Origin: Tetracentron sinense
Taxonomy: Eukaryota > Streptophyta > Magnoliopsida > Trochodendrales > Trochodendraceae
Assembly (NCBI GenBank): GCA_015143295.1
Contig: JABCRI010001343.1
Location: 248,001 to 312,000 of the forward strand
Length of the DNA stretch: 64,000 bases
Direction of reading: 5' to 3'
Of this stretch, positions 1 through 64,000 are shown one piece after another (the stretch's first letter is position 1; every line of letters begins with the position of its first letter). Below the pieces are notes generated by a model. The model was not told the origin of the DNA and did no database searches. It saw only the letters and a program-made list of their open reading frames with translations. A program made the translations under genes and the position numbers.

Positions 1-649
1 TGCTTATTTATGCTTAATTTCCAATTGGGGATTTTGATTGTTAGTCTCCTATGTTACACTTGGGGAAGTACTATTGACACACCCCGATGGGAGGTGAGCT
101 AGGGGTCGGGGTTCTGGGGGCAGCACGGATCCGATCCGAATAGGTTGTACGGAATATTTATTCTCAGTTAGGAATTAGGTTAACACAAGGAAAAATCGTT
201 GTAACAGATTTTATTCTTTTTTCTTTGAGAATAGTGAATCGCAGGGCTCATCGATGGACGTGTAACAACGTAGATCTGTGCCTATTGGTGTGATTTGATT
301 TCTTTTTTTTTTTTATTGTTTTGATTTTCAACAATTACCAAGTGTTTGATTTCATCAGAGTAGAAATAAGGAATGACAGATACTTAATTAATGCTCCAAA
401 AACTAATATCCATCTCTTAAATTGGCTCTAAAAACAGAGCACAGCTTAAATCTGACGGTGCTCAATGTTGCAACCGTGACACAATCTCTTCAAATCCGGA
501 CAAAGTACCAAAAGAAGAAGAAATTTTTTTAAAAAAAAATTAGCAAAACAGAAACTCAAAGACCTAATTAAGGACTGGATAAAACAGCACACGCTGTTAT
601 ATGGAAGATTAAATCTAATCTCAGGTAGTGTGGTGCCCTTTTGAAAGTC
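1..649. other. Laccase 3' flank, no gene seen
   Basis: AT-rich DNA downstream of the laccase stop codon. I see no coding region, RNA gene or clear transposon end here. The part nearest the gene is expected to hold its 3' untranslated region and poly(A) signals, but no boundary can be fixed. Confidence 0.5.
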
Positions 650-3066
650 TTAACATGGAGGCAGATCTGCTGGAGGAGGCTCTATAGACTGCAATTCCCC
701 AACTCCATTCTCAACTAGGAAAGCCATAGCCAAACCCCAAGTTATATGAACATCCAAGTGACAGTGCATCAGCCAAACTCCTGTTTTTGTCAAACAAATG
801 CATGAAAACATCAGACATGTAAATTTTATATTTAGAGCCAAACTGGAGAAAGATCCATTTTTTTTTTTAACTTCAGTATTTTACCTGGATTATCAGCCAC
901 GAACCGAATTACTGCCCACCCATTCACATTACTCCAACAGTGTTTCTCAGAGGTGGATCAACCAAGTTGAATTTGGATGTGTCGGTTTTGGAATTAAAAT
1001 TACCGAAACCCTCTGCGATAATGTAGAAATCGTAACCGTGAAGGTGAATTGGGTGGTTCTCAGCTGTAAATATATTTGTGCCCTGTAACACAATTTGCAC
1101 CCTCGAACCGTACTTCAACTTGTACACCTTGGTTCCCGGAACAGGTTGCCAGAGTGCCCGGCTCACGTTACCGGTGTAGTCAAATTGAACCGGTGGGAAA
1201 GCCGGAAAATCTGTGGTGAAGACTCCAGGGATACCTTGTTGTTGGGCTTGCAGTATGGAGAAGCTGGATGGGAGAACAAACGAGGCGTTGTTCATGCTAG
1301 CAGTGAAGCGGGTTCCATTGGGGCCCTGACACCTGCGGCCAGGCGGGCAATTGGCGAGGCCTAGCCCGACTGTGAAGAATAGGTTTTCATCTATGTCAGT
1401 GGGGACTGCAACCTTGGAGGGACTTCTAATTCTGCTAGTGAAGGCAGTGGCGGTGGCCGTGTCATTGTAGGCCGGTAGGGATGGGAAGGCGGGTGTTGTG
1501 GACTGCCCCTTTTTCGCATATTCAAGGATAGCAGTGGTGGTGGTGTTGTCGAATGGTGCACCCTGGGCGCTGGCGTAGGCACGGGCGGCGATGTAGTAAC
1601 GTGCCGGGGTCTGATCGGCAGTGATGAGGACATCGGTGGTCTGGCCAGGTCCCAGCATTAGTACTGAGGTGGTGAAAGGCTTGGTGTAGCTGCCATCGGC
1701 GCCGACTACTGTCAGCTTGTGGTTGGCTACTGTGAAGAAGAGCTGTTGATTGAGTGCAGCATTGATGACTCTGAGGAGGCTGGTTTCGCCGGAATCTGTG
1801 GGAATAATCACAGTTTCTGCATAGCAATGAAATCAGTTGGTTATTTTCTTCATACTCTAGTTGACACTTGACAGTTAAGTTAGTTACCAAAAACTAATGG
1901 AAGGACTGTTGTGAGGAAAAGTGATTTTATTTAGAGAAGCAAACCTTGGCTGGAGCATTTATAAAGATCACCAGGTTGACCGTTGATGGTATAGGCATCG
2001 GAAACGTTTGGAGTCGCTCCTGTACGCATCGCCTGCCTCACGACATCAATGGGGTTCATGTTCCACCATTCTCCTGATCATCATCACCATCACATTATTT
2101 CTAGTACTGTAGTTTCTTTCTTATTTACTCAACTACTAATTAGCATCTTAATATATGTTAACTCATTGAGTCAACTCAGCTCGGTTTCATCAAGACTCCT
2201 TCTACTTGACTAGTTTTAGATCCTCAATTGAGTACTGAAAAATCCCGTAATACATAGTTGAGTACTGAACCGAGTTCTGGGTTGACTCAGATGCAGGCCA
2301 TTTTATGTCCTACTTAGTTTGAAGGAAGAAGAAGAATCCATCCTTAGTCCTTACCGAGAAGAATGGGGGTTTCTCGCTTGGGTTTTGCGAATGGGTAAGA
2401 AGAACCCGTTTTGGGGTAGATAATTAGAGCTCCATAAACAGTGGCCCTGAGCCATGAACTATGAGCATGCCACCACAGTGTCCCTTCCTGTCCTTGAATT
2501 GTGAATCGATAGGTGTAACTTCCTCCTGGTCGGATCGGACACTGGGTCACGAATTCTGGCCCGTCCGCCCATCCCGTTCGCATTTGGCGAATACCATGCC
2601 TGAAGAAGAAGAAGAATGATAGTGAGAGAAGAAGTTAGCCATCTGTTGGTAGATATGTATATTTATACGTATGCATGTTTTTAATTTACAAACTACATAA
2701 TATGCATGAATTAAATACCAGTGGAGGGTGAGATTGTATTGAGCTTTGTTCACGGCCGTGATCACTAAAGTGTCTCCATCTTTTACTTCCAATGTTGGTC
2801 CGGGATACTGTCCGTTCACCGTAATTCTGTTATAGGTATTGCACAGCCTCTTCACTGGTTTTGCTTCAACCTGTTCCAATCCAGGTAGTTAGTGACTAAT
2901 CAAACTACCATTTTTCACTCCGAAGAAGAAGAAGAAGAAGACTTACAATAAACTCATGGAAGTAAGTTTCGGCATCAGCAAAGGATGCTGAAGAAGCGAA
3001 GAGAAGCAAAAGGCCTAAGAGGAGGCAAGAACACCATGGCTTAACAATGTTGTTGTAAACCTCCAT
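650..3066 (-). CDS. Laccase (multicopper oxidase), six exons, one-base frameshift in exon 5
   Basis: Plant laccases are secreted copper oxidases that radicalise monolignols and other phenolics in the cell wall. Exons on the minus strand are 3066-2947, 2870-2719, 2599-2355, 2073-1945, 1816-885 and 780-650, all with GT/AG borders. Internal exons of 152, 245 and 129 bp are the sizes typical of plant laccase genes. The protein opens with a hydrophobic signal peptide (residues ~12-30). Copper motifs are HWHG (~90-93, split across exons 2/3), HAHSSW (~135), [10 protein letters not shown] in exon 5 and [12 protein letters not shown] in exon 6. The exons sum to 1709 nt, one short of 570 codons. The reading frame is lost near 926-932, so translation stops at 924 after about 512 residues, without the HCH motif. 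The downstream reading [15 protein letters not shown] is preserved in another frame. The sequence resembles the LAC5/12/13 group, but I did not assign a member. It is either a recent pseudogene or a sequencing error. Confidence 0.93.
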
Positions 3067-3131
3067 CACTACCAAACCTTGATTAAATGAGGGTTGAGGT
3101 GGTAATGCATGAGAGAGTGAGAGAGAGCTTC

Positions 3132-3138
3132 TTATATA
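3132..3138 (-). promoter_or_regulatory. Probable TATA box of the laccase gene
   Basis: The minus strand reads TATATAA about 66 bases upstream of the laccase ATG, followed by a GA-rich leader. Spacing and sequence fit a plant core promoter with a short 5' untranslated region. The transcription start is inferred, not seen. Confidence 0.55.
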
Positions 3139-4226
3139 CTACAATAGAGGAGGAGAGAGAGGGTTGTTTTAAGTTTCGGTTCAAAAAAAAATGGTTGGGT
3201 TCTAGGGTAACTTAGTTCAACCCTAGGAGGAGTTGGTGCACCCACTAGCATATCAAAATGTAACAATTTTGTAAATGCTTGCTTCATAAGTCTTCCAAAG
3301 GATTGTGCTTCAACAAAACTTCATTATTATGAGGTTGCTTTTAGTATAAAATTGTGTTATTCTTAGTAAATGAATATATGGTTTTACATAAACTCCTTGT
3401 TCATATCCAGCTATATTAAATACTCGAGTTTTCAGCACAATAGTCAAGATCGTTGCTGTTTCTATTAAAACAAATGCACCCCTTTTCTTTTAACCTTCTG
3501 GACCAAATGGGGAGAGTTATTTTTTTAGGGTTGATAGGGGACAGAGTGGGTGTATCTGTTGTTTCCTAGTGCCATTTGACCTCTCCTTGGGGTGGGTGGA
3601 AAGACAGACAAAAGTCCTATTGCCTATGGGAGATTCACATGTGGAAATATATGATGGGCTTCAGGTCCATTATCCTTCATGGACTTTATAAGTTAGGGCC
3701 TTCCATTCTTGGCCTCCTCTTCCATCAGGCATAGCCCAAAAAAATCAGACTGAATGGAGAAGGGATAGTCTATTGAGAATGATGGACTTTTTAATTTCCT
3801 CATGTAACCACTTTCTCATATCTTATTCTGTTATCTTTACTTTTCTATATCTTTATGCACCCTAACTAAAATATGGGAGGTTTGGTCAATTTTCTTATTT
3901 ATTAAGTTAAGCTGTATTTAAACAGTAGACTTTAATCAATTCAATTGAGTTTTTTTTTTTTGGCTGACTAGTTCAATTGAGTTAGGTAGCCTAACAACTG
4001 AATGCTTGGAAAATGTTGCAAATTTTTTTAAAAATTCCTTATTAGGGCTTGACATGCACGTCCTCATGTTTGACGAATTAAACAGAATAAGAGGACTTGA
4101 ATACGTATTTAGTGGTATGTGTCTTCTTCGATGCTCTCCAGTGATGCCGACACGAGCTACTACTACTTAGCTTATGCCTTCTAGTGTATGAATTCCCAGT
4201 TGTATCGGGCCTGGATCTAATTATAG

Positions 4227-4350
4227 CCCCCCCCCCCCCCCCCCCCCCCCCATTTGAGACACATTTACTGGGGCCTCCTTGACAATGGACTAGTGTTGGG
4301 CCTCTATAATAGGCCCATGCTTTTTTTGGGGGGGGGGGAGGGGGGGGGGG
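4227..4350. repeat. Poly(C)25 tract followed by a poly(G) tract
   Basis: Positions 4227-4251 are 25 consecutive C. Positions 4328-4350 are G except for a single A at 4339. The two tracts lie 76 bases apart and are complementary, so the strand could fold back or form G-quadruplex or i-motif structures. Tracts this long are uncommon in plant DNA, and their exact length is hard to sequence. Confidence 0.9.
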
Positions 4351-5120
4351 TGGATTTGTATGTTAGTGTGTGTGTGAGAGAGTGAGAGGGAGTAAACGGT
4401 TGTTGGTTGGGATGAAACCTAGGACAGTCGGGCCTTGAAGCAGATAATTCCCTATTATTGTAGATAAACATGAATTTGGCTGAAGTGCTTAGAACACAAG
4501 GAAAGATGATTCTATTAAAAGCCTTGTCTCATTTAACACTACAAGTTCAGTGGCGACCGTTAATGCTAATCACTTCCTCTGTAAGGAAGCAAAGAGAGCG
4601 AGACATGCGTTAGGATTAGATGGGCAAGAGAGAAGAAAGATTAGATTAGGTAAGATTCTTATTTGTTTGTTAAGAAAGTTGAAAAGCTAAGCAGAAAGCA
4701 GTTAGAGAATATGATTTCATTTCAACAGTAAGAAATTTAGTTATTGGTAGGTGCACTTCTTGTTCCAAGTCCCTTCAAGTCACTTTGAAGTGGTTCAAAT
4801 CCACACTCAATCCAGACCGGCAATAGGAGTCGACGACGCTGACAGGTGGAATGGGTCAAGGCCCAAGGGTGCAACCTGTGGTTGGCTTTCCTCTTATAGT
4901 CCGAGAAATGCAAAATCCGGGTGGCCCACCATTGATCTAGATGGCATGCTGGTAAAAAGTCCTGATCTGAATCTGATAAAGGAGGTCTAGATCTGTATTT
5001 CTAAAACAGACTACAGAGAGCAATGAGTCCTGTCTAGTTTATCAGGGTAAATTATAATCGGATCAGTTATAGGTCGACTACGATCCATCCAGTTCTGCCC
5101 TACTGTGAGAATGGTAATAG

Positions 5121-5184
5121 AGTACATATATGGTAATGATACGCATGAGATGCACCATATCATTATCATAACCATATATGTACT
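5121..5184. repeat. Short inverted repeat (14-bp perfect arms)
   Basis: The arm AGTACATATATGGT at 5121-5134 has its exact reverse complement at 5171-5184, with a partly complementary 36-base middle. It may be a hairpin or a degraded mini-element. No function is assigned. Confidence 0.6.
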
Positions 5185-5569
5185 AAATGGGTCCAAATTA
5201 ATATTACCCTGTAATACACGTTTCATTGTCCATACTGATTCTTAATAACTGATCGTTTATACTTTCTTTCTTTTTTGGTTAAGCTCGTTTATACTTCGTA
5301 AAGAAGAAAAATGAGAAAAGCAACTTTCTGATCCCATTTCTTGAATCAAACAAATTTTATTTACTTGATTAGTAGAGCAATCAATATGCGTATTTTTACT
5401 AATATAAAGAGGATGTCTCATGTTCAAAACGTTGATAGAATCTTTTGTAATTTCAAAACTATCATTTGCTCTTATATATCTTCTTATATATATAATATAA
5501 TGACAAACTCTTGATTGAATGTTTGTTTGCTTAATTCTTATACTATCCCTCACTCATCTAAAAGAGTCA

Positions 5570-6103
5570 CTGAGGCCACCATGTGTCCCTTTTAATACTT
5601 TTTAATTGTGGTTAAGATTCTCCTAACCATTGTTATTAAAATCGGACTGGACCGGCCGGTCGAACCGGAAAAACAGGGAATTGATCCCCTTGTCGGTTTC
5701 CAAAACCGGAACTCTTTCGGAACATGTCAAAACCGGTGGTAGAATCAGTTGGTAACCGGTCAGAATCGGGAAAAATTGGGAAAAAATGAAAAAAAAAATT
5801 ATTTATTTACTAAAAGTACACGGTCGAACCAGTGGAACTGGAAACCGGCCACTTTGTTGATTCGATGTCCTGTCCGGTTATGAAAACAGTGCTCCCACCT
5901 TTAGTGTTTACCCACTTATCCTTAATTTTAGAAAAAAAAAATATGAAATAAAAATTTAACCCTAGGAACTAGTGAATTTTAACTAGGTTTAAAATATTAA
6001 TAATTTTTTTTTCTAAAACCAAGGATAGTTGGTGAACTCTAGGACTAGATGAATCTTAACCACAATTAAGGGGTGTCAAAAGAGACACATGGCAACCTCA
6101 AGG
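5570..6103. mobile_element. Fold-back mini-element of the TTAAC(Y)RTGGTTAAG family, with nested insertion
   Basis: The left end (GAGGCCACCATGTGTCCC, then TTGTGGTTAAGATTC) and the right end (GAATCTTAACCACAATTAAG, then GACACATGGCAACCTC) are inverted copies of each other. The middle is AT-rich and carries a separate CCGG-rich element at 5631-5891. It codes for nothing. The same ends recur at 6150-6310, 25980-26246 and 36054-36324, so this is a repeated MITE-like family. Target duplications are not clear for this copy. Confidence 0.7.
5631..5891. mobile_element. CCGG-rich mini-element nested in the fold-back copy
   Basis: This block is rich in ACCGG/CCGGT motifs. It has weakly inverted ends: a left start like TTGTTATTAAAATCGGAC and a right end whose complement starts CACTGTTTTCATAACCGGAC. 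Similar CCGG-rich short elements are common in plant genomes. It interrupts the outer fold-back element. I did not find a convincing target duplication. Confidence 0.5.
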
Positions 6104-6149
6104 GCTTAACCAGACTCCAACTTTTTTTTTTGGAAGGTAACCGGACTCC

Positions 6150-6310
6150 AACTTTGGTTAAGATTCACCCACTCTCCCTTTTAAAAAAAATTTCGAAGTT
6201 TTTTCTAAAAATCAATGATAAAATGGGTGAACCAAAGGGGTGGGTGAATCTTAATCACAGTTAAGGAGTATTAAAAGGGACAAATGATGACCTTAGTGGC
6301 ATAACTGGAC
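6150..6310. mobile_element. Second, partly degraded fold-back copy
   Basis: GGTTAAGATTCACCCACTC near the left and GGGTGAATCTTAATCACAG near the right are inverted versions of the family motif, around a short AT-rich core. The right arm continues into the family's outer end (AAAGGGACAAATGATGACC). The left arm is truncated next to the preceding copy. Confidence 0.6.
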
Positions 6311-9300
6311 TTCTCGCTCTTTTGGCAAAACACTCCAAAAGAAAAACGTCTCGCTAAGGCCCCGCCCGCCTCCTTTCATTGCTGTACCCAAAATTTTTCT
6401 AAAGTTTTTTGGTTCTTAAAATGTCACTAAATCATATTTCTATAAGTAACGTGTTCATTGCAATTTTATTTTACTCCAAAATATCCCTCAAGTTTTTATA
6501 CCCAAAATATTCCTTAATTTATTTATTTTTTGAAATGCCCTCACTAGGACCCCTCTTCCCAGTCTCTCTTCCTTTCCTCTCTCATGTGCGATCCTTTCCT
6601 TTGCTCTCTCTCACATACATCACACGTGCCGCCCGCTAGTAGATATGAATAAGGATGTACATACAATGATTCATGGGATAGTTAATCGATAAAAGGGTAA
6701 CAACAAACAATACTAAATGTACTAAGCGATGAGAATAATGAAGTAAGAAATCTGTCAAGATGAACATCATCCTCCTGATTTGCACACCAAGCTCGCAAAT
6801 TTTCCAAGATTAATCTCCAAACCTCCTTTGAAGACAATGAAGACAATGTATTGTCAAACACTCATATTACATTCATTCAATTAAGTGTTTTGATGAAGAA
6901 AACAAATGAATTTTATAGAAAATGTCAATTGTCCTAAAGAAAATACACACAAATAATGATATTTTGCATGGAATTCATTTGTTTTCCCCTATTTTACATC
7001 AAAACAAACAGAGCATAAATAGGGAATAAACTGCCACCAAAATGGGCTATATGTCAGCCAAAATTGTGTGACAACAAATCAGTTACAGACCTGCCGGAAT
7101 CTGAAAAATTACTTAAACATGATATTTCAATGTTTATTTGGCATATAATTCCTCTCCAATAGAAAGTCTCAAGGGAAAAATGTGACAAATCACTAAAAAA
7201 AATGCAGGAAGTCTGACTCATTAACAAAGGCCATTGCCTGCATCCATCTGATTGGAAAATGTACTTTTAAAACACGGCTTAAGTATGAAACACGAATCAC
7301 AAACCTCGAGCACGATCTCTCCTCTCACCCTTTCTTCTTGGTAAGAGAGCTAAGCTCAGACAAAATCTTCCACCTCAAGGTTGCAACACAGCATCGTTGG
7401 ATCAAGCAACACACCTCTTTGGGTGATTACCAAGATTCTCTTAAGGATTCAGACCAGCTATATCTGCTGTTTCAGTGCCTGCAATGATTTCAGATTTGAT
7501 ACGCATATTCAGAGATTACTGTACACTGGCCAGTTACCATTTTCGTTGCAATGTCAACAGGACTCCATAAGTGTAATCTGATCACCAAGTTCCAAATCCT
7601 TCATAAAGGCCAAAACCTTTAGAATCTGGAAAAACCTGCCAAGGCCCTTCATTAAGTCCTTTTCTCTGACAAGGCCCTTCATTAAATCCTTCATCCTCTT
7701 ACCATTGATCTGTTCCCTAAACCATTCTGTGACCTCTTCTATTGTAATTTGAACCACATACAGATCGATCTGCAAGCCCACTTTTCTTCTTCTTCCCAGA
7801 TGGAAATGAAATTGAACAGAAGACTGGATTATGAGACCAAGCCAAGTCAAGGGTTCTGTCAGCAATTATACCAAAATTGGCAGATCACCTCCTGGGTATG
7901 TTTTTAGGGACTGCATGGATCGAAGCTTCTATTTGGTATACTTCTCCATTAGCTTATCCACTGTGCCATGAACTGTGACCACATCCATCTCCATCTGGTA
8001 ACAACATGACGAAGTTTATCCAGTCAGATCATTTCCAAAGTAATAACCTCTCACAGTTTGCAAAATTCTGTGAGAAAGGGTAGTTGTTGATGAAACTGTT
8101 TGATCAGTATTGTGTATTTCTCAGTTGTAAGTTGTAACTATAAGCATGATAAAATAGTTGACACCCATTTATAAAAGCATAATGATATTAACATAGATAC
8201 TGTCCTGTAGAAATCAAACTGTATCTTTGAACTTTTGAATAGTTTTCAATTCTCTTCCAGTTGCCTTTTGGAATTTCTTAAGTAGTTAATTCAGTACATG
8301 CCTCTCTATCGTCACATATAAATCTTACAAAGGCAATTATAATCTTTTTAACTAATGCTCCCATTGGTGAATTGAAGCAACATTTGATTAACATGTTAGA
8401 ATGAAATTCACAACATTTCTGACAATTATGTTGCTGCTTAATTTGTTCCTCTTGCCTCTTGGTTATACCTGCAGCAACCTCGATAAGCCAGAACTCAACA
8501 AGAGAAGTAAATCTACAGACATAGCAAAGCAAGTACCCATGAGAAAATCCAGATCATCTAGAAAAAATGAAGACCGCGTGGAGACAAGAAACATGTCTAA
8601 TTCATACATGAAAATAAGGGTAAAAACCTGGATCTATTTTAAGAAATATATGCATTAGCATCAGCAGATGTATAGCATAATTTTGAATCCATTGGTTACC
8701 AATTCATAATATCTGCCCGTGCAAAACCAAAGGAAGAAGGCATAGGCAAATATGGTATCAGAGAGAGAGAGAGAGAGAGAGAAATAGAGAGTATTATAAC
8801 CTACATAACACTGTAAGTAGATAAAAGTAGAGAACCAGTGAGGGGGGGAGGGGACATCATAAGGAGGTGATCATGTATATTTTGCCTACCACCTCATAGT
8901 CTACGAAAAATAGAAATAAGAACAGGCATAGGACTTCTTATATAACTGCGAAGCATGTAAAATATGTCACATTAAAAGGATAACTTTAAACAGAGAAAAT
9001 ATGAAGATTGATATACTGAAGAATATGTTAGTTTTGAGTAGTTATGACGGCGATATGCAATAAATGTAAAATCTTCAGATCTCTGAAATCATCAATCATA
9101 AACTTAGTTAATCACTTAGAAGTAGAAGGTCAACTAAATCAACCCAAAGAGGTGATATCAGCATCTGGGATAAAATGTAGTGCAACACTGTTTCCAATAG
9201 AATATTCTTGATTTCCAATGTTTATAGCCATAGAAGACGTACTGAATAAAAAATACTCACAAGCTGACTAAAAATTTCAATAGTTTACCACTAGAGCAGC

Positions 9301-9501
9301 ATGTGATTAGTGACAGTAAGTTCTAAAAAGGACAAACATTCTGAATCAACTAGCAGTGAAAATTGACACCCATATGTTCATGTTTCCATTCAAATGCTAA
9401 CACAAGGCTACTCAAGTGGAACTACAAGTGCAACAATAAAAACTATTACTGCCAGTCATACTGCTAACAAGACAAGATACATGTGTATTATCTCCAATAA
9501 G
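6311..9501. other. Intergenic stretch without a supported gene
   Basis: AT-rich, with short open frames on both strands but no recognisable domain, exon series or transposon ends. A minus-strand frame at 7554-7865 encodes a short internal repeat (MKDLMKGL twice) with no family match that I know. I leave it uncalled. Confidence 0.45.
8761..8782. repeat. (GA)11 microsatellite
   Basis: Eleven uninterrupted GA dinucleotides followed by imperfect GA-rich sequence. Likely length-polymorphic. Confidence 0.9.
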
Positions 9502-9508
9502 AAATAGT

Positions 9509-9682
9509 AGAGCAATGCTAGGTCCGCTTTCCAGTCGTCCACTCTCCCCTATTTTCATACAAGAAGACAAAATAGTATGACACTTTTTGGTGGGTCCCAC
9601 CACATTTATTTTGTCTTCTTGTCTAAAAATAATAAAAACTACCGGAGAGTTGATAACTAGAAAGTGGACCTAGCATTGCTCT
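9509..9682. mobile_element. MITE, 174 bp, TIR AGAGCAATGCTAGGTCC
   Basis: The left end AGAGCAATGCTAGGTCCGC is matched in inverted orientation by the right end, whose complement starts AGAGCAATGCTAGGTCCAC. Both sides are flanked by the direct repeat AAATAGT (9502-9508 and 9683-9689). No coding capacity. The short target duplication and terminal motif suggest a hAT-type non-autonomous element, but the superfamily is inferred. Confidence 0.8.
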
Positions 9683-9782
9683 AAATAGTATTACAGTTAA
9701 GTAACCAATAAACTGTTCATGAATCATAAAATGTAAAGAAACTTTCAAAAGGAAGACATAAGCCCTCTAGTGTAAATCCATC

Positions 9783-9906
9783 ACCCTATATGGAGGTCAT
9801 ACTAAAAAAGAACAACTTAGTACACCATAACCACCAATTAAACCCTTAACCCTATATGGAGGTCATACTAAAAAAGAACAACTTAGGACACCATAACCAC
9901 CAAATA
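9783..9906. repeat. Tandem duplication of a ~67-bp unit
   Basis: The segment starting CCCTATATGGAGGTCATAC and running through AAAGAACAACTTAG and ACACCATAACCACC occurs twice head to tail with few differences. No coding meaning is apparent. It lies just outside the copia element. Confidence 0.8.
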
Positions 9907-10078
9907 AATAACATTTATATGGAACTGCAAAACTATCTAGAATGATCAGGGCTTGTCCACAATCAGTTAAATGCAGTAAACCATCAAAAATTACAAGACA
10001 TTTAAAGCAAGGCGGAAGAATTCTCCTTGAGCAATAAGCTTCTAAGAAATTTATTTGAGAATCACTGCTGCAAAAGAC

Positions 10079-10310
10079 TATTAAACAATTCAAAGAAATA
10101 AAGAGAAACACAAAAAAAATAAGAAAAGAGGAGAGGAGACTAGGGCTTCATTGATACTGTATAATGTAATCGAATACAAAAAGAGTATTTAACCTAAATA
10201 CAAAGAGACTATATATAGGCTAAAGAAAGGAAACTGAAAAGGCAGGGAAATAAAAGGACTATTCTACCCTTAATAAACAATAAAACAAAATAACCATATA
10301 TTTCTTAACA
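10079..10310 (-). repeat. 3' LTR of the copia element
   Basis: About 232 bp, highly similar to 14694-14920. It ends TTCTTAACA on the plus strand. The first dozen bases have drifted from the TGTTAAAATATCC start kept by the other LTR. Confidence 0.92.
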
Positions 10311-10325
10311 TCCCCCCTCAAACTC
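10311..10325 (-). promoter_or_regulatory. Polypurine tract of the copia element
   Basis: Minus strand reads GAGTTTGAGGGGGGA immediately before the 3' LTR, the expected primer for plus-strand DNA synthesis. Confidence 0.85.
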
Positions 10326-10493
10326 ACGATGCGGCAGCTACAAGCATCGAGAGTTTGCCAACTAAAAAACGAAAACAAGAAATAGAATGCGACTTGGTAA
10401 AGAAATCTGCAAAGAAGAAACAAAAGGCAAAGTAATGGTGTCATGCTTGAGATGATGACGAGTAAGGTGACAATCGATCTCAATGTGCTTGGT

Positions 10494-10853
10494 TCATTCA
10501 TGAAAAACCGAGTTGTGAGCAATCTGAATAGAACTATGGTTGTCACAATACATAGGAGTGGGATGAGAAAGAGAAACTCCTATATCTGCAAGTAACCAAC
10601 GTAACCAAACAATCTCTTTGGTAGTAGATGTCATAGCACGATATTCTGCTTCGGTTGAAGATTGAGAAACAATAGATTGTTTCTTGCTCTTCCAAGAAAT
10701 AAGATAATCACCCAAAAAGATACAGAAACCAGTAACAAACTTGCGATCTGTAGGATCACTCCCATGATCAGCCTTAGAGTATGCATGCAGCTCCAAGGAA
10801 GAGGTGGATGGAAGTAAAAGACTCTGAAAGACTGTACCCCGAAGATACCGCAA
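10494..10853 (-). pseudogene. Copia RNase H domain
   Basis: Typical copia RNase H features are visible: SKADHGSDPTDRKFVTGF near the start, then ISWKSKKQS and SSTEAEYRAM, ending in YCDNHSSIQIAHNSVFHE. A stop codon follows where an arginine codon is usual (TGA for CGA). Homologous reading continues to a stop at 10324. It is separated from the reverse transcriptase by an in-frame TAA at 10923. The domain would remove RNA from the RNA:DNA hybrid during retrotransposition. Confidence 0.85.
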
Positions 10854-10922
10854 AATACAAAGGACAGCTGCCCAATGAGCTGTAGTAGGAGAAGCAACAA
10901 ACTGACTAACAACATGAACAGC

Positions 10923-11747
10923 TTATGCAATATCTGGATGAGTTATAGTGAGATATACCAAACTCCCAACAATAGTACGGTATAAAATAGGATCTGACAA
11001 AGATATACCATCAAACGAAGAATACTTTGCGTTAACCTCAATGGGAGTATCAACAGTCTTATTATTAGTAAGTTTAGCCCGCTCAAGAATATCTGCAACA
11101 TATTTCGACTGAGAAAGAAGATAACCTCTGGGTGAGTAGGCTACCTCAATACCCAAGAAATATTGTAGGGAACCAAAATCATTCATTTCAAACTGTCTAG
11201 CTAACTCTGTCTTCAAAACTGAAATACCATCAATATTATCACCAGTATTAATCATGTTATCAACATATAAGGAAAGAATGATACAACCTGCATCAGTACA
11301 CTTAACAAAGAGAGCAAAATCATGACTACTAGAAGCAAATCCAAGGGAAGAGATCACAACAGAAAATTTCTCAAACCAAGCACGAGGTGCTTGTTTGAGA
11401 CCATATAACGCTTTCTTAAGCTTGCAAATATACCCAGAATCATGTGAAACACCAGAAGGGGGCACCATATAAACTTCTTCTTGAAGATCTCCTATCAAAA
11501 AGGCATTTTTAACATCAAGTTGAGAGATATGCCACTGACGAATCGAAGCTACTGCAATAAGAGTACGAATAGTAGTCATTTTCGCAACAGGAGCAAATGT
11601 CTCTTCATAATCCATACCATACTGTTGAGAGTACCATTTTGCAACTAATTTAGCTTTGTATCGCTCAATAGATCCATCAGAATTAGTCTTGATTTTATAC
11701 ACCCAACGACAACCAACAACACTCTTACCAGGAGGTAGAGGAACCAA
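10923..11747 (-). pseudogene. Copia reverse transcriptase domain
   Basis: About 274 residues of copia reverse transcriptase. Recognisable blocks are GCRWVYKIKTNSDGSIERYK, DVKNAFLIGDL, LKKALYGLKQAPRAW and the catalytic-site region LSLYVDNM. The last block normally reads YVDDM, so the second catalytic aspartate is replaced by asparagine. The frame ends at a TAA after HPDIA, where a tyrosine codon is expected. Upstream homology continues in another frame to about 12026, again showing frameshifts. The domain is therefore dead on several counts. Confidence 0.88.
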
Positions 11748-12359
11748 ATCTCAAGTACCTGTCTTATGCAAAGCAGAAAGTTCCTCATCCATAGCTTGTT
11801 GCCAAAGAGCATCAAGAATTGCCTCTTTATAGGAAGAGGGCTCAAAGAGACAATGAATAGAAGCTAAAAAGGAAGTAAAAGATGAAGAATAGCAAGAATA
11901 AGCAAAATCTGGTAACTTTGTGGACTTAGGAATACGTATGGATTGACGTAGAGGTGGATCCACAATCTCAGACGGAGCTTGATGAACCATAGGAGAAGAG
12001 AGAGCTTCAGGTGTGCCAGAGAGCAAAGTGTCAGTACCTGCAAAATGATCAGTACGAATCCGTCGAGTACAATGTAAAGGTAACGAGGGAAGAACATGAG
12101 AAGGGGTATTTGAAGTAGTAGGAACCTAAGATGACAAACTATCAGAATCCTCAGAAAAAAGATCTATACGAACAAGATCAGATCTAGTCAAAACATGAGT
12201 GGTGGATGGAATTGAAAAGAAAGGTATATGCTCAAGAAAAACAACATGACGAGACACAAAGTTTCTGAGTAATTGGATCAAAACAATGATACCCCTTTTT
12301 ACCTTCACAATAACCAAGAAAGACACAAATAACAGATCGAGAGGACAACTTACTGCGTT

Positions 12360-13163
12360 CTACATGAGGACGAAGAACGAAATAAGGACAACCAAAAACT
12401 CTAAATAAAGAATAATCAAGAGCATACCATACAACTTTTCGAAATGAGACAAACCTGAAATATGAGAAGATGGAATTGTATTAATCAAACTTACAACAGT
12501 AAGAACAGCTTCACCCCAAAACATACTAGGAACTGAGGCAGATAACAAGAGAGAACGAGCAGTATCAACAATATGCTTATGTTTTCTTTCAGCAACACCA
12601 TTTCGCTTAGGAGTATATGTACACGAAGTTTGGTGAATAGTTCCATCTAAGGTAAGCAACTCACAAAATTTATGAGAAGTGTATTCCCCACCCAAATCAC
12701 ACCTAAAACATTTTATAACAGCAGAATGTTGAGTTTTGACAAGAGCTCGAAAGGCTATATATATCTCAAAGAATTCAGAACGATGTTTCATTAAATAAAC
12801 CCAATAATAACGAGTATGATCATCAATAAAAGAAACATAATATCGAGACCCTCCTTTTGTGGCAACAGGAAAAGGTCCACATACATCAGAATGAATCAAA
12901 TCAAATGGAGAAGAAGAAACTGAAATACTTCGATTAAAAGGTAAAGCTGAAAATTTTGCCAGTTTACATCCACTACAATCAGAAATATCATGAGTTTGCA
13001 AATTTCCTAAAACCCCTATAAATGCCAAAAATCTCAAACGAGAAGAAGAAACGTGACCAAGACGAGAATGCCATAAATAAAAACTAGAAGAAGAAGAACT
13101 CAAGTGAAAAGAAGACAAATCAACACTAGTAGCAGCAGCAACTGGCACTTTTAACTCATCCAA
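12360..13163 (-). pseudogene. Copia GAG-pre-integrase and integrase core
   Basis: The frame opens with the pre-integrase motif LWHSRLGHVSSSRL and a zinc-binding C-x2-C (CSGC). The integrase core follows: HSDVCGPF gives the first catalytic D, RCDLGGEY the second, and PKRNGVAERKHKHI the E. The RSDNGGEY consensus is altered to RCDLGGEY. The frame breaks shortly after FEKLYG. Integrase would insert the cDNA copy into the host chromosome. Confidence 0.88.
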
Positions 13164-13560
13164 AATATATAGTTCCCCCCTTCCTACGGCCTGTCCTAAT
13201 CAACTTCTGAGATTGTAGATCCTGCACATAACAAGAAGAAGAGGAAAATGTGACTAAATTACCAGAATCACATAATTGACCAACAGAAGCAAGATTTAAT
13301 GTGAGTTTCGGAATATGATAAACATTAGGGAGAGACAAGTGAGGTGTGACAACAGAGCCAACACCTGCTAAAGGCATAGGAGTGCATCAGCAGTCATGAC
13401 AGGAATAGAAGACGAATGAGACACAGAAGCAAAAGACGAAGAATCTGGAGGCATATGATGTGAAGCTCCAGAATCCAAGACCCATACAGAAGATGACATA
13501 CCTGAAGAACTATGAGGCAACTGACCTACGTAAGAAGAAGCAGACATAGCTTGTGGTTGT
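13156..13560 (-). pseudogene. Copia protease region, frameshifted
   Basis: Minus-strand reading gives VWVLDSGASHHM, the aspartic protease active-site motif (DSGA). A one-base shift near 13385 separates it from the downstream reading MPLAGVGSVVTPHLSLPNVY, which follows the usual copia protease-to-integrase linker pattern. Confidence 0.75.
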
Positions 13561-13724
13561 GAGGAGAGAAACTTCTGAAATTGCTTAGCCAGAGTACTAG
13601 GATCGGTGAAAGGACCTGATAAAACTACTGCTGCAGTATTAGACTGTGGTGGTTTATAACCCTGAGGTGGTCTATAAGCATTAGATTGTGACTAGTTGCC
13701 AGGCTTCCAAGCTTGAAATTGCTA

Positions 13725-14528
13725 CTACGATTGATTCTGTTGTCTCAACTTAGGACATTGAGCCTTCCAATGGCCTTTCTGCTTACAAAAACTGCACTCG
13801 TCGAAGGCAACTCTTGTGTAAGGCTTATTCTGATTATTAGAAGGTGGCTTAGAAGGTACTGCTAACACAGAAAGATTAGAAGTAGGAAGAATTCCCTTTT
13901 CAGAATGAGACTTAAGACGTATTTTTTCAGCCAATAACTCACTGACAACTGAGTCAATAGAAGGGAGTGGAGAACGATGCAAAATTGAACCTCTAAGTCC
14001 TTCAAAATCACTGCGAAGTGCCGTTAAAAACTGTACCAACCGTTGCTGCTCTCAACGATCAATATAGGCACCACATGCCTTTAATTCTGTTGATTCTGTA
14101 AGAGCCAATTGATCCCAAAGATCTGTCATAGCAGAATAAAACTCCTGAATACTCATATTCTTCTGTTGAAGAGCTCGTATGTCATTCTCCAATTGATACT
14201 ACTTTGCAAAATTTGATTGAGTGAATAACCTATGTAGATGATCCCAAACCTCCTTTGTTGTCTCATACTTCGCCAACTGTGTACCTATGGAATGTTCAAC
14301 AGAATTGTTAATCCAAGTAATAATTTTCGCATTGTTTGCTTCTCAGGCATCTATCAAATTTTCATAACCCTCATCAGTATTCCTAGGTTTCACAGAAGTT
14401 CCACTAACATATCCCCACATCTTTTTACCCTTAAGAAAAATTTTCATCACATAACTCCAATACGAATAATTCTTTCCATCCAACCTCACACTCACAGACT
14501 GAAGCGAATCGTCTCTTTCACCAGCCAT
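13725..14528 (-). pseudogene. Copia gag region
   Basis: Reading starts at 14528 (MAGERDDSLQSVSVRLDGKN) with the YSYW-x-WGYV pattern usual for plant copia gag. It breaks after about 61 residues, and gag homology resumes at 14039 (MVQFLTALRSDFEGLRGSIL). It ends with a CCHC zinc knuckle (CSFCKQKGHWKAQC). Between the parts are stops and frameshifts. Gag would form the particle that packages the RNA. Confidence 0.85.
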
Positions 14529-14681
14529 GATAAAGAAAACCAGAACGCAAAAGGAAGAAAAAACGAAATACCAGATTACAGAAATTGTACGAACACCCTC
14601 TCGAAGTTGCAGATTGTAGAAACTGTACGAACACCCTCTCGAAAGCTGTGTTTGAGATTAAACTTCCTCCCATGAAACCTA

Positions 14682-14693
14682 GCTTTGATACCA
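14682..14693 (-). promoter_or_regulatory. Primer binding site (initiator tRNA-Met)
   Basis: The minus strand reads TGGTATCAAAGC directly after the 5' LTR. This is the usual copia primer site complementary to the 3' end of initiator tRNA-Met, with one change from the common TGGTATCAGAGC. Confidence 0.85.
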
Positions 14694-14920
14694 TGTTAAA
14701 ATATCCAAAGAAATAAAGAGAAACACAAAAAAATAAGAAAAGAGAAGGCTAGGGTTTCATTGATACTGTATAATGCAATCGAATACAAAAAAGAGTATTT
14801 AACCTAAATACAAAGAGACTATATATAGGCTAAAGAAAGGAAACTGAAAAGACAGGGAAATAAAAGGACTATTCTACCCTTAATAAACAATAAAACAAAA
14901 TAACCCTATATTTCTTAACA
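14694..14920 (-). repeat. 5' LTR of the copia element
   Basis: 227 bp, running TGTTA...TAACA. It contains TATATATAGG, which could serve as a promoter TATA, on the plus strand and its complement on the minus. It is followed by target-site copy AAGAC. Confidence 0.93.
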
Positions 14921-15785
14921 AAGACATATGTTAAAAATTTCCATAAAGGAGTACATATGTTCAAAGAAAAAACTACATGGGAGACTATTAGATAACAAAC
15001 CACCATTCAATGCACAACACATAGATAAACTCATGGGCTAAAAGTAAAATCGAGCTATGTGTGAAACCATTTAATCTGGATAATTTTCTCTGGCCCATAC
15101 TGTCAAAACAACCTACAGATTGGATGCTTTACACCATCTTATAAGGTTAATTCTTAATTGAAATCTCCAAGGCAAGACCCATCAAACAGTGGATCCCACT
15201 AACCGGCATGTGTGCCATGTGTGCAACCACAACTGTATACTATAAGAGTAAGCAAGGTTCTAAATGTCGATATCGCTAGACATGTCGGAGCCGCGGAAAA
15301 AAGATATATCGGAGATATATCGGAAGATATATCGTTTATCGGTGATTTTTGGAAAAAATGGTAAAAAATGGGGCAAAATATGAAATTTTGCAGTGAAACT
15401 TTAGGAAATGTTAAAATAGATGTTAATACACTTTTTAAAATAAAAATATTAAAAAAAATAATAATGTACATAAGAGATGCAATGATAAGAGAGCAGAGAT
15501 GTACACTGACGAGTGACGATAATGTATGATTAAATCATGCTTCATTCAATTTTTAATCAATTATAAATTCATAAATTATAAGATTCCTAATTATACAAAT
15601 ATACATAATTAACTCCTATCACCTTCATCTTTTTCTAATGATTATCCATGTTAATTGTTTTGAAAATCTGAAAAATTGATTAATGCACGTTAAAGTTGAT
15701 AAATAATTAAAATTTATTTTATTTTTAAAACTTATTTCTATCTGCAACTGATGAACTCAATGTTTTTACAGGATTGAATTAATAC

Positions 15786-16103
15786 GAGACTGAAGGAGAT
15801 AGTTAAATTATCGGAGACCCTGCATCGATCAAGAGAAAAAGAAGAAAATTGTAATTTTATTTGATTATGAAGTGGATGTAATTATGTAAAAATAAGTAGA
15901 TGTAATTTTCCTAAAAAACGTGCAAGACTCATATTCAAATTTTGAGACTGGAGGAGATGGTTAAATTATCGGAGACCCTACATCGATCAAGAGAAAAAGA
16001 AGAAGACTGTAATTTTATTTGATTATGAAGTTGATGTAATTATGTAAAAATAAGTAAATGTAATTTTCCTGAAAAATGTGCAGGACCCATATTCAAGTTT
16101 TGG
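15786..16103. repeat. Two tandem copies of a 158-bp unit
   Basis: A unit starting GAGACTGAAGGAGATAGTTA recurs at 15944 with a few substitutions. Both copies contain TCGATCAAGAGAAAAAGAAG and GATGTAATTATGTAAAAATA. Noncoding. Confidence 0.85.

Positions 16104-16104
<1 letters not shown>

Positions 16105-16162
<58 letters not shown>
16105..16162. repeat. (AT)n microsatellite, ~58 bp
   Basis: Uninterrupted AT dinucleotides. Likely polymorphic and self-complementary. Confidence 0.9.
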
Positions 16163-16164
<2 letters not shown>

Positions 16165-16460
16165 TTTCATGTAATCAAGCAAGACCTCTATTGCAAAATA
16201 TCAAATACAAAGTTTTTTCTATCTATATTTTTTTAACAGGTTAGAAAATATAATTTTTGTTTTTTTTACAAATTATAGAGCAATTTTTTAATAATATTTT
16301 ATTAAATACATTGTTAATCCATTGTTTGGATTAATAATATTTTATATTTTTTAACAGCTTAATAATTTATAAATACATTATTATGTATAAACCTTTTGCA
16401 AATTAACTAATTGTTTTCCAACAGTTAGACAAATGCACTCAAAACAAATAAAAAATATAA

Positions 16461-17190
16461 TGTGTCTCTTAATTCCTTTTAACCGTGAATCCGTGATTAA
16501 GGTTCACTAACCCTTAGAATTAAAGCATCTAACCTTGATTTTTTTTCAAATAAAAATTTAAGGTGTCCCTTTTTAACTCGTTTTAACTATAGTTAAGATT
16601 AACTAACTCTTAGGATTATCTAACCTTGGTTTTTTTTTTTTAAATTAAACCTATCTTTTAACTCTCTTTAATTGTGGTTAGGGTTTACTAAACCCTCAGG
16701 GTTAAAGAAACTAACCTTGGTGTTTAAAAAAAATTAATGTTTTCCCTTTTAACATTCTTTAACTATGGTTAAGATTTACTAACTCTTAGGATTATCTAAC
16801 CTTGGTTTTTTTTAAAAAAAATTAAACCTATCTTTTAACTCCCTTTAATTGTGGTTTGGGTTTACCAAACCCTCAGGGTTAAAGAAACTAACCTTGGTGT
16901 TTAAAAAAAATTAATGTGTCCCCTTTTAACATTCTTTAACTATGGTTAAGATTTACTAACTCTTAGGATTATCTAACCTTGGTTTTTAAAAAAAAAAAAT
17001 TAAACCTATCTTTTAACTCCCTTTAATTGTGGTTTGGGTTTACTAAACCCTCAGGGTTAAAGAAACTAACCTTGGTGTTTAAAAAAAATTAATGTGTCCC
17101 CTTTTAACTATGGTTAAGATTTACTAACCCGTAGGATTAAAGCATCAAAGCTTGGTTTTTAGAAAAAAAAATTAAAATTAACGTGTCATT
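16461..17190. repeat. Tandem array of the fold-back motif, ~175-180 bp dimer period
   Basis: The motif CTATGGTTAAGATTTACTAA with CTTAGGATTATCTAACCTTG alternates with a diverged half (TTAATTGTGGTTTGGG, CCCTCAGGGTTAAAGAAAC). Dimers repeat at about 16587, 16757 and 16938, then decay near 17101. Unit boundaries fall in poly(A)/poly(T) tracts. The motif is the same as the arms of the fold-back mini-elements elsewhere in the window. Confidence 0.85.
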
Positions 17191-17454
17191 TGATTAACCA
17201 TAGTTCAAGAGCTGTTAAAGGGTCTTTGTAAGGCTATAAAATCTTGTAAGGGCATAATAGTCATTTGTTAACAATGAGTTAATTTGCAAAACTGTTAAAG
17301 AAAACAGTGTATTTGCAAAGTGGGGAGAGAATGTAGTAGCTGATATGCAAAATCCATTATAACAAACAAAAGACAGAGTGAAGCTAGCATAACCCTTATG
17401 AGGGTTTAATATAATCTCATTCGACGATATCAGGAGCCCAAAAAAAAAAAAAGA

Positions 17455-17575
17455 CACAGAGCATTGCAGAGCTCGAAAGGAGGAAGAGGGTGGGGAGGAA
17501 CCTTGGCGTTTGGCGACGGCGACGGCGATGGCGAAGGCTACTGGAGACGGCGACGGCCACGGTACCCTCTTTTTC
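17455..17575 (+). other. GC-rich block, possibly a captured 5' exon
   Basis: In an AT-rich element this ~120-bp block is rich in GGCGACGGCGAC repeats. It reads as a short open frame starting ATGGCGAAGGCTACTGG, followed by a possible splice donor (CACGGTACC) and a T-rich stretch like a plant intron. It resembles the first exon of a host gene carried by a transposon. The parent gene is not recognised. Confidence 0.35.
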
Positions 17576-17953
17576 CTTCTTTTTTCTTCTCTCTCAAATT
17601 TCAACCCTTTTTTTTTCTTCTAAGACAAAATATTCAAGTCTCTGCTCTCAAATCTCAAGAGTATTTGCAATTTTTCATGAAGATCTGTGGGATTTTTCAA
17701 ATTTAAGGACACTGAATGGGATTATGGGACACTACGGTCGATATTGGTGAGTTATCGCTGATATCGACGATATATCGGCGATAACTACCGACACAGTATA
17801 AAAATTTGTCAACACCGTATAGATGTATCGGTCTTCACCGATACCGATAAATATCAGCGATATATCGCCGATATTATCGATATTGCGAACCTTGAGAGTA
17901 AGATCATCGGTTTTCTTCATCATCTATTATATGTAATCATAGGATGCAGATAT

Positions 17954-18075
17954 CCAAGGCGAGACCCATCAAACTCTGGATCTCACGAACCGGCATGTGT
18001 GCAACCACAATTATATACAATAAGAGTAAGATCATTGAATTTTTTAATCATCTATTATATGTAACCATAGGGTGT
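17954..18075. repeat. Second copy of a ~130-bp tandem duplication holding the empty target site
   Basis: Sequence at 15164-15252 plus 17903-17953 (split by the 2.64-kb element) is repeated here: AAGGCGAGACCCATCAAAC, ACCGGCATGTGTGCAACCAC, ATAAGAGTAAGATCAT. In this copy AGAGTAAG occurs once and uninterrupted, which supports the insertion boundaries. Confidence 0.85.
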
Positions 18076-20193
18076 GAGTCATTGCATAAGGATATCAGTA
18101 TATCCCTTCATGTCCATATCCAAGCACCTATGTTGCGTAGATTCTTTAACAAGCGTGTTCGTACGTTGAAACATGTGAACATGGATTCGGACTCAGACAT
18201 GCTCTGGACACACCTGTTGTGATTCATATCAACAAGAATCCATGTATTTTGGACTCAAATAGAAATGGACACAGACATGCTTGAAACCTATAAACATTTA
18301 ATGTTCATAGAACAAGAAAATGACATACAAGTACAACTGCATATAATTAGCATAAATTTGAACAAATTCCTTCCAACCCTCGTCATCATAAAAGAGAAGC
18401 CTGTAGAAACAGAGGAAAAAATCACGACTATTTGTTTTCAAAAGAAAAAATAGAGAAAGAATACAAGTTATTACCTATTGCTATAATAGAGAAGAATGGG
18501 GAGAGAGAGAGGGTTGTCAACAAACTGAATTTAGGATGAGCTTTGAACATTATTCTCTACAAATACTTCAATAGTCAAATTCTAATCATCAAACATTCAA
18601 GTATGCAAATTAGTTATGTTTTTTTTTACTTGTTTAGCTATTTTATTTGTTCATTTTATTAATTCAAATTTAGAATCAAGCCTCTTTGAAAGTAGCATTA
18701 ACATTTGAACTAATCTTTGTTCATTAGTTCAAAAGTTCATTTGTTTTAATTCATGTCTTACTTATATTGTTTGATGAATTGTAGTTTGTACTCCTCCATT
18801 ACTTAGTGTTGTTTGCAATAATTTTGCTTTTCTATTTAATTTATTCTTTTAATCTTATATAATATTATTCATACAAAATTTAAAGTAAAATAATTTAAAA
18901 ACCTCACGAGCTATTCACTACAGTCGTTAGCATCTGCACAGAAAAGGGTTGCAAGCCAGGTATAAAAAATGTTCATCAAGTCCTTAAGTGGGGTTTATCT
19001 TATTGTTTTCCCCCGGTATCTGCTTACAGCCATACATGTAGAACAAAATGCAACTACCATAGTATTTGTTATCCTGCATTCCTGCCACATTTTTGGCATA
19101 CTTCTTTCAATCAACAATATCGAACCTCTGGTTAACACTATAAAACAAGGAAAAAGAAAGGGAAAACTAAAAACTCAGAACCCCCTGGAGTAGCAACGAG
19201 CAGGTCGAACAATTTTGTATCTAAACCTTATAGACATGAGAAAAGGTTTCAATTTTCTTTTCTTTTTCTTCTTCTTGTTTTGCTCAATGGTTTTCATCTT
19301 TCCTAGCTACACTACTTTCATATGACATTGAGGAGTTTAAGCAGCTACGAAACTAATATATTAAGGATAGAAGTAGCAGCCAATGAATGAGATAAATATA
19401 TACCGGCAAGGCATCATCAGTAGCTTGGCGCTTTGCAGTCCTTTCTAAAGACACCATTTATTCTCATCATTTTGTCTTCTTTGAAAAATTTGGTATGCCA
19501 GTGACGAATCTATCGATGAAGTCAGTCTCAACTCTCATCGGTGCTCCAACATTGCATCCCTAAAAAATAAACAGACGAATCTATGAAAAACTTTGGCTCT
19601 AAGAAGTTCCGCAGGATAATTAAATAGTAGGGAAGATACATCTATAAACATATAGTGTATCAATAAAATAAAAATATAGTGTGTGAACTAATTTAGTTCC
19701 ACAAAAATTGCATAAATTGGGATACATTTAGTGCCAAATACAGGTTCTAAAGCCAAAATCGTGTAGAATTGAATCAAAATGGAGCGCAAAAGAAAAATTA
19801 AAAATAAAATCCACAAGCTCAAAACCAGTTGCATAAATGGAATTTGTCACTAACTCAAATAAACTGGTTTTCGTTCCAAAAAATTAAACACATAATCGGA
19901 TACAAATGGATCATAATAGAAGCAAGGGGATGAATAAAAATTTAACTCAAAAAACTCAAAAAAGAGAGAAAAGAAACGAACTCGAATCAGTAGACTAATT
20001 GTAAGGCCGCACTCGGAGCATTTCCCATTATTCTCCGCCATTGTCTTTCCACCGGACAAGCAGAGAGATACGCTTATAATTACTTCTACAGAGATCAAAA
20101 GAGATCTCCATCTCGGAACAAAACCTAGAAATCAATCAATATACCATTGTGTACGGGGGATAAGGGACACGTGGCGATGGTATTAGCCTAGTG
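18076..20193. other. Intergenic stretch, AT-rich
   Basis: No transposon ends or recognised gene apart from the uncertain small minus-strand gene at 19402-20041. Very AT-rich between 18600 and 18900. Confidence 0.45.
19402..20041 (-). CDS. Possible small unrecognised gene
   Basis: A minus-strand ATG at 20041 opens MAENNGKCSECGLTI. A second block, preceded by TTATTTTTTAG (acceptor-like), reads GCNVGAPMRVETDFIDRF with VTGIPNFSKKTK and a stop at about 19474. Further open sequence (MVSLERTAKRQATDDALP) runs to a GTATAT donor near 19402. The C-x2-C and the splice-like borders hint at a real small gene or its remnant. I recognise no family and cannot fix the exon structure. Confidence 0.25.
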
Positions 20194-20203
20194 TGTGCTA
20201 ATC

Positions 20204-20462
20204 GGCCTTGGATTGTCCCTGGCGAAGCCAAAAGGGCTCTCGGGTTCCATATATTGTGCGATAGTTGGCCAAAAAATAGGAGAAGTCCACTCATTTTCTT
20301 CCCATAATTTTATCTTCTCTCCGTTTGATATCTCTCACCCTTATTCTCATACACTTAACGCCACATGTCTTATTATGGGTGGAGATGTCAAAATCATGGG
20401 CCCCATGAGTTTGACTTCTCCACCACTTGTCACCTACTTTATGAACGTGAGACAAGCCCATA
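20204..20462. mobile_element. MULE-type MITE, right end missing
   Basis: Starts GGCCTTGGATTGTCCCTGGC and follows the 280-bp element at 37057-37336 through AAGGGCTCTCGGGTTCCAT, TTTGATATCTCTCACC and GTCAAAATCATGGGCCCCAT. The inverted right end is mostly absent (homology fades after ACAAGCCC). It abuts the 20483 element. Confidence 0.75.
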
Positions 20463-20693
20463 TCACTGTCCAAAAAAATTAAGGCTAAATTACACTCACC
20501 TCCTCCTAAGTTTGATGAAATTTTAAAAATCTTCTTCTAGTTTCTTGAATTACTTTGTCTTTTCCCATCAAACTCTTAATATTAACATTGTTAACTAAAG
20601 TTACCAGTTTCCTATTTTATCCTTATTACTTGATTGAGAAATGACGTTTTTACCGTTTGAAAGTTCAACCAAAGAAAAACATAAACTCCAAAG

Positions 20694-21500
20694 CTGCCAT
20701 ATGTCCCTTTTAATACGTACTAACTATGATTAAGATTTACTCACCCCCAGGGTTTATCCATCTAACCTCAATTTTAGGGATAAAATAACTTTGGGTTAGT
20801 TATGCTCAACTGCAATTAAAAAGGGCTCTACAAGTAGTCATGTATCCCCTTTAACACCCACTAACTATGGTTAAGATTCACTCATCCCTAGGATTGATTA
20901 ATCTAACTTTGGTTATAAGAAAATAAAATAAAAAATATTAATCTTAGATTACTTATGTTTAACCATAGTTAAATGATCTCTATAAGCCGTCATGTGTCTC
21001 TTTTAACACCTACAAATTAAAACTCACTCACCCCTAGGGTTCATCCATCAAACCTTGTTTTTAGAAGAAAAAAAAACATTAGGTTGCTTATGCTTAACCA
21101 CAATTAAAGGGAGCTTTACAAGACGCCACGTGTCCCCTTTAAGGCCCACTAACTGTGGTTAAAATTCACTCACTCCTAGGATTCATCCATTTAACCTTAA
21201 TTTTTAGAATAAAAAAAGTCTTAGGTTGAATATGTTTAATCATAATTAAAGGGGACTCTACAAGCCGTCATGTGTCCCCTTTAACACCCACTAATTGTGC
21301 TTAAGATTAATTCACCCTTAGGATTAATCCATCTAACCTTGCTTTTAAGAAAAATAAATAAAAATATTAACCTTAGGTTAATTATGTTTAACCACAATTA
21401 AAGGATCTCTATAAGTCGTCATGTGTCCCTTTTAATACTCACTAGCTATGGTTAAGATTCACTTACCCCTGGACTTCATCTATCTAAGATTGGTTTTTAG

Positions 21501-21510
<10 letters not shown>
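20694..21510 (+). repeat. Six-copy tandem array, unit ~137-151 bp
   Basis: Copies of GTCATGTGTCCCCTTTAACA with ACTATGGTTAAGATTCACTC begin near 20699, 20838, 20989, 21125, 21269 and 21419. Each unit also holds the inverted half-motif TGTTTAACCATAGTTAAA, so every monomer contains opposed copies of the fold-back arm. All units have the same orientation. Confidence 0.88.

Positions 21511-21516
<6 letters not shown>

Positions 21517-21551
<35 letters not shown>
21517..21551. repeat. (AT)n microsatellite
   Basis: About 35 bp of AT following a poly(A) run at the end of the tandem array. Confidence 0.9.
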
Positions 21552-21552
<1 letters not shown>

Positions 21553-21977
21553 TTGATTTTGGAAATATATATTAACTTTAAATTGATATTATTAAGAGTA
21601 GTGATAGAGACCAATTATCATGGGTACGTTAAGTTGTTATTATTAAGAGTAGGTTTTGAAATGGAATTCATGGGTATGTTTACTATTTCCCTATTATTAA
21701 CCTTATTGAGAAACCAATTATCATTTATTTTATTAAATTAACTAACCTTGTGTTGAAAAAGGGTAATTTAGACATTTTAAAATGTTTAAATGATGACATC
21801 ATCAAAGTTCATCTATAAAGCAACAGTAAACTTATGAGAATGAATGAGGTATTTGTTACTGACAACTAAAATTGAGGGGAGGACAGTGTAATTTCATAAA
21901 CTAGAGGGGAGATTTATGAAATTTCACCAAACCTCAGGGAGGTGAGTGTAATTTACCCAAAAATTAACACTCAGTTT

Positions 21978-22130
21978 AATGGACCAATATACAAATGCAC
22001 TAAGACATACTCAGTTTGTTGGATTTGATTTGATTTTTAAAAGAATAATAAATTAATAAGAATTTAATATTTTTAAATGATGGTGTAACATGCTTGTGTA
22101 TGTCTTAGTGCATTTGTATATTGGTCCATT
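21978..22130. repeat. 33-bp perfect inverted repeat spanning the solo-LTR border
   Basis: The 33 bases at 21978-22010 (starting AATGGACCAATATAC) reappear exactly as reverse complement at 22098-22130, with 87 bases between. The left arm lies outside the LTR and the right arm inside it. Two target-like CTCAGTTT words flank the left arm. Confidence 0.9.
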
Positions 22131-23359
22131 ATTGGATCAACTTACTCTTGGAAATCAATGACTATAATGGAAGTGTGTATATCCATTGGGTTTTAGCATT
22201 GAATGACCTTTCAATGTCTAACGGTTTTTACATGGGGTGTTTACTTTTAACCATTATGTCATAACTCATTATCATGGTGTCATGAGCTTTTAACACTAAA
22301 ACGAATAGTCTCTTGGGTTGCCTTGAGACTTGTGCTCTTATAAGTACAAGGTCTCATCTCCTCTATGTATAGAGGGTTAGAGAGCTAATGATATAGACCA
22401 ATTTTGAAGGGCTGAAGCTCTGGCGAGATTCCTCCGGACTGAGAAAATATAATACCCCTGTTGCAGAGGTACAAAATGGCGGATCCGATATATACTTTGA
22501 AGCTTCTCACCCAGATTGATCATATGTGGACTAATCTTTCTTGGGACCGTACTATTCAGTTCGGACCCGCTAAATTGATCCAAACGGATTGTCTTTTTAG
22601 ACAGATCTCGAGATCAATTTTTGACAATCCTAATGGATTGTCTCTTGACTAGATTAATTGAACAGACTCTTTTGGGTCCGTCCTAACTGACTAGTATCTT
22701 GAGATCATCCGATTGGATAGTCAATTTTTTGAATCAATCCTTAATTGGGCTAATCCATCAACCCGAAACCGCATAAGTTAAGGGGAGACTCTGTCAATTT
22801 TGTTGGACAATCTGCAACACTTAATATAATTTAATTTAAATAATTAAATTTAGAAATATTTTGAATTAATCGGTAAAATAATTTAATCTGATTTTAAAAT
22901 CTCATATTATGAGACGTTTTGATCATGAGATTAAATTAATTTAATTGAAATTAATTTTTGATCATGAGATTAAATCAATTTAATTGAAATTAATTTTTGA
23001 TGCAATAAAATTAATTTGATTAATTTTATATATGTAGTTAAATTTAAAGTATATGAAGAAATTCAATTTTAATTTAAAATTAATTTATTCGGGCATTCCA
23101 AATGAGGTTGGGTATCGTCGTCTTCTGCCAAGTAGTGTAAACTTGTAGGGAAAGACCGGATAAATCCGAGCTGAGTTGAATCCCGGAGATAGAGCTACCT
23201 TATCCCTTGCACAATGGGAGGCTTCGACTATCTTCAAGAAAGACTCTTCGAGCGCCTCTCAGTTCGATTGATTCATTATATAATTATTATTTTATTTTTT
23301 TTGTTAATGATAGCTAATTGTGCTCTGATTTGTAAATAATTTTAGACTAACCGTCAACA
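22017..23359. mobile_element. Solo LTR, 1.34 kb, TSD CAGTT
   Basis: The block begins TGTTGGATTTGATTTG and ends CCGTCAACA (TGTTG...CAACA). It is flanked by the 5-bp direct repeat CAGTT (22012-22016 and 23360-23364). It codes for nothing and has no second LTR nearby, as expected after recombination between the LTRs of a retrotransposon. The lineage is not determined. Confidence 0.78.
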
Positions 23360-23379
23360 CAGTTCATAGAAAAAAAATA

Positions 23380-25308
23380 GGGTTTTTTGTAAAGGACCCC
23401 ATACTTTCAATTATTTGAAAATATCCCTTGTATTTTTATTTTTTATGACTTTGTATTGTGCCCCCAACTAACTTTTACAACTTTTGCAAATCCATAATTC
23501 CATCCATCTCTTTTTATGAAAATGACCTTTCAAACCTCTATTAATGGGTTGGAACAGAACACCGCGTGTCTCATTTATCATCCCTTAATTGGGGTTAAGC
23601 TTAATTGAACCAATGTTAACATTTTTTTTTAAAAAGGGTGGTGCAACGTGCACCCCAACAATTACTAAAACACACCAATCTTAAGTAACCACCAAGTTAA
23701 CACCAAAAAGAAGATAAAAATGACAAAAAAAACTCCTCTTCTTCAACCTTAGTCCTACAAGAAGACTAAAAAGCAACTGCAAGTCATTCCAAGCTTTGCC
23801 AAAATTGTGTTAGATCTTGTCAAATAACATGCCACAAAACATCTTCATAGAGATTTCAAAAATCCGGCAAGAAAACGAGAGTATTCGAGAGAGATTAGAT
23901 GGAAAACAAACCTCTAGGACACTAAATTTTTTTGTTGAACTGATTCTAGATCATTTTTCTTCTTTTTTTGATCTCATCTTTGTATCGTTTGGTTCGTGAT
24001 GGTGACATTCATCAAAAGCCCTATAAAGTCGATCCCCTTGATTTTGTTCTACCTTGTTTCATCTCTCTCTCTCTCTCTGCCCCAGAGTTATCTGCTTTTC
24101 ACGGAGAAATTATGTTATTCATGGAAAAATCACAGTTTGGGGTCAATCTTCCTTGGAGTTCTCTACTGTTCATGGAGAAATCACATGGCTGATCTCTGCT
24201 ATTCATGGAGAAATCAGAGTCTAGACTCTAGGTCAAATAGGACGCATAGGTATGTGGGGGAGCGCATAGCACCACCCAAAAAAAATCTTAAAGATAAAGG
24301 TTAGTTTGATGAACCCTAAAGAGTGAATCTTAACTACAATTTGTGAGTGTTAAAAGGGACACATGACGACTTGTAGAATCTCTTTTAAATGTGGTTAAGC
24401 ATCATCAACCTAAGGTTAATATTTTTTTTTTAATCTAAAATAGAAGGTTAGATGCATGAACCCTAGGGGTGAGTGAATGTTAACCACTGTTAATTGTGTT
24501 AAAAGGGACACGCAGTGGCTTGTAGAGCCCGTTAACTGTAACCAAGCATAATCCTTTAACTATGACTAAACATAATCAACCAAAGGTTAATATTTTTTTT
24601 CTTTTAAAACTAAGGTTAGATGCATGAACCCAAGGGGTGAGTGGGTGTTGAAAATGACATGTGGTGGATTGTAAAGCCTCCTTTAACTGTGGTTAAGCAT
24701 AATCAACCTAAGATTAATATTTTTTTTTTTTAAATGAAAGGTTAGATGCATGAACAATCCTAGGGTTATTAACCATAGTTAGTTGGTGTTGAAAAGGACA
24801 CATGACGGCTTGTAGAATCTCCTTTATTTGTGGTTAAGCATAATCAAACTAAGGTTAATATTTTTTTCTTCTAAAAACCAAGGTTAGATGCATGAACCTT
24901 AGAGGTGAATGAATTGTAACCACAGTTAGTGAGTGTTAAAAGGGACACATGACGGCTTGTAGAGCCCCCCTTTAATGTGGTTAAGCATAATCAACACAAA
25001 GTTAATATACTTTTTTTTCATATAAACCAAGGTTAAATGGATAAATCCTAGGGATGAGTGAATCTTAACCACAATTTGTGGGTTCCAAGCACTTATTTTG
25101 AGAAAAGTTTTTACAAATCTCCTTAAAATCAAAAAGGTTAAAAATGTTATTTCATGTAAAATTTAACATCCGATGTTTAACTTTTTGATGAAATGATGGA
25201 TTTGCAAAAATTTTAAAAGTTAGTAGGGCAATATACAAAATCACAAAACACAGGGGATATTTTACAAATAATTGCAAATATAGGAGTTTTTTAACAAAAA
25301 AAAACCCC
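23380..25308. mobile_element. Fold-back/Mutator-like element (1.93 kb) with tandem array
   Basis: The left end (GGGTTTTTTGTAAAGGACCC, then TTTCAATTATTTGAAAATAT) is matched, inverted, by 25200-25308 (complement GGGGTTTTTTTTTGTTAAAA, then TTGCAATTATTTGTAAAATA). Similarity extends about 110 bp. Flanks are A-rich (AAAAAAATA versus AAAAAATTA), so a 9-bp duplication is plausible but imperfect. Inside are one forward fold-back motif at ~23573-23640, ~650 bp of unique sequence and an array in reverse orientation. No transposase. Confidence 0.72.
24303..25085 (-). repeat. Five- to six-copy tandem array in opposite orientation
   Basis: Copies of AAAGGGACACATGACGGCTTG with GTGAATCTTAACCAC-type motifs occur near 24353, 24504, 24648, 24796 and 24938, a period of about 145 bp. 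It is the reverse complement of the array at 20694-21510. Linkers are T-rich homopolymers. Confidence 0.85.
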
Positions 25309-25314
25309 AAAAAA

Positions 25315-25975
25315 TTAACCTTGTTTTTTTTTTCCTCTTCTAAAAACCAAGGTTAGATGTAACCCAAGGATTAGTGAATCTTAATGACTGTTAAATAGAG
25401 TAAAAATGAGACACGTGCACAAAAGAAGGGGGCAAGACCGTAAATATATTCCTTTAACATAGGATCTTCTCCGGTTGACAAGGAGATTGCCAAACATTCA
25501 ATTTGAAGCTGGCACACACCCATTTCATGCCAATGAATGCATCAATTTTCGTGTATGTATATATCTTGACAAGCGTGCAAAGTGAGTGTGTGACTGCTTT
25601 CAATTGGTGCTAGGGGTTGCCTCGCCAACACCAACTAAAGAAGATCCTAAGTCTTTTCCTTTGGAATATAATGAGCAAGTTTGTGTGTGTTGCACTTGCA
25701 CCACTCCAAAATGGCAACGGGGTTACTCTGGCTGTAGCTCGAGTACTCGGGCCTAGCATCATTGTCTAACTTGTGTCCTCTTTTATTTTGCCCCCCCAAA
25801 TTTTTTTGTAAATCCTACTTGCACTAGTATGAATAGTGGGCTTCTCAATTAAAAAAATATATATTTAGTATACTTGGCCCCCTCAATTTTTTTTGTCCTA
25901 CATAATATAGTGCCCCCCCCCCCCCCCCCCCTCAAATTTTTTTTGTCATATATATAGTGGGCCCCCCAATGGAGT
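25315..25975. other. Partial fold-back unit, then noncoding sequence
   Basis: 25315-25425 contains another partial copy of the family motif (ACCAAGGTTAGATG, GTGAATCTTAATGACTG, GAGACACGTG). The rest shows no gene; it includes C-rich homopolymers (19 C at 25913-25931). Confidence 0.55.
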
Positions 25976-25979
25976 CCCT

Positions 25980-26246
25980 TTATGTCCTTGAGGTTGCCAC
26001 ATGTCCTTATTGGCACCCCTTAACTATGGTTAAAATTCACTCAATCTCAGGGTTCATCTACTTATCCTTGGTATTTAGAAAAAAATATTTAAATAATTTT
26101 AACCTTAGGGGTTAGTGAATTTTAAACTAGAGTTCAAAAAGAAATTTGATATATTTTTTTTAAACCAAGGAAAGGTACGTGGGTGAATCTTAACCACAAT
26201 TAAGGGGTATTAATAGGGATACATGGCGACCTCAAAGGCATTACCG
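25980..26246. mobile_element. Fold-back mini-element, ~267 bp
   Basis: The left arm (CCTTGAGGTTGCCACATGTC, CCCCTTAACTATGGTTAAAA) is matched in inverted orientation by the right arm (TGAATCTTAACCACAATTAA, GGATACATGGCGACCTCAAA). The core is AT-rich. Noncoding; no clear target duplication. Confidence 0.72.
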
Positions 26247-26249
26247 GGA

Positions 26250-26532
26250 AAAAGAAATTCTCAAAATAAAAAAACTACCCCAAAATTTTTTTTTCTCAGG
26301 AGCGTAGCCCCCGAACCCTCAAATTCCATACCCTCAAATTCAATTTTTTTTTAATAGATGTATTTTGGCCCCCCCAATGAAAATTTCCTGGCTCCGCCCT
26401 TGATTGTGGTTAAGATTCACCAATTATTATAATTAAAGATTTTAACAATGACTTTTAAAAGAAAAAAATTTTGAGAATTTTTTTAGCCAATTTTTTTCTC
26501 CTAAAAATTAAGGAGAGATTCTTTAACCCTAA
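26250..26532. other. Noncoding gap between elements
   Basis: Contains fragments such as GATTGTGGTTAAGATTCACC of the same repeat family, and C-rich runs. No gene. Confidence 0.5.
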
Positions 26533-27084
26533 TGCTGTGTTTGGTTGCTGAGAAAATAGAGGTGGAAAAGAAAATTGAAGGAAAATCGAAGTTTCCGTTG
26601 TTTGGTTACTAAGAAAACAAATGAAGGAAAAGAAAAAGGAAAGAAAATTTTTTAAAATTTTCCCTCAAAACATGGATTTCAAAATCTTTACAAAATGGTT
26701 GGATTTTAGAGAGAAAAGGAAAGAAAAGAAAGAGGAGAGAAAAAAAAATCGGGGGTTTTTATTTCAACCCCTTCACGTCTCTTCTTCTCCACTTCTTCAT
26801 CACTCCTCTTCACGACCAGCAGTTGATTTTCAGCAACTTTTCCGGTGACTCCGGCGACTTGGTTCAGGCACCTCTATCTCTCTCTCTCACTCTCCTCTCT
26901 CTCTCTCTTCTCTCTCTCTCTCATTTCTTATGTTTTGAATTTAGGGTTTCTGCTAGGGTTCTTTCATCTGTTCATCTATTGCATTTTCTCGAGCTAATAC
27001 GATCTAGCAGATCGTTTGATTTGGAAAATTCTGGGGTTTGATTATCATTCTTCTTCTTATTTTTTGTTTAATATGGTTTTATAG

Positions 27085-27180
27085 ATTAGAACACATTCTA
27101 TTCGGAGAGCGCACGAGAATATTGATAAGACTTTGAAGGCCGCAGAGGTTATATTGGCCCAATTTGATCTTTCACGCCAG
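27085..27180 (+). pseudogene. Captured EXO70A1-like exon (exocyst subunit fragment)
   Basis: The 96 bp translate without stops to 32 residues containing THSIRRAHENIDKTLKAAEV and ILAQFDLSRQ. This closely matches the N-terminal part of plant EXO70A1, an exocyst subunit that tethers secretory vesicles. The exon is bounded by ATAG on the left and GTCTAT on the right, so both splice sites look preserved and the exon is symmetrical (phase 0). No other EXO70 exon was recognised within the transposon. The assignment comes from remembered family sequence; the capture is inferred from position inside the inverted ends. Confidence 0.8.
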
Positions 27181-27873
27181 GTCTATCTGTTCTTCTCAAT
27201 TCATGTTTGATTGCGCTGTCTAGTTTGATTTGCGAAATTTGTTTCGATGGTCATATAAGATGTAGTTTAATTTGGAAGTACTTAAAATTACGAGTTGAGA
27301 CTGAGTTACATTGCAACATTTTGCTTCCATTTATGTATTATCATCTATTGGGGTTTTCCAAAATTTTGATGGATTATTGGAACATAAACTTTGTGGTGTT
27401 TTTCTTCTTTGACTTGGTACTCATAAACCATATTTTATGAAATTTTATTATCCATTGAGCATATCTTTGAGAAGAACATTCCTTTTTTTTTCCTGCAATT
27501 TTATATGCTCAAGGTTCGGAATTCTATCACAGCCAGAGCACAAAATTTGTGGGAATTTTGTTGCACATCTCAGTTTTTAGTTCTTTTTTTTAATTAAATT
27601 AAAAAAATTTAATTAAATACATATTTCCAATCTTTTAATTTTTCCACACATTACATTGCTATTTGAAATACTAATCAAATAGCTGTATCGTTTTATTCCC
27701 TTGCTTTTGGCATAAATAAGTGTGATCCGTCAAATGGTGTATAACCACTTGTTCCTAACTTTTTTTTTAGACTCAAGTATGCTTATCTCTTGGTGCTTTA
27801 ATTATCCTTGAGATCATGACCTACCACTTATTAATTTGTTTTAATTATTGTTATTAGGTTCTTGAAATTCTAG

Positions 27874-29130
27874 ATGGAAAATCAGGATAACTTGGAAAGG
27901 AAAAAAAAATGTGCTGCTGCTATGGCAGCTGCATATGCAGCTTATGCGGCATGCATTGCAGTAGTACACCACCATCAATATTATTTGGATAAGTTGCCAT
28001 CAACCAACGGTGAAACAACAAGGAATGATATAATGAGACGGCTAGTCGATGAGAGGGAAACTGATTGTCGCAACCAACTACGAATGGGCAAAGATGCATT
28101 TGCCAGATTGGTTTACATACTAAGGGGAACAAATCGTCTACATGATAATGTGCGTAGTTCTGTGGAGGAGCAACTTGCAAAGTTCCTCCATATTATATCG
28201 CATAATGTGAAGAATCGAACGATAGGTTTTCACTTTAGGCGCTCTAGCGAGACCGTGAGTCGCCATTTTCACCAAGTGTTACGAGCAATTATAAGCCTTG
28301 AAGATTCACTTCTTAAGCAGCCAGATGGATCAAAAATTCCCTCAGAGATAAAAAACAATGATAGATTTTGGCCGTATTTCAAGGTAAACACAATTCAAAT
28401 GATAGGTTAGGATAATTACATGTAATTTTCTATAAGGTAAAAAATAATATTACATTTATGACAGGATTGCATAGGTGCAATTGATGGGACACAGATTCGT
28501 GTAAAAGTATCAAAAGAAGATGTGCCGAGATATCGAGGTCGAAAAGATTATCCATCGCAGAATATCTTGGCTGCATGCTCATTTGATTTGAAATTCACGT
28601 ATATCCTTCCTGGTTGGGAAGGTTCTGCTTCTGATTCTAGAGTATTGAACTCCGCTTTAACGAGAGAGGACAAGCTAATTGTCCCTCAAGGTAACTAACA
28701 TTTAGCATTAAAATATGTTATCCTATTTTAGATCACATTATCATTGTGAAGTAACCAAACTTCTCATTTGGTCTTAGGTAAATATTACTTGGTTGATGCT
28801 GGGTTCACGTTGCGAAGTGGATTTCTTGCACCATATCGAAACACTCGTTACCATCTTAAAGAGTATACTAACCATCAACCTGAGAATGCGAGAGAGATTT
28901 TTAACCTTCGACATTCGTCTTTGCGAAATGCAATCGAAAGAGCTTTTGGGGTATTGAAGAAGCGGTTTCCTATTATAGGAAGCGGAACTGAACCAAATTA
29001 TCCTTTTGCAACGCAAGTAAGAATTGTGCAAGCATGTTGCATCCTTCATAATTTTCTCATGGGTGTCGATCCAGATGACACACTTTTGGCTGAAGTTGAT
29101 CAGGAGCTTATGATGCAAGAGGTCACTTGA
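27874..29130 (+). CDS. PIF/Harbinger transposase (HARBI1-like, DDE_Tnp_4)
   Basis: Three exons, 27874-28383, 28465-28690 and 28778-29130, have GT/AG borders and together give 362 residues with no internal stop. The N-terminal half (to ~170) carries the helical region seen before plant Harbinger nucleases ([18 protein letters not shown]). The catalytic domain follows, with first D in [12 protein letters not shown], second D in [10 protein letters not shown] and the E in [17 protein letters not shown]. It would cut and rejoin the transposon ends, with the Myb-like partner giving DNA binding or nuclear import. The start ATG is preceded by a T-rich intron-like stretch ending TTATTAG, so a 5' noncoding exon is possible. 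After the stop, a short repeated phrase (REGVVS, twice) continues in frame, hinting that the C-terminus may once have been longer. It may be intact. Confidence 0.92.
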
Positions 29131-30318
29131 GAGGGTGTTGTTTCTCAGACGAATAGAAGTGATGATTCTAGAGAAGGTGCTACTCGAGAGGGTGTTGTTT
29201 CTCATGGGTGTTGTCCAATATCAAGTTTAGTTGTATAAATGAGTCAACATGTCAGGCATTATTTAGTGCAGAATGACTTGCTAAATGAATGAGCAATGCT
29301 GTTGAACTGTAAACTGATTTCACATAAGTAAGCAATTGAATAAGTAGGCATTTCTTGGAAATTATCTTTGCCTTTAGTCAAGTTGGTTTAGTAAGACCTT
29401 GGCACCTTGTGTGAGCATTTTTCTCTCTAATATTGACCACCCTATATTAAATATCAAAGCATTATTCGTCGAGAGAAAGTGACTATCTTAAGTAAAATAC
29501 TAAGAGTCTCTCTCTCTCTCTAGTACTGTTCTATGTCTTGCTAGAAGCACTCGTTCATATGTGAGCAGAGTTATTCAACTTCCAGAGTCTTTATTGTCCT
29601 ACAATTTATCCCGTATGTCTCTACAACATTTTTCTCTCTAATTGCTGCTGTAGTTCACTAATTGGTGAACCTGCATAAGCACTTCTTGGTTTAAATTTAT
29701 GTGTTTACTGATTAAAAAAAATCATACAGAATATTCATGTAGTGCTGGATTCTTTGTAAACTTTTGCAGAAAATATTATTGGTAAACTTAGGGCCACATG
29801 TGTCAGTGATAACCTTTTCTATCTCTGATCTATTTATTGGTAAACTTAGGGCCACATGTGTCAGTGATAACATTTTCTATCTCTGAATCATGTAGTGCTG
29901 TATGTGTATTCTATGGTGCTATGGCTAGAACATGATATTCTTTCTGTGCATGTATGCTATGTAGATTGCACGTACATCTCGATTCTCTGATGTTGCTGCT
30001 TTTTTGTGTTATTGGGTGAGGATGTCATTGATTGATGTGAGTAAGGCCGTTTTCCATGGAGACATCCAGAATAATGCCTCGTAGTGCTATTGATATGTTT
30101 TGCAATATTAATGCGCCATGTGTTTCATGTGGGTCCAACCCTACTAGACTTATCTCCATTTAAGGATCTTTTGCAATATGGTAAGAATTTTCATCTTCTT
30201 CTATAATTGATCTCTAGCTGAAATATTTCCAGGCCAATTGATTGATGTTGCTGAATTTCATGTTTGGAACTTGTTTTTGGACTTTGATTTTTGGCTATGG
30301 AATTTATTGTATTTAGGT
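29131..30318. other. Spacer between transposase and Myb-like gene
   Basis: Noncoding. A ~58-bp tandem duplication at 29779-29886 (GGTAAACTTAGGGCCACATG, GTGTCAGTGATAAC) is the only structure noted. The end reads as an intron or leader, closing with TATTTAG just before the next ATG. Confidence 0.6.
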
Positions 30319-31299
30319 ATGAATATTCATCAAGTGGAGACAAGTTCCGAGAAGGATAAGACAAAGAACTTGTCGTGGACTCAAGATATGGACAATTGTC
30401 TTATTGACGTACTAGTAGTGCAGGCGCAACTTGGTCTAAAGGTTGATAAAGCCTTTAAAGGTCCTGCTTATACAGCAGCTTGCAAAGAAATGAATGATAA
30501 ATTTCAAATAAATTGCACAACCCAACATATCAAAAATCGCTTAAAGACGATTAAGAAGAACTTTGCAACTTTAAGAGAACTTATGAGGAATGGTAGTGGG
30601 TTTTCTTGGAATGATATGAGCAAGACATTTGATGCTGAGCCTGCAGTGTGGAGGACATACATAGATGTGAGTTTTAAGTTTCATTTATTTATTTTTATTT
30701 TGAATATAAAGCTTATAGTAACAATATTTGTATGTAATGTCAATACATAGGCACACCCTGATGCAAAACAATTCCGCTACAAGCCTATCCATAATTATGA
30801 CAAGTTGCTTATTGTTTGTGGCACGGATCAAGCAACTGGGGTTGGTGCATTTACACCCAAGGAGACATCACGGAGTTTTAGGGAAGAAGAGGCAAGGAAC
30901 CTTGACAATATGGAGGACTTTGTTTCGCTCGATAAAGAAGTTGAGGGAGAGACAGGTGATGATTTAGCTGATACTTGTACGCAACCGGTGTCTGCTTCTC
31001 GAACTACATCTTCTTCAGGCTTAAAGCGTAATAATAAGAGAACACGGAGTTCAGAAGTTATTGCTGAAAAAATCGAAGAACTTGGAAACAAGATTGAGAA
31101 ATTATCTGAGTCATTTGACAAAAGTAATATCAATTATGACAAACTATATGAAGAGATAATGAAGATTGAAGGAGTAGACCGTTCTTTCCTGATGAGAGCA
31201 TTTGATTATGTAGCCGAGAATGTGACGAGAGCGAAAGTCTTCCTTGCTTACCCACCTGAAGAACGATTGGAGTGGTTGAACATGAGGATGGGACATTGA
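30319..31299 (+). CDS. Myb/SANT-like DNA-binding protein of the PIF/Harbinger element
   Basis: Two exons, 30319-30666 and 30751-31299, give 298 residues. Residues ~15-115 form a Myb/SANT-like domain (LSWTQDMDNCLIDVLVVQAQ start, then HIKNRLKTIKKNFATLRELM and FSWNDMSKTF), as in the L10-interacting Myb family. The middle is acidic and serine-rich. The C-terminal part is probably coiled (IAEKIEELGNKIEKLSESFD) and ends LAYPPEERLEWLNMRMGH. PIF and Pong elements encode such a protein beside the transposase, and both are needed for mobility. I start at 30319 because the ATG follows an acceptor-like TTTAG and begins the conserved domain. Frame and splice sites look intact. Confidence 0.85.
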
Positions 31300-34114
31300 C
31301 ATTATGGTTTTGGTTTTGGGTAATGGTTAGTTTTGTTTAAGCTTTTAAGAATTTCAGTTAAAGAATTGGATTTGACCGCAAATTTAAATTTGGGTTTTCT
31401 GTTCTACAAATTGGTTGGGTTGTGGTGCTTTGACCTCTTAAGTGATAACATATTTGGATTTTCATGCCATACTTTTGCTTTAATTTGTAAAGGCAATGAC
31501 AGTGAAGGACAGGCTATGCACTTCAATATCTTTAGTGGTTTTGGATAGGTTATCATTGAGAGTTATATTTCAGTAGGGTTACCTACTATTATTCCACTTT
31601 CTCTTAATGCCATTTGTCATGTTAGATAAACTGAGGAAATTATGTTGGGCATGGTCATTTTTTTGTTCAATGAACCCATGGTTGAGAACTTAAAAGCATA
31701 TATATATATATTGCAATTGTACCTAGTCATGAATGCAAGTGCCATGCATTAATGTGCTGCAACATTGGAAGGTCTGTTATATTCTAATGCCACCAAGACA
31801 TTCTAAGAGGTGAAAATGTGAGGTTTGAGGTTTATATAGAAATGGTCATGCCTTTGTGTACAGGTGGTGTCCTGTGGAAGCATGCAGCTGCTGCCTTCAT
31901 TTATCATTGGAGCAAGCATGTTGGAGGGGTATTTGTTAAAAATATTAATATGAAATTCCGCTTTGTGATTATGGGGCCTAGAGATAGTTGTTTAATATGT
32001 AGAGTATTTTCAGCTTCCTGCTTGCTGGGATCCCATCAGCATCTCAATCAACTACCAGTCAGTAGGTACCTGCAAGGACAGGAGAACCCACCATCATCCG
32101 CTTCAATGTTTCAGGAAAGTTTTGATTCCACTGTTGTTTTAGTGCACTGATATTCTTTATAAATTGTGGTTCATCACAATGGTGTTGTCTTTTTAATGCT
32201 TTACATCAATTTTTTCCACTGCATGAAGAAATTCTTTTCTCAAATTATAGAGAGGAAATTATTCTTGGTAATGAAACCCAATGTTTATAAAAGAATCTGT
32301 TATGTTTTTTGAAAATACTTCTTTTCATCATCAGTCAAGTCATTTCACATTACAGGTGATTATGGGTGAATAAACAGCCTGTCACAAACTTGATCTTTAA
32401 GGAGGCTACTATTTATGCTTCTTAATCAGACCTAGTCTCATTTCTCGTTCTATATTTTATTTTAAAATAATGTTTACACTATCAGGAGCTCATAGTCCTC
32501 TGTAGGATCATATCTGAAAGTGTTTTCTCTTTATGGTAATTTTGGTTTGTCATATTCCCGGGATGACCATCTGATGATAGTTTCTAACTGGCCATCCATA
32601 TAACTTCTCGTGGCTTTATTGTTTTATTCTGTTTTAGCCTCTGATTGCACGTATTTTTTTTTTTAATTTTCTGATGCTGCAGGGCCGTGAGCGATTAAAT
32701 GGTAAGCCTTTATATATACTCGTGGAATCCCACTAATACTGGCAATGATGATACATCTCTGCTGTGCCGCTGAGAGTGATAATCTGTACAGTACAGGGAT
32801 ATTATTGGCAGTTCCATATATGGAATCCGTTCCGAACTAGAAAATGTTTTTCATTTTTAGTTTTTTTACGAGTACTGAATTTTGATTATCCATCAATGGT
32901 TGATGCATCTTTCTTTTTTCCATTTGAACTTAATAACTCTGGATTTATGCAAACAAATTGTTTGATTCTTGAGAAATGATCTGGACTTGGATGGGTAATG
33001 CTTTCTCTGAGGGGTCAATTTACAAAAGCGACCCTAGTATTCTTTGGGGTTGAGGCAGGTCCCGGAAGGTGGGCAAGTTTTTATGTTGTATGTACCAGGA
33101 ACCTTGTGATTTTGACATGAAAGAAGCTGGGTTTTTTTTTTTTCTGGTTGCCTAACTTCTAGCTTTGCCGTGTCTATTTTCTCTCATTAGTGCATGCATG
33201 TGGAAAGTTAAAGAAACATGACAGAATTCCATGTCTTGATGGGGGTAGTAGATAAAGGGGTTGTTTTGTAACAATAGTGAAATTAGCATTATAATTTGAT
33301 ATTTGTCACCTCCAATAGTGTGTGAAGCTCTTTAAAATGAAATTAACTGCTACTCAAGTAAAACCAGGAGCACCTTTGGCAGGTTCTAATTTTGTTGGTT
33401 AACTTGTAAATATTATAAACATACAAGGCCAAATTTTCATCCACTGCATTGTCTCATACAGATAACCCTGGCACATATGCTAACTAGACTGCTTGATTAA
33501 CGAATTTTGTTACCAATTTTTTCGAATTGTTTTATCTGTCCAGGTACAGGGGTGAAATGGGTGAAATTTGGTTCAGGGATGCTTGTTCATACTTGATTGG
33601 TACACCATGCTTATGGTGTTTGATGTTCTAAAATGCTATTTTTAGACTATTTGGATACCAAATTACCAATCTCCAATGGTAAACAAGATTTCTGATCTTT
33701 TTCTGAATTGTTAGATATCATTTTTCTACTCCTTGGAGGATTCTTTCCATATCTATTTGGGAGTCCCCCTCCTACAGCGAAACCTTTGATATCTGTAAAT
33801 GAACTAATGAACCCCAAAAAGGACTCTTAACTCACAGTAGAACAAACTGATTGTAATTGGCCTGAATGTTGAAGATATCCAAAAAGGACTCTTAACTCTT
33901 AACTCACAGTAGAACCCCAAAAATACTTCTTTTCTCGTACCAGAGGGGAGATTGGATCCCAGAAAATGATATTGAACAAAAGTTTGATTTTTTTTTTTTT
34001 TTTATCATAAATAACATTCTATGAAGATATATATTTAAAATTTATTGATTATAAATATAGGTTTTAAAGTAAGAATGATTATTGTGGTAAAAAAATAACA
34101 AATATATTTTTTCC
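31300..34114. other. Noncoding 3' part of the PIF/Harbinger element
   Basis: About 2.8 kb with no recognised gene. Short open stretches exist, including one around 33541-33625 (a 28-residue open frame after CAG) and one at 31818-32150, but none matches a family I know. There is a local duplication near 33800-33910 (CCAAAAAGGACTCTTAACTC). The region could hold further captured host sequence, such as untranslated regions. Confidence 0.45.
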
Positions 34115-34335
34115 ATATATTTTCTTAGCAACCAAACAAGAGAAAATACTTTCTCGGTAACTTTCTCTTTAACTTTCTCTCTAATTTTCTAGACAACCAA
34201 ACAACGGAAAATTTGAAAGTTTCTTTTCTTTTCTCTTCTTTTCTTTTCTTTTCTTTTTCGAATTTTCTCGGCAACCAAACACAACGTAAAGGTCTGAGTA
34301 ACTTACTCAACTTTAGACAAAGTACATTCGTTGTT

Positions 34336-35445
34336 AGGGATGCCAATGGACCAGGCTGGCCTGCAGCCTGACCTGACCCTGCTCGAGCTTGTTTATGAGG
34401 CTTGTTTAATAATTGGGACGGGGTGGCTCGTTCAACAATTGATACGAGACTGGAGCTAAATACTCGTCAGGGCGGTAGTAGGTTTCTAATAGGTCTACCT
34501 GGATTTAATAAACATAAATATATTATATTATTTTTATTAAACTACTAATAAAAATAGATATTAGCTTCAAACATTTGTAGATTTATTGAGTAGTTTATTA
34601 AACTACTAATAAACAACTATATTATTTTATCAAAATTTTAAACTTCCAGAGCTTGACATGAGACACATAAGAGGAACAAAAGCAACAATTATTCAAGAGG
34701 GACCCCATTAACATTTATCACGGTATATGAGTTTTAATCCTAGGCTAACCCTATTACAGAAGGAGTCTTCAAAGTAGCACTAGCACACTAGATTATATTA
34801 TCTTTAGGATGAACTATCATATTTGAACCCAACAATCTCTTCTAAGAAGCCCAAATCTCACATTTTCACCATCATCTAACCTTCCCACTTCATAATTCTT
34901 GAATTTCCCGGTGATTTTAATTATTCCACACATTTCACTATGATAAAAATTAGAAAAGCTCGAGATTGTAGGGAAGGCGATCCGGTGTATAGAGAGGACC
35001 TTACTGTTTAAGAAGTAACCTAAATTCAATTATCCAATTCAGTGATCTGGATTATTCTATCACATGATTACTTATTTATTTGTTGTACAAAAAAGCTTTT
35101 TAAACTCCCAGTACAAAGAGCTTTTTATTGTTGCGAAATACCTCTTATTTTTCCAAAGATTTTTATGAATACCCTTTTGACATTGAAGTACATTTATTAG
35201 AATGAATATATAGGCACACTACGTTTTTTTTATTTCTTTTGGTATCTCTAAAATTGGATGATAGTTAGTAGACTGGGGTGAGTACACCCAAAAAAAAATG
35301 TAGGCCCACCCAAGCCCGCAAAGTCCTGAGCTCGGCCCGGACCTATTAACAATAGGGCGGGCTTTGGCCTATTGTTAAGCCTATCGATTAAACAAGCCTC
35401 AATTGGGCCGGCCCGAGCCCAACCTAGCTCGGCCCATTGACACCT
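34336..35445. mobile_element. Probable non-autonomous DNA transposon, TIR AGGGATGCCAATGG
   Basis: The left end AGGGATGCCAATGGACCAGG and the complement of the right end, AAGGTGTCAATGGGCCGAGC, are imperfect inverted repeats. Both are followed inward by GC-rich family-type sequence (GGCCTGCAGCC; GGGCTCGGGCCGGCCC). Flanks share TTGTT. No coding region. The target duplication is not clean, so boundaries are approximate. Confidence 0.5.
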
Positions 35446-35769
35446 TGTTGCCCTCTTGAATATTCTACTTCTATTTTTTTTTTGGGTAAATTACACTCAC
35501 ATTCCCTGAGGATTGATGAAATTTCAGAAACCTCCCCTCTTGTTTCTGAAATTACATTGCCCTCCCCTCAACTTTGGTTGTCTGTAACAGATACCTTATT
35601 CCGTTATCTGTCATTACTTACATGGATGAACTTTGATGATGTCTTCATTTAAACATTTTAAAATATCTAAATTATTCTTCTTAAAGACAAAGTCAATTAA
35701 TACAATAAAATAAATGATAATTAGATTTGGTAACTATTGGTTGGGAGAAGTCCATAGATAAAGCAAGTG

Positions 35770-36475
35770 ACAATGGTTGGGGTTCAACGGAAAGATCTGT
35801 ACCTCCTTCAAAAGCGAGTAGCGGTGGATGGCTGGATGAGCCGGCTAAGGGTCCATAGAATGGATGGAGAGTGGAAGTTGGGTTTGGAGGCAATCCAACT
35901 CAGCTTATCGAAAGCCTGCCTAACATTTCTATTGTTGTCCAAGCAACCCATGAGATTTCTGTATCTGCTTCTTCAATCCCGTCAGCTCCACCAATTCCTG
36001 AAGGGCTCAGGATTCTCTCGAGTTAAACTCGAGAGAATCTCTCCGGTTTGAACCCCTAGAGGTCGCCACGTGTCTCCTTTGACACCCCTTAACCATGGGT
36101 AAGGTTCACCCACCCATCCTTGGTTTTTTTTTAATATTAATTATTATTTTTTAAATTTAAAAAACCATTTTTAGAGTTTTTTTAATATTAAAAAAAAGTT
36201 TTTAATTTAAAAAAAAGAATTAATATTTAAAAAAAAATACCAAGGATGGATGGGTGAACCTTAGGGGTGGGTGAACCTACCATGGTTAAGGGGTGTCAAA
36301 GGAGACACATGGCGACCTCTAGGGATTCTCTCGAGTTGAACTGGAGAGAATCCTGAGCCTTCCTGAAGAGGTTGTAGATGATGGTCTGATTCACTATCCA
36401 TCGACTGATTATAGCCCCATCGAATTCCACCCATCAATTGTGGAGAACAAATCATTACTCAGTAACAACTTTTAA
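35770..36475 (+). pseudogene. Captured host gene fragment, split by a MITE
   Basis: With one in-frame TAG near 35857, the left part reads DNGWGSTERSVPPSKASSGG, then NPTQLIESLPNISIVVQATH, ending SAPPIPE at the target site. Across the inserted element the frame resumes as PEEVVDDGLIHYPSTDYSPI and EFHPSIVEN, ending in a stop near 36474. The proline/serine-rich composition and continuity across the insertion show it was one coding segment. I do not recognise the parent protein. Confidence 0.6.
36004..36359. mobile_element. MULE-type MITE, 356 bp, 9-bp TSD TTCCTGAAG
   Basis: Terminal repeat GGCTCAGGATTCTCTC is exactly inverted at the right end (GAGAGAATCCTGAGCC). It is flanked by TTCCTGAAG at 35995-36003 and 36360-36368. 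Each end carries its own near-palindrome around TCTCGAGTT/AACTCGAGA. Between them lies a fold-back pair of the family motif (about 36054-36324: CCTAGAGGTCGCCACGTGTC and its inverse). It splits the captured gene fragment. Confidence 0.9.
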
Positions 36476-37056
36476 TTAAGCAAATATGCAAGATACATTA
36501 ATCCACAAAGACTACTGTATCTACTGAAATGTTTTATAATATTACTATAAATTTTAGGAGTGCCTCTTCAAAGAACATCTTATTACTTAAACATTTAAAA
36601 TGATCCTGTAATTACCAATAAGATAACTGAAATCATTTTGTTCTTCCTCTTCACGACCAGCAGCGTTGATGGTGACCGGTGTTGAACAAGGTCGTACGGT
36701 TGAGATTGGCCATGGTGAGGGAAAGTCTTGTCAAGACTTTTGAGGCGTGTCGAGGAGAGAGAGTTTTTGTGTGAAAACGAAGTGTTTTAACTCACAATTA
36801 GGGTATAATTGTAAAATTACAGTAACGGTGTTATATTGACCAATCTCACGGGGAGGAAAGTGTTATTTTAGAAACTAAAAGGGAGGTGTCTGCAATTTGA
36901 CCAAACGTCAGGGTGTTAACTGTAATTTATCTCTTTTTTTTTTTTCGTAAATTGGGGGTGGACCAATAGCATTCCTGCTTTTAGCCATTTGGCGTACAAC
37001 AGGAAGCTGTTGCTAGCGGGTACCACTCACGCGGGGCAATATAGCCTCCGTGACAG

Positions 37057-37336
37057 GGCCTCGGATTGTCTCTGGCGAAGCCAGAAAGGGCTCTCGGGTT
37101 CCATACATTGTGCGGCAGCAAATGGGGAGAAGTCATTTATTTTCTCCCATGATTTTTGACTTCTCCCCATTTGATATCTCTTCCCCTTGTTCTCACGCAC
37201 TTATCGCCACATGTCCATTTGTGTGTGGAGAAGTCAAAATCATGGCCCCATGATTTTGACTTCTCCAACATATGTCACTTATTCTATGGAACCCCGAGAT
37301 AAGCCCTTTCTGGTTCGCCAGAGGCAAGCCAAAGCC
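37057..37336. mobile_element. MULE-type MITE, 280 bp, 9-bp TSD CCGTGACAG
   Basis: The left end GGCCTCGGATTGTCTCTGGC is mirrored by the right end, whose complement begins GGCTTTGGCTTGCCTCTGGC. The exact 9-bp repeat CCGTGACAG flanks it (37048-37056, 37337-37345). It is the intact relative of the truncated copy at 20204. It ends 180 bases before the SNX2 start codon, so it probably lies in the SNX2 promoter or leader. Confidence 0.9.
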
Positions 37337-37516
37337 CCGTGACAGGCAAACACATCAACTGGAGCTTCTTTCACGTTTGCAGCTCCCTGGTTTGAATCTC
37401 TCATCGTCTCGATTAGTTATTGTCATGCAATGAAAGGCAAATACCTCTACCTTTAAGAGAGTTATATTATATTATCTTTAATTTAATTTTATTATTTCTG
37501 TTAAAATCGAAGCACG

Positions 37517-40500
37517 ATGATGGGCTACGAGAACCAGGGTTTCGAAGAAGCCCATCTCTACGCATCCAGAGAAGAAATGGAGAATCTTGTTCTCGAAGAG
37601 CCATCGACTGTAACAAACTCCTTTTCCAGTTACCGAAGCGCCATGGCGTCTCTATCTGAACCTCACAATCCCCTATCGCCGCCGATTATCACCAACGATG
37701 ACCCATTTCTATCGCCTTTGCCTCATAGAGATCATCGAAACCCTAATTTATCTGATCATTCTTACCTAGAACCCCCATCTTACGCAGATGCGATGTTCAG
37801 TCCGTTTAATGGAGAGATCAGTGACACTAATGGCATTGAAAGCCCTAACCAAGATTCAGGTATTTTGAGATTTCCATCGAGATCAGCTTCGTCGAATTCG
37901 GAGTATTTGAAGATTTCGGTGTCGAATCCTCTGAAAGAGCAGGAAACTTCGAATTCACTTGTTCCGGGCGGTAACACTTATGTTACTTATCTCATCACGA
38001 CCAGAACAAACATGCCGGAGTTTGGCGGATCAGAATTCGAAGTGCGAAGGCGGTTCAAGGATGTGGTGACGCTGTCGGATCGGTTGTCGGAGTCCTACAG
38101 AGGGTTCTTGATTCCACCGCGGCCGGATAAGAATGTTGTGGAGAGTCAGGTGATGCAGAAGCAGGAGTTCGTGGAGCAGAGGCGGGTGGCATTGGAGAAG
38201 TACTTGTGTAGATTGGCGGCACATCCAGTGATTAAGAAGAGTGATGAGTTGAAGGTGTTTTTACAGGTTCAGGGGAAGCTTCCACTGCTGATCACCACTG
38301 ATGTCGCTTCGAGGATGCTGGATGGTGCCGTGAATCTTCCGAGGCAGTTGTTTGGGGAATCTGCGAGTGTGGTTGCCCTGCACGAGTTTGTGCAGCCTGC
38401 GAAAGGGGGAAGAGATCTGTTGAGGATCTTTAAGGAATTGAAGCAGTCTGTGACCAATGATTGGGGCGGCTCTAAGCCGCCAGTGGTAGAGGAAGATAAG
38501 GAGTTTCTAGAGAAGAAAGAGAAGCTGCAGGATCTTGAGGAGCAGCTCAGCAATGCATCTCAGCAGGTGTTTTATTTGTTGTAGTTCCTCATTCTGTACC
38601 CATTATGCATATTTGAATAATGTAAAATTCTTTTTGGCTAGATTAATTTCATCATTTTCTCCCAACTTTGCAGGCTGAATCACTTGTCAAAGCTCAGCAA
38701 GACATTGGAGAAACAATGGGAGAATTAGGGCTAGCATTCGTCAAACTGACAAAATTCGAGACAGAGGAGGCCATCTATAATTCTCAGAGAATACGAGCTG
38801 TTGACATGAAAAGTGTGGCAACAGCTTCTGTCAAAGCAAGCAGATTCTACCAGGAATCAAATGCACAGACTGTCAAACATTTGGTGAGTTGCAAGAACTT
38901 TGCTATGGATTAAAGTGTGAACTTTCCAGACAACCAATCTAGTTGATTCAGAAGCATTCAAACATTCATAACTTTCTATGAAATGGTCCAATTGAAATTT
39001 TTTCTTAGCTGAATGAATGGAAATTTTTTTAATTGTGTACAAAATTGGAGGTAATTCTCTTTATTTGCACCAATCTAAGACATTCATCAAGTTTCACAAC
39101 ATACTCCTTACAAATGCACAGACAGTCAAACATTTGGTAAGTTGCAAGAATTTTGGTATGGATTGAAATGTGAACTCTTCAAACAACCAATCTAGTTGAT
39201 TCATAAACATTCAAATATTAATAATTTTCTATGAAACAGCCCAATTGGAATTTTGCCTTAACTGAATGAATGGAAAACTTGTTTTTGTGTACAAATTTGG
39301 AGGTAATTCTCTTTATTTGCACCAATCTAAGATATTCATCGAGTTTCCCAAGTCCCAACATCCTCCGTATGACAGTCGATATTAAGTAATAACCGTTGCT
39401 TTATGTGCCTCCAAGCGGAAGAGTTAGTGGACCATTTGCTAATGCACTGCCCTATCACGAGAGCAATTTGGGAGTATTTCCTCTCTCGAGTAGGAGTGAA
39501 ATGAGTCTTCCCTTTCTCCTTTCAAAACTTCTTATCCGGTTGATTCTTGGTTAGTGTGGATGGGGCACGAAATGCAGTTTGGTCAGTTCTTCTAGGAGTG
39601 ATAGCTTGGTCCATTTGGAAAGAGAGAAACATGAGAGTCTTTGAGAACTCTCTCTCTCTTTCCTGTATTTGCTATCGCACTCGCTCGCTCATTTTGGATT
39701 GGCGACGATGTGGGGGAAATTCTGGGGCGATTAGCTTTGTTTCCTCTAAGGGCTTTATTGTTGTCCTTTTTTTGTTCTTTCCTTTTTGAGTTTCCCTTCT
39801 TCTAAACTCCCTTTGGTGGTTTTTCTTGCTTGTAGTTCTCATTTTGTTTATATATATCTTTGATTACTGATCAAAAAGATAATTTTGGTCCAAGGACCTT
39901 ATGTCATGCTCCAAAACCTATACATAATAATACTCATATTTGCATAGATATCGAGGCGTGAACCGGAAACAAATTCCAAGATATAATGAAAATTAAAACA
40001 ATCAATAATCTATTAAACAGATATAAAATATCCAGCACAACTAATAACTCAATAACATGAGTTCTCCCAAAAATAAACTATCAAAAGGTTCCACATAGTT
40101 ATCTCACTATAGTTCTCTCTCTCTAACAGAAAAGAAAACTATAAAACTTGTCTCGCTGGCTCAAGCGAGGATGATCCCTATCCTCCTCAATCACCACCTG
40201 AAAAGAATAATCAACAAGGGTGAGCTCACAGCTCAACAAGAGAATACAACAATAGCTTAGATTCATTAACAATTCATATGATAAAATGACTAACAATTTA
40301 TGCATATTATTTGAGTAAGTCTTTACTTATATTTTTGTCCTGCCAATAGGGGTCTTACACAACTTACCCTATTGAGCACGGGAATCCTTGGGGTCTTACA
40401 CAACTTACCATATCCCTCGGGTCTCATACAGTTCACCAATGGAGAATGAGTATCGTACACAATTCCTCTCAATTCTTTGTTTCTGGGTTGGTACTTTATA

Positions 40501-42362
40501 CCACCCTGAAATCATTAGTGGGTTGTACACAACTTCACCTTAGGATTAATTAATGAAGGTCTTACACAACTTACTCCTCGAATGACCCTTACCCAAGATT
40601 TATCACATTGATTATTACAACACTATAATATTAGAAGATGAATTTATTATCATCATGTAAACAATACAGATCATTAAATGACATACATTCAAAGTTATAA
40701 TAGACAAGATAGTAATTCACAATTAAAATCTAGGCAGACATAGCATACTTTATTACCAAAAGAGGTTTTAGCTGTGTTTTTACAACTAAAACGTTAATTA
40801 TAAATATCAAATATTTATAACCCTACAAATTCTCAAACTCTTCTAAGATAATGAGGCTCAAGGTTTTACAAACCCCTAAGGGCTTGAAAAAGCCTTTTTA
40901 TGCTAGTGAGTCCTTTATACTAGCATAAATGAGTCAAGTTACTTACCAATTAGTTAGTAACTAATCAGTTAAGTTTGTTAGGGGTATCTTTCAATCATCT
41001 AACAAATTACCTAATAAGATATAAGCTAAGTTACAAACAAATTATTTAGTAACTAATTAGTTAAGTATGTGAGAGGTATCTTTCAACCATCTAACAAATG
41101 AACTAATGAGATATAAAGGAATCCCAACAAAACAATTTTTCTCCCACCCAAATCATGTATAAATTCATAAAGCATCTTAGAAAAATTAATGTGAAAAAAT
41201 CTATTTTTTCCCTTTTTTTTTAATTTTCGACTAAGGTTTTGATTCACAAAACTATTGATTTTGGGAAAATTTTCTTCACAAAAGTTGTAGAAACGATATA
41301 CTATCTGATCAAAATTGGACTTACGGTCACAAAGTTATGACCTGTATACCGAAACTGGGTAAATTTTCTCAATTAACTCAAATCCGAAAATCCACAAAAC
41401 AAAACAACTATAATCTCCCAGATCTCTCATATTTTCATCCATAAAACCTAATATGTTAATCTATCATTTATTAAAATCACACATAACATCTCTAATAATT
41501 CAGAGTATTACATGTATTCAATATCTCTCATTAACATGTTATTATAACAACGTTCATCAATAATAACAAAATAGATTAACACCATTAAAGAACACATCAC
41601 ACATATTACAGGTTGATCGCTTAGACAGGTTGATGCTATCACGGATGCTCCAAATCTTCAATCTCCGGTTCTCTACCTTCATTCAATGAACTCCAAACCC
41701 TACAATGTCTTCTCCTCTTTCTCTCAATTATACGTATCTTAATTCTCCTGTATTAGGTTTTGTAAAAAATAGACTAATTAGGTTTTATAAGTTCTATTTA
41801 TACTAACCCTCATTTAGAGAGTTACTAATATATCCCTACTAAGGTCCGTTTGGTTATAACAAATGTTACACGGTTACACCAATTAAATTAACTTAAATTA
41901 AATCATTGGTTTAGCCCTAACCCACCAAGGTTAGCCATTATGACCAAACACCAAATACTAATTACTTAACTGCCCTCAAGGTGTAAATTACCAATTTACC
42001 CCTTGAATGCAATTAATTAATTAATTAATTAGGGTCACTACAACTTGGTTGAAAGGAGACTTCTGTTGTTTTACCTATCCCTTACATTGTATGTTTTGCA
42101 GGATACACTCCACGAATATCTTGGATTGATGTTATCTGTCCACAGCGCATTCTCGGATCGCTCAAGTGCTTTACTGACAGTACAAACTCTTCTATCAGAA
42201 TTGTCTTCCTTGCATTCAAGGGCTGAAAAGCTTGAAGCTGCATCATCCAAAATATTTGGTGGTGACAAGTCTAGGATTCACAAAGTAGAAGAGTTGAAAG
42301 AAACCATAAAAGTTACCGAGGATGCCAAAAGTTGTGCAGTTAGAGAATATGAGCGGATCAAG
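37517..42362 (+). CDS. SNX2: Sorting nexin 2 (PX-BAR), exons 1-3, 3' end outside the window
   Basis: Exons 37517-38566 (350 codons), 38674-38883 (70) and 42102-42362 (87) are all phase 0 with GT/AG borders. The start is the first of two adjacent ATGs (MMGYENQGFEEAHLYASREE). Residues ~1-128 are acidic and proline/serine-rich. A PX domain spans ~131-252, with lipid-binding features RRRFKD and IPPRPDK and the RR-x3-LEKYLCRLAAHP helix. A BAR coiled region starts near 300 (FLEKKEKLQDLEEQLSNASQ) and continues in exons 2 and 3. The product is a plant SNX2A/B-type protein that binds PI3P-rich endosomes with SNX1 and retromer. About 507 residues are present against some 580-590 usual. The missing C-terminal BAR part should lie beyond the large element filling intron 3. 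Intron 2 (3.2 kb) is also full of insertions. Confidence 0.95.
38859..39348 (+). repeat. Tandem duplication of the exon 2/intron 2 junction (~253-bp unit)
   Basis: Starting at ATGCACAGACTGTCAAACAT, the last eight codons of SNX2 exon 2, its splice donor and about 225 bp of intron are repeated at 39112-39348 with ~85-90% identity. The real donor reads TTG|GTGAGT at 38884. The copy reads TTG|GTAAGT at 39137, a closer match to the plant consensus. Confidence 0.88.
39349..39895 (+). mobile_element. 5'-truncated LINE (L1-type) remnant
   Basis: Reading gives the zinc-binding tail of plant LINE reverse transcriptases: CFMCLQAEELVDHLLMHCPI with TRAIWEYFLSRVG, then after a stop and frame change DGARNAVWSVLLGVIAWSIW and KERNMRVFE. 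Only the 3' end is present, as usual for LINE insertions. It lies in SNX2 intron 2. Ends are approximate; no clear poly(A) or target duplication was found. Confidence 0.8.
39902..42042 (-). mobile_element. Probable solo LTR of a Ty3/gypsy-type element, 2.1 kb
   Basis: On the minus strand the block begins TGTAGTGACCCTAATTAATT and ends GGTTTTGGAGCATGACA, typical LTR start and end words. It contains GTATAAATAG as a possible promoter and codes for nothing. On the plus strand GGTCTTACACAACTTACC-like phrases recur around 40340-40570. The flanks (CCTTA; ACTTG) do not form a clean target duplication. It sits between the LINE remnant and SNX2 exon 3. Confidence 0.65.
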
Positions 42363-43646
42363 GTACCTTCTTTCTTCCTGATATTCTGGCAAGTCACCTG
42401 AAACTGAGGCTGTTTGAATTACACTGTAGATTTAATAATCTGTTTATATGTCAACTGCATTGTTCTTAAATATCGGTTTATTTTCTTAATATATGTGACA
42501 TGGTGACAAGGGCTCGAGTCCTATATGTACGCAACCTTGTTTATTACTCAACTTCTTTGCAGTTTTGCTTATTGATGTCCGAAATTCTAAAATAGAAAAT
42601 GCTAAAGGCTATTGCAACACTGATGAACTGAAACACTCATCATTAAGTTTGACAAATAACGGATCCTGCTGCTAGCCTGCTACTTCATATTGAACAGACC
42701 TTATCAGAGTTGGTTTCTCACATATTATTAACTTCATGCTGTGATTTTGATAAACTGACAACTTAATAACGTTGTTAAAGGCGTTCAGGTGACGCCTAGG
42801 AGATAGGGGTTTCCCTAGGCGAGTCATTGCTCAGCAATGTGTAGGGACCAAAATTTATTTTATTTATAAGATTATTAAGATTTAAATTAGTCAGATGATA
42901 TTTAGAATTAAAAATTAGATAAAGCATACATAAGAACAAAACAAAACGACAACAAATAAATAGCATAAAAAAAGAGGGGGGGGGGGTATTACAGTGTCTA
43001 TTTTGTCTATAGAAACGCTTTCCAAAATCTGTTTAAATAAAATATGTTTTGTGTGTGCGCATGTGTGTAAATAACATCTAACAATATGTGGGTCTTGATG
43101 AGCACCTTTGTCACTACCACTTTATCGCTCAGGAGACAAGGCTTAGGCACCCACTAAGCGATCTTGTCTTAATGAGTACCCACCTAGACTGTACTTAAGC
43201 AGTAGGAATCTTGGCTAGGCGAGGTGGCTGCCTGAGATTTCTGAGGCGATGTTTGACTACACTGTTAAATAATCAAAATTGACAAAAGCTACCAAAGTAC
43301 CTCGGTTGCAATGTGGTATAAGGAGCTATAGTCTAGATAACTCTGTAGAGAGTATTCTGAACTCATCAAAGTTCAAAAATATTCTGCAGTCGTTAATTAG
43401 AAATACCTACATAGGTCCGAGCCTTGAGGTCAACCGTCTTACCTTTCATAAATTTTACTTACTAGTAGAAAGGTAACATTCTCATGATATTGGATCTTCC
43501 AAGTAATATTCACTTTGCAGTTTGCCTGCTGTTCTTGGTATCAATCTCAACAATTAAAAGAAAATAGAAGAACAAAAATTTCCTGGGCTGTCTTATCCAC
43601 TATACACCTACAGTATTAAATCTGATGTCGCATTTATCTTCATGAT
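42363..43646. other. SNX2 intron 3, left part
   Basis: Noncoding. Around 42770-43270 there is a degraded repeat rich in CCTAGGCG/CGCCTAGG words with loosely inverted ends (GTTGTTAAAGGCG; complement of the right side TTTAACAGTG...CGCCTC), probably an old DNA transposon. No further SNX2 exon is found before the Tat element. Confidence 0.6.
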
Positions 43647-45113
43647 TGTGCGATAGCCGGCCCGGGTCGATCTCCGCCCCACATTAGTATTTTTCGTACC
43701 AATGAAAAGCCAAGATCTCAGAATCGCCACCAATCAAGATTATGGGTGTGATTGGTCACCCACGATAAAAACTCTCAATTCAAGAACCGAGATTGGGTTC
43801 GGGGATTCTCTTATGAGTTGGGGAAAGTGTTAGACACCCCTCCTCATCCTTAAAACGACGGTTACCTTTTAATACTTCTCCATTAATTTAATTAAACGAT
43901 TATTTTCTTTCTTTCTTTCTTATTCTTTTTATTTCAAGATTGGAATTTCACCCCTCCTCGACCGAATCTGGGTGATTTCTTTCTACTTGTTTTTTTTTTA
44001 AATTTCGAGATTGGAATTCTCCCTCCTCGACCTAATCGGGAAGAACTCTCTCTACTTGAGCGGAGAAAGCTCAATTTTCCCTAAATCGGCGATGACCACA
44101 CTCTCTCCTTGACCAATTCGAGAGGGGTCACACCTACTTTGGTGGAAAAGGGAGAAAAAGCTAATTTATTTTAATAACAGAAAAATCGAAGATTCTCTCT
44201 TCCAACTCTTTCTTTCATCCGGATTTCCTTTTCCTCATGACCGTTTAGAGGGAAATTTCTGGACTACTGTGAGAAAGCGAGGGAAGAGAAAACTTGGATG
44301 GGTAGAAGGAGAATGAGATGGGGAATGTAGCATACCTTTTCCTCTGATTATTTGTTCTAAGTATTAAAAAAATCTTCAACGAGATCCAGACTCCCTACAT
44401 GTTTTCCACCAAAGTTGATGAAGATAACCCTAGGTCATCCAAAACCTTCAAAGACTTGGGGAACACTTCAACCTTCTAAAGTTTTCCAAAGTAGGAAGTA
44501 AGGTCTTTTAGGGCTTGATGGCTTGATTTTTTCTGGGTTTTCGAAGGCTCACTCTTTCAGAATTTCGGGGTTTCTCAAAGTTATGGATTTTCAAAATTAA
44601 GAGAAGGGTGGGGGTGAGGCTCCTTTTATAGGTGAAAACTAAGATTCTTCTAATTTCTGGTCAATGTGGGACTAAATGTTTTCGGAAATCCTAGTGAGGT
44701 GGCTCAAGGCGATTGGCCTGGGAAGAATAAAAAATTGGAAAAATTGAGCTTGCGCCCTTTAAAACGGCGAAATTAGAGTTTTCCTCGTTGAGTGCGGTGC
44801 TAAGGTCATCGGCGCATTTAACCACTAATTAAAATTAGGGTTTCCCTAATTGCGCCTTTTCAAAAGGCGCGACATCAATTTTGAACATAAATGGGTTTGC
44901 GCCCTTTTAAAAGGCACTAGGCTTTTTCTCAACGAAAATGAAGGCCCTTCCCTGGGCTTTGGCTAGTTCAGGCTTGGATTGGGCTAGACTTCAAACTCAA
45001 CTTCGACCTTGGATATTAGAGTTCGGATCACATCTTGAGTCTCTTTCAATATTCGGAGTCAATGGGCAATTGGGCCCATGAAATCGCAGGTCATGCAAAA
45101 TAGGGTGTCTACA
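43647..45113 (-). repeat. 3' LTR of the Tat/Ogre-type element, ~1.47 kb
   Basis: Minus-strand start TGTAGACACCCTATTTTGCA and end GGCCGGCTATCGCACA are common limits of Tat-type LTRs. The inner sequence has the phrase GTGTCTAACACTTTCCCC. The left limit is inferred from the TGT...ACA ends, since the partner LTR is not in view. Confidence 0.75.
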
Positions 45114-45129
45114 ACTGTCCCACTTTGCC
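45114..45129 (-). promoter_or_regulatory. Polypurine tract of the Tat element
   Basis: The minus strand reads GGCAAAGTGGGACAGT directly before the LTR start TGTAGACACC, the expected position for the plus-strand primer. Confidence 0.6.
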
Positions 45130-46510
45130 GGATTTGCTTGCAAAGAATGACAAAGAAAAATAGACACAAGCCTATTTTGCATGCAAAAATAAACACTGCA
45201 CTCGAGTTTAAGTTAAACATTTCAAAATTCATTTCATCAAAACCATTTGAAAACCTGGTGGGAAAAATGAAATGGAGATGGGTCCGGCACGTGGGCCTAT
45301 CATGGAACCTCGATCCCCCTCACAAGCTTGATCCGACTTTGCGCTAAGTAGAATGGTAAGAAAGAGATTTTCAAAATAATTTTTCCAAAATTTCTTCTTT
45401 CAATTCTTAACTTAACTACGGGGTGCACAAATTATTTTATTGAACCAAAGTAAGGAATTCAACAGTTTTGGTTATGGGATGAACCATGCCGTTGATTGGT
45501 ATGCATATTAAATTTGAGAAAATCAAACTTAAAGGTTGCTCTATACTCTATAGTGTGACCCCCAACTAGACGATCATTGATTGGCCATAGGTGAGTGAGT
45601 CGATCATGCTTTCCTACTGCAATATTTTTTTTCCTGCGCCTTTAAGAATGGCGAGAAGTCTGTATGACTTCTCCCGCGTCAGGCCCCACTTCCCCTTTTC
45701 TTTTTATTTTCTCTTTCTTTCCTTCCTCATTCTCTTCGGTGGTCCCTACGGCAACTTGATCCCCCCTTTGAGACTTCATCTTCTCCGGTCAAAGCTCCGG
45801 TGGACCTTCCATTTTTCCGGCGATCTTCTCCGGCGAAATCTCCATTTCGAGTGTTTGGGGTCGTTTTGGTGATTCTAGGGCATCCAAAAATCCCTCTTTG
45901 AGATTCCTTCTCGCGGCCCCAGTTCTTTGAGTGGCATTCTTCTTCTTCATTGCCTTTGCTTGGATTGGAGGTAAGCCACATGACATTCCTCTCTTTTTAT
46001 TGCCTAGGGTTGGAAAGTTGCCCTCTTTGATGTGTAAACCCTCTGAAGATTTCGAATTCATGATTTTCGTTGTCCCCCCCTTTTTTTTCTTGAATTCACA
46101 TGTATCACTACAAATCCCTACTAAACAGCTCCCTCTAAAAATTCATGCTCTGATGACAACCAAATTAACTCTTGCTTTGTCGCTTTAATCATGACTCTTG
46201 TTCTCCCCTAAGCACTTCTTCCTTGAATGTCCATTTAATCTGAAGACAGTCGTGATCCTTTTGAAATACCCTTATGTATGCATCCGTGGCCATATGTATT
46301 CCTGCATGTAATGAAAATGTCCTTTGTTAGTTTATGCAGTATGTAATCTCAAAGCATCACAAGTTTGAGAACCATACCTGTTGAACTTATTTGTTATTCT
46401 GATTTCCTATTCATCATGTTCTTAATTGGAAATGAATGTTGGAACATCGCATTTCGAGTTTCAGCAAAATAACAAATGTTGGTATAATTGTATTCCTCCT
46501 TAATGTATAT

Positions 46511-48773
46511 ATGGGTAGGTCTAAGAAAGCTAAGACAGGGGAGTCTTCTTTGGCACCTTCAGCAGCCGATACGACCTCTGATCCTCATATGGAGATTGAG
46601 GAAGAGCCTAGAGTGACCTCGCAAATGGGTGCGAACTCGAGCGGGATCGGGGCTACTTCTTCAAAAGGTAGGAAGAAGAAGCCAACCTTTAGTTCTCTGC
46701 CCGTGGTGCCAAAAGTTCCTGACACACCACTATTGAAAGACTTGGGGAACCATATTTCGGCAATTTGCCGGACTCGAGGTAAAATTCAAAATTTGTCAAA
46801 GTTAGTATTCACCCTTGCTTGCTTGCATGTGATTAGGCCTTACCTTTTCCTTTTTTTTTTTTTCCAGAAATCCCCTATCACGGGTTGGAGATGTTCATGG
46901 AAGCCTGTTCTCACACTTTATCAGAAGGCGTCTCCTTCTTTGAAGAACACACTAGGAAGGACATCACTTGGTCCTTTTTTGACTATCTCTCGTATTCAGA
47001 GTGATCGAAGATTAGTTGCTGCTCTCTGTGAGAGGTGGTTTGGGGAGACCAACATGTTTCATTTTCCGTGCTGTGAATTGGCTATCACTCCTCTTGACTT
47101 TGTTATGCTGACGGGGATCCCGATTGTCGGTGAGGTATTACCTCCCCTCTCTGCCATTACCATGGATCAAGCTGCTTGCTTGATGGGGGTCTTGCCAGAG
47201 TCCATTGAGGCAGATAATGCATGGGAAGCAAGCAAAGTGAAGCTCTCTTGGCTGGCCGGTCTCCTGGATAATACGGACATTGTTGCCATCGACATCAATT
47301 CTCTCATCTTCACCAGTGTGTTTCGGAACTTCCTCCTGTACGTCTTGGGTGCCTGCTTTTTCATGACTAATCGTTCATGCGTGGATCCCAGCTTCTTATC
47401 CCTGATAGATCTTATTGATCGCTTCGATACCTTCGATTGGGGAGGAGCCATATATGCCAGCATTTTGGTTGGACTCCGTCGAGTCTCCTGTTGGGAAGGT
47501 CGATTGGTCCACTTCTTTTATCATTTTCTTGAGGTAACCCATTTGTTTCTTTTCTTTTGCATTGGTTCATTGCTTACTCCTAACTCATAGCTCGTTTCAG
47601 ATCTAGGCGCACGAGTATCTGGATCCTTTCTGTCCGAGCTTGAGGGCCCCGGACATTACCTCATTTCCACGGTCATCTCGGTGGAAAGCACCCTCTTCTA
47701 AAGTCGACAGTCATCTTCTAGAGAAAGCTAGAGAGGAATTGGATTGACCGACTTTGAGAAGGGTAAGTCTATATCTTGCTGTTGATGACAGTTGACTCTT
47801 GTCCTCTTCAATTAATCTCGCCCGACACTTCGGATGCAGGTGACTCTTCGGCCATATATCGAGCTTGGTGACATGATCCTGCTCTTTTGTAGGGAGGCAA
47901 GGCGGTTCATGGGTCGACGCGTGACCTTCTCTTATTTTGGGGACTGCGAGTATTTTCTGGGGGAACGAGTTCTTCATCAGAGTGATGGAGAATTTCGGAT
48001 TCCACTTTCTCCTCCTCTTGAGATGACGCCTACCTGGACCCGTGACGCTTTCATGGAGCAGCTGCGTACAGCGGGTATTGTTGTTCCTCATTTGGTCGGC
48101 GACCTTGTTAGCCACTCTTTTTACCTGTCTTGGCTTTGGAGTGTGTCCATTGGCCCTATCATGCGCCCTTTTTCTGCCTGACCTAGGGCCACAGAGGTTG
48201 GGGGTAAACTGATTGAGAAGTACTTTCAGATGGTGAGCTTTCTTTTAGCTAAGTACCTCTTGCCTTTTGTTTCCAATCTTGTTATCTTGACTTTGTTCTT
48301 TCTGTGCAGTGGCCGCTACTTGCTATCCTGGAGGAGGATACCCGAGGACTGACTGAAGAAATTGTGTGTTCCCTTTTTGTTCCCTTGAAATGAGAGCTAC
48401 AATTTTGTGGACCCATTTTATTCTCTTTCTTCATCACTTTTGAGAAATCGAATTGCGACCTTTGAGGATCCCGTAGTCACTCTTGAGGAAGTTCCTCCTT
48501 ATCAGGTAAATATGTCTCTCTAGTTGACTTTGATTTTCTACATCACTCTTGCTTGATACTTCCTTTGGTTTTGCAGTGTCGGTCTCGTCCGGATACGAAT
48601 TTTGACTTTGAAGATGGTCCTGCGCAGGTGAAATAATTTAATGAAAATGCTTTATAAATGGATTAGTCGCTCTAATGAAGAGATATGGTTTACTCCCTGT
48701 ATTTCTTTTGGTAGGATGATGAAGAGGACTATCGAGTGTTGAGCATACGTGGCTTGGAGCTCGAGCCCGCTAG
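46511..48773 (+). pseudogene. Antisense plant mobile domain (PMD) gene, copy A
   Basis: Starts MGRSKKAKTGESSLAPSAAD with a basic, serine-rich N-terminus. Likely exons are 46511-46778, 46868-47533, ~47602-47762, ~47840-48233 and shorter ones to a TAG at 48771. The core reads LVAALCERWFG, FHFPCCELAITPLDFVMLTG, IPIVGEVLPP, then LLYVLGACFFM and RFDTFDWGGAIYASI. This is the plant mobile domain (PF10536, aminotransferase-like) pattern, shared by transposons and the host proteins MAIN/MAIL1. In-frame TAG and TGA occur in the third exon (both copies), and further indels break this copy. Function within the element is unknown. It runs antisense to pol. Confidence 0.75.
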
Positions 48774-49253
48774 AGTAGATCAAGAATTTCCCCTTTTTGA
48801 TTTGATTTCCCTTTTGTAAAAGTTACTGTAATGTAAACATTAATACATTAATTAGAAATTATTTACATTTAGAATCTTTGGAGGATGGGAATAGTAGTGG
48901 TTTTGGTGTTTAATTTTGGATGAGATGTGAATGAGAAACTTCCTTGGAACAGGTACCCGAACAGGCAAGTGCAGCAGCTCGTGCAGTTGCGCGTTTTAAG
49001 CAAACAGAAGTTACTGTTTTCGGCCAGGTTTACTATTCGCGCCGTTTTAAACGGCAAGATGCAGTTTCCCTTGATTTTTTTTTATGTCGTGCTGTTTTAA
49101 AAGGTGCAAATTGCTGCGATTTTTCTATAAATCCTTCGAACAGACAACAATTCCGAAATCAGTCTTCTCTGCACAAAAACTTCCTACTCCGAAACCAGTT
49201 ATCCAAAAGCTTTGAAACTTGGTTCCTAGACACTTTCTACCTCTCCGGATGCC

Positions 49254-50823
49254 ATGGAACCATCTATTCGTGCAACCGACAATTCGGCCTTTTCCTTCCC
49301 AACCTTGCCTAACTTGGAGAATCACCAACTCTACGATCGAAAATTGAAACAATGGTGGATTCCTTGGATTCATCCAAGCAAGAGGCTTCGAGAACTTGAA
49401 GTTGTTCTCGAAGTTAGGTACTGTAGCATCTCTTTTCCGCGTCAAAATCAATGGTCACCTTGTGGAAGCTGCTTTGGGGTGTTGGAGCCTGGAATTCCAT
49501 GTTTTCAAACTTGGAGTTTTCGAACTTAGTCCAACCTTGGAAGAATATGGGAGGTTGATGTCCGTCCCCTTTGATCAAGATAGAATTGTCATTCCCTTTC
49601 ACCGGGCTAGATGGAAAAGTAAGGCAACTTCTTTTCTTGGGGTGACGCAGGGCTTCCTCAAGAAATTGGATGGTGAAGAAAACTACTACCGGTGCTCTTT
49701 GAAGTTTTTGGTAGACAACTTCTCCCCAAAGAACCCCAGTTGGATAGTACTTCATCATTCATGGTCTTCCGGGTTCTTGGCCTCAATATTATTTCCGTGC
49801 CTTGGCTCTGGCAGTTGTAGGGCATGTGTTATTTCCTCTGAGTTTCAATTTCATTGACATGCAAGTGGTGGAGGTAGTCGAGCAGATAATGAATGGACAT
49901 TCCTTCATCCCCATGTTACTTGCTGAGACCTTTAGACCTTAGACCGATGTGTCCAGAAAAGAGGTAAGTATGGCTTTTGGAGCATCTTAAGTTCAACAAC
50001 CCTCTCACTACTCCCGCTTTTATGTGCCAAGACTTGATCAAGTCGCATTGTGCTTTTAGTGAACATCCCTTCTTATCTAGATAGTCCAGAGATGTGGTAT
50101 GATCAGCTTGTCTTGTTGGTTCCGGACATGCTAGTGTGAAAGTGCTCTTGGCTTCACGTCGTAGAGATCCATTTCAGGGGCATCCGGCAAACATCACCTT
50201 GTTCTAATTGGTCTCCGAGGTTCCAGCCATTATATACCAAATTGGATAGTACGACAATTTGGTCGCACCCAAGACTTCCTATCATTGAGGCCATAAAGGA
50301 TGTGGTCGAGTTTGGGTCTTCATCTGAGAAGCTTATCTCTCGCCTTCTTGCCGGCTGGAAATCAAGAATGAAGAGGCTTTTGGTCATGACTATAAGAATC
50401 ACTTGCTCAGGGGAGTATATCAGATGGCTTGCCGATTGTTGTTCCCCTTATGTTTCTCCTCTGCATCCCTGCGTAGGTGAGAAAAGAAAAGAGCCAATGA
50501 ATGTTTTGCTTACTGAGGACTAGCCATCTTATAAAGAGTTAGAAGAAAGGATCACTTCCCTTCTTGTGGAGAATGAGGGCTTGAAAACAGAGGTTGCCAA
50601 AATGGGAGTGAGGCTGCCGCGTATCAGGATCGTATTAAGGACTTGAAAGCTTAAGTTGATATTCTGGAAGCTGTGAATGAAGAATTTCAATATTTCCAGA
50701 ATCTCATTAGTGGGAAAAAGTCCAACCGGTCAGGAGGTGATCCTTAAGTTGAACGAGGAGCTGACTCGTCTTTGACAGAAGTTGAAGGATCATCAAGGTG
50801 AAGTCTCCTCGGAGTCGGATTAA
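49254..50823 (+). pseudogene. Antisense DUF7745-like gene, copy A
   Basis: Starts MEPSIRATDNSAFSFPTLPN. The recognisable core is ALGCWSLEFHVFKLGVFELS, then PTLEEYGRLMSVPF, the pattern I associate with DUF7745 proteins encoded near plant Tat elements. A coiled-coil tail follows (YKELEERITSLLVENEGLKT). The frame is broken by a base change near 49376 and several single-base indels; at 50391 this copy keeps the frame (HDYKNHLLRG) where copy B has lost bases. Domain name from memory, moderately sure. Confidence 0.6.
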
Positions 50824-51879
50824 AGCTTCAGGACCTGCCTTAGAGTTTATAGGAACTTCTAAAGAAAGTATTGTTTTTCATATTTATGGGTCTCAAAATT
50901 CTGTTTAAGTAATAAAGGAATTGTTCTTTAAGAATTCTCTGTCATCGACCAAAAATACTAGTTTTATTATTTATTTTATTTTATTTTTTTATATCATGCA
51001 TAAGAAAAGAAAAAGAACAACCTAGAATTTTTTTTTCATAATGGGGTCGCACTTGGGAAGGTTGGTTGCCTACGTATCCCTTAAGAGGGGAATCAACCGG
51101 CCTAGTTCGGATAACAGCAAGCACACATTTTTTTTTTCAAACCTTTAAAGAAGATGGATTAGAAGATATATATGTTGAACTTTTATGACCCATCATTTTT
51201 AATGGTCTCCAAACTAACACAGAATTACCTTGTGCAACTTCTCCATGAATACCTTGAATTATCTCAAGTAATTGCACGTAAGAGCCCGTTCACCCTGATT
51301 TGGACCATGATCACGCCGAGCTTTGAGAATGCCTACTGCTTGTGTTGACTCCCGGCTGAAACGAAGCAGACACCTTTTTGTTTTTCGCCTCTTTTATCCT
51401 TAGTGCCTGTTATGGTTTTCACCGAGTCTGGCCCACGTAATTTTTGCACATAGGCGCCCCGAGGGGTTTTCACCAAGCCTCTGGCAATTGATTCTTATCA
51501 TGGTATGATGTTTTTACTCACAACGCCCTTTCGGGTTTTCATTGTGCCCTTTCATACCACGCTTTTTTTTTATGATCTCTCAAGCAATCCTGCCCATCCT
51601 TGTCGGTAAGAAGAAATCATGCATAATTCAAATCTTAGTACTTATAACTGTCACTAGTTGGAGAGGACTTAGTAGTAGGACGAAACATGGGCTATGGTTG
51701 GGGTCTTTGAAACAAAGGGATAAGGCTCAAAATTTTCGCACATATTAGGATCAGGTATGACATTTGCTTGCTTTGGGGGTCCTTCTTGGTCTTTGCTCCA
51801 TTCCATCTCTTTTCAGTTTGGGTTATTCGATTTTCCTTTGCTCCCCCCCCTTTGTTTTTGAGAGGATAAAAAACTGCCC

Positions 51880-52020
51880 CAGTGTAAGAGCACTGGGGTG
51901 ACATGAATCTTTGAATTGAATAAAATTGCCCCAGTATAAGAAGGTTGGATGTCTTGACTTCTCGGAAAAGATGCGATTAATTTAACTTTTCTTCTAAAAA
52001 AAAATGCCCCAGTATGGAGT
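51880..52020 (-). repeat. Threefold CACTGGGGCA-type repeats in the Tat 3' region, copy A
   Basis: On the minus strand three spaced copies of an ATACTGGGGCA/ACACTGGGGCA word, each followed by a T-rich run, occur between the end of integrase and the antisense genes. An equivalent set lies at about 60660-60820. Confidence 0.7.
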
Positions 52021-52158
52021 GCAACCAATGTCATTGTCGAGTGAAGAGAATTTTCAGGCTCAAAGGGCTAAGCAAAAGGATAACTGGAAAATTATCATGA
52101 TTATAGCGAAGGAGGCCTCTCTTCGTTTTAATTCTAGCCATGTTCCTACAGAGTTGAG

Positions 52159-54208
52159 TTATGCATAATACCTTTTGATTGAATCAGAATTGACCGGCTT
52201 AGGAAGATCATCTTCATCTATCTCTCTGCCAATATGAGGGCTCCTCTAGAAAGTGCTTTTCTGACCACGTATGGACCATTATAGTTAGGCTTGAATTTCT
52301 CTCGCGCATCAGTCTGGTGTGGCAACATCTTTTTAAGCACTAAATCACCTTCTTTGAATTCCCGCGGTCAAACTTTCTTTGAATAGGCTCGGGCCATGGC
52401 ATATAACATTATTCTTTTTTCTTCAATCAAATTAAGTTGGTCGAACTGAGCCAATAACCATTCAGCTTTTTCGAGCTCAACTTCCATGAGTACTCTGAGT
52501 GATGGAATTTCAACTTCAATTGGCAAGATAGCCTCCATACCATAAACTAATGAAAAAGGGGTTGCCCCTACTAAGGTTCAAATTGAGGATCTATATGCAT
52601 GGAGTGCAAATGGTAACATTTCATGCCAATCTTTTTAAGTAACGGCCATCTTCTCAATAATCCGCTTCAAGTTCTTGATGGCTGCTTCAACCGCTCCATT
52701 CATTTGAGGACGGTAGGGAGATGAGTTGTGGTGAGTGATCTTGAATTGCTCACATAATGCCATCATTTGTTTGTTCTTAAAATTTTTGGCATTGTCAGTA
52801 ATGTTCTGACTGGGAACTCCATATCTGCAAACGATGTCATTCTTTATAAATTTTATTACCTGGTTCTTCGTCACACTGGTATAGGAAGCTGCTTCTACAC
52901 ACTTTGTGAAATAGTCGATGGCGACTAGTATGAACCTATTCCTATTTGACGCCTTCGGATTTATCGGCCCAATAACATCTAGGCCCCACAGGGAGAAAGG
53001 CCAAGGAGTTGTCATGTTGTGGAGCTCTGAGACCGGGGCATGTATTTTGTTGACATAAATCTGACATAGGTGACATTTTCTCACATGTTCGTTGCAGTCA
53101 CGCTCCATGGTTGTCCAGTAATAGCCTAATCTCAAGATCTTCTTGGTTAACATGTGACCGTTCATGTGTGGGCCGCATATCCCTTCATGGACATCTTCAA
53201 CGACCTTCTCTAATTCTTTCAAGTCCACACATCGAAGGAGTATATGGTTGAAAGTCTTTTTGTAGAGATTCCCTGCATTAAAAAAGAATTGCCCAGCTAA
53301 TCTTTGACTGGTTCATCGATCATTGGTATTGGCATCGAGTGGGAACGTACGATCTTCTAGATATTGCTTTATGTTATGGTACCAAGGCCTTCCGTTGGGC
53401 TCACCTTCTACAACTTCTTTGATTGGCATGCAATGGACTTGGTTCATCCCTAACCTCAATCTCAATTGGCCGGATGTCGACCCCTTCAGGAATGTCGATG
53501 ATTGAGTCCAGGGTGGCTAAGGCATCTGTGAATCGATTCTCCGTTCTCAGGCAAATGCGTGAATGTAATGTGCTCAAATTATCACTGATGTCGTCTAAGT
53601 ACTCATGGTAAGGAATCAACTTAGTGTCCTGTGTTTGCCAATCACCTGTAGCCTGAAATATAATGAGTAGAGTCTCCGAAGACATCCACTATTTTAATGT
53701 TCAAATCCACAGCTGCTTGTAGTCTAATGATGTAAGCTTCGTATTCGGCAACATTGTTTGTGCACTCGAATTTCATCTTTACCGCAACAGGAATTTGTTT
53801 ACCCTCGGGAGAAACCAGAACTGCACCCGCTCCATATCCATGCTTGTTTCCGCTCCATCAAAATACATTTTCCAATTAGCCTTTGATTCTTCTACTTCAC
53901 CGGTCATGAACAAGATGACTTCATCTGGCAACATTGTTTGTGCACTCGAATTTCATCTTTACCGCAACAAGAATTTGTTTACCCTCGGGAGAAACTAGAA
54001 TTGCACCCACTCCATATCCATGCTTGTTTGCCGCTCCATCAAAACACATTTTCCAATTTGCCTTTGATTCTTCTTCTACTTCACCGGTCATGAACAGGAT
54101 GACTTCATCTGGAAAGTTGGTTTTCATTGGTTCATAGCCTGGTAGTGGATGATCTGCCAAGTGGTCTGCAATGGCTTGCCCTTTGATCGCCTTCTGGGTC
54201 ATGTAAGT
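52159..54208 (-). pseudogene. Tat pol fragment, copy A (integrase and half of archaeal RNase H)
   Basis: Minus-strand order is aRNase H (FDGAANKHGYGVGAILVSPE, to the copy boundary at 54208) and integrase 53228-52635. Integrase shows the HHCC zinc finger (GHMLTKKILRLGYYW, CHLC) and the catalytic D (WGLDVIGPI), D (ITDNAKNF) and E (NGAVEAAIKNL). A TAA at 52635 interrupts at the phrase VT*KDWH. Homology then continues through a TGA (RSSI*T) to the end at 52159 (KRYYA). The reverse transcriptase is absent because the duplication breakpoint falls inside RNase H. Confidence 0.85.
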
Positions 54209-55316
54209 AATTCTTAACTTAACTACGGGGTGCACAAATTATTTTATTGAACCAAAGTAAGGAATTCAACAGTTTGGTTATGGGATGAACCATGCCGTTG
54301 ATTGGTATGCATATTAAATTTGAGAAAATCAAACTTAAAGGTTGCTCTATACTCTATAGTGTGACCCCCAACTAGACGATCATTGATTGGCCATAGGTGA
54401 GTGAGTCGATCATGCTTTCCTACTGCAATATTTTTTTTCCTGCGCCTTTAAGAATGGCGAGAAGTCTGTATGACTTCTCCCGCGTCAGGCCCCACTTCCC
54501 CTTTTCTTTTTATTTTCTCTTTCTTTCCTTCCTCATTCTCTTCGGTGGTCCCTACGGCAACTTGATCCCCCCTTTGAGACTTCATCTTCTCCGGTCAAAG
54601 CTCCGGTGGACCTTCCATTTTTCCGGCGATCTTCTCCGGCGAAATCTCCATTTCGAGTGTTTGGGGTCGTTTTGGTGATTCTAGGGCATCCAAAAATCCC
54701 TCTTTGAGATTCCTTCTCGCGGCCCCAGTTCTTTGAGTGGCATTCTTCTTCTTCATTGCCTTTGCTTGGATTGGAGGTAAGCCACATGACATTCCTCTCT
54801 TTTTATTGCCTAGGGTTGGAAAGTTGCCCTCTTTGATGTGTAACCCTCTGAAGATTTCGAATTCATGATTTTCGTTGTCCCCCCCTTTTTTTTCTTGAAT
54901 TCACATGTATCACTACAAATCCCTACTAAACAGCTCCCTCTAAAAATTCATGCTCTGATGACAACCAAATTAACTCTTGCTTTGTCGCTTTAATCATGAC
55001 TCTTGTTCTCCCCTAAGCACTTCTTCCTTGAATGTCCATTTAATCTGAAGACAGTCGTGATCCTTTTGAAATACCCTTATGTATGCATCCGTGGCCATAT
55101 GTATTCCTGCATGTAATGAAAATGTCCTTTGTTAGTTTATGCAGTATGTAATCTCAAAGCATCACAAGTTTGAGAACCATACCTGTTGAACTTATTTGTT
55201 ATTCTGATTTCCTATTCATCATGTTCTTAATTGGAAATGAATGTTTGGAACATCGCATTTCGAGTTTCAGCAAAATAACAAATGTTGGTATAATTGTATT
55301 CCTCCTTAATGTATAT

Positions 55317-57563
55317 ATGGGTAGGTCTAAGAAAGCTAAGACAGGGGAGTCTTCTTTGGCACCTTCAGCAGCCGATACGACCTCTGATCCTCATATGGAG
55401 ATTGAGGAAGAGCCTAGAGTGACCTCGCAAATGGGTGCGAACTCGAGCGGGATCGGGGCTACTTCTTCAAAAGGTAGGAAGAAGAAGCCAACCTTTAGTT
55501 CTCTGCCCGTGGTGCCAAAAGTTCCTGACACACCACTAGTGCAAGATTGGGGAACCATATTTACGGCAATTTGCCGGACTCGAGGTAAAATTCAAAATTT
55601 GTCAAAGTTAGTATTCAACCTGCTGCTTGCATGTGATTAGGCCTTACCTTTTCCTTTTTTTTTTTTTTTCCAGAAATCCCTATCAGGGTTGGAGATGTTC
55701 ATGGAAGCCTGTCTCAACCTTTATCAGAAGCGTCTCCTTCTTTGAAGGACACACTAGGAAGACATCACTGGTCCTTTTTTGACTATCCCTCGTATCAGAG
55801 TGATCGAAGATTAGTTGCTGCTCTCTGTGAGAGGTGGTTTGGGAGACCAACATGTTTCATTTCGTGCTGTGAATTGGCGATCAATCCTCTTGACTTGTTA
55901 TGCTGACGGGGATCCCGATTGTCGGTGAGGTATTACCTCCCCTCTCTGCCATTACCATGGATCAAGCTGCTTGCTTGATGGGGGTCTTGCCAGAGTCCAT
56001 TGAGGCAGATAATGCATGGGAAGCAAGCAAAGTGAAGCTCTCTTGGCTGGCCGGTCTCCTGGATAATACGGACATTGTTGCCATCGACATCAATTCTCTC
56101 ATCTTCACCAGTGTGTTTCGGAACTTCCTCCTGTACGTCTTGGGTGCTTGCTTTTTCATGACTAATCGTTCATGCGTGGATCCCAGCTTCTTATCCCTGA
56201 TAGATCTTATTGATCGCTTCGATACCTTCGATTGGGGAGGAGCCATATATGCCAGCATTTGGTTGGACTCCGTCGAGTCTCCTGTTGGAAGGTCGATTGG
56301 TCCACTTCTTTATCATTTTCTTGAGGTAACCCATTTGTTTCTTTTCTTTTGCATTAGTTCATTGCTTACTCCTAACTCATAGCTCGTTTCAGATCTAGGC
56401 GCACGAGTATCTGGATCCTTTCTGTCCGAGCTTGAGGGCCCCGGACATTACCTCGTTTCCACGGTCATCTCGGTGGAAAGCACCCTCTTCTAAAGTCGAC
56501 AGTCATCTTCTAGAGAAAGCTAGAGAGGAATTGGATTGACCGACTTTGAGAAGGGTAAGTCTATATCTTGCTGTTGATGACAGTTGACTCTTGTCCTCTT
56601 CAATTAATCTCGCCCGACACTTCGGATGCAGGTGACTCTTCGGCCATATATCGAGCTTGGTGACATGATCCTGCTCTTTTGTAGGAGGCAAGGCGGTTCA
56701 TGGGTCGACGCGTGACCTTCTCTTATTTTGGGGACTGCGAGTATTTTCTAGGGGAACGAGTCTTCATCAGAGTGATGGAGAATTTCGGATTCCACTTTCT
56801 CCTCCTCTTGAGATGACGCCTACCTGGACCCGTGACGCTTTCATGGAGCAGCTGCGTACAGCGGGTATTGTTGTTCCTCATTTGGTCGGCGACCTTGTTA
56901 GCCACTCTTTTTACCTGTCTTGGCTTTGGAGTGTGTCCATTGGCCCTATCATGCGCCCTTTTTCTGCCTGACCTAGGGCCACAGAGGTTGGGGGTAACTG
57001 ATTGAGAAGTACTTTCAGATGGTGAGCTTTCTTTTAGCTAAGTACCTCTTGCCTTTTGTTTCCAATCTTGTTATCTGACTTTGTTCTTTCTGTGCAGTGG
57101 CCGCTACTTGCTATCCTGGAGGAGGATACCCGAGGACTGACTGAAGAAATTGTTGTGTTCCCTTTTTGTTCCCTTGAAATGAGAGCTACAATTTTGTGGA
57201 CCCCTTTTATTCTCTTTCTTCATCACTTTTGAGAAATCGAATTGCGACCTTTGAGGATCCCGTAGTCACTCTTGAGGAAGTTCCTCCTTATCAGGTAAAT
57301 ATGTCTCTCTAGTTGACTTTGATTTTCTACATCACTCTTGCTTGATACTTCCTTTGGTTTTGCAGTGTCGGTCTCGTCCGGATACGAATTTTGACTTTGA
57401 AGATGGTCCTGCGCAGGTGAAATAATTTAATGAAAATGCTTTATAAATGGATTAGTCGCTCTAATGAAGAGATATGGTTTACTCCCTGTATTTCTTTTGG
57501 TAGGATGATGAAGAGGACTATCGAGTTGTTGAGCATACGTGGCTTGGAGCTCGAGCCCGCTAG
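55317..57563 (+). pseudogene. Antisense plant mobile domain (PMD) gene, copy B
   Basis: Same gene as copy A. Likely exons are 55317-55584, 55674-56325, 56393-~56553, ~56632-57018 and short 3' exons. The segment from 55900 to 56325 is open (MLTGIPIVGEVLPPL to GPLLYHFLEV), and here IWLDSVESPVGRSIGPLLYH is in frame where copy A is shifted. Lesions differ from copy A upstream (55680-55900), but the TAG (56396) and TGA (about 56538) in the third exon are shared. The next exon (VTLRPYIELGDMILLF) and the tail DDEEDYRVVEHTWLGARAR with a TAG follow PMD layout. Confidence 0.78.
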
Positions 57564-58041
57564 AGTAGATCAAGAATTTCCCCTTTTTGATTTTGATTTC
57601 CCTTTTGTAAAAGTTACTGTAATGTAAACATTAATACATTAATTAGAAATTATTTACATTTAGAATCTTTGGAGGATGGGAATAGTAGTGGTTTTGGTGT
57701 TTAATTTTGGATGAGATGTGAATGAGAAACTTCCTTGGAACAGGTACCCGAACAGGCAAGTGCAGCAGCTCGTGCAGTTGCGCGTTTTAAGCAAACAGAA
57801 GTTACTGTTTTCGGCCAGGTTACTATTCGCGCCGTTTTAAACGGCACGATGCAGTTTCCCTTGATTTTTTTTATGTCGAGCTGTTTTAAAAGGTGCAAAT
57901 TGCTGCGATTTTTCTATAAATCCTTCGAACAGACAACAATTCCGAAATCAGTCTTCTCTGCACAAAAACTTCCTACTCCGAAACCAGTTATCCAAAAGCT
58001 TTGAACTTGGTTCCTAGACACTTTCTACCTCTCCGGATGCC

Positions 58042-59614
58042 ATGGAACCATCTATTCGTGCAACCGACAATTCGGCCTTTTCCTTCCCAACCTTGCCTAA
58101 CTTGGAGAATCACCAACTCTACGATCGAAAATTGAAACGATGGTTGGATTCCTTGGATTCATCCAAGCAAGAGGCTTTCGAGAACTTGAAGTTGTTCTCG
58201 AAGTTAGGTACTGTAGCATCTCTTTTCCGCGTCAAAATCAATGGTCACCTTGTGGAAGCTGCTTTGGGGTGTTGGAGCCTGGAATTCCATGTTTTCAAAC
58301 TTGGAGTTTTCGAACTTAGTCCAACCTTGGAAGAATATGGGAGGTTGATGTCCGTCCCCTTTGATCAAGATAGAATTGTCATTCCCTTTCACCGGGCTAG
58401 ATGGAAAAGTAAGGCAACTTCTTTTCTTGGGGTGAAGCAGGGCTTCCTCAAGAAATTGGATGGTGAAGAAAACTACTACCGGTGCTCTTTGAAGTTTTTG
58501 GTAGACAACTTCTCCCCAAAGAACCCCAGTTGGATTAGTACTTCATCATTCATGGGTCTTCCGGGTTCTTGGCCTCAATATCATTTCCGTGCCTTGGCTC
58601 TGGCAGTTGTAGGGCATGTGTTATTTCCTCTGAGTTTCAATTTCATTGACATGCAAGTGGTGGAGGTAGTCGAGCAGATAATGAATGGACATTCCTTCAT
58701 CCCCATGTTACTTGCTGAGACCTTTAGGACCTTAGACCGATGTGTCCAGAAAAGAGGTAAGTATGGCTTTTGGAGCATCTTAAGTTCAGCAACCCTCTCA
58801 CTACTCCCGCTTTTATGTGCCAAGACTTGATCAAGTCGCATTGTGCTTTTAGTGAAATCCCTTCTTATCTAGATAGTCCAGAGATGTGGTATGATCAGCT
58901 TGTCTTGTTGGTTCCGGACATGTTAGTGTGGAAGTGCTCTTGGCTTCACGTCGTAGAGATCCTTTCAGGGGCATCCGGCAAACATCACCTTGTTCTAATT
59001 GGTCTCCGAGGTTCCAGCCATTATATACCAAATTGGATAGTACGACAATTTGGTCGCACCCAAGACTTTCCTATCATTGAGGCCATAAAGGATGTGGTCG
59101 AGTTTGGGTCTTCATCTGAGAAGCTTATCTCTCGCCTTCTTGCCGGCTGGAAATCAAGAATGAAGAATGCTTTTGGTCATGACTAGGAATCACTTGCTCA
59201 GGGGAGTATATCAGATGGCTTGCCGATTGTTGTTCCCCTTATGTTTCTCCTCTGCATCCCTGCGTAGGTGAGAAAAGAAAAGAGCCAATGAATGTTTTGC
59301 TTACTGAGGACTAGCCATCTTATAAAGAGTTAGAAGAAAGGATCACTTCCCTTCTTGTGGAGAATGAGGGCTTGAAAACAGAGGTTGCCAAAATGGGGAG
59401 TGAGGCTGCCGCGTATCAGGATCGTATTAAGGACTTGAAAGCTTAAGTTGATATTCTGGAAGCTGTGAATGAAGAATTTCAATATTTCCAGAATCTCATT
59501 AGTGGGAAAAAGTCCACCGGTTAGGAGGTGATCCTTAAGTTGAACGAGGAGCTGACTCGTCTTTGACAGAAGTTGAAGGATCATCAAGGTGAAGTCTCCT
59601 CGGAGTCGGATTAA
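58042..59614 (+). pseudogene. Antisense DUF7745-like gene, copy B
   Basis: The better preserved copy: 262 open residues from MEPSIRATDNSAFSFPTLPN, including LKRWLDSLDSSKQEAFENLK, ALGCWSLEFHVFKLGVFELS, PTLEEYGRLMSVPFDQDRIV and FSPKNPSWISTSSFMGLPGS. A one-base shift near 58775 moves the frame to EHLKFSNPLTTPAFMCQDLI, which stays open to about 59186. A coiled-coil tail with two stops follows, ending at 59614. No catalytic motif is visible; the role is unknown. Confidence 0.62.
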
Positions 59615-60957
59615 AGCTTCAGGACCTGCCTTAGAGTTTTATAGTAACTTCTAAAGAAAGTATTGTTTTTCATATTTATGGGTCTCAAAATTCTGTTTTA
59701 AGTAATAAAGGAATTGTTCTTTAAGAATTCTCGTCATCGACCAAAAATACTAGTTTTATTTATTTATTTTTATTTTTATTTTTTATATCATGCAATAAGA
59801 AAAGAAAAAGAACAACCTAGAATTTTTTTTCATTAATGGGGTCGCACTTGGGAAGGTTGGTTGCCTACGTATCCCTTAAGAGGGGAATCAGACCGGCATA
59901 GTTCGGATAACATGCAAGCACACATTTTTTTTTTCAAACCTTTAAAGAAGATGGATTAGAAGATATATATGTTGAACTTTTATGACCCATCATTTTTAAT
60001 GGTCTCCAAACTAACACAGAATTACCTTGTGCAACTTCTCCATGAATACCTTGAATTATCTCAAGTAATTGCACGTAAGAGCCCGTTCACCCTGATTTGG
60101 ACCATGATCACGCCAAGCTTTGAGAATGCCTACTGCTTGTGTTGACTCCCGGCTGAAACGAAGCAGACACCTTTTTGTTTTTCGCCTCTTTTATCCTTAG
60201 TGCCTGTTATGGTTTTCACCGAGTCTGGCCCACGTAATTTTTGCACATAGGCGCCCCGAGGGGTTTTCACCAAGCCTCTGGCAATTGATTCTTATCATGG
60301 TATGATGTTTTTACTCACAACGCCCTTTCGGGTTTTCATTGTGCCCTTTCATACCACGCTTTTTTTTTATGATCTCTCAAGCAATCCTGCCCATCCTTGT
60401 CGGTAAGAAGAAATCATGCATAATTCAAATCTTAGTACTTATAACTGTCACTAGTTGGAGAGGACTTAGTAGTAGGACGAAACATGGGCTATGGTTGGGG
60501 TCTTTGAAACAAAGGGATAAGGCTCAAAATTTTCGCACATATTAGGATCAGGTATGACATTTGCTTGCTTTGGGGGTCCTTCTTGGTCTTTGCTCCATTC
60601 CATCTCTTTTCAGTTTGGGTTATTCGATTTTCCTTTGCTCCCCCCCCTTTGTTTTTGAGAGGATAAAAAAACTGCCCCAGTGTAAGAGCACTGGGGTGAC
60701 ATGAATCTTTGAATTGAATAAAATTGCCCCAGTATAAGAAGGTTGGATGTCTTGACTTCTCGGAAAAGATGCGATTAATTTAACTTTTCTTCTAAAAAAA
60801 AATGCCCCAGTATGGAGTGCAACCAATGTCATTGTCGAGTGAAGAGAATTTTCAGGCTCAAAGGGCTAAGCAAAAGGATAACTGGAAAAATTATCATGAT
60901 TATAGCGAAGGAGGCCTCTCTTCCTTTTAATTCTAGCCATGTTCCTACAGAGTTGAG

Positions 60958-63900
60958 TTATGCATAATACCTTTTGATTGAATCAGAATTGACCGGCTTA
61001 GGAAGATCATCTTCATCTATCTCTCTGCCAATATGAGGGCTCCTCTAGAAAGTGCTTTTCTGACCACGTATGGACCATTATAGTTAGGCTTGAATTTCTC
61101 TCGCGCATCAGTCTGGTGTGGCAACATCTTTTTAAGCACTAAATCACCTTCTTTGAATTCCCGCGGTCAAACTTTCTTTGAATAGGCTCGGGCCATGGCA
61201 TATAACATTTATTCTTTTTTCTTCAATCAAATTAAGTTGGTCGAACTGAGCCAATAACCATTCAGCTTTTTCGAGCTCAGCTTCCATGAGTACTCTGAGT
61301 GATGGAATTTCAACTTCAATTGGCAAGATAGCCTCCATACCATAAACTAATGAAAAAGGGGTTGCCCCTACTAAGGTTCAAATTGAGGATCTATATGCAT
61401 GGAGTGCAAATGGTAACATTTCATGCCAATCTTTTTAAGTAACGGCCATCTTCTCAATAATCCGCTTCAAGTTCTTGATGGCTGCTTCAACCGCTCCATT
61501 CATTTGAGGACGGTAGGGAGATGAGTTGTGGTGAGTGATCTTGAATTGCTCACATAATGCCATCATTTGTTTGTTCTTAAAATTTTTGGCATTGTCAGTA
61601 ATGTTCTGACTGGGAACTCCATATCTGCAAACGATGTCATTCTTTATAAATTTTATTACCTGGTTCTTCGTCACACTGGTATAGGAAGCTGCTTCTACAC
61701 ACTTTGTGAAATAGTCGATGGCGACTAGTATGAACCTATTCCTATTTGACGCCTTCGGATTTATCGGCCCAATAACATCTAGGCCCCACAGGGAGAAAGG
61801 CCAAGGAGTTGTCATGTTGTGGAGCTCTGAGACCGGGGCATGTATTTTGTTGACATAAATCTGACATAGGTGACATTTTCTCACATGTTCGTTGCAGTCA
61901 CGCTCCATGGTTGTCCAGTAATAGCCTAATCTCAAGATCTTCTTGGTTAACATGTGACCGTTCATGTGTGGGCCGCATATCCCTTCATGGACATCTTCAA
62001 CGACCTTCTCTAATTCTTTCAAGTCCACACATCGAAGGAGTATATGGTTGAAAGTCTTTTTGTAGAGATTCCCTGCATTAAAAAAGAATTGCCCAGCTAA
62101 TCTTTGACTGGTTCATCGATCATTGGTATTGGCATCGAGTGGGAACGTACGATCTTCTAGATATTGCTTTATGTTATGGTACCAAGGCCTTCCGTTGGGC
62201 TCACCTTCTACAACTTCTTTGATTGGCATGCAATGGACTTGGTTCATCCCTAACCTCAATCTCAATTGGCCGGATGTCGACCCCTTCAGGAATGTCGATG
62301 ATTGAGTCCAGGGTGGCTAAGGCATCTGTGAATCGATTCTCCATTCTCGGCAAATGCGTGAATGTAATGTGCTCGAAATTATCACTGATGTCGTCTAAGT
62401 ACTCATGGTAAGGAATCAACTTAGTGTCCTGTGTTTGCCAATCACCTGTAGCCTGAAATATAATGAGTAGAGTCTCCGAAGACATCCACTATTTTAATGT
62501 TCAAATCCACAGCTGCTTGTAGTCTAATGATGTAAGCTTCGTATTCGGCAACATTGTTTGTGCACTCGAATTTCATCTTTACCGCAACAGGAATTTGTTT
62601 ACCCTCGGGAGAAACCAGAACTGCACCCGCTCCATATCCATGCTTGTTTACCGCTCCATCAAAATACATTTTCCAATTAGCCTTTGATTCTTCTACTTCA
62701 CCGGTCATGAACAAGATGACTTCATCTGGCAACATTGTTTGTGCACTCGAATTTCATCTTTACCGCAACAAGAATTTGTTTACCCTCGGGAGAAACTAGA
62801 ATTGCACCCACTCCATATCCATGCTTGTTTGCCGCTCCATCAAAACACATTTTCCAATTTGCCTTTGATTCTTCTTCTACTTCACCGGTCATGAACAGGA
62901 TGACTTCATCTGGAAAGTTGGTTTTCATTGGTTCATAGCCTGGTAGTGGATGATCTGCCAAGTGGTCTGCAATGGCTTGCCCTTTGATCGCCTTCTGGGT
63001 CATGTAAGTAATATCAAACTCAGAGGGAAGCATTTGCCATTGCGTCGTCCGTCCTATGAGTGCTGGCTTCTCGAAAAGGTACTTGAAAGGGTTCATCCGA
63101 GCTATCATCATAGTTGAGTGGCTCAACATGTAGTGTCTTAGGCGTTGCGAGGCCCAGACCAATGCACAACAAGTCTTTTCAAATGTTTGAGTACCTTGTC
63201 TCATAATCAGTGAACTTCTTGCTAAGATAGTAAATAGCTCTCATTCCTTCCAGTTTCATCATGTTGCCCTAAGACACATTCCATAGAGTTTTCAGAAATT
63301 GATAGGTACATTAGTAGAGGCCGGCCAGGTGTAGGTGGTACCAACACAGGTGGATTAAGTAGATAGCTCTTGATCTTATCAAAGGCTTGTTAGCATTCTT
63401 CGTTCCATTCTTTAGGTTGATTCTTCCTGAGAAGCTTGAAGATTGATTCACAAATAGGGGACAGTTGGGATATGAACCTACTGATGTATTGCAGTCTTCC
63501 TAGAAAGCCACGTACTTCCTTTTATGATTTCAGAGCTGCCATTTCGATTATCGCTTTTGCCTTTGCCGGATCCACTTCTATCCCCCTCTTCAGTTGACAA
63601 TGAAACCAAGCAATTTAACCGAAGATACCCCGAACACACATTTTGCAGGATTCAACCGTAATTGAAATTTCCTCAACTGCTCAAATAATTTCCTTAAATT
63701 GATAAGGTGATCTTCCTTCGGTGACTTGATGATCATATCGTCAACATATACCTCGATTTCTTTATGAATCATGTCGTGAAACAAGGTAGTCATTGCACGT
63801 TGATAAGTAGTTCCATCATTCTTGAGTCTGAATGACATCACCTTGTAGCAAAAGGTGCCCCAGGAGTTATGAAAGCAGTCTTCTCCCTATCTTCTTTAGC

Positions 63901-64000
63901 CATTTTTATCTGATTGTATCCCAAAAAACCATCCATGAAGGAGATTGTTTCGTGGCGTATAGTGTTGTCAACGAGTATGTCGATGTGAGGGAGGGGGAAA
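60958..64000 (-). pseudogene. Tat pol, copy B with upstream RNase H and reverse transcriptase
   Basis: From the right edge: reverse transcriptase (PHIDILVDNTIRHETISFMD, YVDDM active site intact, LNPAKCVFGV). It has a one-base deletion near 63865 and a stop near 63590. Then RNase H (FEKTCCALVWASQRLRHYML), archaeal-type RNase H with a duplicated first half (62554-62915), and integrase 62028-61435 with intact D, D, E positions. Homology ends at 60958. The shared TAA and TGA in integrase show that these lesions predate the duplication. Confidence 0.88.
62554..62915 (-). repeat. 181-bp out-of-frame tandem duplication in the archaeal RNase H
   Basis: The segment coding PDEVILFMTGEVEE through MKFECTNNVA occurs twice head to tail, 181 bp apart and therefore out of frame. 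The copies differ (NWKMCFDGAANKHGYGVGAI versus NWKMYFDGAVNKHGYGAGAV). The same structure is in copy A at about 53748-54110, so it predates the 8.8-kb duplication. Confidence 0.85.

Follow-up and report, generated by a model that had tools for sequence, protein, structure and literature searches.

What would a retrotransposon gain from two genes that run against its own pol? A stretch of Tetracentron sinense DNA (64,000 nucleotides in full, called the window here) raises this question. The earlier note had described a minus-strand pol with two opposite-strand genes between integrase and the 3' LTR, and profile matches to both genes, integrase, RNase H and reverse transcriptase bore this out. 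Taken as a whole, this anatomy is almost certainly that of a Ty3 retrotransposon of the Tat type in which an antisense accessory unit of two genes sits between integrase and the 3' LTR. A Pfam scan of window stretches found the pol pieces on the minus strand: integrase (zinc-binding and core; PF00665, PF17921) at 52638..53312, the RNase H region at 62725..63240 (PF17917, 36.2 bits), and a reverse transcriptase fragment at 63593..63886 (PF00078, 51.4 bits). The integrase frame of copy 1 recurs in copy 2 at 61438-62112. Part of the 3' LTR (U3 side) lies at 44500..45113 on the minus strand. Read in the minus direction, the LTR starts at about 45114; at five places in the genome the match to the window stops at query 614-616, which corresponds to window 45113-45115. 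A second occurrence of the 3' LTR sequence was absent from C601:312001-328800. A 5' LTR was sought in L051 and L052 and none was found, hence no PBS could be read there.

The Tat clade, whether Ogre or Retand, is marked by a second, additional RNase H that precedes integrase. It was found in the relative L018:544-3333, where the Pfam order is RT, RT_RNaseH, RVT_3 and then integrase; this order is read from the relative, the window copy being decayed. The extra ORF with a plant mobile domain (PMD) that marks Ogre is present too: the PMD gene sits on the reverse strand, in the interval from integrase to the 3' LTR. The antisense Transposase_28 ORF of Retand was also sought, and no PF04195 match occurred among the ten window stretches and ten relatives scanned.

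The two-gene module claimed for the span does contain both genes; however, the span holds it twice. The segment 45402..54211 recurs in tandem at 54209..63012 with 98.9% identity, and among the matches listed the repeat junction occurs on this contig only. Because the same locus at C12:41.66 Mb has one unit only, the doubling of the 8.8 kb unit probably arose in the assembly. A comparison with C12 over the first 6.2 kb showed copy 1 to be less different on the left and copy 2 to have fewer indels on the right. A biologically real tandem duplication is disfavoured by the single junction among the matches listed and by the single unit at C12. An unmerged contig overlap is simpler, not proven.

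The PMD gene lies on the plus strand at 46511..48730 (copy 1) and 55317..57519 (copy 2), both decayed. Alignment to the relative L019 placed both copies and gave the exons of copy 1 as 46511-46778, 46868-47533, 47601-47762, 47840-48232, 48310-48363, 48434-48505, 48577-48627 and 48715-48730. The plus-strand exon region 46508-47587 matched PF10536 with 65.5 bits, and the PMD gene of the relative L042 matched it with 75.2 bits (cut-off 34.9). On this alignment evidence, the PMD gene is read as an antisense gene of eight exons, whose splice sites are conserved. Seven diverged copies kept GT at 45/45 sites and AG at 40/45; other intronic dinucleotides were kept at 42/125 (GT) and 42/81 (AG). A programmed +1 frameshift in exon 2 was rejected, as the mapped exons share one reading frame in relatives. 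The PMD sequence had no match to solved structures.

The DUF7745 gene follows on the same strand. Copy 1 (49254..50820), located by tblastn with an open relative, has a broken frame and scored 24.0 bits for PF24924, under the cut-off of 26. Copy 2 (58042..59611) scored 54.1 bits over the plus-strand stretch 58018-58827, the first open stretch ending at 58827. The window copies of both genes, in both units, carry stops or frameshifts. The open DUF7745 protein of the relative L013 reached 98.8 bits for PF24924 and 73.7 bits for PF10536; the broken window stretch gave only 21.1 bits for PF10536 (cut-off 34.9). The C-terminal stretch of DUF7745 resembles a coiled coil with weak matches only. Six weak matches to solved structures (E 0.27-0.94) all fell on the C-terminal part, and the AlphaFold model had a mean pLDDT of 41.4 and a pTM of 0.31. 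The earlier note held both gene regions to be spliced. This stands for PMD but not for DUF7745 of the window family, which is a single frame; its intron occurs only in a second family.

Relatives in this one genome, which is the scope of the whole analysis, bore out the expectation that both frames are conserved. A listed PMD lay upstream on the same strand at 59 of the 78 close DUF7745 places, which include the window's two and C12, and at 11/27 in the mid-distance group. The gap between the genes was 1.6-2.0 kb in 49/59 pairs. The other 19 of the 78 close places, some with long open DUF7745 frames, had no listed PMD, and 20/90 PMD places had no DUF7745 partner. These counts come from listed matches only (142 of 2896 candidates scored for DUF7745, 113 of 423 for PMD); 144 and 118 listed matches, with second pieces of the same copies left out, gave 121 and 90 merged places. 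The HMM matches to PF10536 and DUF7745 hold in both window and relatives.

The expected purifying selection was also found. Ratios of dN/dS, mostly 0.1-0.2, indicate that both genes are under purifying selection. For pairs with dS of at least 0.2, the values were 0.09-0.31 for PMD (mostly 0.11-0.20; wrong frames 0.66-1.93) and 0.08-0.27 for DUF7745. Codons with stops or gaps were excluded, broken copies entered the comparison as aligned even where their pieces lay in different frames, and very close pairs gave erratic values (0 to 1.43).

Are the two genes unrelated partners? Profile comparison of DUF7745 with PMD gave 98.1% (E 1.2e-13), and by this measure the two form one superfamily, with DUF7745 a diverged PMD relative. 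The second family carries the pair at 29-54% identity by piece, with identical exon borders where checked. Its DUF7745 gene has an intron at LLQ|IWLLEHL, a position common to both genes: the two PMDs read FLE|MWAHEYL and LLE|LWAREYL, and another PMD gene has the matching LLQ|CWAYERL. Therefore, most simply, both genes would stem from the duplication of one intron-bearing PMD gene. A third family (L022, L023) has a single PMD/DUF7745-type protein, 25-26% identical to that of L013, and a pol 64% identical to the L018 pol over 435 residues.

The non-coding parts of the element share a palindrome. A palindrome scan found three copies of GCGCC-N-TTT-N-AAA-N-GGCGC in the LTR (44752..44917; at 44752, 44852 and 44899). 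Pairs lie upstream of DUF7745 copy 1 (49039..49107; at 49039 and 49089, 2 and 3 mismatches) and copy 2 (57829..57896; at 57829 and 57878, 1 and 3 mismatches), and a weaker site with 3 mismatches lies upstream of PMD (45636..45654, repeat copy at 54442). With up to 3 mismatches, a pair occurred within 350 nt upstream of DUF7745 at 14 of 15 loci, many of which are close copies of each other; for control stretches of 350 nt from window 1-44000, the palindrome count was 0 of 125. At least one palindrome (up to 3 mismatches) was present in 10/10 LTR stretches long enough to judge; the LTR stretch of L040 has only 48 bases. In the six stretches L024-L029, a stricter hairpin rule retained an LTR-side palindrome in only 2/6, and the 3-mismatch rule found one or two in 6/6, L024 having one with three mismatches. 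Recurrence of palindromes is in itself nothing unusual, as a generic scan detected some in unrelated window parts and in L051 and L052 as well. Shuffle controls of the palindrome scan were mononucleotide shuffles.

In the second family, another palindrome takes its place both in the LTR and upstream of DUF7745. Exact palindrome counts in the genome were 524 and 1791, and those of the reversed patterns were 0. Family 3 bears the palindrome class of the window family (family 1), and family 2, the closer one (46-51% by exon), bears another. Family 3 has this class although its PMD/DUF7745-type protein is only 25-26% identical to that of L013; as its pol is 64% identical to that of L018, the kinship of pol or LTR, not that of DUF7745, may determine which palindrome is present. 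Among sites with up to 4 mismatches in three LTR-like copies, arms were 85-93% alike, centres 30-33% and flanks 38%; sites were searched for by their arms, which by itself accounts for part of the arm likeness. The palindrome argument rests on recurrence, two shared places and family specificity. That the LTR and the stretch before DUF7745 have palindromes in common makes silencing interference or self-regulation more plausible.

We believe that the unit may be a self-regulation or anti-silencing module working like VANC. As a whole, this best explanation is held tentatively and falls somewhat short of probable; its functional part is doubtful. VANDALs are DNA transposons, and DUF1985 is the VANC domain. 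Homology to VANC was not seen: no DUF1985 occurred among the Pfam matches (E up to 0.01) of L013 and nine other proteins. Under the VANC-like explanation, both proteins would be expressed from antisense promoters belonging to the element, and the introns of their genes would survive reverse transcription, because they run opposite to the genomic RNA, in which they are not spliced out. Both would act in the nucleus, perhaps paired like MAIN and MAIL1. One of them, or a partner, would bind the palindromes and set LTR activity as well as its own abundance; the simplest purpose would be relief from host silencing. In distant pairs, intron divergence (0.30-0.55) is below dS (0.8-1.3), which is not fully explained and counts against this explanation. 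It is unlikely, as a claim by itself, that the retrotransposon encodes sequence-specific control or anti-silencing in which two PMD relatives, duplicated from one gene with introns and retained in antisense, act on palindromic arrays in the LTR and ahead of the element's antisense gene, the palindrome being replaced between families.

The palindromes could instead be sites of host factors or RNA/DNA structures such as hairpins and dimer signals, with the genes serving, for example, nuclear entry or insertion-site choice. We regard this as somewhat unlikely. It agrees with the LTRs of families 1 and 3, which have one palindrome class despite unlike spacers, and with LTR-like repeats that have the second palindrome class but lack the two genes: in three such stretches (L061-L063), queries with PMD, DUF7745, pol and gag gave no match. 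However, it does not predict sites just upstream of DUF7745 in 14/15 loci, a palindrome sequence that is not the same in families 1 and 2, or sites that vary within one copy in the central three bases and flanks. In another account, the proteins do not bind element DNA at all; they mimic MAIN/MAIL1 and disturb the MAIN-MAIL1-PP7L silencing complex, and the palindromes serve another factor. Both MAIN and MAIL1 belong to the PMD proteins; they interact with one another and with PP7L and take part in TE silencing (PMC7156037). In the element, two related PMD-type genes are paired. Such mimicry would nevertheless need a separate cause for family-specific palindromes at two places, and we consider it quite unlikely.

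The antisense unit might also matter as RNA, with dsRNA from antisense transcripts damping the element and coding being incidental. Protein and dsRNA roles have both been discussed for antisense aORFs (PMC7264820), and phased siRNAs arise from PMD genes in tea (PMC10673657). Codon-level selection and splice-site conservation speak against this account, which is very improbable. Hardly credible is a host gene pair or other element inserted by chance into one copy, without a role: the decayed window copies would fit it, but the pair is present at tens of genomic places and also in a second family (29-54% identity by piece), whose exon borders agreed wherever they were compared.

According to Ikeda 2017, the function of the PMD domain remains to be determined. 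This domain ties the transposon silencing by MAIN/MAIL1 to transposons themselves, and a selected PMD pair beside candidate DNA target sites opens the element-borne PMD role to simple binding and reporter tests. If sequence-specific control is the true reading, the unit would be to LTR elements what VANC is to VANDALs, and the PMD domain would gain a DNA target. The spliced antisense gene suggests a route for carrying introns through the RNA stage of a retroelement, and why ORF-length screens would miss such genes. The Ogre survey (PMC6317226) set a minimum ORF length of 250 codons, a limit under which most exons of a spliced gene would be missed.

Earlier work has already described PMD frames in Ogre elements and reported the PMD extra ORF in 57% of them (Neumann 2019, PMC6317226). 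Ogre-lineage elements are, like the window element, Ty3 Tat elements with a PMD extra ORF; the available portion of that report does not mention a second PMD relative, introns in the extra genes or shared palindromes, all of which are present here (PMC6317226). In the text portions covered by our literature search, we found no earlier description of the conserved PMD and DUF7745 pair, its splicing or the shared intron. Published PMDs encoded only by Gypsy elements are a likeness to the PMD genes of the window element. Retand elements with TRP28 likewise have antisense ORFs between pol and the 3' LTR, thought to be regulatory (Vicient 2025, PMC11963269). Their antisense domain is Transposase_28, as against PMD/DUF7745 here, and the available part of that paper describes no splicing (PMC11963269). 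VANC of VANDAL elements likewise combines a TE-coded gene with short non-coding motif arrays in the same TE, the motif differing between related families (Hosaka 2017, PMC5735166; Sasaki 2023, PMC10398659). Motif arrays that differ between families were found here too, though families 1 and 3 have one class in common. The candidate sites here are palindromic, whereas the word "palindrom" is absent from the Hosaka text on VANC motifs (PMC5735166). MAIN/MAIL1/PP7L offer two PMD relatives acting jointly on TE silencing, like the paired genes here (Nicolau 2020, PMC7156037). MAIN and MAIL1 are host genes that silence TEs, whereas the PMD and DUF7745 genes described here are borne by the element itself (PMC7156037).

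The minus strand of 45114-64000 in the window (C601:248001-312000; genome of 1.16 Gb in 1479 contigs) carries a Ty3 retrotransposon, of which the 3' half is present. Its pol pieces, all on the minus strand, are RT (63593-63886), RNase H (62725-63240) and integrase (61438-62112, with a second copy at 52638-53312). Five genome places match the window no further than 45113-45115, which supports an LTR edge at about 45114. In the relative L018, whose frame is open over a long stretch, the domain order is RT, RNase H, second RNase H (RVT_3) and integrase. This agrees with the order for Ogre and Retand in Neumann 2019 (PMC6317226). Elsewhere in the window, tandem repeat arrays were found at 16493-17176, 20685-21520 and 24286-25083, the last two mutually inverted.

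The earlier note, which placed a two-gene antisense module in 45114..64000, overlooked that 45402-54211 is repeated at 54209-63012 (98.9% identity, 33 mismatches, 59 gap openings). The repeat junction was found once among the matches listed, on the window's own contig, and C12:41660420-41669249 carries one unit only. The flank at 41500-42400 is 100% identical to contig C12, at an offset equal to within one base. In the 6.2 kb comparable with C12, the left part of copy 1 shows fewer differences than that of copy 2, and the right part of copy 2 shows fewer indels than that of copy 1. This 8.8 kb doubling may be a true haplotype difference; as the alignments read, it is probably two overlapping contig ends left unmerged. 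In that case, C601 could represent a haplotig of C12:41.66 Mb.

Both antisense genes named in the earlier note were recovered by profile search. The plant mobile domain (PMD; PF10536, cut-off 34.9 bits) scored 65.5 bits at 46508-47587 on the plus strand. The window PMD gene is decayed, with three in-frame stops in each of the two copies. The gene of the relative L019 is split into eight exons by seven introns, which are 74-98 bases long and bounded by GT and AG. Across seven diverged copies, the splice GT was conserved in 45/45 cells and the AG in 40/45, against 42/125 and 42/81 for other GT and AG in the introns. In six diverged rows, with the C12 allele left out, the length change of exons 2, 3 and 5-8 was always zero or a multiple of three (6/6); this held in 5/6 rows for exon 4 and 3/6 for exon 1. 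Intron lengths vary without respect to triplets. A GTAAG donor 5' of the PMD ATG is conserved in all five copies aligned. All seven tested exons (the 16-base last exon was left out) were open in three of the eight copies with both gene parts available; two copies contain exons that were not judgeable. Judged from these sequence patterns, PMD is a spliced antisense gene.

DUF7745 (PF24924, cut-off 26 bits) scored 54.1 bits at 58018-58827, and the broken first copy scored 24.0, under the cut-off. Both window copies are decayed, with the frame broken. A stop-free frame was present in 6 of the 8 copies with both gene parts available, and the relative L013 has an open frame of 529 aa from ATG. This protein passes both cut-offs (DUF7745 98.8 bits, PMD 73.7 bits); therefore, PMD and DUF7745 genes form one superfamily. 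The profile comparison of the two genes gave a probability of 98.1% (E 1.2e-13).

Two of the checks named in the earlier note, both frames in relatives from the same genome and purifying selection, gave positive results. PMD lay upstream on the same strand at at least 59 of the 78 DUF7745 places of ≥70% identity among the matches listed, with a gap of 1.6-2.0 kb in 49 of those 59. The corresponding figures, also among the matches listed, were at least 11/27 in a second group (39-60% identity) and 0/16 in a third (30-36%). All pair counts are minimum values, since a subset of the candidates was scored. For pairs with dS ≥0.2, dN/dS was 0.08-0.27 for DUF7745 and 0.09-0.31 (mostly 0.11-0.20) for PMD; wrong frames and the opposite strand of PMD, used as controls, gave 0.66-1.93. 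For pairs inside the decayed window locus, dN/dS was 0.60-0.72, with few changes behind the ratio. In distant pairs, intron divergence (0.30-0.55, up to 0.64) was lower than that of synonymous sites (0.8 or more), which could result from methylated CpG loss in GC-rich exons.

Compared with the window family (family 1), family 2 (L049, L050) shows 29-48% identity in PMD pieces and 40-54% in DUF7745 pieces. Both families have PMD exons 2 and 3 bounded at the same positions. Family-2 DUF7745 contains an intron between LLQ and IWLLEHL. PMD introns lie after FLE or LLE and before MWAHEYL or LWAREYL, a place that matches the DUF7745 intron when the LLQ-W site is aligned by profile comparison. L004, a further PMD gene type, reads LLQ, intron, CWAYERL. 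Most simply, the ancestor would be an intron-bearing PMD gene, and the PMD/DUF7745 pair would come from duplication. No intron is present at the LLQ-W place in the sense copies (L017, L022, L023), as expected if an RNA stage removes sense introns; family-1 DUF7745 also lacks it, though antisense. L004-L008 are a near-identical multi-copy PMD gene, the intron position being common to L004, L005 and L008.

L017, L022 and L023, drawn from a separate PF24924 list and not from the 16-place group, are arranged in a third way. The PMD/DUF7745-type frame of L017 and L023 is in sense, 5' of gag, like the Ogre ORF1 position. The L023 protein scored 97.2 bits for PMD and 85.1 bits for DUF7745. In L022, repeated palindromes suggest that the frame lies between two LTRs. 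L020 and L021 are a further Ty3 family, whose PMD occupies one frame on the strand opposite to integrase. Behind it, L020 has a 402-aa frame that matches PEARLI-4 (32.1 bits). Among the PMD matches listed (119), many share the length and the single frame of L020/L021, though they may belong to more than one family.

A 19-base palindrome, GCGCC-N-TTT-N-AAA-N-GGCGC (≤3 mismatches), occurs in the window only in the LTR (44752, 44852, 44899), upstream of PMD (45636, repeat copy 54442) and upstream of DUF7745 (49039, 49089, repeat copies 57829, 57878). It was found in 0/125 stretches of 350 bases in window 1-44000. Pairs spaced 48-49 bases lie 154-219 bases 5' of the DUF7745 ATG in 14 of 15 loci, many of them close copies (L037 is the exception), and all ten LTR stretches of judgeable length carry one to three. 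At ≤4 mismatches it was not found in family 2, which instead has TGTC-N-GTAAT-NNN-ATTAC-N-GACA. The putative LTR of L059, assigned by its position before conserved post-LTR sequence, has eight such sites (≤5 mismatches), with an exact 48-base step in five of seven cases. L049 has four upstream of DUF7745, two with five mismatches; shuffled controls for the family-2 scan gave 0 to 0.8 sites per stretch. Exact matches genome-wide numbered 524 (GCGCC-type) and 1791 (TGTC-type), much of which is LTR copy number; the reversed patterns gave none. In three LTR-like copies with five sites each, the arms, which served as the search criterion, were 85-93% alike, the centre 30-33% and the flanks 38%. Clearly, the sites did not arise by recent tandem copying. 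The anatomy, selection and site arrays are all observed.

Several observations argue against a simple reading. Family 3 (L022, L023) bears the family-1 palindrome class with a protein that is only 25-26% identical, and no separate PMD match was found in the 10 kb examined. In pol, family 3 and L018 share 64% identity, so the palindrome class may track the relatedness of pol or LTR. The TGTC-type palindrome is present in L061-L063, which gave no PMD, DUF7745, pol or gag match. L061 and L062 (C1:51999000-52008900, C1:17894800-17904700) are LTR-like repeats of ~1.4 kb that resemble the LTR of family 3 in short segments, and each carries five TGTC-type palindromes at similar offsets. The L020/L021 family showed neither palindrome in the 10 kb examined, which may not span the LTR. 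Between integrase and DUF7745, window 51877-52020 and 60675-60820 hold several CCCCAGT-containing copies, one of which is the palindrome CCCCAGTG...CACTGGGG.

The plant element Grande has an antisense promoter for gene23 (PMC7264820). The PMD proteins MAIN and MAIL1, which take part in TE silencing, interact with each other and with PP7L (PMC7156037). VANC of VANDAL elements binds short, family-specific motifs arrayed in its own element (PMC5735166; PMC10398659). Palindromes are often targeted by LTR elements at insertion, according to one paper's title. Putting the Grande, MAIN/MAIL1/PP7L and VANC facts together, we propose that the PMD/DUF7745 pair, or one member, may act at the palindromes to control how active the LTR and the antisense promoter are. 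In the simplest case, this action would oppose silencing. Transcription of the antisense unit, its protein, binding and effect are inferred.

Steinbauerova 2011 is cited by the Ogre/Gypsy PMD and Retand papers. DUF7745 was not found in any paper in our literature search. The accessible parts of the literature on PMD with retrotransposons, antisense and gypsy introns contained no spliced antisense PMD pair, and a 2020 review urges the study of antisense and spliced transcripts (PMC7264820). PMD was reported within Gypsy consensuses of ten species (PMC9289625). As far as these sources extend, PMD frames in 57% of Ogre elements (PMC6317226), the Gypsy PMD clades A1 and A2 (PMC5418596) and antisense ORFs in Retand (PMC11963269) are known, and the spliced antisense PMD pair is apparently new.
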